Positions 1-64,000 of a stretch of 64,000 nt of DNA are shown here, piece after piece. Source of the DNA: Galaxea fascicularis. Lineage: Eukaryota; Cnidaria; Anthozoa; Scleractinia; Euphylliidae. Below the pieces are notes generated by a model, which did not search any database, was not told the DNA's origin, and was given only the letters and a program-made list of their open reading frames with translations. The translations under genes were made by a program, and so were the position numbers. The stretch's first letter is position 1; each line of letters starts with the position of its first letter. Location: positions 4,913,538 to 4,977,537 of the forward strand of contig OX419347.1 in the NCBI GenBank assembly GCA_948470475.1, read 5' to 3'.

Positions 1-488
1 ATTCAATCTACTTTGTTTTGCTTAATAGAGATAATACTAAAGGGATACACCTATAATTAAGTTGGTAGATAAGTTGCATTCAACTTTTATCACAACATTT
101 TTCACAAATAAAATCATGAATAGAATCATCTCGCTATGGTTGATTTATTTCCTCTCAAGTGTATACTGGATTGACCATTCAGGGAGTGAAGATGGTTACC
201 CCCCAACCTTGTATGCATACAGACGCATATATTGCTTGAAGATGCATAGATACATAAAGTAGCTTGACACACATTTTCCGATCGGTTTTTCTAGTTTCTG
301 TGATTTAGGAACAAAATAGGTAAACCTAAATCCAACGTATTTGATTTACTTTTGCTTAAATTGCCCTGTTTGTCATAAGATTTGTTTCAGTCTTGGCATC
401 TTCAGTGAAAAATTCTGATGTGGTAAGGATACCTTAGTAGATGTATATGATGGACGTGCTATTGAGCTGTTTGTTGACTTGTTTCCAG
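1..488. other. RICTOR intron, no recognised content
   Basis: AT-rich sequence upstream of the first visible RICTOR exon. No exon matching the preceding RICTOR segment was found here, so this is read as intron. Confidence 0.6.
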
Positions 489-3400
489 GCCACCAGACTC
501 TATGGAACGAGTCACTTGCGGGTTCTGTTGCGGGCGCGTGTTCTGTTTTTCCATAGCTGGGGCATTGAACTTCTTGTCACACAGGTAAAGAGTGAATCCC
601 ACAGAGCTTGTTCTCAATGTAGTGTCAGAAGTGGTTCACGTTTGCTTTAGGTTTAGGGACCGTTCATATTTTATTGGGTAGGGCGGGGAACAGCTGGGAT
701 TTGGGGGAGTGTCATTTGCAAATTGTATGACCCCTCAGCTTACCAGTTTTAGTCACATAACGCCCCTCAAAAAGAATTTTGTGGGATGCGCCCCCCTTCC
801 AAAATAAGATGCACCAGCTATTTTAACACTTTTTATCTCAGAATTTGCTCTTCCCCCCCCCCACCTTTTTCTTTGATTTGTTTTGGGCACCCCCCCTCAA
901 AAGCCATTTTTCTGGCATGTCTCCCATCCCCAAATCTCACCCCCACCCCCCACCCCATTCCAGAAAAAATGAACGCTCCCTTACGTTGCTGTGCTCTCTG
1001 AATGGTTGGCAAAACTCGCTTTTTAAAACCAATGGGACATGGCATCCGTGGCATCAGGTGAAAATGCTCAATCGCAAACGTTTTGCCGGCACGCAATTTC
1101 CCGCGTTTGGTGCCACGCCGGTTACTTGCTTTTCCGTCTAATTGCGATTGGCTCACTGCGATGCTTGCGTCTCTTCTGTCTGACCAGAGTATAATAACTT
1201 TGGCTTTAGTTTTGCCATACCCAGCTGGAAATCGCTTTCTTGTGTTAAACCGTATCAAAGAGACTTATCCTTGTTTTGGCAAGGTACCTTGAGATACCAA
1301 AATTAAAGCCGTTTTTTGTCTATTTTAACAGCTGTATGACACAGACACAGAAGTTGCCATGGAAGCCGCTGACGTACTAGATGAGGCTTGTGAGGACGAG
1401 GTAAGCTGGGCACAAGTACGCAAGGATGCCACATGAAGCTGTCAGTCAGCTGCTGTTACTAGAAAATGTAGTCATGATATCCTGAGGAGATAAAAAATTC
1501 CTCTTTCCTATCGTACCCATAATTTCTCTCAGAGGTCAGGGATTCGGACCTGGATTATTTCAGGATTGTTTCTTTACGCGACTGTGTTATTTGCATACAC
1601 AACTGTATGTATCTCTTTTTAACAGGCCAATCTTCAATACCTTGTGGAGCTCAGTCCGGTGCTGCTTCATTTAGGAGAGAAAGGTCTCCGTCTTCTTACC
1701 AGGTGGGCATTGCTTGTCTTCGATTTATTGTTTCTTTAGGCGTTGTTTCTTTATTGTTTCATTGTAGATGGGTAAACTCCAAAATCCGACTGTTTCATCT
1801 GTCTTTCAAGTAGACGGAACAGTCGCGAAAAGAAACAACACCTAAAGAAGCAATCCAATGGTGATGTAATTGCCAGTTGCATGCAATTACATCCCCGTCA
1901 CAGTGAAAGTCAATGATGTAATTGCCAGTTGCCAATTGCCAGTTGTCAGTTGTAATTGCCAGACGGTGATGTAATTGCCAGTTGTATGCAATTACATTGT
2001 CACCGTTTTTCACTGTTTACTATCAACCTTTATCGAGAATACTAGAATACCCTCGTGTCATTTTTCCGAGTGCCTTTAACCCTTTACATGCCAATGGTGA
2101 CCACCATCTAACTTTTCCTTATCATATCATTAGCTTTAAAAAAAAAACAGAGCATGAGAGTACAGGAAATGATCACCAGTTAAGTTAACCCTTTATACAA
2201 ATTCTCCCTACATGTAACATGCAAAATATTTGAGAACTTTTAGGAGAATGCATATGTTGATATTTGAGATTTAAGAGTAAACGCCCTGACCTTTTAGTTC
2301 AGCCGAGTCTAGTTAACATTTTTCTGCCAAGACGCGAGGAAAAAGAAATCATTCGTCCAAGGTTTGTGGGGTCTGTGTTTGCTTTTCGAAGTATGGGTGG
2401 CAGTCGAAGCCTACCTTACGAGTGCAAGTACACGAAGGTGAAAATAGTAATGTCTTTTGAGGGTCCCCTGCACGAGCTCTTCCGGGGCATGTCAAAGGGG
2501 AGCCCGATAGGAGGGTGGGAAAAGGAACCTCTGGGCTGTGTCCCTTCGCTTCGCGCCCTCGCACGATTTCCCTCTCCCTTCACCTTTCTAGCGCTTGCCC
2601 GACTGGCCTATTACTTGCTTGCTCAGCTGCGAGCGTCCTTTTCCTTTTGCAGGTGATTAACATTTCTCATTTTGCGTTGTGTTTGTTTTGTTTTAGATTT
2701 CTATCTGTTGAGAGCGGGCTGAAGTATCTGTCTTATCGAGGATATCTCACAACTTTGATCGAACAATGGAGATCGGTAATACAAATTCATGTGTCAGTTG
2801 AAGAGTCCATTTTATGCATCAAAACGTATTTTAGAGCAAAGCTTATCATACGTTTTCGGTTGCTGCAGTTGTTGTGTAAAGAAAACTTGGGTTTGTCACG
2901 AATGGAGTAGTTAACTCATCAAGACTTTTACCTACGGAGTTCCCTCCGAACGAAGTCAAGCCTTAAATTATTGAACTCACAGAACTCACAGAAAAGACCG
3001 GAATAGAAACGTTCCCTCGATGTTACCTTCATTAGGCGATAGGCGACGTTTTATTCTACTTGTGAGGCCGTATATTAAAATATTACTCTGAAAAATAGTT
3101 GAAAGTTCGTCTCAATTTCTCAAGTGGTTTTCAATTGAGTGTTGTAAAACCAAAAACGAAGCAATTACTCTGACCAATCACACTGACACGCAGACAGCTC
3201 AGTGAACCAATCAGAATTTGAAGTAACTGCATGCAGCCGGCGCCAAGCGCGGGAAAATGCGCGCGTGCAACTTGTGATTGGTTTTATTGTTGCCTCTCAT
3301 TGGCTGAGAAAGTGGCGAGAATTTTTTCAACCAATCAAGGCGAAGTAAAACATAACCAAATCAAACGTGAATTACTTTTAACACTCAAGTGAAAATTGCA

Positions 3401-6400
3401 CTAATTAGCAATCTGTGGTCACAGTATTTTGTTTCTTTTTGTTCAGTGTCAACTGAAATAAACAAATAAAGCGCAAAACGTTTGATTAGAACAAAAGAGA
3501 AAAACAATTTCCTTGCGAGTGTTTCACATTTTCAATTTTTGTAGCAACCTGTTTCGATCTTTTCCCGCAAAGGTTAGTTTTAGCTTGTTGTTTTCTACAC
3601 AAATTTTTAATTACCTGTTTTCATCCATTTTGAAGCACTATAATAATGCGTATGTCCGCTGGGTAGAAGAATTGTTGGCGGAGTCTTTGACGTCATATAT
3701 CAAGCAAAAAGACGAGAACTCTTTCGTAAGGAGATCAAACAAAAAGTAAGTTTATCAAGTGTAAGAGGCGTTCATTCATGTGAACGATGCGAACTGGGTA
3801 GACATTCTGTATCGTCTGGGTGAGAAAAGTCCTGAGAAGGACTACTGTTAGGTGACAGTGACAACCAGAGTAGAGATTAACATTAGAGTAAAGTGTACTT
3901 CGTCAGTAGATGGCATTGTTTGTTGCGGGATAACAGGATTGGTGACCGCCTCTCTTGAGTCTCGCGCGCGGGATTGCTCGTCTTTCGGGATTTCGGGGTG
4001 TGGGTGATGGTGAGGGGGAGGGGTGAGGGACATTATGTGATGTTTTGTGGGGGTGGAGGTTGGGGGCTTGGATTAAGGTTAGAGATAAACAGGTTAGATA
4101 CGGGCGTGCAAAAGGAGGGATTTTAATGTGCTCTGGCATGTTTTTCCGCTTTGCTTTCTCGAAGCAAAGCAACGACGTTATTGTAGTCTTATTGTAGTAT
4201 TTTCGTTGTACACAACATTATGGAATAATTGGACTCGAAGGACGTTTCGTAGTTCAATCCTAAAGTCCTTACATTTGCCCTTTCTTGTAACAGGGCAGCC
4301 TTAAAAGATGCCTATCTACCGCCTCACTTGTACGGGCAGTTGGTTCAAAAGAAAAATGGTTTCAAACTTCTACAGAAGACCGTAAGTACGAAACTGTTAT
4401 CGTTTATCAATGCGTTCAGTGAGGTAAAATCGACCTACTTAGTTTAGTACTTAGTGTTCTTCTCGGATGTTTTTTTGGAATGTCACGCAACGCTCCCCCC
4501 AAAGAAGTTCTCTTTCGCAGCCATTATTTGAAACGTACGCAAGAAGAGAAGCCGTTGCGTGACGACTCAATTTAGAGCGCTGCCTAAGATAACCCGGATT
4601 CTAGGTGCCTTTTCATTTGCACTTCAGAACGATGTGGAAGCGTTTGCGAGCACAGTAAGGACACTGGAACCGGAAACAGCAGAAGACGTCATTCAACTCA
4701 AGGCAGCCCTGTGGGCTTTGGTAAGAGGCACAGGCAGCCCAAACATTGTCTTGGTTTTGTTGTGTTTATTTGCATGGTTCGCACGGACCTGGAAAACTCC
4801 TTGAAAATGATTTTGTCGTTGAAAGCTCCTTGAATTTGTAGGTGCAGCTTGAATGTTATGAAGAAGTCGTTGAATACTTGAGACTAAAGCAAAATAAGTT
4901 CATTTTCACATCAAAAGATGAAAAAGGTTGTATAACATCAGCCGAGAAACGCTTTTGAAGTCTCAAAAAAGACAAAGCTTATATATCAGGACAATTCAGT
5001 GTTTCTTATTCAAAAGTCTAAGTAACCGCGCCTTCCAATAGGGTTTCCCAAGTGAGTTGTGAAACCCCCCTCCAAGCAAACAAAACCACAAGGGAATGTA
5101 GCTTGACGCGTCGCTCAAAGCGTGAAATTAATTCAACTTTGGCGCTCTTCATTTTATTATCAAATGAATTCAAAAGGTCAAAGAAGAAACTGCATATATA
5201 TGATCGGTACTGGGAACGTAATTCCCTCTACAAAGGTTGGGTGACTGAGTTCAAAGGTGACATGAAAAAGGCCTTATGTAAATGTTGTAATCGGTTGGAC
5301 TCCATGAATTTTGTGATAAAGTCCTGGAAAAGTCCTTGAATAAAAGTTCTTTTCACTTAAATGAACCATGATTTGTTTACCAATACAGCAAACCCCTCAA
5401 TTAGAGGATTATTAAGAACTGGATACTTTATGGTCTTGCTATGTAACCTTTTAGGTTCGTTGAGAAGCTTTGATACGGGTTTACTTTCTAGGGACATGTC
5501 GGTTCAACAAACTGGGGAATCAACTTTCTTGTGGAGGAAGCTATCATTCCAGAGATTGTTCATTTGGCTGAAGAGTGTGGAAATTTTGCCATCAGAGGGT
5601 ATGTGAGATTTATGTGGCTTGGTGATTATATTGTTGGTATTGTTGAATGGCGTATGTCAAATGTGGTAGACAGTGTTGATTGTGTTATATCAATGTTTAT
5701 CTTCCCATCTGGCTGTCTTGATTGAAAGAGTGAAAATAAGTCAGTGGCCCGCAAATCCTACACTACTTTCTATTTTTAGTGAATGAGTGGTTGTTGATTG
5801 ATTGTTTGACTGAGTGATCGACAGTGATGACTGACTGCCTTCCTGACTCACTGGCTGACTGACTGGATTAATAACTAACTGACCAACTGACTGACTGACT
5901 CGCAAGCTTACTGGCTGACTGACCGACCTATTGACCTGCCGACCGACCGACTGACTGACTGAATTACATAGACTGCCTAACTGATCAACTGTCTTTTTTT
6001 ACTTTAAATTTATTGATTAACATTTGATTTGTTTATCGATCTATCTTTGCAATAGCATTTGAGTGTGAGCATTAACTGACGAGTCATTCATTCTCAATCT
6101 TTTCAACAGTACCTGCTATTATGTTCTTGGCTTGATAGCAAAGACTCGCGAGGGCGCCGACATTCTTCGTGAGTCAGAATGGGAAAGCGTGCGACACATA
6201 GGCGAAGACTCTTGGCCTGTTATGGAGGCCTCGGTAGAGAACAAAGAAGAAGTTATTCCCTTCGGTTATTTGCGGTGTGAACCAGTGAAAACCCCGGGCT
6301 TAGCTTCCTCGTCTCATAGTTACTATCTCGGAGGCATCAGTGAGACCGAGCGCGCTGGAGGGGTGTACTTAGGAGAGGACAAGAAGGAGGCAGAGGGGTC

Positions 6401-9400
6401 CACGGCGTACGATAAATTAAGCGGAATATATCTTGGAGAGGACAAGGGACCCGTACGGAAGTCATCGCGTGAAGAGTCGAACGAAGGTGGGATCTTATCG
6501 CAGTGGTATAAAAACGCTGAGCGACGACGGAAGATAGTGACCAAAGAGAAGGGGCATTACGATGAAAGGAGCGGGGTTTATTTGGGGGAGGAATCCCCTT
6601 CCAGTGCCCCACCCCCAAGTGAGGGCATTCAGTTCCCCGCCCCCGGGGGGATTTTAGAGCGGCTGTATGCGGAGTCAGGGTGCGACGTCTCAGTGTTCGC
6701 TAACAAAGAACCAAAACTCGCACATCGTAGAAATTTCAGCGAGGGAAATTTCGCAAGTGGGAGTTTCCGTGAAAAAGTTGCTCCCTACGAGAAGTTTGAA
6801 GGTAAACGGAGGGCGCTATCAAACGTCGATCGGATCACGACTTCGCTCCAAGCCGTAGGTGAGCATCCGAGCGGGGATTTACTCTCACCAAACGATCACG
6901 GTCTAACACCCGCACACAAGCACACCAGCAGTGCTCCCAGCAAAGCGGATTCCGCTCAGATAGACGGGATATTCGATGGCGAGGACCGCCGTTCCGTTTC
7001 TGACACCTCTTCGGATTCGTCGCTCAAACCGGAACACCGAAGCCGCAGCGAGAGCGAAGGAACCGACTTGTCCGCTCCAATAACCTTACACACCCGCACT
7101 GAGAGCAACGTGAGCAGTATAAGTATGGACAGCGGTGATTTTCTAGAGATGTATATCTCTTCCCGCAGCCGCGCAAGCAGCGCGAGTGATACTGGGGGCT
7201 ACTTACAGCAGGGAAGCCCGACCAATCAGAGTTTAATAAGTGTGACGTCAGATGATACTTCCACCAAGACCCTTGACGACAAAGACCGACCTTTGGACCC
7301 GTCTGGAGAGAGCTTCCAAGGTGGTATATCTTTCGAGTCTCCGCCGTCTTATTATTCCAGTGGCCCCTTGCGCGATTCTCCCAGCAGTCCAAGCCCAATT
7401 GGGAATGGTAAAGAAGAACGCAAGACTTTCCCTGTTGTAGAACGAATGCAGAACGAACTTGAATCGCGGCAACGCAGTACGAGCTTAACGGAGAAGCGCC
7501 GTATTGGCAGTCCGTCTCTCGGGATCATACCCGAGACCCGCAGCTCCAGTTTTAGCGGGAGCACAGAGTTTACCAAGGTCGTAAACAAAAATCGTTCGAA
7601 ATCGAATGTGGAGCTGACTCAGGTTCCGCCCATGGAGAATCTAAATGATTTGCACGGTAGTTCGAAAAGTCTCGCTGAGGTTAAAATCTTGAGCGACAAG
7701 ACGATCGTGTATTGTGCGGGCGGCGATACCAAAACAAGAGCGTCAAGTGTCGATAGCGGTAGCTCAAGCGGACTGCGGCGAGACAGGCTTTTAGTGAACA
7801 GCAATTTAAGTAGTGAGGATTCCGAAGTGGGAAGCTCACGAAGTCGAGGTGGTTCGTTTGAGAAAGCGGACTATGCGAGGAAACTGGGGCTTAAATCTGG
7901 GGACTTAGGTGGTAAGCGCACGCGCAGTGCGAGCAGCGCAAACACTTCGGCTGATTGTTCATCCACGAAAAAGATTCTCAACAAGAACACGCTATTCAGC
8001 TCAAGTGAGAATTTCACAGTAGTGTCTGTGGATACACGTCGGAATTCAAGCGCTGGTCCAGAAGCTGCACCGTATACCAGTTCGCGTGACGCGTTTGGGT
8101 ACACGGCCCTTAGCACCTTACGCCGTCAACGAAGTTTCAACCGCGATCTAGAGGCCAAAGTGTCTGCTTTTGGCGCTGCAAGAACGGGGTAAGTTAAGGC
8201 AGATAAACTGTTTCATTTCTCATGCACCTAATTTTAGGACGATTACGAAAATGCCGGTGCTCTTTAAGTAGTGGCCTTGTGTTGACTAGAAATTGGTCGT
8301 AATCTCCAACTATATTAAATTATCACGGGGATTTTGGGCCAGAGGTGTTTCCGGTCAAATTAACCCGAAACGAGATTCTAGTGGTTCTAAACAAAATCAA
8401 AATGCAGGAAATATTATTTCAGAGGCAGTTAATGACTAATCAATAGATAATCAGTGACATCAATAAATAATAAATGACATCAATGAGTAATCAATGCTCC
8501 ACAAAAGTTTTTTGTTCGATTACTCATTGAGTATTGGCAATATTACCCATTCAGGCTCGTAGCCAGGATTTTGAATGGCAGGGTGCGTGGGACCGTCATT
8601 GGCGGACCACTTGAGTGCCTCCAGTGCGAGTTGGTAGGAGTGTGTCTCTCGAGAGCCACAGAAAACGGCTCTTTTCAGAGCCACAGCACACGGAAAGTCT
8701 TGGCCTTCGTGAGTTTAGTTAAGTTTTTATTGATGGAATTGTTACGCAATGTTTCACTCGAAAATATACAGTTTACCGAGTGTTCATCAGATGACCACGT
8801 GACTGCTTCATCAAAACTTCATTTTCAATCTGCGCCAGCTAGTTTGGTTTTAAAATTCTCGTTTGAGCCATCAGTCCATAATAGATGGACCCGGGAGGCG
8901 GACCTCCACAGCCCGTGGGGAGAGGGGGAGGGTGCGGACGCACCCGTCGCACTCCCAACCCTCCCTACGGGCCTGGCCATTGATGTCATTGATGATCGAT
9001 TAGTTATGCCCGGTCTTAATCACCTGTCTTATCGCTCTCATCCCCTTTCTCCTCTCCTTTTAGTTTTGTATTCTCCCGCTCCGTGTCATCGATGGATTTT
9101 TCATCCTATAACAAGCGCGACAGTGTGGCCAGTATCTCCAGCGCATTCGACTTCCGGCAATTCTCACCCACAAGCAAAAATACCGGAAATGAATTTCTTG
9201 GTCTAAGTCTTCCTTTGGATCTTAGCACTCTCTTTCAGGTGAGTCCGTGAGTTTGGGGCCCAGTAGTTTCTTTTAACGTTTACACAATCACATTAGACTC
9301 GAACTTTTTAGAGACGTTCAACTTCTGTAGTCAGAAAAAGAGTAAGCTACAGTGAGCTTAAGGAATTCTGACAGTGGTGAGATAGTCTGACTGACTGACT

Positions 9401-11720
9401 GACTGACTGACTGACTAACTGAATACCTGACTGACTGTCTGATTGAGTGGTTGGTTCATTAACTCTCTGAGCATAGTCTGTTTGTTTGACAACAGACGGA
9501 ACCTTACGAGTTTAAAGGCTCCTGGCCAGACCATTTCGTTTCCACTCCTACTCTGTTACCACCGTACGTCGTTGACATGAAAAATGGAGAAGAGTCGTTC
9601 AGTCACAACAAGTCACGATGCCTCGGTTGCATGCACTCCAGCCGGGTGGGGACTGGAAGAGAGAGAAACAAATCCTCTGATCAAATGTTCAACGGAGAGT
9701 GGAACAGATTAACACCCGTGTTGGAAGCAAAGGTGAAAGTATTTTGTGTGTTCTTGGTATTCTTGAGTAAGATGGACACCACCACTGACGACGCCCTACC
9801 TGAGAGACCATTAATTTCTGAATCGGGTTACAAGTAGTTGCAATTTTTTTGAAAACAAAAACTCATTACGGTACTCTCTACCTTTTACTCAGCACCCTTC
9901 TCAGTCGGTTTGGCTGCCAAGGTTCAGTGTATTGAACGAATCTTAATGAAAATAACGTTTAACATACGTCTCCGTCTGCGTGACGATTGTTTGTGTATTG
10001 CGTGACCGATTGATTGCTGGATTGATTGATTGATTGATTGACTGATTGATTTGTATTTAAATGAGCAGCTCGACCTAACTTCCTTTCCCTTTTGTTCAAG
10101 TAGGAAATCACAGATTCCGCTAGCGATTCCCCTTTTATGGCGTTCACGGGTGAATTCACGGAGAGTGTGGCGACCAGCACACCAGCGAACAAAGACAAAC
10201 TGGATGAACACACACCTGATGGAAAGCGACTGATTCGGGACGAGATCCTCAGACTTGTAACATCACTGAGTAGTGTAGTAGCTTCCAAGTCTCACCAGGA
10301 AGAGCTTGCCAAGTACGTCTGTCATTAACCAATAAAAGCGAAGCTTTTGGTTTTTCCTACCAATCAGATGTAAGACCAGAATGGTCCTTTCCCTTGTTAA
10401 CCCTTAAAGCCCTAACAGTGATCACCATTTCACCTAACACACAGGTTATGAGAACAAAGGAAATGATCATCAAACATGGAATGTTTTGATGTTTAAACAA
10501 ATTCTCTGAACTAGTAGTATAAGAAATATGAGAAGACCAGTTAAGAGAATATACATGTTGATGTCAGGGCTTAAAGGTTTAAGCCCCATGGCAGTGCTAT
10601 CCCAACACTTAAAACCAGTTAGATTAGAAGCAGGCGGTTAGGAAACACGATCCGGATGTTTTCCGTTGTTATTAGATTTTGCAGAGCGAGTAGTCTATTA
10701 TCGGTGGTGGTAAAAATTTGCACTTGTTATGATCGGATGAGTTTACTCGAGTCCCTTCCTGGAAACGATCATGTGACGGTGTGTTCGAATGTCGGTTAAT
10801 TCGCTCACATTTAAACTCGTCTACAACAAACTCGCCCACATGTACGTCAACTCTCTCAAGCCGGTGAACTGTTATTTTCAAATCGTTTTTATTGCTGCAA
10901 CGTTGCAAAGAGTTGACCGTTATCGTGTATACCATTTAATGATAACTGATTTATTGTGGGCGAGTTAACTTCCCTGTAACGACTTTGTTTTGGGCGAGTT
11001 TGCACATGATAAGGGCGAATTCACTGGTTACTCTCTGCTTAACGGCTATTTTGCCACAAACTGCTGGGAACTTGGGCGCCAGGTTAGAGGTGAACTGTCT
11101 GCTAAAGTACCAACGATATTGAATGTCCTCTCTGGTGGTAAGGAAACGAAAAAGCAACTTTTGCCCTTGGTAGTAGAAATATCGATATTATACTGTTCTT
11201 GAATCTTAAAGGTATCTGTCTTTCAGATTAAAGGAGAAGTTTCCGCATTCTTTTGAAGACCTTTGTCTGTATTGTGAAGTGTCTGATATTCTTGGTCTGT
11301 ACAAGTTCAAGATCCGTATAAGGAGATTCATCCAGAGTCTCTTTGCAAATGTCAGTTTTGACCCGGTAAGTTTGAGAATGATGTTCGTTGATCGATACAG
11401 GTACAGAACCTGAACAAGGAAATTAAAATAAGGAGTCTACGTGGTCGAAATCTTGTTTTCTGTTCTTCAAGATCCTTTTTGGACCTTTCAAAACTGATAT
11501 TTGTATGTGTATGTTTACAGTCTTTTCTTTTCGGAATCTTTACTTGAATTTTTTAAGGAGCAGTGGATTTAGCTGTTGCCTCTCGCCCTGTACTGTGCAT
11601 GGTTTAGCCAAAACATTTGCTTTGTATAAGATTTTCAATGTCATTTCACTTTCATTTTAGATCATCGAGCAAGCGGATTTGGTGGTCAAGAAAGACCAGC
11701 AGAATTGTTCGTCCGCGTGA
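489..11720 (+). CDS. RICTOR: RICTOR, mTORC2 scaffold subunit (5' part lies outside the window)
   Basis: Exons: 489-584, 1332-1400, 1626-1702, 2697-2775, 3636-3745, 4294-4381, 4628-4720, 5492-5598, 6110-8188, 9064-9238, 9496-9732, 10104-10312, 11227-11365, 11661-11720 (TGA). All joins keep phase and give 1205 residues. The order of conserved blocks matches vertebrate RICTOR: TSHLRVLLRA, NWGIELLVTQ-like, VLDEACEDEANL, RFLSVESG, PPHLYGQLV, LKAALWALGHVGSTNWGINF, CYYVLGLIAKTREGADIL, TSSRDAFGYTAL, GLSLPLDL. RICTOR is the defining scaffold of mTORC2, the kinase complex that acts on AKT, SGK and PKC. The zinc-finger ligands of human RICTOR (H1515, C1520, C1523, C1651) are all present, at H1028, C1033, C1036 and C1153 of this partial protein. 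Exon 9 (2079 bp) encodes a long Ser-rich, presumably disordered region with several R-x-x-S/R-x-R-x-x-S sites. The N-terminal exons would lie upstream of position 1. Confidence 0.96.
1861..2004. repeat. Short repeat block in a RICTOR intron (GTAATTGCCAGTTG units)
   Basis: The word GATGTAATTGCCAGTTG recurs at about 1863, 1914 and 1968, followed in the first and last copies by ATGCAATTACAT, so each of those units is also partly palindromic. It lies between the third and fourth RICTOR exons of the window. Confidence 0.7.
4482..4563. mobile_element. Short terminal-inverted-repeat element in a RICTOR intron
   Basis: GTCACGCAACG at 4482-4492 is mirrored by CGTTGCGTGAC at 4553-4563. The same CACGCAACGCTCC word forms the inner arm of the foldback element at 22691-22792, and a single end (GTCACGCAACGCCC) appears near 24544, so this is a small dispersed family. 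Confidence 0.55.
5776..5990. repeat. CTGA/GACT-rich microsatellite in a RICTOR intron
   Basis: Imperfect runs of the tetranucleotides CTGA and GACT. Related tracts occur in later RICTOR introns at about 9385-9440, and GATT repeats at about 10015-10050. Confidence 0.85.
6320..6593 (+). other. Triplicated G-[VI]-Y-L-G-E-[DE] linear motif in RICTOR exon 9
   Basis: The translated exon carries AGGVYLGED (about 6354-6380), SGIYLGED (about 6419-6442) and SGVYLGEE (about 6570-6593), preceded by a degenerate SYYLGGISE near 6320. Spacers differ in length and sequence, so this is a repeated short linear motif rather than a recent DNA duplication. Vertebrate RICTOR has a loosely similar single stretch (FILEDD). 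Function is unknown; a docking motif is one possibility. Confidence 0.7.
10400..10583. repeat. Dispersed repeat family R1, copy 1
   Basis: About 180 bp running from CCTAACAGTGATCACC to GATGTCAGGGCTTAAAG. Two further copies in the opposite orientation lie at about 36646-36836 and 42600-42802. The ends are partly complementary, as in a MITE. Confidence 0.65.
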
Positions 11721-12279
11721 TTGCATGATTTTTTTTCGTTTGCTGTGATTGGTGAAAAGATTGAGATCACGTGTTTAGCTTATGGCGGACACGTTTTGAA
11801 GCCTTCGTAACTTTTCTAAGCATAAGCAGGGCTTGTTGCCTTGGAAACAGAAAAACGCGATAACAAACAGGTCATTGGTGCTGGTGGTGTTCAGGAAAGG
11901 AGAATTAAGAAGAGAAAGAGTGATGATTCAAGAATGGGGGCGCTTTATAGCTTACAGCGCTGAAAGCAGCTTTATCGAGCTAAACTTCTCGAATTTGTTC
12001 GGAAGACGTAGCTTGTAAAAGGATTACAAGTTCGGCTAAAACCGTTCAAAGCTAGGAAATCATGTCACCTGATCGCTCTGAGGCAAAGCACAGACATCTT
12101 GCATCCTTGCTTGGTTGTGATGAGAAATCAGACTTTGATCTGTCAGCGCATGAAGAGAGAAATAGAAGTGAAATCAAACCGACAATGAAAGCCCTTGTTT
12201 CCACGAACGAAGAATCGAATGTTCAAATTTCAATCGCATTGTACAGAACTACGCTCTAGGCTTACCTCAATCGCTGGAA

Positions 12280-12285
12280 AATAAA
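12280..12285 (+). terminator. Candidate RICTOR polyadenylation signal
   Basis: AATAAA 560 bp downstream of the RICTOR stop codon. It is only a hexamer match; transcript data would decide. Confidence 0.3.
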
Positions 12286-15202
12286 AATTACCTTTCAAGT
12301 ATATATTTTATGTTAATAGCGTGCCCCACGTTTAAAGTTTTGATTAGATTGGTCGAAAAACAGCATTTCTACACAAGTTATTGGTGCTGATGATAAGTAA
12401 TCGTAACTATAACAAAATTCTCGCATCTGATTGGCCATCACCAGCTATGATTTTTGCCCAAATTGGACAGTGTTATTGGACAGTACGCGCCATGGCGCGC
12501 GTACTGGAAGAACGCAGTTGCACTTTCATATTTTCTTTGCCACGCATCTCAGGGTGAAAACTATTTTTTTTCCTGAAAAGTTTTTCTTTTATTTCTTTCT
12601 CGAATTTTGTTATAGATACGATTAATTGGTAACAGGACTTTGTGTTGTCCAATTTGGTCTGTAATCATACTCGTGATGAAACACTGTCCATGACCTGGGA
12701 TTTGAAAAAAGCGAGGATATTGCATTTAGACGTCCTAGAAAGGGAAAAGAAACAGTAGAGTGAAGGTAGGAAGGCTTTATTTGACTAGAATAGAAATATT
12801 TCCACCGCTACTCGGTTCGTTGGAATTCTAGGTTTTTAACGGTCAATTTTTATGTATCAACTTTTGATGACACACACCACGATTGGGCTGCCTGTGGTGA
12901 CAGTACAGCCTCTCTCTTGTTATCAAGGATAGGAATTTAAGCCGCGTAATAAGATAATCTTTATCTTGCAGCGTTTGTAAATTACCGGGCCCGGTTATTT
13001 GGTTTTGTAGTAAGACGTTGTGTTTCTTTTGCGACTATTCGTCTCTTTATCCTTTCTTTAGTGTTGTAGCTTCTTAGAGAGCTATGGAACACGTGAAGTT
13101 GAGCGCTCAAATCCGCTCTCATTACGGCTGTGTCTTTGTCATCGTTTCGCTCCGCTCTTTAACTGCGGTTATAGTATTTTCCTCATTTTGCTTTAATTTT
13201 GCGGAGCAACTTCAGAATACCCGGCTACTTCTGACCACTATTGTCTTCTTGTAGTCGCACTGTTTGAAGAACGAGACATAACAATACACACTATTCACAC
13301 GCAAATAAGTGGCTGGGTGTTGCCTGTTTGGCGTTAGAGTTTGCTTGTGTTTTTACACCCACTGGGTGGATCGAAAGTACTGGGCTTTTATTGGCTATCT
13401 AGGTTGCCAAATGTGAAATGCGGTTTTCGATCCCGTCCTGTCTGAAGCTAGCACATGTTTTTGCTTTTGCGACACTGAATGCAAGTTTCATGCATATTTA
13501 AAAGATTCACATGATCCGCCATTTTTAACTCATGTAGTAATTTATGCAACGTGGCTTGTTCATCACAATTATACGAAATTAACAACATGTAAGTACGTCA
13601 TCAGTATGGAATTTCTGGCTGTAAATCGCAGACGTCTCTCTCGCGAAACGCCCCTCGGGGGCCGGGAGCGTTGAAAGGCGGCTGTTGTGTTGCGTACCGA
13701 AACCTTATATAGCACAGCCAAATAATTTAAACATTCTGTTTCATTGGCTGTGAGATGGGGCTTGCTACCAACATCTTGTGCTAAAGTTTGTTGAAAACGT
13801 ACTGTACATGACTTCTTTGGAGGAGTCATGCAAACGAGAATAAACTTAGGGTGAAGGTTGTGCAGGTCGAATCCGAACGTCTTGTAATGTTATTGTTTCG
13901 TGGATTTGCGTTACAATTGGAATTCAAATATAGACATAACTGAGCTTGACAGGAAGTCCGATTTGTTAGCAGACAAGCACTTCAGATCATCAGCCCGAGA
14001 AAGATCTCGAAACAGAAGCCAAAAGGTAAGTTGATTCGTAACATTAATTTAGGATCTGTTCAAGGAAAGTTGAGCCACGATCAGGTTTAAAGACGTACTG
14101 AAACGACAAGTCAGTGTTAACTTGTTGCCATTTGAAGCAATTTTAGTTGGTGCTTGTTTATGTCGCACAAACAGGAGCTAACAGGTCTTGTAGCGAAAGT
14201 ACCGAAAATTGTGTGCAAGAAATAGTCCTTCAGTTAACCCGTAAGGCAAAGAATTTTCTGTCATGCACTTGTAGGGGCTGTCGAAGAAAGGCTAGCTACA
14301 CCGTAATAACTGTCGGACAGCTTGTTGTGTTGGTAATTTGACATCTTGTCATTGGCCGTTTGCCGGCAAATGTCTGGTGTTTACTCATAAAGAAACGATC
14401 TTTCTAATAGCGTTTCGGTCTATGGCCGGGTATTATTTTTAACAATTTTTAAATGAATTTAACGATCTGCGCTTTCAAAAAAAAGTTTGTGGAATATATA
14501 CAAATTGGAAATTTATTCTCCAATTTGCGAGGAAAGATCAAATAACAAAACATCATTACCTCACATTTTATTTTCAAACGCACCTACTCCGTTTCCTTTA
14601 AAAACTTATGAAACTGTTGGTAGCGCCTTTCGTCGATAGTAACTGAAATGAAAATTATGGGCTCTAGAGCAACACGCGATTCGAGGCTGCTTCCTCTTCG
14701 TCAGGTTGGATTTTTGCATTTTTCCACTGATAAAGAAACACCTAGCCAAGGGCCCCCCGAGGGCTCCCTCGAGGGTTAGGGGGAGGAGACGGCTGACATT
14801 TCACACTACGAAACGTCTGGAGAATAATTTGGTTTTGAGCTCAAAAAATTTTGAATTCAGTTATACTCTTAGTCCAGTCGACGAAAAATCTCGCGCGAGA
14901 ATTCGAACGCGCGCGCGCCAAAGATTAAGTCATTAATATATTCAAACGTCAGGTTACCACGGCAACTACTGCAGCATCCAATGCGCGCATTCGTACTTTG
15001 TTTTATATCCACTTACCTTTACTAAAACAGAACTTAGAAGAGTGTAGAACCAAACAGCGAGAGAGTTAAAATTAAGCAACTTAAAAGCGTTGGCAATCGC
15101 GAGATCAGTCACGTGACCAGGTAATTTTTGTGTGTGTGTGTGCGATGGAATCTGAGGAAACGTGTTTGTTAGCTTAATCTTTTATCAAATTAATTTTTAG
15201 CC
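12286..15202. other. Intergenic stretch and possible 5' UTR of the downstream gene
   Basis: No open frame here resembles a known protein. A splice-donor-like CCAAAAG|GTAAGT ends at 14025, and an acceptor-like TTTTTAG lies directly before the start codon at 15203. A non-coding first exon ending at 14025 is therefore possible. A CpG-rich stretch is at about 14880-14930. Confidence 0.35.
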
Positions 15203-18200
15203 ATGATCACGGCCAGTATGACAGAAGTAAAACATGAAGTTGCTTTATCGGACATATACAAGGCGAAAGCAAGGATCAAAGAATTTTTTCTGTGTACACC
15301 ATGTACGGTAAGTTTAGTTTTCCTGTCATTATTTATTTATTTATTTATTCGATTAGTCGTCCATTTTAAAAGTTATTCAAGGATCTTCTCCAAGGTTACT
15401 GATCATGTCAGAATAAAATCAGGCGAATCTTGTTGTAATACTTCAAAACAGCCAATTCATCACTGAGTGAACTTTGGAGTTTAGGAGAATGAGTTATTCA
15501 GCTTGTTGTACTTTGAACTGGAATCAAAAGACGGTTCGCTGGTCTCACATTGGGAGCAATGAGGCTCCTTTAGGCGGGGTCATCAGGATACGGGATGTTT
15601 GGGGGGAAAATTAACGGGATACGGGAAGAAAGAGATTCCGGGATATCGAACTGGCATTGTAGAGATACAAACCACAGGAATTAACAGGATACAGAATATT
15701 TGGGCCAAAAATTAATGGGACACGGGATACTTATACCCCGTCCCCTCCTTCCCCCGCTTAATGGGGCTTCAGCAATATGTGGACTTAAAAACAACACTTA
15801 AATCCCAAAAGTTGTTGCCACGCCGTATCTCGTCCCAATCAACCAATCAATCAACAACTTTTTTGAGTGTCTGATCTTCTAGCTTGCCCTCAGGCCTACT
15901 AATCGGGGACACTACTTAAATTACTTATTAATGATAAATATATATATAAATAATACTATAAGATGATGAGATTTAACTATTCTAACACTTCTTCAAATAT
16001 ACACAATATTCAATATACTTCGGAAATACACATACGGCAAATCAGACCCTGGGGACGAGGTTGGCGGAAACAATGTACGTAGTTTATATTAACGCAGGTC
16101 GTCAGTTGCATATTAGTGGAAACGCTACGTGAAAAAGTTTGAAAGAATTCACATTCTTGACACAATCAGGGTAGGTTTTCTTGTCTCGAATCCGGCTTTT
16201 TCATTTTAACTCCAAAGAAAATCCTTTTCCAGCGATTTTTCTTTTAGTACAAAAGTGCCTATCCATTTCTTAGTGTCAAGTTTTTGAGAAGCAGTACAAA
16301 CCGAGCAGGAACAAGGAAGGAGTGACTCAAGCCCGGCGCACACTTGAGGAAACAGCTTACGCCAACAGTCACGAGTGACGCTCAGCTCAGCTGATAGCTC
16401 AAGTGTGCGCCGGGCTTGAGTAAGGGGTGGCATTAGTCTCTTTACTTAGTATTCGTTCGCAATTCAATCTGCTTTGCTGGGGTGGGAAGGGGGCAAATCT
16501 CGCTCGGCTCCCCACAGATACTTGTAAGATGTGGAAAGGAATCGTTTCGCTGTGCAAAGGTATCGTTGTAAACGATCGCTTCGTTGCTGCATTCTATTAT
16601 GCACATCATTCTATTGTTTCGGTATTTCGACAGAAAACTTGCTTAAGTGATGATTCTGGAATCGAAGTCACACTAAAAGAGGAAAACCTTTCACCAACTG
16701 GCAGGTAATCCTAATCTTAAGCCTTGAATACAAGGCCCATTTCGCTGTGAAACGTGTTTCGCGGAATTTTCCAGAAGAACTGCAAAAAACAATACTGAGA
16801 CACAATCAACCAGCCAACCAATCAATCAATAAAAGAATCAACGAATTAATTAATCAATCACTGTGTTGAAAAATTGATTGATTGATTGAGTGAGTCCCTT
16901 GTTATTCCGTCTCAAGTTTCCTTCCCCGTCTCAGTATTTTTTCTCGCAATTCTTCTGTAAAATCCCGCAGAACAACAATAAGCTGAGAAGGGGTAACTTG
17001 ACAAGATTTGTCCCAACAAAAAGGAAGCTGTAATCCGGCTGCACTCATTTGAAATTTTACTTAACTGATCTTTCTCGCTTTTGTCCACAGTTACTTTGAC
17101 AGGGCGATTCTAAACTCTCTCCTGGTCTTACCAGAGGTAAGAAGGTTCCAAATTGTCTCTCAGTGATTAGTACTTAGCATACAGAATTCCTTTTTCGATG
17201 AGCCAATTAGGAACAACATCAAACCACACGTGACTTCGTTTTTATTGCAATTTTCTTCGAATCCGCAGAGTTGGTAATGTTGAAAGTCTCAGCCAATGCC
17301 GTGTTGTAAATCTTATTCAAATGCCCTTTTATAAATTTGCCACTTCAGGAAAAAGATTTCCCCGTATTCAGATGCAATTTTGGTATCTTTTGTGGTTTCA
17401 GGATCAGCGACGGCGTGGTGTTATCACCGCTTCAGAATGCAGGCCCTTCATCCGAGCTCTTTTTCATTATGGTCCTAAAGTTGGCGTCCCGGTGACCCTG
17501 GTTGTTCCACTTCGAAGTCAAATTCAAATACAAATGTTGAGTCAACCTGGACGGGTTATCGTTTGCTGTGGTAATGATATCATAGAGGTAACTGAAGTAA
17601 TATCAACTTTGTTTTATTTCGCTGTCTGATAAGTCATTGACTAATGAACCGTCTTTTACGCTTTCTCTCTGCAGGCAAAGCGATATGCCGAAGAGCTTGC
17701 CAGAGGAGTTAGACTAGAATTTATAGACAGGTAAATCAAATCCTGCTTTTAACTATAAGCGTTTCCTCTCAAATTGTGGATTGCCATTGTTACATCACTG
17801 GTGAGAAACATGTGCTCAAATAAAACAAAGTTTACGTCACGTCCAATGTTGAAGACAGTTTTGCTACATCATTAAAGTGTCGCGAGTTGGAGCGTGTATA
17901 CGAGGGTGGCACGCGCGGGGAACAAATAAAAATTGGTACAAATAACTTAAAATTCTTGAAAGGATTTTGACAAGCGCGGAAAATAATCTTGAAAAGCGAA
18001 GGTCATTACTGACAGGAAGGTGTATAGAGGAATTATTTTAACGTAAAAACTATCGGCTCAGGCCAACAAATGTCAGTCCTCCAGTATGTTCTGAGTGATC
18101 TTTTTGTTTACTACTTGCGAGGCTGTTCTTCAGTATTGATACTTTAAGAATTCGCATACACTTGTCACGGATATATTCAATTGTGTCTATAGTAAAGCCC

Positions 18201-21200
18201 TCTTAAGCTGGTCTTTGGTTCTTTGGTTCGTCCACCCCCCCCCCCCCCCTCTCCCCCTCTGCGTACGCCCCTGCAAGTTCAGTGGCATTTCAGTGATCTC
18301 TGAATTGATATTGAAAAGTAACGACTTCCTCTCTTGTTGCAGTGAGTACAGTCATACCCTGTTAACTGGCCTGGGTACACTGTGCTTAGAGATAGTGGAT
18401 CAATGCGGCTCAAACTTCGACGCCATCCTCGTGCCTTACAACGACAAGATCCTACTGGAAGCCCTAAGGTGTTCCGCGAAGAGCATTTTTCCACTCGCCC
18501 AAGTTATAGTAAGTTTCTGCCACTTTCACATTGTGCGTTGGCTAGTTTAAGAGTTGAAGGAAATGCTTCTAAATTTTAAATTTTTTTTTGTCTCGTTTAG
18601 GGAGTCCATGCGCAGGAAAAAGAAATAACTCTAGGTAAGATACGAAGAAACCACCAAGATTTTGTCTTACAGTAAAAAAAACGCATAAAAGAAAAAGTGG
18701 TTAAAGCATTTATTCCAAAGCTACTACGTCTCATTTATCTGTGCCAGCAACTCCCTTGAAATTAATGACCAGTCGCTTGATTTGAGAGAATGGAGTCAAT
18801 TGATAAGCAGTGTCAGTTGTGCAATACAGTGTATAATTTTCAGACAGGGTTTAAGAACATGTTAAGAACAGATTGAGGCTGATTCTTCACTAAGTAGCCA
18901 ATATATAAGAACGGCGTCAGCCTGAAACTGAAAAACATAGGTCTTCTATGCGGTTTTTTTTTTTTCTGTATCGGCTTCCTACGGGGAGAGAAAGAATTGG
19001 ATCGCATACCTACCCAGCCATAAGTAGTAAATAGTTTATTAAACGGTACTTTAAATCCCTCAAAACAAGACGAATGCCAAACCTCGGTGAAGTTTTAGTA
19101 GAAGAAAATCCAATTCACCATCATCCGTTTAATGGGAGTGTTACTCATCAAATTTCCCCTTGGACATTTTCCCGACAATTTTCTCAGCTGGCTACCCTGG
19201 GTGCTAGAGGTTATTTTTTTCAAATAGCCACGGCCACGAGGCGCGAATCGCCAAGAGGAAAAAAAAACCTCTGGTCATGCGAATAATGAACCTCATTTCC
19301 GTGCTGTGCTGTCGCCTGGGAAACCACGCTTTTCCTAAGCCAATCGTAGTTCTTGTTTCATGTCGGTTGGGAAACCACGCTTTTCGTAAGCCAATCACAA
19401 TTGTTGTTTCCTTTGAAGAACCAATCAACGAACTAGTTCAAATTCTGAACTAATTTGTGACGTGGAAATGAGGTTGATTCCTCGTGTGACCAGAGGTCCG
19501 TCTCGGGAGGTTTTTCAAACCATTTTATTTTATCCTTGGTATTTTGAGAACGGACCTCTGAGGCTGGGGTATCAGTTGGCTTAATCATTTGGTTAAAGAC
19601 GACTTTGCCGGGTCTCTCTAATGTGAAAACGGTCCTTTTACAAACGTTCTAATCGATTTTTGATTACGTAAAATAATTCATTTATATTTTTTAGTTTGTA
19701 GTTCCCCGAACACGAGTACATCTTCACAGGCTGTACTCAACACCAGGTAAATCTATAGACCACTATAAACTTATGTCACTGCAGCAATGTTGCCACCATT
19801 TCAAAGCATTTAAGTCGTTGAATCGTAGATGAACTATTCGGGAACAAAATTAGTGAAAGCGGTGTTCAAAAAAGCTAAGTAGAAAAAAGAAAATCAGCCT
19901 AGTGTCTTCATATCTCTCGACAACTATCTATAATTTCATCATTTTACGTTGTTGTTTTGGAAAAGCCGGAACGGCAACTGAGAAATACCCAAATTTATTA
20001 TATCTCTCAGTCAGTACGCGCGCTGTGATTGGTCAATTTTGCGGGCCGTATTTTACTGTACGGCCCGCTAAATTTGAAAATTTTCTTTCCCGAGCGTCCG
20101 ATTAACCTCAGAGATATAATAAATATCTTACTAACCTCGTTTTCTCGGTCCGTACTGTAAGTTAACGGATCCTCGTTTTCCCCCGTTGATTTATGGCCTG
20201 CGCGCTTCGCGCTTGGGCCATACGTGAAGGCGAAAAAACTCGGTCCGTAACTTACAGTATGGACCTCGAACTCGGTTAGTAAGAGGTATATCTAACACCC
20301 TTGGAAAACCGTTTTCTTATTTCTCATTAAAGCGTTTACTGTGGCGTTCTTGTTGTAGTGTTCAGGGGTTTCAATAATTTTTTAAATAGCTGTCTGAGCT
20401 AACTATTAGTAAGTGGTGACCTAATAAATTTTTTTTCGTCGGTTGCCGTCTTCTAATGAAACCCCCGAGTTGCCATCACCGTTGGTCGAGTTCCTTGAGA
20501 CGGTTTAACGTCTTTGACCACAACAAACAAACTTTTTCACCTCTTCAAGACAATGAAACAATACATTTTCTTCTTCACGAGTTTCGTTTTCATTAATTTT
20601 CCTGAGAATTCTTGTTTTGCGTTTTAACATTGTTTGTTGTATCTCTTATTTTTACTTACACACTGATGAAATCTTGTTTGCACATTATAACGTTTGTTAT
20701 CTCCTCGTTCAGCGATGCAGGTGTTTCACAACCCGTTCTAAGCGTCTTTGACGAGTGGAGTGTCCTGTTGAGTAAAGAAGGTGTGTCACGATTGCCAGCT
20801 GTCATCTCTACACATCTACCCCAGCTACGTGGAAAAAAGTACGAGAAAATTCTCAATGTGTGTTATAAGCGCATTCCCAATGCTCCCCTTCTTCTTCCTT
20901 TTAATTTAAAGTTCAGTTTGAGCATGTTCCACAAGAGAGCTTCATTACGTTATTTGCAAAATATAGGCACGCAATGCGCACAGAAACGGCTTCACAAAGC
21001 AACCAAATTCTTCAATACTAGTCTTAGTCTTTTCTGGTGTATGTCTTGAAGACAGCTACACTGCACATTGTGTAGCCACTACTTCTGCATGGACCATCCG
21101 TATACAGGATTTTGTTGTCCAAAAATGTATATACGCCATCAAAATTGATATCAAAGGTGATATGGTGATGTTTGATTCAGACGGTAATAATTATTACTGT

Positions 21201-21397
21201 ACAAATTGTAGCCATTAGAAAAAAAGTTTAACATCATTGCAGCAGAAGTCTGTTGTATGATGTGTAATTCTGATTTCTGAGTCACTGACTTTTTAATATT
21301 TGTTAATCCCCACAGGGTGGTGGTGGTATCTTCAGAGAGCCTTGCACCTAGATCTCTTCAACTACCACAGCTTATAAATAAAGGCCCAGCTGCTTGA
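15203..21397 (+). CDS. Threonine dehydratase/serine racemase-fold pseudoenzyme
   Basis: Exons 15203-15307, 16634-16704, 17091-17136, 17402-17587, 17675-17730, 18343-18508, 18601-18634, 19695-19746, 20713-20838, 21316-21397 (TGA) join in phase to 307 residues, close to the ~320-330 of the family. The fold type II PLP pattern is clear: LSDIYKAKARIK at the N-terminus, LKEENLSPTGS, RRRGVITAS, VPVTLVVP, LLTGLGTLCLEI, FDAILVP, QVIGVHAQE and GKKVVVV. The working residues are gone. The Schiff-base Lys of PTGSFK is Phe61 (PTGSYFDRA), SxGNH is SECRP (85-89), the glycine phosphate loop is YNDKIL (187-192), and SGGN is SSES (286-289). Intact splice sites and frame argue against a decayed pseudogene. A regulatory or binding role is inferred. 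The start is the first ATG after an acceptor-like site; an upstream exon cannot be excluded. Confidence 0.85.
16325..16421. mobile_element. Foldback (MITE-like) element in intron 1 of the dehydratase-like gene
   Basis: Perfect 24-bp inverted arms (ACTCAAGCCCGGCGCACACT... at 16325-16348 and the mirror at 16398-16421) enclose about 49 bp. Confidence 0.7.
19267..19496. mobile_element. Inverted-repeat element with internal 51-bp tandem duplication
   Basis: CCTCTGGTCATGCGAATAATG... at 19267-19301 is mirrored at about 19459-19496 (imperfect arms). Inside, GGGAAACCACGCTTTTC occurs at 19318 and again at 19369. It lies in intron 7 of the dehydratase-like gene. Confidence 0.6.
19993..20286. repeat. 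Two adjacent palindromic elements
   Basis: TTTATTATATCTCTCAG (19993-20010) is mirrored at 20107-20124 around an inner hairpin GCGGGCCGTA/TACGGCCCGC (20041-20068). A second palindrome follows at 20126-20286 with arms containing TCGGTCCGTACTGTAAGTTA. Both lie in intron 8 of the dehydratase-like gene. Confidence 0.65.
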
Positions 21398-21878
21398 GTG
21401 TTTAATATCAATCAGAGAGGCTGATACCAAAAGGAAAAAAATACAGAGAATATTTATAGACACCTTCAGCATATGAACACCCAATCAAACAGTCTTGGCC
21501 CATTTGAGCTATGGACGAAATTATAATTTATTGTCCTTTTGAAAAAAAATCTGAATGTGTCATACAACACAATAACTCTACCAAAAAGTGGTTATCTTAC
21601 CATTACCATTACAATCATTATGTATTTTCTCCGAAAAATATTTTTATCATATTCAATGAATCGGACAGATGAGGACATATGGAAACTGGTGACATTTCTC
21701 ATGGTGTATACCACTTGAAGGTGAATTTTAATTTTGATAAAAAGGACATAAGTGCATAACAAAATGTATTGGCTTTAATACCATCCCACTTTGTACACAT
21801 ATGTAATTTATTACAATCAATACAAAAATCTAATTGGTTCACAAAGCTATTTTGTTTGAGTTATCCTTTTGATCAGTT

Positions 21879-21884
21879 AATAAA
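21879..21884 (+). terminator. Candidate polyadenylation signal of the dehydratase-like gene
   Basis: AATAAA about 480 bp after the stop codon, before the convergent peroxidase gene. Confidence 0.35.
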
Positions 21885-22244
21885 AACTCTTATTTATAAT
21901 ATTATTCTTAGTTCAATATAAATTTTGACATCTACAACTTCTGAGGTATCTACTGACAAATTTCTACAGCTGAAAAAGACCTTGTTAACTGACTCTTCAG
22001 TTCATCTTACCTGGGTAATTTGTTAAAGTGACCCTAACCCTTAAATTTGTTTTCCTTTGGTAGATTTTCATATCTTTCAAGAACTCGTTTTCGAAAAAAA
22101 AAAAAAAAAAGTTGAATCCTGATTTTTTTTCAGAGAGCTTGAAGTTACTGAAATTTTTAATTGTTTGCATGCTATAAGCCCCACTGGACATATTATTGTC
22201 TCGTGGGCTCGTTAGGAACGAACCAATGACAAGTGTCCAATTTT

Positions 22245-22353
22245 TTACATTTTTTTGGGCTGTGATGTAAGAAAAGGACACCATTCCAATCTTATGCATG
22301 CTGATACCTTTTTTAGAGTTGCTACATCCATAAACCATACATTTGTCAACCAT
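22245..22353 (-). pseudogene. THAP zinc-finger fragment (transposase remnant)
   Basis: Minus-strand translation begins MVDKCMVYGCSNSKKGISMH, the N-terminal half of a THAP domain (C-x4-C, then the ISxH segment). The rest of the C2CH pattern is not continuous in this frame; a KNWT segment follows about 20 residues later but the expected C-x-x-H is missing. Read as a decayed piece of the surrounding element's transposase. Confidence 0.6.
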
Positions 22354-22690
22354 TTTCTCTGTTTAGCAAAAAGTATTTCCGTGAGTCTTCGCATATTCCA
22401 ACAACTCAAGCTTGCACAATGTCCTTTTCTTATGTCACTCTCCATATATGGACACAATTGGCCGAGTGAGGACTAATGTGAACAATAGGTGAAAATATTG
22501 TCAAGACTGCCTTCACTTTTTTTTTGTATTTTATTACTTTTTGTAAAGTTAAAATTCCAAAGTTTAAATACCTTCACTTTTTAGCATCTGTAAAAAAAAC
22601 AGGAATCAATATTTTTGAATTTTTTTTTTCGAAAATGAGTTCTTGAAAGATATGGAAATCTACCAAAAGAAAACATATTCAAGGGTTAGG

Positions 22691-22792
22691 TAGTCTCCTA
22701 CGCAGCCGTTCTTTGTCTCGTCACGCAACGCTCCTCCCCACGTGGAGAGGAGCGTTGCGTGACGAGACAAAGAACGGCTGCGTAGGAGACTA
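22691..22792. mobile_element. 102-bp foldback element nested in the Kolobok-like arm
   Basis: Nearly perfect hairpin with ~50-bp arms (one mismatch), from TAGTCTCCTACGCAGCCG to its mirror. It is flanked by AGGGTTAGG (22682-22690) and AGGGTTAAG (22793-22801), an 8-of-9 direct repeat. Removing the hairpin and one flank restores the right arm of the larger element to match its left arm. A 9-bp duplication with long inverted arms would fit a Mutator-like foldback element. Confidence 0.75.
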
Positions 22793-22887
22793 AGGGTTAA
22801 GGGCACTTTAAGGTGTGCAGTGAACACAATTCAATCAAGCTGATTCCCCTTCTGAAATTGTGTCTGATCTCTAAATTTAGTACTTCC

Positions 22888-24715
22888 TCAGGTTTTCTTC
22901 ACACTGTACACCTCATATTGATCAGTCATTGCCATATTCAAGTGCTTCTTAATAAATTCAATAATGCTCATAGGAGATACTTGTTGATTCCAAAACTGAA
23001 TCACTCTCCCAGCTCTGTTAACAAGATACTTTCCAAAGTTCCACTTTGGTACTATTTTCGTGCTCTGATAAAGATACTTGTAAAGAGGGTGAGCTTGCTC
23101 ACCAATTACTTTGATCTTTGAGAAAACTGGAAAGTTCACATTGTACTTATTTTTGATAAATCGAGCAATGCCACTGTTTCTTAAGGGCTCCTGATTGCCA
23201 AACTGATTACATGGGAATGCAACAACACTGAAGTCCTGACTGAAGAGTTGAGACTGCAGTTCCACTAGCTCTTTATAATGCTGATCAGTGTATCCACATT
23301 CACTGGCAACATTGACAATCAGCAGGATCTGTGAGTATGAAACAGTGACAGAATGCATAAGTGATGACTGCATGAGGAAAACTGGATTAGTGATGTACAC
23401 TGTCCTCGGAAGGAGCATAGTACAAAATGGTGAAAAAGAAAATGATGAAAACTTAGGTGCTTGCAGTGAGTGAGTGTTGAGGTGGGTTCACAAAAATGAA
23501 AATCTCTCTATTAAAAAAAACAAAACAGAAAATTTGTATTAGACTCAGGAGGGTATAAAAGTGCTCATAATCTCAAAAAAATCAAAAGTGAGATGAAGAG
23601 AGATTTAATGTGATGTTACTTAAAATACATATCAAGCCAACAGAAGGTCAGTGAAAATTTCTAAGGATTCAGAGCTGGAGTTTCCATAGAAAAGTATGCC
23701 ACTTTATTAACTCAACTAACTTCATTGGTGGGGGATGAAATAACAAATGCCCTGTCTGTGGGTCATGGATGCCATTCAAAGAATATTTCCCCCATTTCCT
23801 ATTATTGTGAGACTGACACCAGACCAACTTCAAGTTGAAGGAAACAAAGGCTTTATTCATGAGCCATGAATTCGGAAATTCTGTTCGTATTTCATATGAA
23901 AAAAAATTTTCATTCTCTAGCTTTTTCATTCAAATCCCATTAACAAAACTCTACTTTTCCCAAGATCAATATTTTCCCATTCCCACTAAAATCCTTTCAG
24001 TGCTTTTGCAGAACAGTCGAAACTAATTAGGTTGCCTTTGTGTAAAACGACTGGCAAATGCCAAATAGGACATGTGCGTTCACATATTGTTTGACTTAAC
24101 AACAATCCTTTGTATTGCATTCATGTTTTACTACACATTTCGTTACGTTGTTTATTGTACCTCTAACAAACAGCCTATTCATCAAAATTTAATACTCCGC
24201 AAGTATGTTTCTTTTTATGTAATTTGTTTGTTGTCTATACACTTTCGTTTGCTCAAGCAGTCGTTCCTAAACTGATCAGGGATAATATTCGGTGAGGTCT
24301 GACTTTCTGTTTTTACTGCAAAAACGTTTGACATGTAGGCCGAGAATGCAGCAAATGATACCTTGCTTCAATTCGGGGCGGTTATCAGGATTGTAAAAGA
24401 GAAATCGACTTAATGGATGGGAAAAACGTGGTATTTAATTGGATAGATCACACAATTGAGCTGCTTGATTGTTTTCAATAAAATTACCACCAGATCATGA
24501 AAGAAACCCCGGAAAGAAACATAAAAAGCACACTTTGTGTTCGGTCACGCAACGCCCTCGGGAAAAACAAAGAACCTACTAACCTTTCCTTTGAACGCAC
24601 TCATCGGAACATCATTTCCATGCAGATCTTTTACAGTTATAGAATGAAAATCCATGCCTCCGACTATATTGACTCCTAAACCAACGAACAGAACCACGGC
24701 TAAGAAGAACTCCAT
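22888..24715 (-). CDS. GPx7/8-like thiol glutathione peroxidase
   Basis: Two exons, 24584-24715 (start) and 22888-23328 (stop), give 190 residues, normal for GPx7/8. Residues 1-20 (MEFFLAVVLFVGLGVNIVGG) look like a signal peptide. The catalytic set is present: Cys55 in NVASECGYTDQHY (cysteine, not selenocysteine), Gln86 in FPCNQFG, and Trp140/Asn141 in KWNFGKY. GPx7/8 enzymes reduce peroxides in the secretory pathway and pass oxidising power to protein disulphide isomerase. The C-terminus YSVKKT has no KDEL/REDL-like retrieval signal. The gene is head-to-head with CDC20. The single intron falls just before the catalytic loop. Confidence 0.92.
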
Positions 24716-24997
24716 TTATGCCGGGATCGCTAGCCTGGAATATTCGAATTCGTAAGTGTGCAAAGAAACTGGTAACCAGTGTACTGTTGCCACGACAACG
24801 TCGAAACCATCAGCTGTTTTCAGCTGTCAAGGTGATAGCCAATTACAGCGAGTGTTGTGGAAAATTATCCAATCAGAACCAAGCTGGAAAATTACCGCGT
24901 CCTTTCAATCTGCACGATTTGCACGATTTTGAGAAAAGCGAAATTTATTCACACGAGCTCTTTGTCAGGCAAAATTATCCACGTTTATCATAACAAG
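24716..24997. promoter_or_regulatory. Bidirectional promoter between GPx7/8-like gene and CDC20
   Basis: 282 bp separate the two start codons. On the CDC20 strand there are two CCAAT boxes, at 24839-24843 and 24869-24873, starting 30 bp apart and about 160 and 130 bp before the CDC20 ATG. Tandem CCAAT boxes bound by NF-Y at about this spacing are typical of G2/M genes. I did not find a canonical CHR (TTTGAA) between them and CDC20; TTCGAA occurs at 24743-24748. Confidence 0.6.
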
Positions 24998-27900
24998 ATG
25001 TCGCACTTTAGCTTTGAAACTGAAGTTAACGATCTCGTCAGACTCGACGGACCGATAAACAAAGGTCCAGCTCCACGATGGCAAAGAAAATCAACTGAGC
25101 ATCGATGTTCCAGCGCAGCGTCCTCTACTCCGCTTCGCAATTCTTCGAGGCTTAACTCTAGCAAAACTCCTAAAACGCCGAAATCACTGAAGAAAACACC
25201 AGGGAAAGCTAAGACGCCTTCCGAGGACAGATTTATTCCTAATCGAAGTGCCATGAACTTCGAAGCGAACTATTACAAGATGGTTACAGCTGATCGCGAG
25301 AATGAAGAAAATGAGTGCGCGAGCCCTTCGAAAGCAGAGTTCAGGAAAAACATGGCAGAGAATCTTGGCGGAGACCAATCGAACGCCAGGATTCTTGCAT
25401 TCAAGACAAAACCACCAACGCCTAGAGAAGGTATCTGCTTGATAAGTGAAGATGTCTAGGATTAGTCATCTTTTATACGATCAGTTTAAAAGTGTGCATG
25501 CATGCTTGCACGCTGATGTCCCAGCTGTCTTATTTAATAATCACTTTTAACAAACTTCAAACCCACCAACCGATTCCCCAAGTTATTCCGATGATGCTAA
25601 ATAGAAACAAAAACTTATTTTAAAAATTCATCGAATTTCTTAATCTGGTATAGATGGCTCTGATAAAGTGATCTATCTTTTCGCAGGCCACCTGAACGAT
25701 TTACGAGTGTTGTACAGTCAGAGTAAAACCCCTGCTACATCTACAAAGAAAAATGCCAGGCACATTTCTCAAGTTCCCGAGAGGATTCTAGATGCACCTG
25801 ATCTCATTGACGATTACTGTAAGTTTACAGTGGAGTATAAGCTAAGCTTAAGTATATTTGTTTATTTTGTTTTACCCCGTAAATAACAAAAAGAAATGAT
25901 ATGACGAACCATTTTTGGAGGAAGCCATTTCAGTGCAAGGTCAGATACGTTGTCAAGGTCACGACGCTCGTAGAGCAGTACTTTTACTGGAGACATGACG
26001 AAAGAATTTTGTGAAAAGCAAGTTATAGATTAGAGACAATCTCGATCCCTGGCTTCTTTAAATTTTGCTTAAGCAAGAACATTTTTCAATAACAATGGTC
26101 AACAGAAGACAGATCCAGGAAAAAAAAAGTTTTTTGCAAAACTGTTCTTTTGTGTAAAAACAGGTATGTGTTCTCCATTTTAGATCTTAACCTATTGGAC
26201 TGGAGTTGTAACAACCACCTTGCAGTAGCATTGGGTGGTTTTGTGTATCTGTGGAATGCCGCAACAGGTGATATCGTACAGCTGTGTCAAACTGCAACAC
26301 CTGATGCTTATGTCGGCTCTGTGGCTTGGATAAAAGAAGGCAATTACATTGCATTAGGAGACAGTGATGGTGTTGTTCAGGTCAGTACCACTCTCTCAAA
26401 AGGGCTCTACCATGTTATTTTGGTCTTGCTTAAAAATGCTTAAGCCGCTGTTACACGTTGAAACTTTTAGCTGAAACTTGTGTGCAACGGCAATCGAGAC
26501 CAGTTTCACAACGTGGTGTTACATGGTGAAACTCTCGTTTTTGTCACCACTGCAATCATTGCGACTGTTGCAGAAGTAGAAAGCGGTTCTACTTTTTGTG
26601 AAACTTGTCTCACAACAGAAGTTCAAAAAGTTTCATGAAACCTACCATGTTACACGGTGCAACACCTGCTGAAACAGGTTTCGCAACACCGTTGCACACA
26701 AGTTTCAGCTAAAAGTTTCAACGTCTAACAGCGGCTTAACAGATGTCTTGAAATTGATGAAAACCCAAAAATAATGATGGTGTTTGTTTACTTAACACTT
26801 TATTACTACACTGAGATTAAATACTGTCTTCTTCTGTTATGGATGGCAAGGGTAGAATCACTTTTTTTGAATCACTTTTTTAAATTCTCTCACTTCATCT
26901 TGATACCATGGCCAAAAATGTAGAGTGATGGAATGACTTTTCTTTCAAAAAATCAATTGAAATATTTTGTCTAATTTGGGTATGGTTAAAAGTAGTAAAG
27001 ATTAGCATTTGTGTCCTTTTTGCTGGAAAACAGGAACAAAACTTTCATCATGATAGAGCCCCTTTAAACAGACTGACCCTTTTTTGGGTGTATTTGGTTA
27101 TCACAATGGCATTATTCTCAGGGGAAAGTGAACCCCATGAATATAGCTGTCCCTCCTTATCAGCTGGAAGTGATGAAAGGTATATGGACAAAATTAAAAA
27201 TATTTAATTTCCTTCTACTCCTGCTCCCTGAAAAAAGAGAATGTTTCCTTAAGAAAGTAACATGACTTAAGTTTTGCACTCAGTGAACTAAGTATATTTA
27301 TTTGTATTCATAGTTGTGGGATGTAGAAGCTCAGAAACGTTTACGCAGCATGGCAGGCCATGCTGCTCGTGTTGGTTGCCTTTCATGGAACTCCTATATT
27401 CTTTCAAGGTAAGATAATGAAGAGACAAGGTGAGACGAAAGTCCTACTCTGTACGTTTGTTACTCTGATAAGATAAACCTCATTCTTCAATTTCTATGCA
27501 CAAGTCAAACAAGTTGGTCATAATATTATGAAACTTTGTAACAATGTGAACTATTTTGTAATGCTTTTGTTGATGTTGCCATCATACAGTACATAGAGAT
27601 GCTTTAATTTCCTAATATTACATTTCTTGTATCCCCTCTTGAGAATACAAAAGACTGAACTGAATTGCTTTCAATTGTTAATTCTTTAGTGGAAGCAGAA
27701 GTGGAGCAATTCACCACCATGACGTTCGTGTCGCAGATCATCATGTTGCTACTCTGGCCAGACACTCTCAAGAAGTGTGTGGATTGAAGTGGTCCCCTGA
27801 TGGAAAATACCTCGCTAGTGGTGGAAATGACAACCTTCTTTTAATCTGGGATGCCAGCGTGAATACAATCAGTAACAGTAATTCTCCTCTCTACACGTTC

Positions 27901-28870
27901 AATCAACACCAAGCTGCAGTCAAGGTGGGTGCCCTGTGTAACTGTTTCTTCTTTCTCCAGATGTTTTAGAATTTTTTTTTATGTGTACACCCTCCCTATC
28001 CTAGGATTTTTTGGCTTGATGCACCACATTGTACACTTACTTTGCCCTATAAATTTATTAACAAACAACTGAAATCTAAGTCGGGTGATTTCAATTGATA
28101 GACAATCTCGGAAAGCACGAATTAATTTTGTCTGGCTTTTCCAGGCCCTAGATTGGTGTCCATTTCAACGTAATGTACTGGCAAGTGGCGGTGGAACAGC
28201 TGATCGCCATATCAGATTCTGGAATGTTGGTGCAGGAAATTGCCTCAACAGCATTGACACTCATTCACAAGTAAGTTGAAATTCGATAAAAACAAGTAAA
28301 ATACCTGAAATGCAATCAGGCAGTAATTATTTTTTTTGTCCTACTTACTGGTGCACATCTTTTTTTTGCCATTGGCTTGAGGTTTTTACCGTTACTATCC
28401 TGGATATGATTGTTCAAACTTCATAGTCTGTTGTGCTTTTTGTAAATTATTGAGGGCAACTGACCAGTACTTTTGTCAATACTGGTTGTTTCCTTGTCTT
28501 TTGCAATTTTTTATTTTCTTGCTTTGGTCTTAGGAATAGAGCAAAGACTAGTGTTAACTCCTCTCTAATCACTTTTTAGGTTTGCTCCATTCTTTGGTCA
28601 AAAGAATACAAAGAACTGGTGTCCAGCCATGGTTATGCACAAAACCAACTGACTGTTTGGAAATACCCATCAATGGTGAAAGTGACCGAACTGACTGGAC
28701 ACTCCTGCCGAGTGCTCCACATGGCTATGAGTCCAGATGGACAGACAGTAGTCTCAGCAGCTGCAGATGAGACACTGAGACTTTGGAGATGTTTTACTTC
28801 CGATCCAGTCAAAAAGAAGTCAAAGCCAAACACAACTAGTAGCTCATTGGTTCATCGTGGTATTCGGTAG
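24998..28870 (+). CDS. CDC20: CDC20, APC/C co-activator
   Basis: Exons 24998-25430, 25687-25818, 26184-26380, 27314-27408, 27690-27924, 28145-28270, 28580-28870 (TAG) join in phase to 502 residues (human 499). The N-terminus has a run of SP/TP sites ([20 protein letters not shown]), then the C-box DRFIPNR (77-83) and a Mad2-interaction-like RILAFK (131-136). Seven WD40 blades follow (for example [76 protein letters not shown]). The C-terminus is the APC/C-binding Ile-Arg. The KEN box expected near residue 100 reads DREN. CDC20 presents substrates to APC/C in mitosis and is the spindle-checkpoint target. Confidence 0.97.
26440..26739. mobile_element. TTAA-flanked MITE in CDC20 intron 3
   Basis: TTAA at 26440-26443 and 26736-26739 flank inverted arms of about 50 bp: GCCGCTGTTACACGTTGAAA..., mirrored as ...TTTCAACGTCTAACAGCGGC. 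The inside repeats GTTACAYGGTGMAAC-type words. TTAA target duplication points to piggyBac or Kolobok mobilisation. It carries no coding capacity. Confidence 0.75.
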
Positions 28871-30198
28871 TTTACTGAATTTTACAATTCATAGTATAAA
28901 ATTTAATTTTAATATTATTTATGGGCAATTGAATAGTTCAGTAAACTGAACATTGAACATTCATGGTTAGTTTGTATATAAATGGAATTTGACTTTCCTT
29001 GAAACAACTACTACTTGCAGAAGAAAAAGACCCGTTGACTTTTCTAGATGTCATAAGGGAGCTGATCTGCTGGCCAAACAATCGTTTGTCAAGAATATCA
29101 AAGACAAAATTTCAATTACTACTGTGTAAACATCAAAAACAAGTGAAAAAAAAATGTTTATGATAACCTTATGCTAACATGTAAATATAAATTAAGCCTC
29201 TGATTTTGCTTGAGTTTCATGAATTCACATTCAAAGTTAAAGTTATACTGTAAATATACTGTGTATAGGATGTTGATGAAAAACAAACATTTATTAGATT
29301 ACTTAATAGCAAGACTGCAGCAAGAATGGTCATGGCAACTTTTGACCATTTTATTTGAAAATCTAATGTTTGCACAAACAAATTCTTTGGATTATATAAT
29401 TTTAGCAAAAACACAAAATTAATTTTAAGCTTGAAAAATTGCTTGCATGAAGCCTTTCAAGGTTTTTGGTTTATAAACTTGATAAAGGTTATTGCATTTT
29501 TGTAAGATTATTATTAATTTCTTTCTACAGTGTATGTACGTGTTCTGTAAGTTACTGCATGGTAAAAGAAAAGTGTAAATACTTGTTTCAATTAAACCAT
29601 GCAGTTATTGCAAGTCTGGTTTCTTCACTGATTGCTGGTTCTCAGATGTGACAGCCTTTGTATAGCTGTCCCCTCCCTGTTTTTTTCCTGAGGGGAGAGG
29701 GTAGCTAAGAGTAAGGATCTGTTATGGTCTCCTATTTCCAATATTTGTTTTTGATAATGTCTAAAACATATCAAACTCTAATTAAAAAATAGAAAACATG
29801 TATCAAGTTATAGAAACACGAGAAATGCTGTGGGAACACCTGCCCCAGGCGAGTGTTTCCACAGCTTTTTCAAGTTCTCTTTAACTTGATATAAACACAG
29901 AGAACATGTTTTCTATTTTTTTTTAGAAAACACCACAACAAAAGAAAAACAACTTGTTAACTTTGATTATCAAAAAGTAAATTCTCTTTGCTCACGTCAT
30001 CATTACATCGACAGCCTGTGCTAGTTCTGGGTTTCTACTGAGTTATAGAAACACGATTTCTAACCAATCAGCGTATTTTCTTAAGACTGTTCTCTAATAT
30101 TATTTAACACAGAATCCAATTTATCATAAATGTATTGTATTCTTTCGTGCACATCAGCATGTTTACAGGATATTAACTTGGAAGGGCATAGTATTTCC
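28871..30198. other. Convergent 3' region between CDC20 and TRAPPC5
   Basis: Contains the presumed 3' UTRs of both genes and a copy of the palindromic family described at 29785-30093. No further coding exon is recognised. Confidence 0.5.
29785..30093 (-). repeat. Palindromic repeat family R4, copy 1
   Basis: Arms AAATAGAAAACATGTATCAA and the mirror TTGATATAAACACAGAGAAC...TTTCTATTTT flank GCTGTGGGAACAC/GTGTTTCCACAGC. The following ~160 bp (AACAACTTGTTAACTTTGAT..., CTCACGTCATCA, ...GTTATAGAAACACGATTTCT) match the reverse complement of the copy at 39841-40206. Confidence 0.75.
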
Positions 30199-32701
30199 TC
30201 ATCTTCCATCCATTGATTTATCTCGTACTATAACAGATTCTTCAAACTTTATCATCAGAGTTGTTCCTTTGTGCCAGTGAGCTGTGACCTTTGCTGGCTA
30301 CAACAGAAATCAAAATAATCATGATGAAAAGTGGCCCTTACTAGCCCTAGATCTGGATGCACAATTTTGCCTTTGCCATTCTCGGTTTTTGTGATCATTG
30401 CAAACTAATCTAACGTCACTTGTAAAATTTACAGTGTTGTCTAGCATCCTCACCAGGTTTTATTTTATGCTTCTTACCTAAACTTTTTAAATTTTACTTG
30501 CTCAGTTTCAACACGTTTTCTTGCAACTTCAGAAATTTCTGCTAGTTTTTACTATGAAAATCTGAAAACTGTGAACAGCAGGAATATTTATGGAATGTTA
30601 ATGTGTTTCAAGTAAAAAGCTAATCAGGTGCAAAAGCTAACCAGTAACAGTAATTAGTTTGTGGTCTTGTGTCACTTCTGGTTGGCTGCTTCACAATGGG
30701 AAATGTCAAAATCAAGTCAAAGTGTTCACAGTTTTTGAATTTGCACAGTAACAGATCAAAGAGAACATATGTGAAACTTTGTACAGTTTGTAATTTTTGG
30801 GGTTACATTCAGTCCTGGACTTAATCTTGTTTAAGGACCATGCAATCATTCTTTGGTGTATTCAATAGCAAAGGAAACATAAAACATGTTTCTCTGAAAC
30901 AATATTGTTTGTGGACTTTTGTAGCTAAAACAAACCTAACATTGGGAAGAACTTACAAAGTTACATCCATACAAGACTGCTTCTACTATGCCAGCCACAA
31001 ACGATGCACAGTTTAGACTTCCTGTAGAGAAATTAATTACAAATAAAGTAATTTAATGTTTATTTCTTGAAAGAAAAAAAATCAGACACAAGGAAGATTA
31101 ATATCACTTCATTAGAAGGATAAAAATTATTCAAAGTATTACCTTTATCTTTTGGAACTGATATGAATTTGTTGACCAGTGGTTCTTTTTCAATAATATA
31201 ATCTTCAAAACATGTTAAGGGTTGATTAAAATTTGGAAAATATTACTGTCTTTGACATCACAAGTACAAATTCTGTTTAACTAAAAGCCATGACACATTG
31301 TCAGTATGTTATTTTGTCGCACTCTGTAATAATGTAACCATGACATAGACTAGTTTCGTTGGCTATGATTTGCTGGTGAAAAGAGAAAATGTAGGGAAAA
31401 ATGTTGTTGTTACCCCCTGAGTGCTGTCTACTTTGCTAGATTCTCCTTCTACTTAAAATCTTTTTTGACAACCCTGACCATAACTTGTGCTGGCAAATAA
31501 ATGTATAACTGCATTCAGGCAGAAAGAGGATACAAGTTTTGTCATCATCATTCGCTTGTTCCAGTTTATCTGCTTCTTTGCCAAACAAAGACTGTAAAAA
31601 ACCAAAGTCCATTATTAAGTCAATATCATCATCATCACTGCCATCATCATCTCTACCATCACCTTCACCATGACGGCAATTTGGACTGAGATGATCCATA
31701 GGGGTAATTTGTTTATATCATAATAAAAACGTCTTTCAAATGCTATTAATTAGTAAACATACCTTCCATAAGACTGACTTGACAAAAAGAAGAATGTTCA
31801 GCACTCTAATTTCTCGCTTCATTCCCTTTTCTCGTAAAACCAATACATCAAGCACCCTGGAGCCAACCTGCTGACCAAGCTCTGATAACCTGTTGAAACA
31901 GGATTGAATGTATCCAATCAGTATCATCTAACAACCAACAACACTGATCTCATTGATTCAACATTTATTCCTCTTTTCTGCATATAAGAGGTACTACAAA
32001 GGGGTCCTGAAAAATTTTTAAGACACAACAGCCCCCCTGTTTGTGCACCAAACTTCCACATGTATATATGCATGACTTGTGCTTAAACATGAAAACTGCT
32101 TCCATCTTTGTTGATACAACATGCATGCACAAACACTGGCCTGTCAGGTTTGTTCAGTATAATATGATCAAAGACAGTCCTCTCTTCTAACTTGTGATCA
32201 GTGGTTATTTATTCTCACTGTTAACCCCCTTCTCCCTAACATTCAATCCCGCCCTCTCCCCCCTACTTTATCCCCTTCCCCTCCCCCTCCCCCAGCGGAG
32301 AACACAGGAACGACAAAACCATAGGTGGTTTGCATATATAGGTACAAATTTCATCACAAATCATTAAACTAGAAAGAGATCAAAGAACAAGAAGTAAAGT
32401 TATTTGTAAAAGATGACAGATTGAGTGAGTTTTTGAGGAGTCATTTACATTAAAACTCACTTCGTTTGAAGCTCTGGGACAGTGTGAACTCTGTTCTGAC
32501 AATACTGCACCATCTCGGAAAACAACAACCCGAAAGTGCTTACATTGATCTAAAAAAGAGCATATTATCAAATAATTAATATCAGGGATTACTTTGAAAT
32601 AGTCCACATTATCATCTAGAATAATCGATGACCTCGTTTCTGCCTTTACTGAGTGGTTTTTCAAGGATATTTGACGAACGACTTCTTCTCACGGAATCCA
32701 T
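30199..32701 (-). CDS. TRAPPC5: TRAPPC5, TRAPP vesicle-tethering subunit
   Basis: Seven exons on the minus strand, in transcript order: 32633-32701, 32461-32549, 31763-31889, 31534-31591, 31143-31202, 30957-31021, 30199-30297 (TGA). They join in phase to 188 residues, the same length as human TRAPPC5. Conserved blocks in order: FGLLFSEMVQYCQNRV, LSELGQQVGSRVLDVLVLRE, LFGKEADKLEQANDDDKT, YIIEKEPLVNKFISVPK, LNCASFVAGIVEAVL, PAKVTAHWHKGTTLMIKFEE. TRAPPC5 (yeast Trs31/Bet3 superfamily) is a core subunit of the complexes that activate Rab1/Ypt1 in ER-Golgi traffic. It is divergent with ABITRAM and convergent with CDC20. Confidence 0.97.
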
Positions 32702-32753
32702 TTTGTTTTTCGCCTGGTTACAAGGCAAAAGGCTTGGTTCCTAGGATAACAAG
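32702..32753. promoter_or_regulatory. 52-bp bidirectional interval between TRAPPC5 and ABITRAM starts
   Basis: Only 52 bp separate the two start codons, so promoter and both 5' leaders must be compressed or must overlap the partner's first exon. ACAAGATGGCGGATGC, spanning the ABITRAM ATG (from 32750), matches the YY1 consensus AAnATGGCGGC, which is common at short-leader housekeeping promoters. Confidence 0.6.
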
Positions 32754-35700
32754 ATGGCGGATGCAATTGCAGAGAGAAAGACGGTTGTTGATCGTTATTT
32801 TAAGCGTATTTATAAGACAGGTTAGATTTGTTTACTGATAAGGAAAATTATGTTTTCTTCAATTACATAGGAGACGTTTTGTTGTTGTGTTGTTCTTTTT
32901 CACTGCAGACATCAAGGGCAAAGTTTGCGAAGATCAACGCGTCTTGCAACATTCAAACAAGTAAGCTAAGCCGAAGTTTTATTAACAATTTGAAACTTCA
33001 TTTCAGAATTTTTGATAAAATCATAAGCATCGTAGATAAAAAATTCCCAAAATACGAGAAAATTTCGATGAAGGTCACATATATATGCAACGTACATGCA
33101 ATTATGTCTTTTTTTGCTGCAACTGAGAAATCTAAAGTCCTGGTTCCAGGAAATGTCCCTGCGCATCCTTTCGAGGGTCCTTAGCAATAATATTCCAAGC
33201 AGGATAAAGGCAGGGAGTGGGAATGGGGGTGTCATAAAACCCATTATTTTAAAGGAAGGTTAACGAAATTTGAACTCCAGAAGATTGGCATGTTTGTGTC
33301 AGTAGCCTTCTTAAGTCCCACTGGCTATCTCATGCCATTTCAATAACTTATGATGTAGAGGCAAGACTGTGCTCTGGGAAACGTATTTGGGAGTGCATAC
33401 CCTCAAACTCTTGATATCCAGGGTGTCCAGCTTAGAGGTTTGGGGCAAGTACCATTATTCTCTGGTCACCCAAATTTGCCAACATTCATCATCAAAGTAA
33501 CCAATGGTTTTAGTGCAGCCATCTGTGCTTATTGAAAGAGCAGTCAGTGCTTTGAACTTTTATAAGTGATTAAGAAATGTTGACCGGAATTGAGTGAAAG
33601 AAAGGACTGGCAAAGTTGAAATCAGTGACCAATTTCCTGCTACTAGTAATGTTTTACACAAGTCATCTGTATTTTGTAGGATATGCGTGATTACTATTGC
33701 ACCTAGTCATCCATTGCTTAAATGCAAGCAATTAACCTGTGTGAATTTCCAAGTAAGCAACAAGGTTAATAGACTGGATAACAAAGTATCAGGTAAAGGA
33801 AAGAAAGGGGCCCAACATCTACTCCCAGAGTCAATAATTTGTGAGGTCACATGTTCCAGTGGTGACAAATATTCTTTATACAGGTAAGTAAAAGTGGAAA
33901 GGTGAGGTGGCAATCAGGCTTCAGGGAAGCCTTTTACGCCCGAATGTAATCTAGTGAAGTGGTTTTGTGGTATGGTATTTTGTAGTAAGGTACGTATAGT
34001 GTGATGTGGTATGTTGTGGTGTGGTTCAGAATGTGAGATAGGATGGATTGCAATGCAGTGTGATCATATGGGTTAGGTTTGGATGATAAGGGGTGTTTTC
34101 CATTTGTATGAAAAAAATAGTGAGAATTTTCTGCTATGTGGAACAGTACAGTGTTTTTTGTGTTGGGAAGCAAGGAATTGTGACTTTTTTTCGGAAGGAG
34201 CATAGTTCTGGTGATGAGGCAAATGGTTCAGTGACATTCAGGTCATTTTGGTAAAAGTGATAAAGAGGAATATGTCAGTCTCACCAGTACGACTGGTATT
34301 TCTATTCAAAAGGAAAGCGCTCATGGTGTGGTATAGTATGTTTCAATGTAATGTGATGTTAATAATTGGTTTGGCCTGGTAGATGGTATTGTGGGTTTTG
34401 ATTCAGTATGGTATTGATTGGTTTGATTTGATATGGTATTGTATGATCAGTTACTGGTTTGAGATGCTGGTGCATCAGAGTTACCCTAATGTGTAATGCT
34501 GCCTAGAAAATTGGCTGGTGCCCATTTAACCTTTAACTCCCAAGATCTGACCATTAATCCTCTCGTCTAGCCACCACACATTTCTTTATACATTAGTTAA
34601 GAGAATTTGGGGTAATATCAAGATAACACTTGCTCATCACCTGTCATTTATTGATATTATTAGGAGATGTTACATGCTAATAACTTCTGTGAGTAAAAGA
34701 GTGGGCAAAGTATGTCCACCTTGACTCTCTCTTGTTTAGCAAAGTGACGCCATACCACAACCAAGCCATAGACCCTTTGACCTTTTGACATTTCACTCCA
34801 GAATGCGTTTGACACATTAAACACTTAGTCTTTCCTGTAAAACCGTGAACACCAGAAAAAATTTGTGGAATGTTTATTGTTTCGCGACCAATCAGAAGCA
34901 ACATGAAACCACAACCTAATTACCGTTACTGTTTGCGGTTTAGTTTTCTCACACGTGATTGGTTTTTTACTTGAAACACAATAACATTCTATAGATATTT
35001 CAGGTGTTCATGGTTTTACGGGAAAGACTGTAATATTCAATGAATTACCACAAAAGGTAGCTTTCTTCGTATCCCTGTAAGATGGGATGCTAGCACACTT
35101 CTATGCCCAGTGTTTAGTTTGGTCGACCAGTGCTTGATTAAAAGGAGCCAATACAAACCAACACACCTTTTTAAATGTATGTTGCAGGTAAAAAATAAAT
35201 TCAGGTAAAAAATTTTCACCTAGATTGATTCTCAAATCCTTTGTCTCCTAACCCTAATTTTGAATAATCAGGCTTAGGAGACAAAGGAAATTGATTTTCA
35301 ACCTAGGTAAAAATTTTTACCTGAACTTAATTTTTAACTGCCACATATACATGTGTCTTTTGCATCAGCTGTGTGAAAGGAAAGCTGGTTGAAGTGAATG
35401 AAGAACTGGTCTCCAGTCCAAATCTCATATTGGAAAAGGTTAGTCATTTTGAAATTATCCTTTTTACTGGTGAATAGACCCATTCGGCTAACTCAATGTT
35501 GTACCCAATTCAAACCCTTTGGGAATGAAACATTTTGTTCGAGGTATTTCCATATCATTTAAATATGAATGCTACATTATAATGCAAATAAAGTACAAAG
35601 AATCTTAAGCCCAGGAGATTTGAATTGGGTACAACATTGAGTAAGCCAAATGGGTCTACGATTCCTTACTAACATAATTATTAATGTATTAGCAGATTTG

Positions 35701-35873
35701 TTTTAAGTTGGAAACTATTATTTTCATTTTATCTGCAGCCAGAAACAGAAGGCTACCTAGCAGTTGTTCTTCCAAAACTCACTGAGAATATTCTGGATGG
35801 ACTTCTAACTCAGGAAGAGTACAATAAACTCCTACAAGACAGAAAAGCAACTAATGGTACAGCACATAGCTAA
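32754..35873 (+). CDS. ABITRAM: ABITRAM (FAM206/Simiate), actin-binding transcription modulator
   Basis: Exons 32754-32820, 32909-32960, 33680-33883, 35369-35438, 35739-35873 (TAA) join in phase to 175 residues (human about 181). The protein follows the family: VDRYFKRIYK, DIKGKVCEDQRVLQHSNK, ICVITIAPSHPLL, LDNKVSGKGKKGAQHL, CVKGKLVEVNEELV, EKPETEGYLAVVLPKL, LLTQEEYNKLL. The family has a lipoyl-domain-like (GcvH-like) fold and is reported to bind F-actin and to act in nuclear speckles. It shares its promoter with TRAPPC5. The start is the ATG inside the YY1-like site. Confidence 0.95.
34526..34690 (-). repeat. Dispersed repeat family R2, reverse copy in ABITRAM intron 3
   Basis: About 165 bp (TAACTCCCAAGATCTGACCA... 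to ...GATGTTACATGCTAATAAC) matching the reverse complement of the copies at 56491-56704 and 63574-63752. Confidence 0.65.
35190..35338. mobile_element. MITE-like inverted repeat in ABITRAM intron 3
   Basis: AAATTCAGGTAAAAAATTTT at about 35200 is mirrored by AAAATTTTTACCTGAACTTA at about 35315-35334, around an inner hairpin CCTTTGTCTCCTAA/TTAGGAGACAAAGG. Confidence 0.7.
35487..35656. mobile_element. MITE-like inverted repeat in ABITRAM intron 4
   Basis: GACCCATTCGGCTAACTCAATGTTGTACCC... is mirrored by ...GGGTACAACATTGAGTAAGCCAAATGGGTC, arms of about 40 bp, about 170 bp in all. Confidence 0.75.
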
Positions 35874-36447
35874 GGTAATTAAACACTCTTTTAAAGAAAA
35901 CCCTTACAGCCATACTTATTCTGAAATTCAGAAAACTGTGAACACTAAATAATGAAATAATTAATTCTGGGATATTCATTCAGGGCTCGAAGCTAACTTT
36001 TCAGCTTACTAGCCCAGTGGCTAGTGCACATGTTTTGTGCTAACATTTTCACTGGCCAAACTGGTTAGTGAAGTACAAAACCTACTAGCCAAAATGGAAT
36101 TTTTACTAGTCTGTGGCTAGCTGGCTACTGTTAGTCTCGAGTCCTGTCATTGTTCTTCAGCCAATCAGACACATAACAAAACTGCGAGAAGAAACCACTA
36201 ACCACAAAAGTGATTTACATTACAGGTTGCATTCTAGTCATCTTGAATCTGATTGGTTTCTTTTACACTACAACAATAAGGTATTACAGTAATATTCAGA
36301 ACATTTTGAACAGAAGGCAATAACTTCTCACAGACGGGCAACTGTTTGGATTTAACTTATTTATCACAAAAAAATACCTTGACATGCTCATGGCAGGCAG
36401 GCAAAACTGTGTTTACAGCCAGCCAATTTGCACGGTGCCTGGCCCTT

Positions 36448-36453
36448 AATAAA
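36448..36453 (+). terminator. Candidate ABITRAM polyadenylation signal
   Basis: AATAAA about 575 bp after the stop codon; hexamer match only. Confidence 0.25.
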
Positions 36454-36645
36454 ACCCTTGAATATTTCTAGTGTTAATGGTTTTCTGAGTTTCACAGTAA
36501 AATTGATGTCAAAGACGTATTATGTCAAAAGTTGTTCACTGAAGTTGAAAAACATGCAGTTTTGTTCTTTCAATTAAAAGACACATTGAGATACAGCCAT
36601 TTTGTCTAATCATAAATAAGGCTGTTTTGTTCTGATGGTTGAATA

Positions 36646-36836
36646 TCAACATGTGTATTCACTTAACTGGTTTTCTCATATTTCTTATACTAATAGTTCA
36701 GATAATTTGGTTAAAAATCAAGACATTTCGTGTTTGATGATCACTTCCTTTATTCTCATAACCTATGTGTTAGCTGGAATGGTGATAGGATAAGGAGAAA
36801 ATAGGCTTTGGTCACTGTTAGGGCTTAAAGGGTTAA
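36646..36836 (-). repeat. Dispersed repeat family R1, copy 2
   Basis: Reverse-orientation relative of 10400-10583: CTCATATTTCTTATACTA, GATGATCACTTCC, TTCTCATAACCTATGTGTTAGC and GTCACTGTTAGGGCTTAAAG in order. Confidence 0.65.
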
Positions 36837-37081
36837 AGGAGAGAGCCTGTAGCTTTCCAAACATGGTATGTGACTGGAGAACAAAACAAAAGATGATGTA
36901 ACACAAACAATACCCCAAGCTCTGGTAACCATAGAAACTACAGGTCAAAGGGACCAATGAAAAAAGAGATCTAAAAGAGCTACAAGATTACTCATTAAAA
37001 GTCACTCTCTATACATTTCTTTTATCTTGGCAGGTTTCACTTCATCAGTTGGACTGATGAAAACCCGAGTAACACAGTAGG

Positions 37082-37246
37082 CCATTTCCGAGTTCATGTC
37101 TGCCTCCTCTTCAAAGCGAGTCTAAATGCGAAGTTTTTGTTATGAAAATTAGTTTTCATTCATATGTAAAGTAGAACTAATTACCATCACAAAAACTTCG
37201 CACTTAGACTCGCTTTGAAGAGGAGGCAGACATGAACTCGGAAATG
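37082..37246. mobile_element. 165-bp foldback element
   Basis: Arms of about 60 bp, from CCATTTCCGAGTTCATGTCT to its mirror AGACATGAACTCGGAAATGG, with few mismatches around a ~40-bp AT-rich loop. No coding capacity. Confidence 0.8.
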
Positions 37247-37882
37247 GTATGTTACATCAAAAACAAAGTCCATACACAAGACGAATGCTGCACTTAAAGC
37301 ATTAAGCGCCTTCAATCGTCAGATCAACCGGAACCTCGAGCCGCAGAACGTCATTTGCTTTCCCAAAACTTTGAGTGAAGTTGTTCAGATGGAGTCTGAA
37401 TATTAACAGCACTGGTGTTTTTTCTTCCAGTTTTGTTCCATTTTTCAGGCACGGAAAAGCGGATTTTACTCGTAGTGAATTTTGAATTTTACAGGAAACC
37501 CAAAGATGTCGAATAAAGATTTTTCCTATTTATGCCATAATTTGGAGAAAAGTTTTCAAGAATATCGCATTGTACATCAAGTATTTATTACAAAAGGACA
37601 TGAAAGGAAGTAATTTCTAAAAGGCTGCAAATTTATTTTAATGTTGAAATAAACGGTGACACTTTTGAACCTTGTTACCATAGTGTGGAGTTCGATTAAA
37701 GGTTTTTTAAATTGGGTGAGGTTAGACTTTTTTCTGATTTCACAGCGTTGCATCAATGATTTAAATGCCAAAATACCGTATACGAACTTATTATCAGAAC
37801 AGTCGATTTAACTTCAACTTCCACATCAGTCAAAGTTTGTAAAAGCCTTTTAAACGTACCGTAATATTTGCAAACAGTAATT

Positions 37883-38133
37883 AACAATTAGACCCGTAGC
37901 CCGCAAGGGCTACTGGTCAATAGCCCATGAGGCGAAGCCGAATGGGCTATTGACCCGTCGCCCTTGAGGGCGAAGGGTCTAATTGTTTTAGTATCACCCA
38001 ACTAGTCGGACAGAAAAGGCAATAATAAAGTTAGCAAATGCAAGTTGAAGAAATATTTATTTGGGAATAAAACGAAGGAAAGCGTAACGCTCGATTGCTA
38101 CTCGAGGACTATTACTAATAGTCCTCTAGTAGC

Positions 38134-38171
<38 letters not shown>

Positions 38172-38185
38172 GTTGGGTGATACTA
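37883..38185. mobile_element. Two abutting palindromes upstream of the TMEM249-like gene
   Basis: 37883-37987 is a hairpin (AACAATTAGACCCGTAGCCC and imperfect mirror, inner GGTCAATAGCCCAT/ATGGGCTATTGACC). It is followed directly by 37989-38185, bounded by TAGTATCACCCAACTAGT and its exact mirror, with an inner GCTACTCGAGGACTATTA/TAATAGTCCTCTAGTAGC stem. The second may be a MITE into or beside which the first was inserted. Confidence 0.75.
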
Positions 38186-38320
38186 ATATGGGATATAGCA
38201 AAATGTTTGATTTTGGGGCTTGAATGCGATGGGCAGCCCTTATGCGATGAGCACAATGAAACATGTGGGCTTGAAAACGTCAAACCTGCTTCCTGTGCAG
38301 TAATGTCTCTTCTACTTCAG

Positions 38321-40088
38321 TGAACTTGCTCCGGTGACCCGACGTAGTTTAGAATATGGAAACGGCTTCATTCAAGAGCTTTCGCGCGCGCAGTTTTACA
38401 ACTTAAGTGACATCACAAAGGTTGCTAACCACCAAAGCTCAGCGACAAACAGGGCAAGAAAAATCAGAATGGGTTTGAAGAAGGCCATAAAAGCGCTTGA
38501 AATCCTTGAAAAGCCAGAAGCTATTTTCAACAGAAGGCTCAATTCCAATCCTTTTTATCCATTTGAAAAGGTTGCAAGAAACAGTAAGTTAATGTGAACT
38601 CGATGCAATCTGAGAACTTCGATTTAGCTATAAATGTATCTTCACACGCAGACTGATTTACGCTCGCGGATGACATGGGAAATACAGTCGAAAGATAAGA
38701 CACCTTATTAACCGCGGTCAAATGTAAAAAATAAAAAAAACGTAAGGGTTTTGCTTTGAGAACCTTACGGTTTCTCCGGCTCTGGTGCAGTTGTAACGAG
38801 AAAATCACCTACCCTTTGTTATATCATTCTTGAGTGTTAGAAGTGTACCACCTTCGCAAGAAACCTGTCTTTTAAACTTACCACATACCTGTGAATGCGC
38901 TTAAAAGAAGAATCGCGTAATAAGATCTTGGATTTAACAAATAAATGAAACCCCGTGTCGTCGCACTTGTATATGGAGGTAAGGTTTCTTGTATTTTTTT
39001 TAATTTTAAGTCTAATACGAATGCGTCTTAAGATTTAAGCTAACAACAGACATTAAACAACAATCCCAAAGAAACTTCTGGAAACGTCTTTGTGCAGTGT
39101 CTGTTTTATGTTTTTATTTGAATTGGCAGCGAAAGTTTTGACTCAGATTTATCTTTTGAATTGACTTTCAGAGTTTATTCTTACACTGAGTCGGAGACGC
39201 TGTTACATGGGGATTTTCATGTCTGTGGTTTCCATAGTAATATTGATCACGTGGGGAGTTGCACATGAGCCCAGCGTGAGTCTCTCATTGGAGTAGAGTA
39301 CCGTAGTGGCGTTTTTGAAACTCTTTTGAACTATTAGCACTTGACCCCGTCGTGACTGATATCGACTTTAGAAGACAACATTGGAATCTTGTAATGCACA
39401 GATTCAGAATGCTATGCTGGACTAACGTCACACCTAACTGCAGAATTGTTTATAACATTAGCTGCACAATAATCACCGCCTATAATTGTTATGACGTTCT
39501 GACCAATTTACAACGAGTATTTAGTGCTCGACCCTTGGTCACGTGGAAAGCACGTGCTCTCGGCTCTTGCATCAGGCGCTTGCCTGCCTTTGAAGGAAAA
39601 TAACGCATACTACTGAAAACTTTTGAAGCTTAGCGACTACCTTGACCGCAGAGGGAATAACATCTCACCGGAAAAATGTAGGATCAAAATGCACCAATCA
39701 CAGCCGACCACTGTGATACAAATGGTTGAGCACAGCCAGTCGACCTCATCGTTTGATGAACACCAGCAGTAAGCAGTCGAAACGTCACTATCTACATCTG
39801 TGTGACTACATCGTGGGACAAACGATAATACACTTTAGAAAACAGTCCTAACAAAATACGCGCGCTTATTGGTTACAAATCGTGTTTCTATAACTCGATA
39901 GAAACACAGAACTAGCACGAGCTGATGATATAGTGATGACGTGAGCAAAGAGAATTTATATTTTGATAATCAAAGTTAACAAGTTGTTTTCCTTTTTTTC
40001 GTCGCGGTGTTTTCTAAAAGAAGTAGAAAACATGATCTCCGTGTTTCTATTGAGTTAAAGAAACACTCGTTAAAGTTTGGAAGAACTC

Positions 40089-40119
<31 letters not shown>

Positions 40120-40120
40120 C

Positions 40121-40151
<31 letters not shown>

Positions 40152-42086
40152 CTTCCACCCGTGTTTCTATAACTCAATAGAAACACGGTACATGTTTTCT
40201 ATTTCTTCATTATTATTGTAACCACCACGATGAAGAACCATAACCTTTTTATCGTCATTGACTTTTAACTACTGTATTATCAGCTGTAATGACATAACTG
40301 CTACCCTAAAGTACCGTTTCGAGCATGTTGAACGTATGAGTTACGAGCCTTATGATTTATTAGCTTTTCTCTTTTCCCTCCCCTCCCTAGCAATACATGT
40401 TGTTTCCTATTCTAACTGGTACAGTGTCAGCATTAATGGCGTGGGAGAACCGTGGCCATCGCACATGCGTGTTGGATGGAGAGAAAACCCAGTATATGTG
40501 TGTTATTGGTGGACATTCCGTGGAAACAGGCCTCTTCCACAATGTGTACATTCGACTAAAAGCACAAAAACATGGTAAGCATTCTTTTGCATTTGTATAC
40601 CTCCTATGGCAAACAAGTTGTATTTTCCTCAGTAAGAAATGAGTGAGAGTAAAGTCATATTCCGGTCACAGCATGCCAATCCTGCTGTCAGAATGATTAT
40701 TCCGAATCAGATTAGTTTTGACATGGGGTAGCACTCAAACTATTAACCGCAGATTTCTTCAAATAGTGGTTGTTCAAATAGTAATATTATAGGGAGGCAT
40801 AAGATGGGGGTCACTCTAAAGACTAAAGGATCAAACTCTCGGGCTGTTACGAAACAGAACAGTACTGCGCTTTAGCGTTTTGCGGTTAGAATAGAAAACC
40901 AGCTTGTGTTAGAAGAAGTCACATAGACAGCTCCTTCCCTCTGAAAAATTTTCAGGAAAAAGGATCTATACAGTGATAACTGGCAAAAATCCTGTTACAA
41001 ATGAGAAAAAAGGAACACCCCCTAAAAATTGTCAATTTAAAAAACGCTTTTTAATAAATCCTTACTTCTTCGTCCCTTGTCAGGTGCCGGGGGGATGTAC
41101 TATTATGTTGTATTCAACGGATTCCACGTAACGGAACAAAGGATCACTTCTTATTCTGAGAATGACAAGGCAAGTGTGTCAGTTGCACTTGGTGGGGGAG
41201 GGGGGGGATAGAGGTGGGTATATGAGGTGCGGGTGGGAGTTGCGCGTAGAATCCCGGGGAAAAAAGAAGGGATAGCTTTGCGAGAGAAGCGGGCGACGAA
41301 CATTACTGGGACTTCAAAAATGGCGGAAACTGGGGAAAATTGCGAAAACGCTTGAATATATACTCTATGTAACGTAACGGCGGGAACTAATTAGGGAGTT
41401 AAGGAAAGAGAGACAGACCTATTAGGAGGTTATAGGACGGATCACAAATTGCAGGTTGATCGAGCGGTTTACGTCAACTTAACCTAAGGAAGTCTGCTAG
41501 GCAATTTTTCTGATATTATCCTCGTTCTTACTAAGTGGACTGTTGACGAGACCTTCCAAGAACTGGTCTGGTGTCTATTTGTCGTTCGTTTACGACGCTG
41601 TCTGTCGCCTGTTTTGTTAGGGACAAATGTCGCTGTCGCTAAGAAAACAAAGAGAAATTAAAAATGAATTGCCGTCCTTGTCGCAAACCGTCGCACTTTT
41701 TCTGCCAATGTCAATCAGTTGTCGGTGTATTGGGAGGAGATTGTCGAATGTTGTCCGCCTGTGACTTCTACCTCTTCAAAGGATTCATTAACAGCGACTC
41801 GCTTCATTCTCTTATAGGCACTCTGAGGGGGCATTTCGTTTGTCACACACTTTTAAAAGGTCGTGTAATCAGTTGTAAGAAGAATTTTGTTTTATCTACC
41901 ATAATTTGATCCATGAATTCTTAAATCATTGTCTCGCTCTCATTTTTCTTGCAGAAGCTGCGTGTTTTGGCGAAGAAATTAGCAGAAAATCTCAACCTCA
42001 ACTACTTTGACGTTAAAGCTAATTCTAAGGATCGTATCCTTTCAAACGAATTTCTTGAGAAATATTTGGAAGAAAAAAATTATTAA
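38321..42086 (+). CDS. TMEM249-like two-pass membrane protein (first exon not found)
   Basis: Exons 38321-38583, 39172-39275, 40391-40574, 41084-41169, 41955-42086 (TAA) join in phase to 255 residues plus an unknown N-terminus. Layout: basic N-terminal segment; a first membrane span in GIFMSVVSIVILITWGVA; a second in QYMLFPILTGTVSALMAW; then a compact soluble domain (YMCVIGGHSVETGLFHNVYI, YYYVVFNGFHVTEQRITSYS, LAENLNLNYFD). Two spans plus this C-terminal domain resemble TMEM249, an auxiliary protein of the sperm CatSper calcium channel; the name is from memory of family features and is not certain. The fourth intron begins GCAAGT, a GC-AG intron. The upstream exon must end two bases into a codon; none was identified. 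Confidence 0.7.
39841..40206 (+). repeat. Palindromic repeat family R4, copy 2
   Basis: Lies in intron 2 of the TMEM249-like gene. CGTGTTTCTATAACTCGATA, AACTAGCACGAGC, ATGACGTGAGCAAAGAGAAT, ATAATCAAAGTTAACAAGTT and GCTGTGGAAACACTCG/CGTGTTCCCACAGC match, in reverse, the copy at 29785-30093. Confidence 0.75.
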
Positions 42087-42516
42087 TGACTTTCTTAAAT
42101 AATTGTGCTTGTCTTACAAAAAGTCTTTGCTGATATGATATCATTATGGATTTTTTTATCTTCTCCTTTAAATCAACTTGAAAAAATCCAGGCCCTCCAT
42201 TTTTCCAATTTTCTTTTACCATTTCTTTCAGCTCGGAAAATATACATGTAACTCGGATCTTGATTTCGTATAAATTATCGACGACTTCGCTGTCGTTTGT
42301 TCGCCTCTTGATATCTTATTATTCTTAACTCAAGTTAGATGTTATTCGTCACCGTCCTGTGGTTGAAATTGCTTGTGTCCATGAGAGCGAAACAAATATT
42401 GCCTAGCCTGTGTAGTTACTGGATTTTTTTAGTTTAGTTTAATACTTGGCTTGACTGTAAGTCCTGATTAAACACCTCATCACCTCAGTTTCTGCTGTTA
42501 AATTTACTGTTTTTTG

Positions 42517-42522
42517 AATAAA
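42517..42522 (+). terminator. Candidate polyadenylation signal of the TMEM249-like gene
   Basis: AATAAA about 430 bp downstream of the stop codon. Confidence 0.3.
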
Positions 42523-42599
42523 ATTTACTATTTCAGAATACTGTTTCACTATTTCAGAATAACACGAGAAAAGGTACACATGTGAACCAATTAGCCCTC

Positions 42600-42802
42600 G
42601 AAGCCTTGACATCAACTTGCATGTTCTCCTAACTGGCCTTCTGGTATTTCCTATACGACTAGTTCAGAGAATTTGGTTAAACATGAAAACATTTCATGTT
42701 TGATGATCATTTCCTTTATTCTCATAACCTGTGTGTTAGCTGAAATGGTGATGACTGTAAGGAGAAAGTAGACTCTGGTCACTGTTAGGGCTCAAAGAAT
42801 TA
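42600..42802 (-). repeat. Dispersed repeat family R1, copy 3
   Basis: Same word order and orientation as 36646-36836 (TTTCATGTTTGATGATCATT, TTCTCATAACCTGTGTGTTA, GGTCACTGTTAGGGCTCAAA). Confidence 0.65.
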
Positions 42803-45357
42803 ATCAAAGGCTTGCCATCTAATTGGTGTGGTGGACGACGCCTGTTTCCACATAAATGGAGGGGGGGGGGGGAGTGAGGGGCACAGGCATGCGTTTCTAG
42901 AAACCCCCGAGACTTTTCGGGCCTATTTCGGGTGCTGCGTGTCTTAAAATCATAGTAAAAGGCGACTTTTAGAATAAGTGGATGACAGTTTTGAAATGGC
43001 TTTTTGGACCCGAAAAGTTTTCTGGACTATCGAGAAAAGGCCTCGGGGCTCCCCCGACCACTCCCTCTGCGCGGTCCCTTATGAAAACTATTCGAAATCA
43101 GTTGATAGAGACCCCCAGTTAAGTGGATAACCAGGGTAAAATTCTAATTGAGTTTCTTCAATTTAGAGTAAGAGAGGGTGAGATAGGGCGTGAGGTAAGC
43201 TCAAGACACAAAGATAGCGATTAGAAGACATTTTTTATCTTTCCCAGTGCGAATGTGAAAGAACAGCCTATTCTCCTATTCTTCCATTGACAAAAAAGCT
43301 GTTTTCGAGAAGTCAAATTCCCCTTCCCAAAGTCACATGTTCAGACTCACAGGGAGACCATTTTAAAGTAGTAGGACTACCAGGTCTGGTCAAGACAAAC
43401 AAACACGCTCGTTTGTCTTGGACCGCGGCGGGCGTGTGGCTGGTAGGCTGATTCACTCAATGCAGGTATTGATTTTATTGTTACCTTGCCATTATCCAAG
43501 GTATTTTCTCACTCTATTTGGTTCCCTCTTGTCAAATTTCACACCAAAGCCCTAACATGACAACTACTTTTACATTTATTGCGTCCTTTGACTTGAAAGC
43601 TTTCAAAATGAACGTTCTTGATTGAGTATTCCATACTATGTCCGCATATATTATGCAATATGAGGCCAGATTGCCTACTGTGGACAGGGCCCGCGGAACA
43701 ATTGGTGGCTGCTCCCGCTTCTTCAACTGGGAGGAGACGACGTATCTAACTCAGTTTAATTCAAAAGGCTTATTCCGTCAGGCTTGGATGTTTTCACGCG
43801 AGGTCCGCCAGCTTCATCCCACCAGTATTATCCTGTGAAAGTACCTATTTTAATTTATTGTTTTTCGACCAAAAGTGCCTTCCGACCCCTCCCCGTGTGC
43901 GGTCCCTGGGGGACGACGCTGATTGCAAGCGGGACAAATATCAGAAGAGTCTCTGATAAGTCACTTGGGCGCGACGAAACACCGGTTGTCAGACCAGCCA
44001 TCAATGAGATTCACAAGTATTCCACAACTTTTTCACATCTCCTATTCCACTTACTACGGCACAATTGGAAATGTTATGCTTAACGTGTTTCAAACTAAAC
44101 AGCATTTAAGCTATTTAGTTTGACGCTTCCGCGGTTTACTTCCTGTTTCAACACCGTCAGGGAGCTAGAAGGTTACTGAGAATCATGGGAAATCGCGTCC
44201 GAACACACAACAAGCGCCTGGTTAAAGGTTAAACTGTCTGGGTGAGAATCAGCTTTCATGTTTGTTTACAAAATACGTCGGTGGAGTTATTGGCAGTAAA
44301 TGGTAAGGGAATACTTCACTATGTGTTTACTTTGAAGTTATACGACATAACTTACAATTTTCCTTGCATTGTTTTTGCGGACTATATGTCCAGAATTAAA
44401 AAAATACGTGCTTTCATTCAGCTACTCTGTAAGCTATCGCTCGTTTGAGTTTTTCAAATTTGGAGCGCGATTTTGTTCACAAGTTAAATTTCTAAATTCA
44501 ATAGTTTTCTACTCTAAGTTTCGAGCGAAATGTTCCACGTTATCCTGTTATTAGTTAGACAAACTGGAAACAAACTACCAGTATTTTTATTGGAGAAAAA
44601 CTAAAATTACAAAAATAATTTGACAAATTATGCATACTTATTTGCATACATGTTTGTGTGAACAAGAGTTTGTTAAAAGCGTGCGCACGTGGATGTCAAG
44701 ATAATCAATGGCACGATTTTTGTTACACTGATCAAACCGCGAGACCTCTAACCCTTGAAAGACTATAGCTGGAGTGGAGGGATTTGCATTATAGCAGATG
44801 AAAGGTTTTCGGCGCTTTTTTATTGTTTTATGAGAATTAACGTGCACAACAATCGCAGGGCTTGGATCAAGAAAGTGTTGGTTTGTTTTCAGACGCTGCG
44901 AGGCTCACCAGTCGAGCGAATTCTTTTCACTGCGTATTCAAGGTATTTAGAAGTTTCGTTTTCCATTTATCTGTTCATGTCAAAGTCCCTTAATTTACGG
45001 TTACAATGCATCAGCTTTTAATCCTGAAAAAACAAATTGAACAAGAAGTGTTGATCTTTTGAACGCTGGTTTCCTGGTTCTTATATGAACACAGTATCGA
45101 TTACCTCAAACTTTGCAAAACCCATCTGGTTAGAAAGCAGCGAGCAGAGAGACGCAAAGTTACCAAGCAACCGTTCACGCCTGAAAGGTTTCTTGCATAC
45201 CAGCAAAGCTTACCTTTAAGGCCAATTGTGCCACAATTGGCCTTAAAGAAGAAGCGATAATTCTGATATGATGTGTTCTCCCGTAACTCTGATACGTGTT
45301 CTCTGGAAAATCACACATCAGAGCTATGACCTCTGTTGGGTTTATTTTCGCCAAAGG

Positions 45358-45415
45358 CTCGTTCCCAGGATTTTTCTCCGCCCTCCCCTCGGTGGAGAAA
45401 AGCCCTGGGAACGAG
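45358..45415. repeat. Small foldback, CTCGTTCCCAGG family
   Basis: CTCGTTCCCAGG is mirrored by CCTGGGAACGAG. A relative with arms AACCTCATTCCCAGG/CCTGGGAATGAGGTT lies at 61990-62034. Confidence 0.7.
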
Positions 45416-45530
45416 GTTGGGTAGTGCCGAAAACTTTAACTTTATATAACTCGGTCTTAAAGTCCAGCCCCGCAATATTTATCCCATTTGTGAAAATGGC
45501 ACTTAAAGGCTTATAGAGCGAGTTACGCCC

Positions 45531-45575
45531 TTCCCCCCCCCACCCCACCCCACCCCACCCCACCCCACCCCACCA
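45531..45575. repeat. (CCCCA)n minisatellite
   Basis: C-run followed by seven or so CCCCA units; the G-rich strand could form a quadruplex. Confidence 0.9.
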
Positions 45576-45880
45576 ACCTTTCTACTTCCCTCCCAACCTT
45601 TGGTACGAAAAGCTTGTGTCATCAAAGAATAGGACACACAATGTTGCGAGAGTGGGAGAGCACATGTGACTTTCCTGGGGTTTGCGCGGGCTAGGCGCTT
45701 ATGGAGAATAGCTGCTAATTCTCATGATCCATGTATCACATCAGTTCACTGTGTTTTGGTTTACTCTCTGTCTATATATTTTGATTGCTCATTACAACAA
45801 GACGTTTGTAATTTGTTTTAAATTTATTTGTATGACAAGTAATATTTACTTTAACTTCATACGAATATTTTATTCTCATT

Positions 45881-46020
45881 ACTCTATTCAAGTAATGTTC
45901 GTATCGTGTGTTTACTCCTCAGATCCTCTTTACAATAGATACGCAGCCTTACTCTATTTAAGTAATGTTTGTACCGTGTGTTTACTCCTCGGATCCTCTT
46001 TCCAATAAATACGCAGCCTT
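45881..46020. repeat. 70-bp tandem duplication
   Basis: ACTCTATTCAAGTAATGTTC... at 45881-45950 is repeated at 45951-46020 with only a few substitutions, both ending ACGCAGCCTT. It lies 3' of the first STEL-tail gene. Confidence 0.85.
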
Positions 46021-46328
46021 TGTTGGCTTTTTAACAGAATTTTCCGCATTCTAAATTGGACTACTAAATTACTGGGGTACGTAACCAGCCCCACGTTAAT
46101 TTCTTTTTCACCAGTCTATCGAACGCAAACTGAGTCGTTTTTAGAAGTCTATCAAAACGTATCCGAGTTTCTTGTTTGTTCTTGAGTTAAGTTCATAACG
46201 ACCCGCGAAATGATGGTAAAGTACCGTGTCTCTTTGAACACCATTTTTCGATTGCATGATTTCTTGCGGTAAGCTCATAACGACCAGCGAAACGAACTCA
46301 ACATTTATCCGGTTTACTTGCATCTCTT

Positions 46329-46820
46329 CTACAGTTCTGTCGAACACAGAGTAGTGGTGAGAAGACCATCGACAAGTCTTGTTTCTGAGTGATCATTCAG
46401 ACTGTCAAAACGTGTCTCTTGTGACTGTTCCTCTCGATAGAGGTCAAACCAAGCCTCATATCTAGCCTTTCCGCTACTTACTTCAACACACCGAGTATAA
46501 ACCAGCTGTTCCTCAACTCTCCCGCATGGAAGAGACAATTTTCGGTGGACAAGCCTCTCTTCAAGACGGACACACGAATTTGGGTTGTTTTGAGATGTCG
46601 TGCCACGTGAACTCTCCAGGTTGATTCTTGGGATATTAGTTTGTGACCTAAAACTCTCACTACTGTGGTCTTTGTCAGCTGCAGTGCTCTGTCGTCTGCC
46701 AGTTTGCTTTCTCCGGCTCACCCTTTCTTTGGTTTTCATAAGAAGTTTCCAAGTCTTCAACATAGTTTTGACTGTTGCGATAGAGCTCCTAAAGGTCTTC
46801 TCCGCTCGTATGAATTGCAT
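46329..46820 (-). CDS. STEL-tail protein 1 (unknown family, intronless)
   Basis: 163 residues from ATG at 46820 (MQFIRAEKTF) to TAG. No known domain or membrane segment is recognised. The N-terminal quarter is basic (KTWKLLMKTKERVSRRKQTG), the middle is polar, and the C-terminus is SETRLVDGLLTTTLCSTEL. The last 13 residues recur in the genes at 54939-55316 and 60449-60910. TEL-COOH fits a class I PDZ-domain ligand. No splice junction is needed, although an acceptor-like CACTCAG lies just before the tail. Function is unknown; reality as a gene rests on the shared tail and its synonymous codon differences. Confidence 0.7.
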   Translation of the reverse strand: MQFIRAEKTFRSSIATVKTMLKTWKLLMKTKERVSRRKQTGRRQSTAADKDHSSESFRSQTNIPRINLESSRGTTSQNNPNSCVRLEERLVHRKLSLPCGRVEEQLVYTRCVEVSSGKARYEAWFDLYREEQSQETRFDSLNDHSETRLVDGLLTTTLCSTEL

Positions 46821-46860
46821 GTTCAAAGATGTTTACGCTACTGAGTATGCCACATAAACT

Positions 46861-48439
46861 TCGACAGCTTTATTCCTTTGTGTTTGTTCCTGTGCCCGTG
46901 GATCTATTTTTAATAGTCACGTTCACCTATTTCTGGCATTCCACACACGTCAGTACACTCCATTAGTTTACCTATCCCCATCATGCAAACGTAAGTCCAA
47001 GAATGGTGGGAATTTGTTTGATCCCTTACCACAGGTGACACGCAACCAAAGCTTATGTTAAGAAGACTAAGGGCGTTAAATACTCGTCATGTAACTAACA
47101 AGTGAACAGGAATGAAAGCAGACTCTCTCTCGGCCTGGCTGACTTTGAATGTTGTAATTTGTTTACGATATCTCTGAAAATTATCAAAACATCGCGAAAA
47201 CGAAAGAATAGTCGCGTAATTTCTCGTTTCTCTTTATCTTTGGGTCATCGGTTTGAGGAGGTTCATTAATCAACGGTATTCCAGTGGTTGCTTTTAATAT
47301 CTAAAGCGTTCTTCGTAACATAAACAAGAAACATAAACGTGACTTCCGCTGCGCTGCCGCATGGGGAAATGAAAGGCTCCAAAATAACCAGGCTTTGAAG
47401 AACTTACTAAAAACAACAAAAAAAAAAAAATGTTAGAACTGAAACAGCGTGAGCCACGGTACGAAGTGTCTGTCAATTGGTGCGAAATGCCTTTGGGTGG
47501 AACACAGACAGGCGAATTTTCGTTTGGACTACATGTAATGTCACTTGTTAAGGTGGTGTCTGTCTTTGGGCGTTAGTTATGTGACGGCTAAAATCCTGCT
47601 TCCGAGATATGGCCGCCCACGTGCCACATTAGATGTCTGTAAGCCGGTAGTTTCGTGTGTGTTATAGAGAACGTTGCACGCTTTCAATATGAACAATTGA
47701 TGTGCCTTTTTAAAAGCCATTTGTTCTCTAACTCGAGAACGTCGCTTTCGTAACCCTTCCGACGGAATGAAAGTGTTTTACCAAGGCGTTCTGAGGACTT
47801 TGCCAGATCAGTGCGTAACCATCACGCTTCCAAAATGTTGGTAAGCTGTCTTGGGTTCCTGACCCCACTTGCTAACAAGGGATGTACCGAAAATAATCAA
47901 GCACCACACGAAAAAGAAAAAACAAAACAAAACAAAAAACGTCACTTAAGTAATTTCTAGATTCTCCTTATCTTCATTTTAATCAATATTAGAAAGCGTG
48001 TTAGACAACAGTTGAACACCCAGTTGGCTGGTGATCTCTGATAAATGATTCATTCTTCAAGTGCAAAGCAACCTTTTCGTGTTTGCATTTTCTCCCTTCA
48101 AATATACGAATTGTTTTCTATATAGCTTTCTTTCAGAAGCTATTTAATTCTGATAAAGCTGTGCCTTAAGGTAAAACTAACGACAGCGTGCTCTCTGAGA
48201 CCTGGCGAAGAGAATCAGAGTACATCACCATAAAGCTGTCTAAACACTAATTTTGAGGGCGACTATGTGTTTGTCGCGGAACCATTAATTTGAGGAAAAC
48301 CTCTCCCATCCTTTTAGATCCGTAGAGATAAGAGTGACCGAGCAGACTCGTTCATGGTTTTAACCATGATTAAAATCATGAAAAAATTTTTTTTCAGGTC
48401 TTTGAATAAATCTAAACCACGAAGCGCTACACACGACTT
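46861..48439. other. Gene-poor stretch
   Basis: Upstream flank of STEL-tail gene 1. Poly-A and (AAAAC)n tracts at about 47417-47430 and 47908-47940; no coding exon recognised. Confidence 0.45.
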
Positions 48440-48860
48440 TCGATGACAACTGTGACGGCCGTTCAAATGAAACTGAGCAGTACTTTCCTGTGGTGCTGGT
48501 TATTACGTTGTACAATGTGGTTCTAAGTTTTGAGGCTGTGAATGAAATCAATTCTTAAGTGTGAACATTCAAATCTGAAAGCTACTGAGCAGTTCTTTCC
48601 TGTGGTGCTATTTATTATGCTGTACAAGGTGGTTCTAGCTGTCAGTGTGTGGGTGAAAAAAGTGTGACCGTTCAAAGCTACTGAGTAGCATTTTTCTGCA
48701 CATGGTGCTGCATGAATTATTTTGTTGAAGACGATTTTAATTTTCGAATCTGTTGGCAAAATCCAAAATGAGACCATTCAAATGAAAACTATTGAACAGC
48801 GCTTTTCTGGGCGACGTTTACTTTGCTGTACACATTGGTTTTAGCTCCTCAATTTTGTGG
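48440..48860 (+). repeat. ~105-bp tandem repeat block, array 1
   Basis: Four diverged units starting near 48449, 48559, 48660 and 48768, with consensus words AGTGTGACCRTTCAAATGAAA, GCTACTGAGCAGTACTTTCC, TGTGGTGCTG and TATGCTGTACAAGGTGGTTC. The same units, same orientation, occur at 61385-61760 and 62725-62995. Confidence 0.85.
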
Positions 48861-50451
48861 ACAGAGTCCTTTAACTTCACTCACGTGATAAGGCGGCCAT
48901 GTTGGTGTATTCTAATTGTTATTTTGACGAAGAAGTCTACCATGAAATTGTATTATCCTCAGCGGGCGGCGCTTCACAAAGGTATAGAATAATAAGAACT
49001 TGCAACAATTGAACTTGTAACTTGAGTCTGTCACATGTTTCGTTGTAATTTGCACGACAAACGCTACACGCATTTCGTAAAAATTATGAAAAGCAAGTAA
49101 CAATTTCAAATATCTTTTCAAATTGAAAAAAGCTACACTGTAACTTAACATAACCGAAAAGCCGGCGCTGTCTTACGACGATTTCACGATCGCGCATTCT
49201 TAGACCTCCACCGTAGCTTTAAGCTCCGACGCATGGCTATATTTTTCGTAAATCCTCGGAATTAGTTCCTCTTTACACGCAGTTGGCAAGCCTCTTTTAA
49301 AAGGTTCTTATAAGCTTACGGAGATGCTTAGATAATCCTTTGTCATACTTGCCGCATCGTCAGGTTCGTTTACGAGAGAGAACGGTGGCTGGTGATTATT
49401 AAAAGGGTTTTTTCTTGTTTAATTCACTAAGTTAATAATCATTTTGAGAAGATTTACAGACTTATTTATCCCTGCCGTGCAATTAATGCCAATACAGACT
49501 TCGTGATACTGCGTTTGTTTACCTTCCGATAGCTGCAGCAAAAAATAATCAAGGCGGCGCACCCGAAAAACGAATGCTATTCTCACGTAAATCAAATCCT
49601 TAATTCGTTTATCTGCCGTTCGATCAGATTTACAAAGCTACTTAACCACTCTTTAAACCCTAAGATCGAAATTTAAATTCTCATTTGTTGCTCCTACATA
49701 TTTTCAATAGAAGTAGTGGGGAGAAATTGTTCTAAAATCTAGCAAATTCATCTATTAATTGTGGTTCTTTTGTCGTAATTCTCGTGACCACTCTGTTGTA
49801 TAAAGCGCTGTTATTACAAGTAGAAATTTGATGCCAACTACTCTTAGGATTTTAAGGGTCAGCCTCTCGTTTCTTGTACGCCCACAACTAAACATGTACA
49901 TCAGTGAAGTACCACCAGCCGAGTCACGGCTTCATAGTATTTTCCACTCATGGCATAAAATGTAGGCTTTGAATTAACCCTGACAACGGACGTTTAAAAG
50001 CTGTATAACGCCCCATCTGACAGGTTGATATTTTTTGTTCACGTTTCACGCTAAGGCTATTACTGAAGATACGCGAGGCGAACGTGTATGGAGGGTATCA
50101 AACATATAGAAAGTCGTAAGCAAATTGGCCACTTCACCACAAATGTTAATCCAACCCGTCTTTTGAGATCCGATATTGATATAAGAGAGATGTTGTGTGT
50201 GGCCACGTTCTTATCCTGCAAGCTTTTCTAGTCTAGACAGATCAGTCTTCTAGACTTTTACGAGCTCTTTATTCATTGGACACCAGCTGTAATGATATTA
50301 ATTTTGATAATATTTGTAGTGCTTTGTTTAAAGTGGCACAAGTTCGATGTACACTTTCAAACGTGCTTTATGAATAAATTAAAACTAAGTGGTGAAATTG
50401 TGAGTACATGAAAAGGGCCACGCGGCAAATAGCGAAAGTCAGTGCCTTTGT
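48861..50451. other. Gene-poor stretch
   Basis: AT-rich sequence without a recognised exon or strong repeat. Confidence 0.4.
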
Positions 50452-50599
50452 GATTTCACTTCACTCTCCCGACCCATATAAGAACAATGATTTCACTCCA
50501 CTCTCCTGACTCATATAAGAATAATGCTTTCACTCCACTCTCCCGACCCATATAAGAATAATGATTTCACTCCACCCACCCGACCCATATAAGAATAAA
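50452..50599. repeat. 37-bp minisatellite, four units
   Basis: Units begin at 50452, 50489, 50526 and 50563 (GATTTCACTCCACTCTCCCG followed by ACCCATATAAGAATAAT). The spacing is exactly 37 bp each time. Each unit contains a TATAAGAA word. Confidence 0.9.
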
Positions 50600-50965
50600 A
50601 ATCCCCACTCTTTTGAATCCTGAGTGCTGGCTTCTTCATCACAGGTTTTGAACGCGCACTCGCCGAGTGTGCACTGCACAGTGTTGGGTAAACCGTCGTG
50701 GTCTGCCTGGGGTTCCGTTTTGGGGACTAGAATCTAAGACCTGCTGATCATGTGATGGTAGCTTTTATAACGTTTTGTGGTAGATCACAGGGAGAACAGA
50801 CCACGCTCTCTCTCCCTTCTTCAACAAGACTTATACAAGGAGATGAGGGGACGGGTTGGATGGTTTTAGTGTACTTGAACCCAGCTGGACTGTTCGTGGG
50901 ACTAAAGGTGGTAGTTTCTAAACAAATAGTGGTGCTGTGTCGGTGGGGCAGTTGAACACAAGAAT

Positions 50966-51116
50966 AGACAATATATTCGCATTCTCGGTATTGAACTGGA
51001 TCTAGCATGAAGTGGAGGCTCTTGCGGGAAATACAAAAACATATGAAAAGATTCCCCCCTAACAGCCTCCACTTCATGCTAGATCCAGTTCAATACCGAG
51101 GAAAAGAATATTGTCT
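50966..51116. mobile_element. 151-bp foldback element
   Basis: AGACAATATATTCGCATTCT, TCGGTATTGAACTGGATCTA and GCATGAAGTGGAGGCT are mirrored at 51045-51116, arms of about 60 bp. Confidence 0.8.
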
Positions 51117-51167
51117 AACTTAACGAACGTTTTTCTTTCAACTAATTTATTCCTATTTTTCACGTTG

Positions 51168-51330
51168 CCATGTTACCACCAATAGTGCAGCTCCTCCTCC
51201 ACTATATAAACTACACACAGCCCACAATTCCTCGTTTCGCTCTGACGAAGGGCTAACACTCGAAACGTCAGCTTTTAGAATCCCTGTACGGTGGTCAATT
51301 TACATTACTAACTCGGTTGATTAAACCAAA
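51168..51330 (+). repeat. Dispersed repeat family R3, forward copy
   Basis: Contains ACCAATAGTGCAGCTCC, ACTATATAAACTACACACAG, CCACAATTCCTCG, CTCTGACGAAGGGCTAACAC, CTCGAAACGTCAGC and GTTGATTAAACCAAAT. The same order is found on the minus strand at 63095-63315. Confidence 0.75.
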
Positions 51331-52202
51331 TTTTTGTGTTCATGAGGTTGATAGTTTTATCTCGCCGCACAATGATTGTATCAGTGTGTACAAAGGCTTT
51401 GAGGCTGCCGAGACAGGAAACCGACAGGACTCGGATATATTACGAGGGAGGTTTTGGCGAAAGCAGTTTAAAAGACATTTAAACGTATTTGTCAAATAGG
51501 TCAGAACTTTCACCGACCTTCACCGTAATGTAAGTCGTTTTGAGGCGAAAATGATCGATAAATTCGTCTTTGGTTGTTACACATATTTCTAGCTGTGATA
51601 TGGTCGAAAACGCAAATAAGCGCAGATAATAAGTGGTCACATTGCTTAGGTCTTTTTCATTTCCACCAGAGCAAAGGACCCAGAATACAGCATGTAATAG
51701 TCATGTCTCTTCTCTGTCCTAATAGTCTCGTGAGTGGTTATTGGTACCGAAGAGCATCGAAGGAACCGACATTTTTCTTGTGTATCGATATTTTCCGGAG
51801 AGAATATCGATATACATGATACACTTTGCTTTACCGTGTCCACCACGTGAAGCAAAGTCTGCGGTTTGTTTTTCATCCCAGTTATCTTCAGTGGGTATTG
51901 TCTTCACTTTTTCTGCCTGTTGCCATGAATATTTCCCGTAACCCTTCAATGTTTACAAGGTTATTAAACTTAGCTGTCAAGATAAACGACTTAGCATAAA
52001 TTTAGTCTAAACGTAACAGTAATTTGTAGGTGCAAATCCTCTTATTAAGAATTTCTCATAATTGCTTCAGAATTGTCTGAAGTTTAAAAACATGCTTCGA
52101 TATCAAGTTGGTTCAGTACCATCTAACTGGCGAGGGTGGTCCTAATACAGACCCCATGTACAGCTGCTACCTGGTGGTATCGAATATCAGGTAATGTCAA
52201 AA

Positions 52203-52330
52203 CAAATGAAAAATTTGAGCCCTTCCCCCCTCCCCCCCTCCCCCAATTTCAATGTTTGCACGCGAAGTCATCATTGACAGGAGTCGTATGACCTGGGGGG
52301 TGGGGGAAGGGAGCTTTTATCTTTCATTTT
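52203..52330. mobile_element. Inverted repeat with C/G-rich arms
   Basis: AAATGAAAAATTTGAGCCCT plus a C-rich tract is mirrored by a G-rich tract and AGGGAGCTTTTATCTTTCAT. A separate poly-G run lies at about 52425-52442. Confidence 0.5.
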
Positions 52331-52442
52331 ATTCTGTCCAAGACTGTAGCTTGCACTGATCGTTTGGCAAGCAGTAAATAACGGTTATTCAAGAACCTAC
52401 CGAGGTAAAAGACTTGGCAATGAAAGGGGGGGGGGGGGGGGG

Positions 52443-54938
52443 TTTGCAAATTAAAAGCTAAATGTTGAGTAATTCGTTGGTGTTAATCCTCTTAATAAGG
52501 ATTTGCTATAGTTGAAACAAAACAAAATTGTCTGAAATTCAGCAGTCACGAAATAGTACTTTAAAATAGTTTAAAGTGTTCAGTGATGAGTCAGTTTGGC
52601 GTGATCCTCCCGCTCAGTGAAGTTTTGGGAAAGGAACTGTGTGTTTGGTTACAATGATCGTAGATATCCGGCTTAACTGGCTACCGTTTCAACGTTTGGT
52701 CTGACTCAAAATTCAAAATTGAGAAATATGTTTTACGACCTGGCGAAGAAGGAATGTCGGGATCGGGATGCTTTACAACTTAACGTTTAAATGGAGAGTA
52801 ATTTGTTGATGGTAATTCTGGCGCGTTATAATTACCTCAGGGCTGGAAATTGTGATTGAAATTCAACAGTCACGAAAATGTTTCGTAGGGCTAATAATAG
52901 TCAATAATCATGTTGATGTAGCCTCAGGTGATAGCTGAAACAAAAAATGAAGTTTTAACGTTTTCTTTGGTTATGAATCTGTTTCAAAAAGCGGGTTTGG
53001 AATTTATCCTCCGTAGAACATTTCCGTGTCATTCCACAAGGAGACACGAGGCCGCAATAACACTGTACACTTGTAGAAATTGCATTATAAATCAAAATTT
53101 TGCTAATGTCCGGTAATGTTGCAATTTTCCACTCCAGAACCATCAAAGCATAACATCAAAATACGTTACCTTTCAAGAACGAAAAACACTGCTTCTCGTC
53201 ATTAGTTTGGGTCAGTTTGTGTGTGGCCTCACTGATAAAACTCTGAAACTGGTAAGGTAGATTTGCATCCCAAAACTAAGGATGTTGAAGTAAAGGAAAT
53301 GTCTTAGTATACTTTTCTAAGATCTTGTTAACGATATTTTCAGTACATTGGTAGCTTTGGTCGGTCATTAAGGTATTTGATCGAAGCACTTCAAAAAGGC
53401 TGTCTTCTTGATAAGTCAGGTCAGTCAGGCAGATAACGGAATTTATCTACCTTTACGTCGTGCTTCAACATTTATTTCGCATGTTTTGTCAGTGAAAGCG
53501 GTCTGTTATCAGGAGTTGACTGTTGACCTGTGCCAGTTATCACTTCTTCTACGCTATTTTTGCTTCTCATTAAAGCCTTTGTCAGTTTTCGTGTTTCTCG
53601 ATCGTTGTGTGGTTTCCGTGACAAAACTGGAAGTTGTTTAATGCTTTCTACTGTAGTGAGTAAGAAATAGAAAGGAGACGCTTCAGTGGGATGAGGCACT
53701 AGAGAGATCCACTTATCAACAAAGCGTTCGGCGGCAGACTGCCTGTGCCACTCAGGAACAAAAGCAATCACACGAACACAAACTCCTTTTGCTGTGGACT
53801 AGTTCGTTTTGAAGACATTACACACCGCTTGTCATCTCATAATAGCCAAAGATACTACTAGACATATTTGAAAACTAGACGTGATTTATCGTTCACTTGT
53901 GGACAGAAGAGGACCAAAATGGAACAGGAACGTTTCGAGAACGATTATATAACAAAGCCGCTTGAAGCTACCACAAAGTGGGTTTTCAATCGAAGGGAGA
54001 CTACCATAATTCAAACAGATACATTTGGCAAGATTACGGGTGTTATCAAAAGTATTACTTTTTTAGTAAAAATCTTTGAAAAAGTATATTTGGACGGTGC
54101 CTCAATGAATTTTATAGGAAAAGGGTAGTTATTTCTGATTGAGGATCCGGTACCCAAAACAGTGAATTACACGTCAATAGTCAATCCCACGGCTTTGGGA
54201 CTTTGCCAGACTGCTTTTTTCAGCCGCAAATTGCAGCCACGCAGTTTACAATCTTATTAGTATGAATACTAGGATCAACAGAGGTGCCCCCAGAACAGAA
54301 TAAGTTATAGACCATCACACCGGGGACTACTTCCATTTTGCTAGGCAAGCAACTGTATCACTAAAGTATAACTGAACAGAATTTCTTTAACGTGAATAAG
54401 TTCACGGGAAAGCAAACAGCTATCACAAAAATGTCATTTACTAAGCTAATTTTGTTTAATTACAACCTTGGTTTTCTATGTAGTGTTCATCGTAAAACGT
54501 CGAATTTTCGAGTCTTTATGTACAAAATTCCATAAGTGAAAGGACCTAATTTGTTTTTTGAAAATTCCAAAATTGTTTCTAAATACCGGCATTGCATAAG
54601 ACATGTACACCTTGAAATGATATATAAAAAAAAAGTTGTTTTACAGATAAAAATACATTGATACTGGCTGTTAATAAATTGTTCATCATTCAATTGTTCC
54701 TGTACGTGTCTTTTACCCAGTCACAGTTCATTGCTAAAGGTGTTTAAACTGTTTGCGTACGTGTAGATTTCATTTTCTTACCGCCGCGTTCAATCTAAAT
54801 TCGTACATCTTTATTTCCTACTCGTGATGAGTGCGCTAGTATGCCTGACTATTCACATCCTTTGCTATCCAGCATCTGATTGACTCTCAGTGTTTGTTAC
54901 AAATTTTGTTCTGGGCTGGTTAAGACGCAATACGTTTT
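52443..54938. other. Gene-poor stretch
   Basis: Open frames up to 99 codons exist (for example 53472-53771, minus) but none has the STEL tail or a recognised domain. No introns or exons are assigned. Confidence 0.4.
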
Positions 54939-55316
54939 TCACAGTTCCGTAGAGCACAGTGTCGTTGTAAAAAGTCCATCAATAATTTCCGTGTCGACTT
55001 CTATCTCGGTCAGTGATTTTGCTTGTCGTGGGGTGGGTCGTACTGGTGTGCGTCTAACCAATTCATCGGGGGTCGATGAGTGCCTTCGTTTTCCAAGTAT
55101 CTTCTTTAGTTTGCTTTCTTTCGTAACCACGGACTTTTCCTTCGTTATCTTTTCGTGTGCTGTTGTTGAGTCCACTGAGCTATTTTCCGTACCAGCATTG
55201 ATTGAACGTTTTAGTGTGACACAGTTCTCTTCAGAGAGCGACATGGCGAAGATACCGTGTGATACGGTCAACATGGCAGATTGAGTTGGAGACATAATTG
55301 ATCCTTTTGACTTCAT
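54939..55316 (-). CDS. STEL-tail protein 2 (unknown family, intronless)
   Basis: 125 residues from ATG at 55316 (MKSKGSIMSPTQ) to TGA. The body is Ser/Thr- and Lys/Arg-rich and looks disordered; there is a basic stretch KLKKILGKRRHSSTPDEL and a Pro/Arg stretch VRRTPVRPTPRQAK. The C-terminus is VDTEIIDGLFTTTLCSTEL. Against gene 1, eight of the last 13 codons differ, seven of them synonymously (the eighth is Leu/Phe). A class I PDZ ligand is inferred from TEL-COOH. No known family is recognised. Confidence 0.7.
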   Translation of the reverse strand: MKSKGSIMSPTQSAMLTVSHGIFAMSLSEENCVTLKRSINAGTENSSVDSTTAHEKITKEKSVVTKESKLKKILGKRRHSSTPDELVRRTPVRPTPRQAKSLTEIEVDTEIIDGLFTTTLCSTEL

Positions 55317-56490
55317 CCTCTGCAGTTACCACCGAGATACCGAGAAACACTTAAGACGAATGCAAAACAACTCTGAACTCTTTCCGACTTGGTGGCGTCT
55401 AGACTTGGCCGGGGACTCGAAGATCCTTATGTTAGGTGCGTGTCCTTTGGTCCTTTTGAAAGGTTTGCGCTTTTAACGCGAATTGCGATAGTTTTCGCTC
55501 AAGAGAGTTTGATCGTTACCACACGCTAATGATTTGTGTGATTTTTTAATCTTTGGCATATCATATCATTTAAGTTGTTTGCAAAACATCAAAGCTCTTT
55601 TGTTCTGTTTTTAGTGATTGAACAATTACTCCACACATCTGTCACAATTACTGAAATCAAAAATAGATCTTCATTAGCGCATTGCATTGTGTCGGTCATG
55701 CTTTATACTTTCCAGAAAAACCACTCGCAAAAAATTCGCCACCTAATGTCAGACTGGTTTTGCCGTATTTTTTATTATTGTCAAGACTTGATATCGAAGT
55801 TATCTACCTGGGTCAGAGGCTTACATTAAATAACTTTCTTTTGAGAAACATATGTTCTCGTCTTGCAAACACACCAATGGTGTTTTGTAAATCTTTTTAG
55901 TTGTAATTTCCGGTCATTTCATCTCGTCTTATCTGATTGAACTTACTAATCGCAGTGTGTACAATATCGCAAATAATGTACCCGTGGCACGCTATCTGGG
56001 GCCACTTTTCCAACTCATAGATTACTTAGTCTCGAAACGAAGGAACATATTTCACATAGGTCTTAACTCATAGGATGGAAAAGCCAGGCCAACTGCCAAG
56101 CGGAAAGATTCTTATGGATTCATTACCGTGCCTTTATGAACTAGACATTTTGCACGCTCTAGAAGAAATTAAAGGAAGTGTTCTCTCCACCAAGGCTTTT
56201 ATTGTTAAGTCGAGTTTCGTCTCCGAATACACCTCAGTATTGAACTATGAAACTGAAAATCATTCTGTTCGTGTTATAGCTTTGCGCACCCCGTGGGTAC
56301 CTCTTGAATTTGACCTTTCTCTCTTTCAGTCTCGGATGAAAAAAGGTTTTACGTACTGCCTCGCCGATTTTCTTTTATTGTTTAACTGAACTGTTACGAC
56401 TCATTGATTCGCTAAATCAGTAAAATTGTAAGATCGTTTCTGTTTTGTTTACATGCAAAGGGCGCCTTGGTTGAAATAGATCTGCTTTTT
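55317..56490. other. Gene-poor stretch with one unplaced open frame
   Basis: An ATG-initiated frame at 56075-56389 (+, 104 codons) has mixed composition but no recognised domain, so it is not called as a gene. Confidence 0.35.
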
Positions 56491-56704
56491 TAACCCTTTA
56501 ACTCCCAGAGCTTATCAGCATATAACTTCTCCTTATAATATCAATACATTGTCCAGCAGATAGGTGATGAGAATACCCAAATGTATCAGTCAGAGGGTGT
56601 TATCTTGATGTAACCCTAACTTCTCTTAACTAATGTACAAGGAACTGTATAGCAGCTAGAAAGGAGAATCAATAATCAGATCTTGGAAGTTATAGCGTTA
56701 ACAT
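56491..56704 (+). repeat. Dispersed repeat family R2, copy 2
   Basis: TAACCCTTTAACTCCCAGAG ... CTCCTTATAATATCAATACA, GTCAGAGGGTGTTATC, GAATCAATAATCAGATCTTG. It matches 63574-63752 directly and 34526-34690 in reverse. Confidence 0.75.
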
Positions 56705-59700
56705 TGACACCTTACTCAGAGAAAATCATTAGAATACTTTATTTCAATCAGGGAGGCTTCACCAAAGTAATCCACACTGCAGGAAGTCACACCATAGTCT
56801 GACACACATTTGGATTTTGTCCATGTCCAGAAAAGTACAAAGCAGCTTAAACAATAAAGCACGAACTTCACATGAACTGAGAACTGTTTTTACCATGAAC
56901 ACCATAACTTAATCACAAACTTAAGTTGTTGATGAGGACCATTTTACCTTTAATTAATGACACCTTACATGATAGCTACTGTTCGTAATCCACTATCAAC
57001 AATTACGGTTTGGTAAAATGTTAACACGGCAGATACATCATCTCAACTCCTGCTTTCCAAATTTAATTCGCATTCAATCGGAGTCCAGAAGCTTCTGTCG
57101 ACACTTAACCCATTTCGATTATTCATCAATCCGAAGTTATACGCATGCACTGTCGGGGGTGGACGTGTTTTCAGTGGCCTATCACCAACTCGAGGTAAAA
57201 CGGGACTGTACATTTTAAATATTGGATTAACTGCAGAATAAGCTCCAAAAATAGATTCCCGAAACCATATTTAGAAACAGCTCTTGGAGATCTCAAAGTC
57301 GATGAAATACGGCAAACTTCCGACAAGCGACAGAAACTGTTCATTAGAATAAGATCTCTACAAAACTTTACTCTTTTACCAACTCAGTGGTTTGTCATTT
57401 AATCCTATACTCTACAGAGGTAATTTTTTTCAAGCACTCTGGTTTTCTTCCTTCTGCAAAAACCAGCATGCAGCCTAATTCCAACTGACTGTGCGGGATT
57501 TGATCTCTGGAGAAAATGCATTGCAAACAGTTGGGATCCACGTCTCCTATGATGAGAAAGAAAACAATTAACCTTCGAAAACTACAAACTAACCTTGGTA
57601 TGTGGAGGCAAGGGATTTCATATGGTTTGGAAGGGTGATGGAAATCAGTAAATCTTAGGGATTGTCACAATTGACTATTCACCTGTGTGGTATATACGAA
57701 AGAGTTATATTCTGAGAGTAATCTTAGTCTACACTACTGAACAAACGTAAATATGAAAAATGACTTCTCCTTTGTTCTCATTCCTTTTCTTTCCTCTTCC
57801 CTTATATTATTGTATTATTTTGTTTATTTTTGGGAGGGGAGCGTGTGGCGGGGAATTGGATGGATTGTACGTAGAATCACTTGTAAATCATAGATTGAAA
57901 ACTTAGGTTAAATAAAAAATATGGCTGCAAGCTTTGCTCCAAGGTCATTCGTGGACCCCCTTCCCACCTGTTGTTATTACACATACGTTCTGCGCAAATT
58001 AGGAAAGCCCGAAATGCCAGGTCAACTTATGGACGGTTCTAACTCAGATAGAAAAGCAGTTCTTATCAAAGACTATTGTCCAAAAGGAATGTTGCAGGCT
58101 AAGACAAAGCAAGCACGCAGTTTTGGGGATAATTTAGCTTAAGAAGCGTTTTTCTTTTCAATTCCTATCACCCCCATCTAAGATTTACTTTTGCAACACA
58201 GGTATAAACCGCGATAAATACCTCTGTATTAGGAAGCTAATTTGCAAGGCTCTCTTATAATTTGCACCTTTTAATACTTTTATTTCCATTGTTTCCACCT
58301 GATTTCATTTCAGTGTTCTGCTATTTCCTTGTGTCACGGAACCATGTTTTTGTCTCAGTGAGCATTGAAGGAGAACTTTGAATTAGCTAAAACTGAAGTG
58401 TACAAACGTTTTGCCAGGCTTGCGCTGCGAAACTGCATTTATATCGAGTTAACCACAAGTTTTAGCTTGATCCTCATTTTGTGAGCTTGTATACGTTCGA
58501 ACTTTTCCTTCGCTGTTCTCTTTTTTGTCACACTACCCACATTCGCACAAATCATAAAGTCTACCATTGTATTTCTCTTTGGATGATCTGTTCCAAGGCC
58601 GTTGCTGTTCGTAAATTTTTCCGTTGTCAGGGGGTTTCTTTCCGTCGTAAATCGTTACTTACAATGTGCTAGAATTTCTACTGCTATTAAAAATAAGTAA
58701 TAGGACAGATTGGGCTTTAAGACAGCTTTGAAGAAATCCCTTGAGGCCAGGAAATAATTGGCTTTTAAAATTCAATACGCACAAATTCGTCACGTGTAGT
58801 CAGCACGTGCTGGACGACAAGAACCATAATTCATGAAGGGTGGTGGTAAAACTCCTGAGTTCCTTAACTGTGGAGATAAAAACCAACGCTACTCATTCTC
58901 AGAAATCAGGGAGCCAAAAAAACAAGAGGGAAAAATGTAGAGAGAGAGAGAGAGAGAGAGAGCAGAGGTGAAGGAACGAAGGAAGAAAGAAGAAATGAAA
59001 AAAAAAAAAAACTAAAGTAAGAGGTGAATGATCATGAAGATGCATGGAAGAAATGAAGAGGGAAAGGCGCCAGTGACAAAAACTGAGGAACACAAGCTTT
59101 CGATTCGAGTTTTGATTGATCAAATCCGGCCCTTAGAATTTGCCGTACATACTCGCTTAACAGGCCGTAGGCTCGTACTACGACCTCAAAACCAAAGTTA
59201 GCAGACAAAGTGTGTTGTAAACCTAATACCAGGAAATAAAATAAGAAAAAAAGGCTGATAACTTGTTGAAAAAAGCTTGCGCTTTATTTGGCGGCACAAG
59301 AACAAGGCCATTATGAAAATCCAGGCAATCATTAGTGATAAAACAAAGAAAGTTGATCTTCGCGGTTGTGAACGCAATTTATGCAGGCAATTGCGTGAAG
59401 AAGCCTGAAAATTCAGCACTTCCCCGTTGAAGTCCTGATTATTTTTCAGGTTTCTTTACGCAACTGCATAAATTGTGTTCACAATTGCGAGGATCATTCT
59501 TTATTTGACTTCATTTCTGTAGTTCATTTATGATTTATTTCATATATATCATTCATATTCACAATACCTATTTGTTTGTGCAGTCGCACCAATTTGTACC
59601 TTGTTAAAATGTGGTTTAATGTATGAAAACCAATCTTGTCTACTTATGAGTACTTATGTTTATTGCACGGAGATAAGTTACGTCGGCACGTGCTCATACC

Positions 59701-60317
59701 CCAGGCTGCTGGTTTGTTTTCATTTTTTTTGGTAAACTAATGCTTTTCAGAAGGTATGTTACGTAACAAAAAGCTTCTTCACACAATAAAATTTGTGTAT
59801 GAAACAATGGCTTTCAGCCTTCACACGTAACCACAAATGTGAACTAATGGCACACCGCGAAAAGTGCTCTATCAACACTTATGCGTGCTGTGAACTAACA
59901 CACCGCCTTGCTTCCGACAGGTTAATATAGTTCTCGGGCATGCATACCAATCAGACACGTATACCACGGCGATACGACAATTGCCTCTAATGGCTCCTCG
60001 GGCGATAACAGGGTGATATAACTTTTGAAATAATCTTTAATTGCTTCGCTAATTAAGTTTGAAAAAGTAACAGCCGACTCTTCAATGGCGTTTCGTTTTC
60101 AAGAATTATGAAAACAGTATTCCGTGAACGTTGGGCCGTGATTTCATAGAAGTGCAAAGTCCAATTTTTTTTTCCTCAGTAAAAAAAGAACAAAGCGTGT
60201 GGTGTTTCAGGCGGCAGAATGGAGCCTATTCAAATGTCCAAATGAATTAGCGGCTCTCTATTATGGTAACGCTAATTGAGTCTGACAGGTTTTGGGAGCT
60301 GATGATCCGTGGAAGAA
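56705..60317. other. Gene-poor stretch
   Basis: An (AG)n microsatellite at about 58938-58961 and purine-rich sequence around it. Short open frames (57921-58142 +) are unrecognised. No exon assigned. Confidence 0.4.
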
Positions 60318-60370
60318 ATCAAGCCGATTCTATCCACGTGTCATGCTCACGTGGATAGCATCGGCTTGAT
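60318..60370. repeat. Hairpin just upstream of STEL-tail gene 3
   Basis: Arms of 23 bp, ATCAAGCCGATTCTATCCAC and its mirror, one mismatch and a 7-nt loop. Each arm carries CACGTG/ACGTGG. It ends 78 bp before the ATG at 60449, so it is either a MITE remnant or part of the promoter/leader. Confidence 0.7.
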
Positions 60371-60448
60371 GGGTAAACATTGCGTGAAATGCAACCGTAT
60401 GTCGACAAGTAAACCAGCGAATCTAAGTTCTTGGATTATTGCCTAAAG

Positions 60449-60910
60449 ATGACGAAGGAAGGCTTAAAACGCCGGGTTTCGGAAGGGATCATTAAACTGG
60501 GACGTGGGCTGAGTTGTGTGCAACCTCAGGCGTTACCTGACCAGGATAGGAATTGCGACCCAGAAGGCGTAATTGCCAACACTAAAGAGGTTGCAGCAAC
60601 TGAACAACAACCAGACTGTCTGAGAGAAGACGAAGTGAAGGAAATGCTTGAAACTTTCGAGCCCCAAAGAATATGTAGAAGCATCTCTTTTACTGGTTTT
60701 GGCGTTCATGACATGCAGAGGGTACGACGAATCGCCGAGGGTTGCTGCTCAAACGAAGACCCTGGTTCGGTTGTTACCGAACAACGGAACAGATGTCATT
60801 CATTTGCAGGGGTTAAGAACAAGAAGCTAGTGAAGATCACACGGGGATCGCACGAAACGACTGTCATAGATGGGTTGCTTACCACAACGTTCTGTTCCAC
60901 CGAACTTTAA
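60449..60910 (+). CDS. STEL-tail protein 3 (unknown family, intronless)
   Basis: 153 residues from ATG at 60449 (MTKEGLKRRVSEG) to TAA. Composition is mixed and polar, with cysteines (EGCCSNED) and basophilic-kinase-like sites RICRSIS and RNRCHS. The C-terminus is HETTVIDGLLTTTFCSTEL. Against gene 1, nine of the last 13 codons differ, eight synonymously and one Leu/Phe. It is in the opposite orientation to genes 1 and 2, with a hairpin 78 bp upstream and ~105-bp tandem repeats downstream. No known domain is recognised. Confidence 0.72.
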   Translation: MTKEGLKRRVSEGIIKLGRGLSCVQPQALPDQDRNCDPEGVIANTKEVAATEQQPDCLREDEVKEMLETFEPQRICRSISFTGFGVHDMQRVRRIAEGCCSNEDPGSVVTEQRNRCHSFAGVKNKKLVKITRGSHETTVIDGLLTTTFCSTEL

Positions 60911-61384
60911 GCTAATGGTAACCGGAAAACATTTTGAACTTGGAGTAGCTGGTACAAGACTGATGAGCGTAGGTGTGAAGGAGAGAATGCATACCCTCAC
61001 CTGTGATATAAGAAAAGACGTATCCAGAGTGAAGGACAAATACGGGGCTTCCCAATACCTTGACGATATTGCGATGCAAAGGAAACGGATTAGTTCTCGG
61101 GTCTAGCAACAGGCTGCATAAGGTAGCAATGGACTCCACTGCTTGCTGGGCAAGTTTCAAAGATAGGTTGCGGATAATTGTCAGGGTATTATCAGATAAC
61201 TACGCTTTTGGACATTGTTGAAAGTTTAAACGAAAAATCTGCCTGAACTGCGTAGTTAAAGATCTTGCAGGTGGCTCTTGGTTTTGACTACTAGTGTAAG
61301 GGGCAGGAGTCAATCGACGGCTGTTGAGAGTTATTCTCATGTCGTGGTGTCACTGCTACAATGTTAATAGTAGCTCTTAACTAT

Positions 61385-61760
61385 TGAAGTGATGGGTAAA
61401 ATCCTAAAGTGTGACCATTCATATGAAAGCTACTGAGCAGTACTTTCCTGTGTTGTTTATTATGCTGTACAAGGTGGTTCTAAATTTTGGGGTCTGTGGA
61501 TGAAATCTTTAAGTGTGACCGTTCAAATGAAAGCTACTGAGTAGCACTTTCTTATGGGTCTGTTTAAACATAATGCTGTACAAATTGATTCTGACGTCTG
61601 AATCTTTAAAAGAAGTCCTTGAATGTGCCATACAGGGAAAAGTACTAAGCAGTACTTTCCTGGAGTGTACACAGTGTTGAACAATTTGTTGAACAATATG
61701 TTTTCAACTCTAATCGGCGTCTCTACAAAACTCCCTGGTTCAATCAATTCATGTGAAAAC
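61385..61760 (+). repeat. ~105-bp tandem repeat block, array 2
   Basis: About three units starting near 61408, 61512 and 61622, same family and orientation as 48440-48860. It begins about 475 bp after the stop of STEL-tail gene 3. Confidence 0.8.
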
Positions 61761-61989
61761 TACTGAGGCGACATCTCTCCCATCCTTGTTCAGTGTTTGT
61801 TTTCAGAACTGAGTTTTTGACATGAAATTTGGATCTTTCGTCAGTTTTGAATCGGAGCAATATTGGCCCTTGAATGGACGAGATAAGAGAAAAATAAACC
61901 TGCAATCATTTCTCATCAGTGACACCTTCTAAACTGTTTAAACAAGGTATTGTCAAAACATACATAAACAAACAGCCAGACTAAAACCC

Positions 61990-62034
61990 AACCTCATTCC
62001 CAGGGTCTCTCCTCTTGATCCTGGGAATGAGGTT
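61990..62034. repeat. Small foldback, second CTCATTCCCAGG copy
   Basis: AACCTCATTCCCAGG mirrored exactly by CCTGGGAATGAGGTT around 15 bases. Confidence 0.75.
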
Positions 62035-62724
62035 GACTAAACCCGGATCGCGGATACAGTATCGTAAATTGCTTTGCAGCCGGTCAGGGAATACGGTATG
62101 GCTGATAAAGAGCCGAGGGTAAATAAGTGATTTATTGTCTGCTGCCAGATACTGACACTCAATCTGTAAATATTTGTTACAACCCACCGATAAGTGTTTT
62201 TCAAGAAGCCCAACAGTTACTGTGTACACAAACTGATTGAAGCCCGCAGTGACGCTAATGATCGCAATTAATTTTCTCGCAACTCAGTTATCAATATCAG
62301 TTGAAGTATTCATTACCTCGGCTCAATTGCCTTGATTGAGAAACAATACCGAGGTCTTTGCTGAGAATGTCAGTCGGAAGACAAGAAGGAGATTCATTAG
62401 TTGTTGGCGTTTAGGTCATAAGTTATCTACTCTTTAAGCACTGATATGCTCTTTACTGTTTCCTATTTATTACGCATTATTCTAGCTGAGAGAATTCTTT
62501 TAAACATGAGGACAGTTGTGTTCGAGTAAAATAGTGCAACTGACTGAACGTTGGGAGGAACTAGCTACAGCTAGTCACAAATTCTTTTTGGCTGTATTAT
62601 CTGGCGTAATCAGTCATAAAGGCACGACACTTCCGTCAGCCAGGATATGTCTTTCTAAACTATAAACTTCCTCATGGCTTTTTGGGACGGCACCATGTAT
62701 ATATCAGACAAGGTGGCTCTAACG

Positions 62725-62995
62725 TTTGAATTAATGGGTAAAATCCTCAAGTGTGACCATTCAAATGGAAGCTACCGAGCAGTACTTTCCTGTGGTGCTG
62801 TTTGTTATGCTGTAAAAGATGGTTCTAACGTTTGAGTCTGTTTGATGAAATCATTAAGAGTGGCCATGCAAATAAAAGCTACTGAGTGGTACTTTAATGT
62901 AGTGCAGCTGTTTGTCATACTGTATGAGGTGGTTCTTTCATGGAGGAATCCCTGAAGCGCAATTATGCAAGTGAAAACTACCGACCAATTTTGTC
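62725..62995 (+). repeat. ~105-bp tandem repeat block, array 3
   Basis: Units starting near 62750, 62855 and 62955, increasingly diverged; same family as arrays 1 and 2. Confidence 0.75.
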
Positions 62996-63094
62996 TTTCT
63001 GAACTGTCTATTTAACAAGTAGATTCCATGTTGCCGTGCGTCTGTTCAGTGACGCCAAAATGCGGTAAGAACAAAGAAAGTGGCACACGAGGTT

Positions 63095-63315
63095 AAGAAA
63101 CTGTGGTGCTGCGTTAGTGGGGAAGTTGTACACAAACATTTGGTTTTATCAACGAGTTCAAAATGTCATTGAGCACCGTGCATGGATTCTAAATGCTGAC
63201 GTTTCGAGCGTTAGCTATTAGTCAGAGCAAATCGAGGAATTATGGGTTGTGTGTATATAAACGGTTTATATAATGGAGATGGAGCCACGCTATTGGTGGT
63301 AACCTGGCAACGTGA
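63095..63315 (-). repeat. Dispersed repeat family R3, reverse copy
   Basis: The reverse complement carries CACCAATAGCGTGGCTCC, TATATACACACAACCC, ATAATTCCTCG, GCTAACGCTCGAAACGTCAG and GTTGATAAAACCAAATG in the same order as 51168-51330. Confidence 0.75.
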
Positions 63316-63573
63316 AAAATAGAGGTACATTAATTGAATGGAAACCGTTCGTTGATACAGTGGAGATTGAGGGTGCCAATTTGGAAGATAAATTTTTGTT
63401 CAAGAATCTTGCGATACGAGGCGATACGATAGCCGAACGTGTCACTGTTGTTCACTCAGTATTATATTATATAATATTCTATGCCATGTTTTTTTTAAAA
63501 TAATATAATAGTCCGAAAGGTTTGAGCAGTATTTTGTAGACTTTGCTATGGCCCCAATCAGTGCCGACTATCA

Positions 63574-63752
63574 TGGTATTTCTCCTTAATATATCAATAC
63601 ATTGTCCAGCATACAGGTAATGAGAATAGACAAATTTATCAGTCAGAGGGTATTATCGTGATATAACCCCAAATTCTCTGCATTAATGTACAAGGGGCTG
63701 TGTATCAGGAAGAAAGGAGAATTAATAATCAGATTTGAGGAGTTGTCAAATG
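63574..63752 (+). repeat. Dispersed repeat family R2, copy 3
   Basis: TTTCTCCTTAATATATCAAT, CATTGTCCAGCATACAGGTA, CAGTCAGAGGGTATTATC and GGAGAATTAATAATCAGATT match 56491-56704 in order. Confidence 0.75.
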
Positions 63753-64000
63753 CTAGCTATTATTATCCTCTTCACCATTAACAGGTGCATTAATGAAGCC
63801 GAGGTCATGCTAAACCTTTCAAATCGATAGGGAGATTTGTTGCGGCTGATTTCGTCATTACGTCGGTATTGTTAGTTTGTTTGTCGCGCCTGTGATACTG
63901 CGGCAAGCTGATTAAAGAATTATCACTACCTATAATGCCTGCCTGATGAAAAGCCGGTATCGGATGAGAGTGACGTGTTTATTAATAAACGATATCACTG

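Follow-up and report, generated by a model that had tools for sequence, protein, structure and literature searches.

The window analyzed, a 64-kb stretch of coral DNA (C13:4913538-4977537) taken from a 416,610,142-base assembly of 170 contigs, harbors three small genes, each with an unbroken coding frame (Table 1). The initial annotation had described three open reading frames with a common tail that finishes at the stop codon, and translation of the frames reproduced the strands, the lengths and the tails. The C-terminal ends, up to the stop codon, are VDGLLTTTLCSTEL, IDGLFTTTLCSTEL and IDGLLTTTFCSTEL for genes 1, 2 and 3, respectively. The genes had also been called intronless, which is true of the coding frames, and the database relatives match these frames over their full length. 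For gene 3, a search of the assembly gave one match, from a first pass that produced a single candidate.

Table 1. Coding frames, tails and body motifs of the three genes, in positions of the window
Feature	Position	Strand	Relatives or occurrence of the form
Gene 1 (family 1), 163 aa, unbroken CDS, stop TAG	46329..46820	-	9 database relatives
Gene 1 tail, TRLVDGLLTTTLCSTEL	46332..46382	-	
Gene 1 RKLSLP, RxxSxP-type site	46527..46544	-	R.[LIV]S[LS]P form, 7/10 of family 1
Gene 2 (family 2), 125 aa, unbroken CDS, stop TGA	54939..55316	-	30 database relatives
Gene 2 tail, TEIIDGLFTTTLCSTEL	54942..54992	-	
Gene 2 RRHSSTP	55068..55088	-	RRHS[STA]TP form, 26/31 of family 2
Gene 2 KSLTEI	55002..55019	-	[KR]SL[TS]EI form, 31/31 of family 2
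Gene 3 (family 3), 153 aa, unbroken CDS, stop TAA	60449..60910	+	35 database relatives
Gene 3 tail, TTVIDGLLTTTFCSTEL	60857..60907	+	
Gene 3 RSISFTG	60677..60697	+	R[SR].[ST]F[TS]G form, 35/36 of family 3
Gene 3 RNRCHSFAG	60785..60811	+	R.R[CS][HY]S[FY][AGS]G form, 36/36 of family 3

The region upstream of the cluster contains a glutathione peroxidase frame (22888-23418, 111.7 bits) as well as a CDC20 gene. Ten stop-to-stop frames were scanned between 26 and 44 kb; three match the CDC20 WD40 domain, and the other seven gave nothing above the curated cut-off; a stretch at 24998-25459, recognized by eye, is presumably the N-terminal CDC20 exon. Farther upstream, an unbroken frame of 656 aa (6222-8192, plus strand), with four YLG[GE] motifs close to its beginning, matched no Pfam family above the curated cut-off. 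An inverted repeat with 23-nt arms that are 96 % complementary, each containing CACGTG, is located at 60318-60370, about 80 to 130 bases ahead of the gene 3 start codon, and is possibly regulatory. Diverged repeats spaced at about 105 to 112 bases (D1-D10) occupy two stretches flanking genes 2 and 3 (48465-48814 and 61378-62940), and units of 37 bases are repeated in tandem at 50451-50598 (D7). At 51122-51299 and 63168-63353 there are longer inverted repeat arms (88 and 90 nt, 86 and 83 % complementary), which enclose genes 2 and 3 at a spacing of about 12 kb. The promoters of genes 1 to 3 have one 8-mer and its reverse complement in common, counted as two words; 200 random triples shared 6.0 on average.

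The core of the tail, DGL[LF]TTT[LF]C, was back-translated and searched for exactly in the 416.6-Mb genome. Three sites were found, all within these open reading frames, with no exact copy beyond genes 1 to 3, and the same pattern read backwards had no occurrence. Therefore, the shared core is not due to chance, and on these exact matches the end of a transposon was rejected as its source. Over their final 13 codons, genes 1 and 2 differ at eight codons (seven synonymous), genes 1 and 3 at nine (eight synonymous) and genes 2 and 3 at 11 (nine synonymous); the first two comparisons repeat an earlier count, with identical figures. These mostly synonymous differences, together with tail residues that are specific to each family, support the proposal that selection acts on the peptide, and they rule out recent duplication or gene conversion.

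Relatives were sought among 5.8 billion proteins with E values of up to 10. The search yielded 9 relatives from 19 candidates for gene 1, 30 from 35 for gene 2 and 35 from 41 for gene 3, so copies of the tail exist in other genomes for all three genes, as had been anticipated. With these 74 database relatives in three families, the tail, known to the initial annotation from the window, is not confined to it. Together with the three proteins of the window, the relatives make up a survey set of 77 proteins, 76 of which carry the tail, with the consensus T-x-[LIVF]-[VIE]-[DN]-G-[LF]-[LFM]-TTT-[LF]-C-S-[TS]-[ED]-L. The sequence of P0033, a family 3 relative annotated as a partial hypothetical protein of the stony coral Oculina patagonica, stops inside the tail, and the tail of P0044 has one additional residue; both were left out of the residue table, which holds 75 tails. 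Invariant in all 75 are T at -16, G at -11, TTT at -8 to -6, C at -4, S at -3 and L at 0, and position -2 holds T in 74 tails and S in the other. The common ending recognized before is real, and its true extent is 17 residues, longer than first reported. Other positions distinguish the families. Position -15 is R in 10/10 of family 1, E in 30/31 of family 2 and A in 27/34 of family 3, and position -9 is F in 28/31 of family 2 and L in families 1 and 3. These family-specific residues indicate that the tails parted long ago; the tail is old.

The final Leu is the exact end of the protein in 68 of 76 tails. The remaining eight (P0025, P0034, P0052, P0055, P0058, P0059, P0066 and P0073) extend beyond it by 3 to 26 residues, and in each of these the residue following the Leu is W. 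This suggests that TGA was read as Trp by the gene caller, which would account for 8/8; the alternative is a genuine stop loss to TGG. The penultimate residue is E in 10/10 tails of family 1, 31/31 of family 2 and 17/35 of family 3, and the other 18/35 of family 3 end in -DL.

To compare bodies and tails, each family was aligned separately, with 8/10 members for family 1 (A2; P0011 and P0012 omitted for weak likeness), 23/31 for family 2 (A3; six extended members omitted, as well as P0074 and P0075, which have a long insert) and 31/36 for family 3 (A4; P0025, P0034, P0033, P0045 and P0047 omitted). Mean pairwise identities of body and tail were 0.450 and 0.954 in family 1, 0.625 and 0.975 in family 2, and 0.619 and 0.872 in family 3. 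The tail is the most conserved 17-mer of families 1 and 2; in family 3 its place is taken by RCHSFAGVKNKKLVKIT (0.93). When the family profiles were compared with one another, the alignments covered 25, 28 and 27 columns with a probability of 97 %, and the aligned region comprises only the tail and the 8 to 11 residues before it. The bodies, as first described, do not align between families. The description of a fixed tag on fast-evolving bodies is too simple, as the bodies have strongly conserved motifs specific to each family.

Several of these body motifs have an Arg three residues before a Ser or Thr. The RxxS pattern, a loose motif that is frequent by chance, is present in 10/10 members of family 1, and the stricter R.[LIV]S[LS]P in 7/10. 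Sites of this spacing are kept in families 2 and 3 as RRHS[STA]TP, R[SR].[ST]F[TS]G and R.R[CS][HY]S[FY][AGS]G; in [KR]SL[TS]EI of family 2 the Arg sits further upstream than three residues. We take these Arg-Ser motifs to resemble basophilic-kinase and 14-3-3 sites. The 14-3-3 mode I site is RxxSxP, and it is not found in every family, family 3 having T/S or A/G/S at the Pro position. A BH3-like reading of an LRRIAE stretch in family 3, made by comparison with the BH3 motif, was dropped since other members have LRRN, MGRN and further forms there.

AlphaFold models of gene 3 (mean pLDDT 39.8, 31-sequence alignment) and gene 1 (mean pLDDT 47.7, 8-sequence alignment) gave no confident fold. The gene 1 model has two weak strands, at residues 146-150 and 153-157, on either side of V-D-G-L. 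The proteins are likely disordered according to these models, in which the low pLDDT may also reflect the shallow alignments of 31 and 8 sequences. A Pfam scan of the three proteins assigned no family, and searches of solved structures gave no match with the tail or with A3 and a single chance-level match with A4 (E 1.5). No relative was found in viral contigs scanned with the gene 3 protein (P0003).

The linkage of the genes was considered from the contig sizes recorded for the relatives, comparing the longest contig of each protein cluster. Sizes identical to the base are shared by P0006, P0051 and P0018 (824971), P0008 and P0054 (2044226), P0009 and P0055 (194103), P0057 and P0041 (904884), P0076 and P0046 (1376738), and P0071 and P0020 (1322462); only 824971 has all three families. 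We read these equal sizes, rather than the DNA itself, as a sign of shared contigs and so of lasting linkage, on six contigs besides that of the window. On shared contigs, whole-protein identities were loosely correlated between families 2 and 3 (rho 0.61, p 0.06, 10 non-independent pairs) and between families 1 and 2 (rho 0.77, p 0.07, 6 pairs), which neither proves nor excludes a common descent of the cluster. For its origin, we favor an old duplication after which the likeness of the bodies was lost; three frames capturing one tail also fits and is less preferred. The restriction to one lineage, which had been proposed, fits the Oculina patagonica relative P0033 but is not proven by it.

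Near-fixed tails in three families with differing bodies suggest a single unchanging surface that all three would contact, and from the sequences a single docking partner common to the three tails is quite probable. The explanation that we prefer, at moderate confidence, is that these proteins are disordered adaptors whose common docking tail at the C-terminus is plausibly an extended ligand for class I PDZ domains. Here, the three genes would form a linked cluster of long standing and encode small adaptors, probably disordered, whose tails would all bind the one partner, with the proteins competing for it or assembling on it. S-T-[ED]-L-COOH would enter a class I PDZ groove, T-x-[hydrophobic]2-D-G-L-[LF]-TTT would give a second contact, at a guess as a strand or as a hairpin with a D-G turn, and the kinase sites of the bodies, with Arg three before Ser/Thr, would recruit other partners such as 14-3-3.

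A PDZ domain is a tentative candidate for the reader of the tail. The class I rule, as stated in the accessible text of PMC4466390, asks for S/T at -2 together with a hydrophobic final residue (position 0). All 75 tabulated tails have both, and the groove fits given these two residues and the exact end in 68/76, the other eight running on with W through a gene-calling artifact or stop loss. In the residues at these two positions, and in the free C-terminus that the 68 exact ends would give it, the tail is like the class I motifs in that text (PMC4466390); unlike them, it is near-fixed over 17 residues in three families with nonaligning bodies. Since the PDZ core motif spans about four residues, constraint back to -16 is not explained by a PDZ domain alone, and the longer constraint calls for a second contact. 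Further points count against the proposed explanation: the extensions of the eight longer relatives would abolish the free end if they are real, and the body motif of family 3 is better conserved than its tail.

Another reading, which we consider unlikely, is that the tail is an internal docking or hydrophobic motif, shaped as a strand or hairpin, to which a kinase, phosphatase or transcription factor would bind, and that its free C-terminus is incidental. The constraint reaching -16, the Thr-rich stretch, the weak hairpin across V-D-G-L in the gene 1 model and the eight relatives that extend beyond the tail are all in its favor. However, 68/76 tails stop exactly at the Leu, and W in 8/8 extensions fits miscalling of TGA as Trp better than random stop loss.

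Less probable still is a C-end degron, in which -EL would be read by a DCAF12-type ubiquitin ligase that keeps three short-lived regulators scarce. In the accessible text of PMC8161014, DCAF12 binds the -EL of MOV10 and possibly other -EX ends, and all tails of families 1 and 2, along with 17/35 of family 3, end in -EL. Nevertheless, the ELM class for DCAF12 is limited to di-Glu ends, with other modes called unknown, in the accessible part of PMC10767929, and the conserved stretch here is much longer than the degron of PMC8161014, the last few residues being sufficient for such a degron, not 17. A DCAF12-type -EL degron is a possible explanation and the best C-end rival to a PDZ ligand, weakened by the penultimate Asp of the 18/35 family 3 tails that end in -DL. 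KDEL-like ER retention combines a C-terminal -EL with an N-terminal signal peptide. Retention of secreted proteins through STEL is very improbable, as is a tail that stems from a transposon end or from a segment copied recently: -EL forms the last two residues in families 1 and 2, but -DL ends 18/35 tails of family 3, the N-termini are by eye unlike signal peptides, the exact core is not repeated beyond three times in 416.6 Mb and the tail codons differ at 8 to 11 of 13 positions, mostly synonymously.

The tail strings were absent from the 5.39 million papers searched, supplementary files being outside the scope, and the entries and abstract openings listed for restricted, orphan or PDZ themes in cnidarians held no description of the tail. 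Coral 'dark' gene families have been described as conserved, without an ascribed function and, in many cases, without a confident AlphaFold model, in the accessible text of PMC13044578. Genes 1 to 3 are alike in being conserved in coral with no ascribed function and, for genes 1 and 3, no confident fold, but they differ in having a common terminal motif, none being described in that part of the source (PMC13044578).

The preferred explanation, disordered adaptors with a common docking tail, gives these coral genes without ascribed function a common, testable mechanism. A near-fixed terminal tag on three old, nonaligning families is a direct handle on the receptor, and the tail offers a test of the length that a motif for C-terminal recognition may reach. 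In a bolder and rather doubtful form, the cluster may be an anthozoan signaling module, not described before, of three linked, disordered phospho-adaptors that compete for one receptor via a near-invariant 17-residue C-terminal plug. If this is true, the plug, a hairpin or strand plus the carboxyl end, would define a new class of C-terminal recognition with a longer motif, and the three bodies of the module would give alternative outputs.
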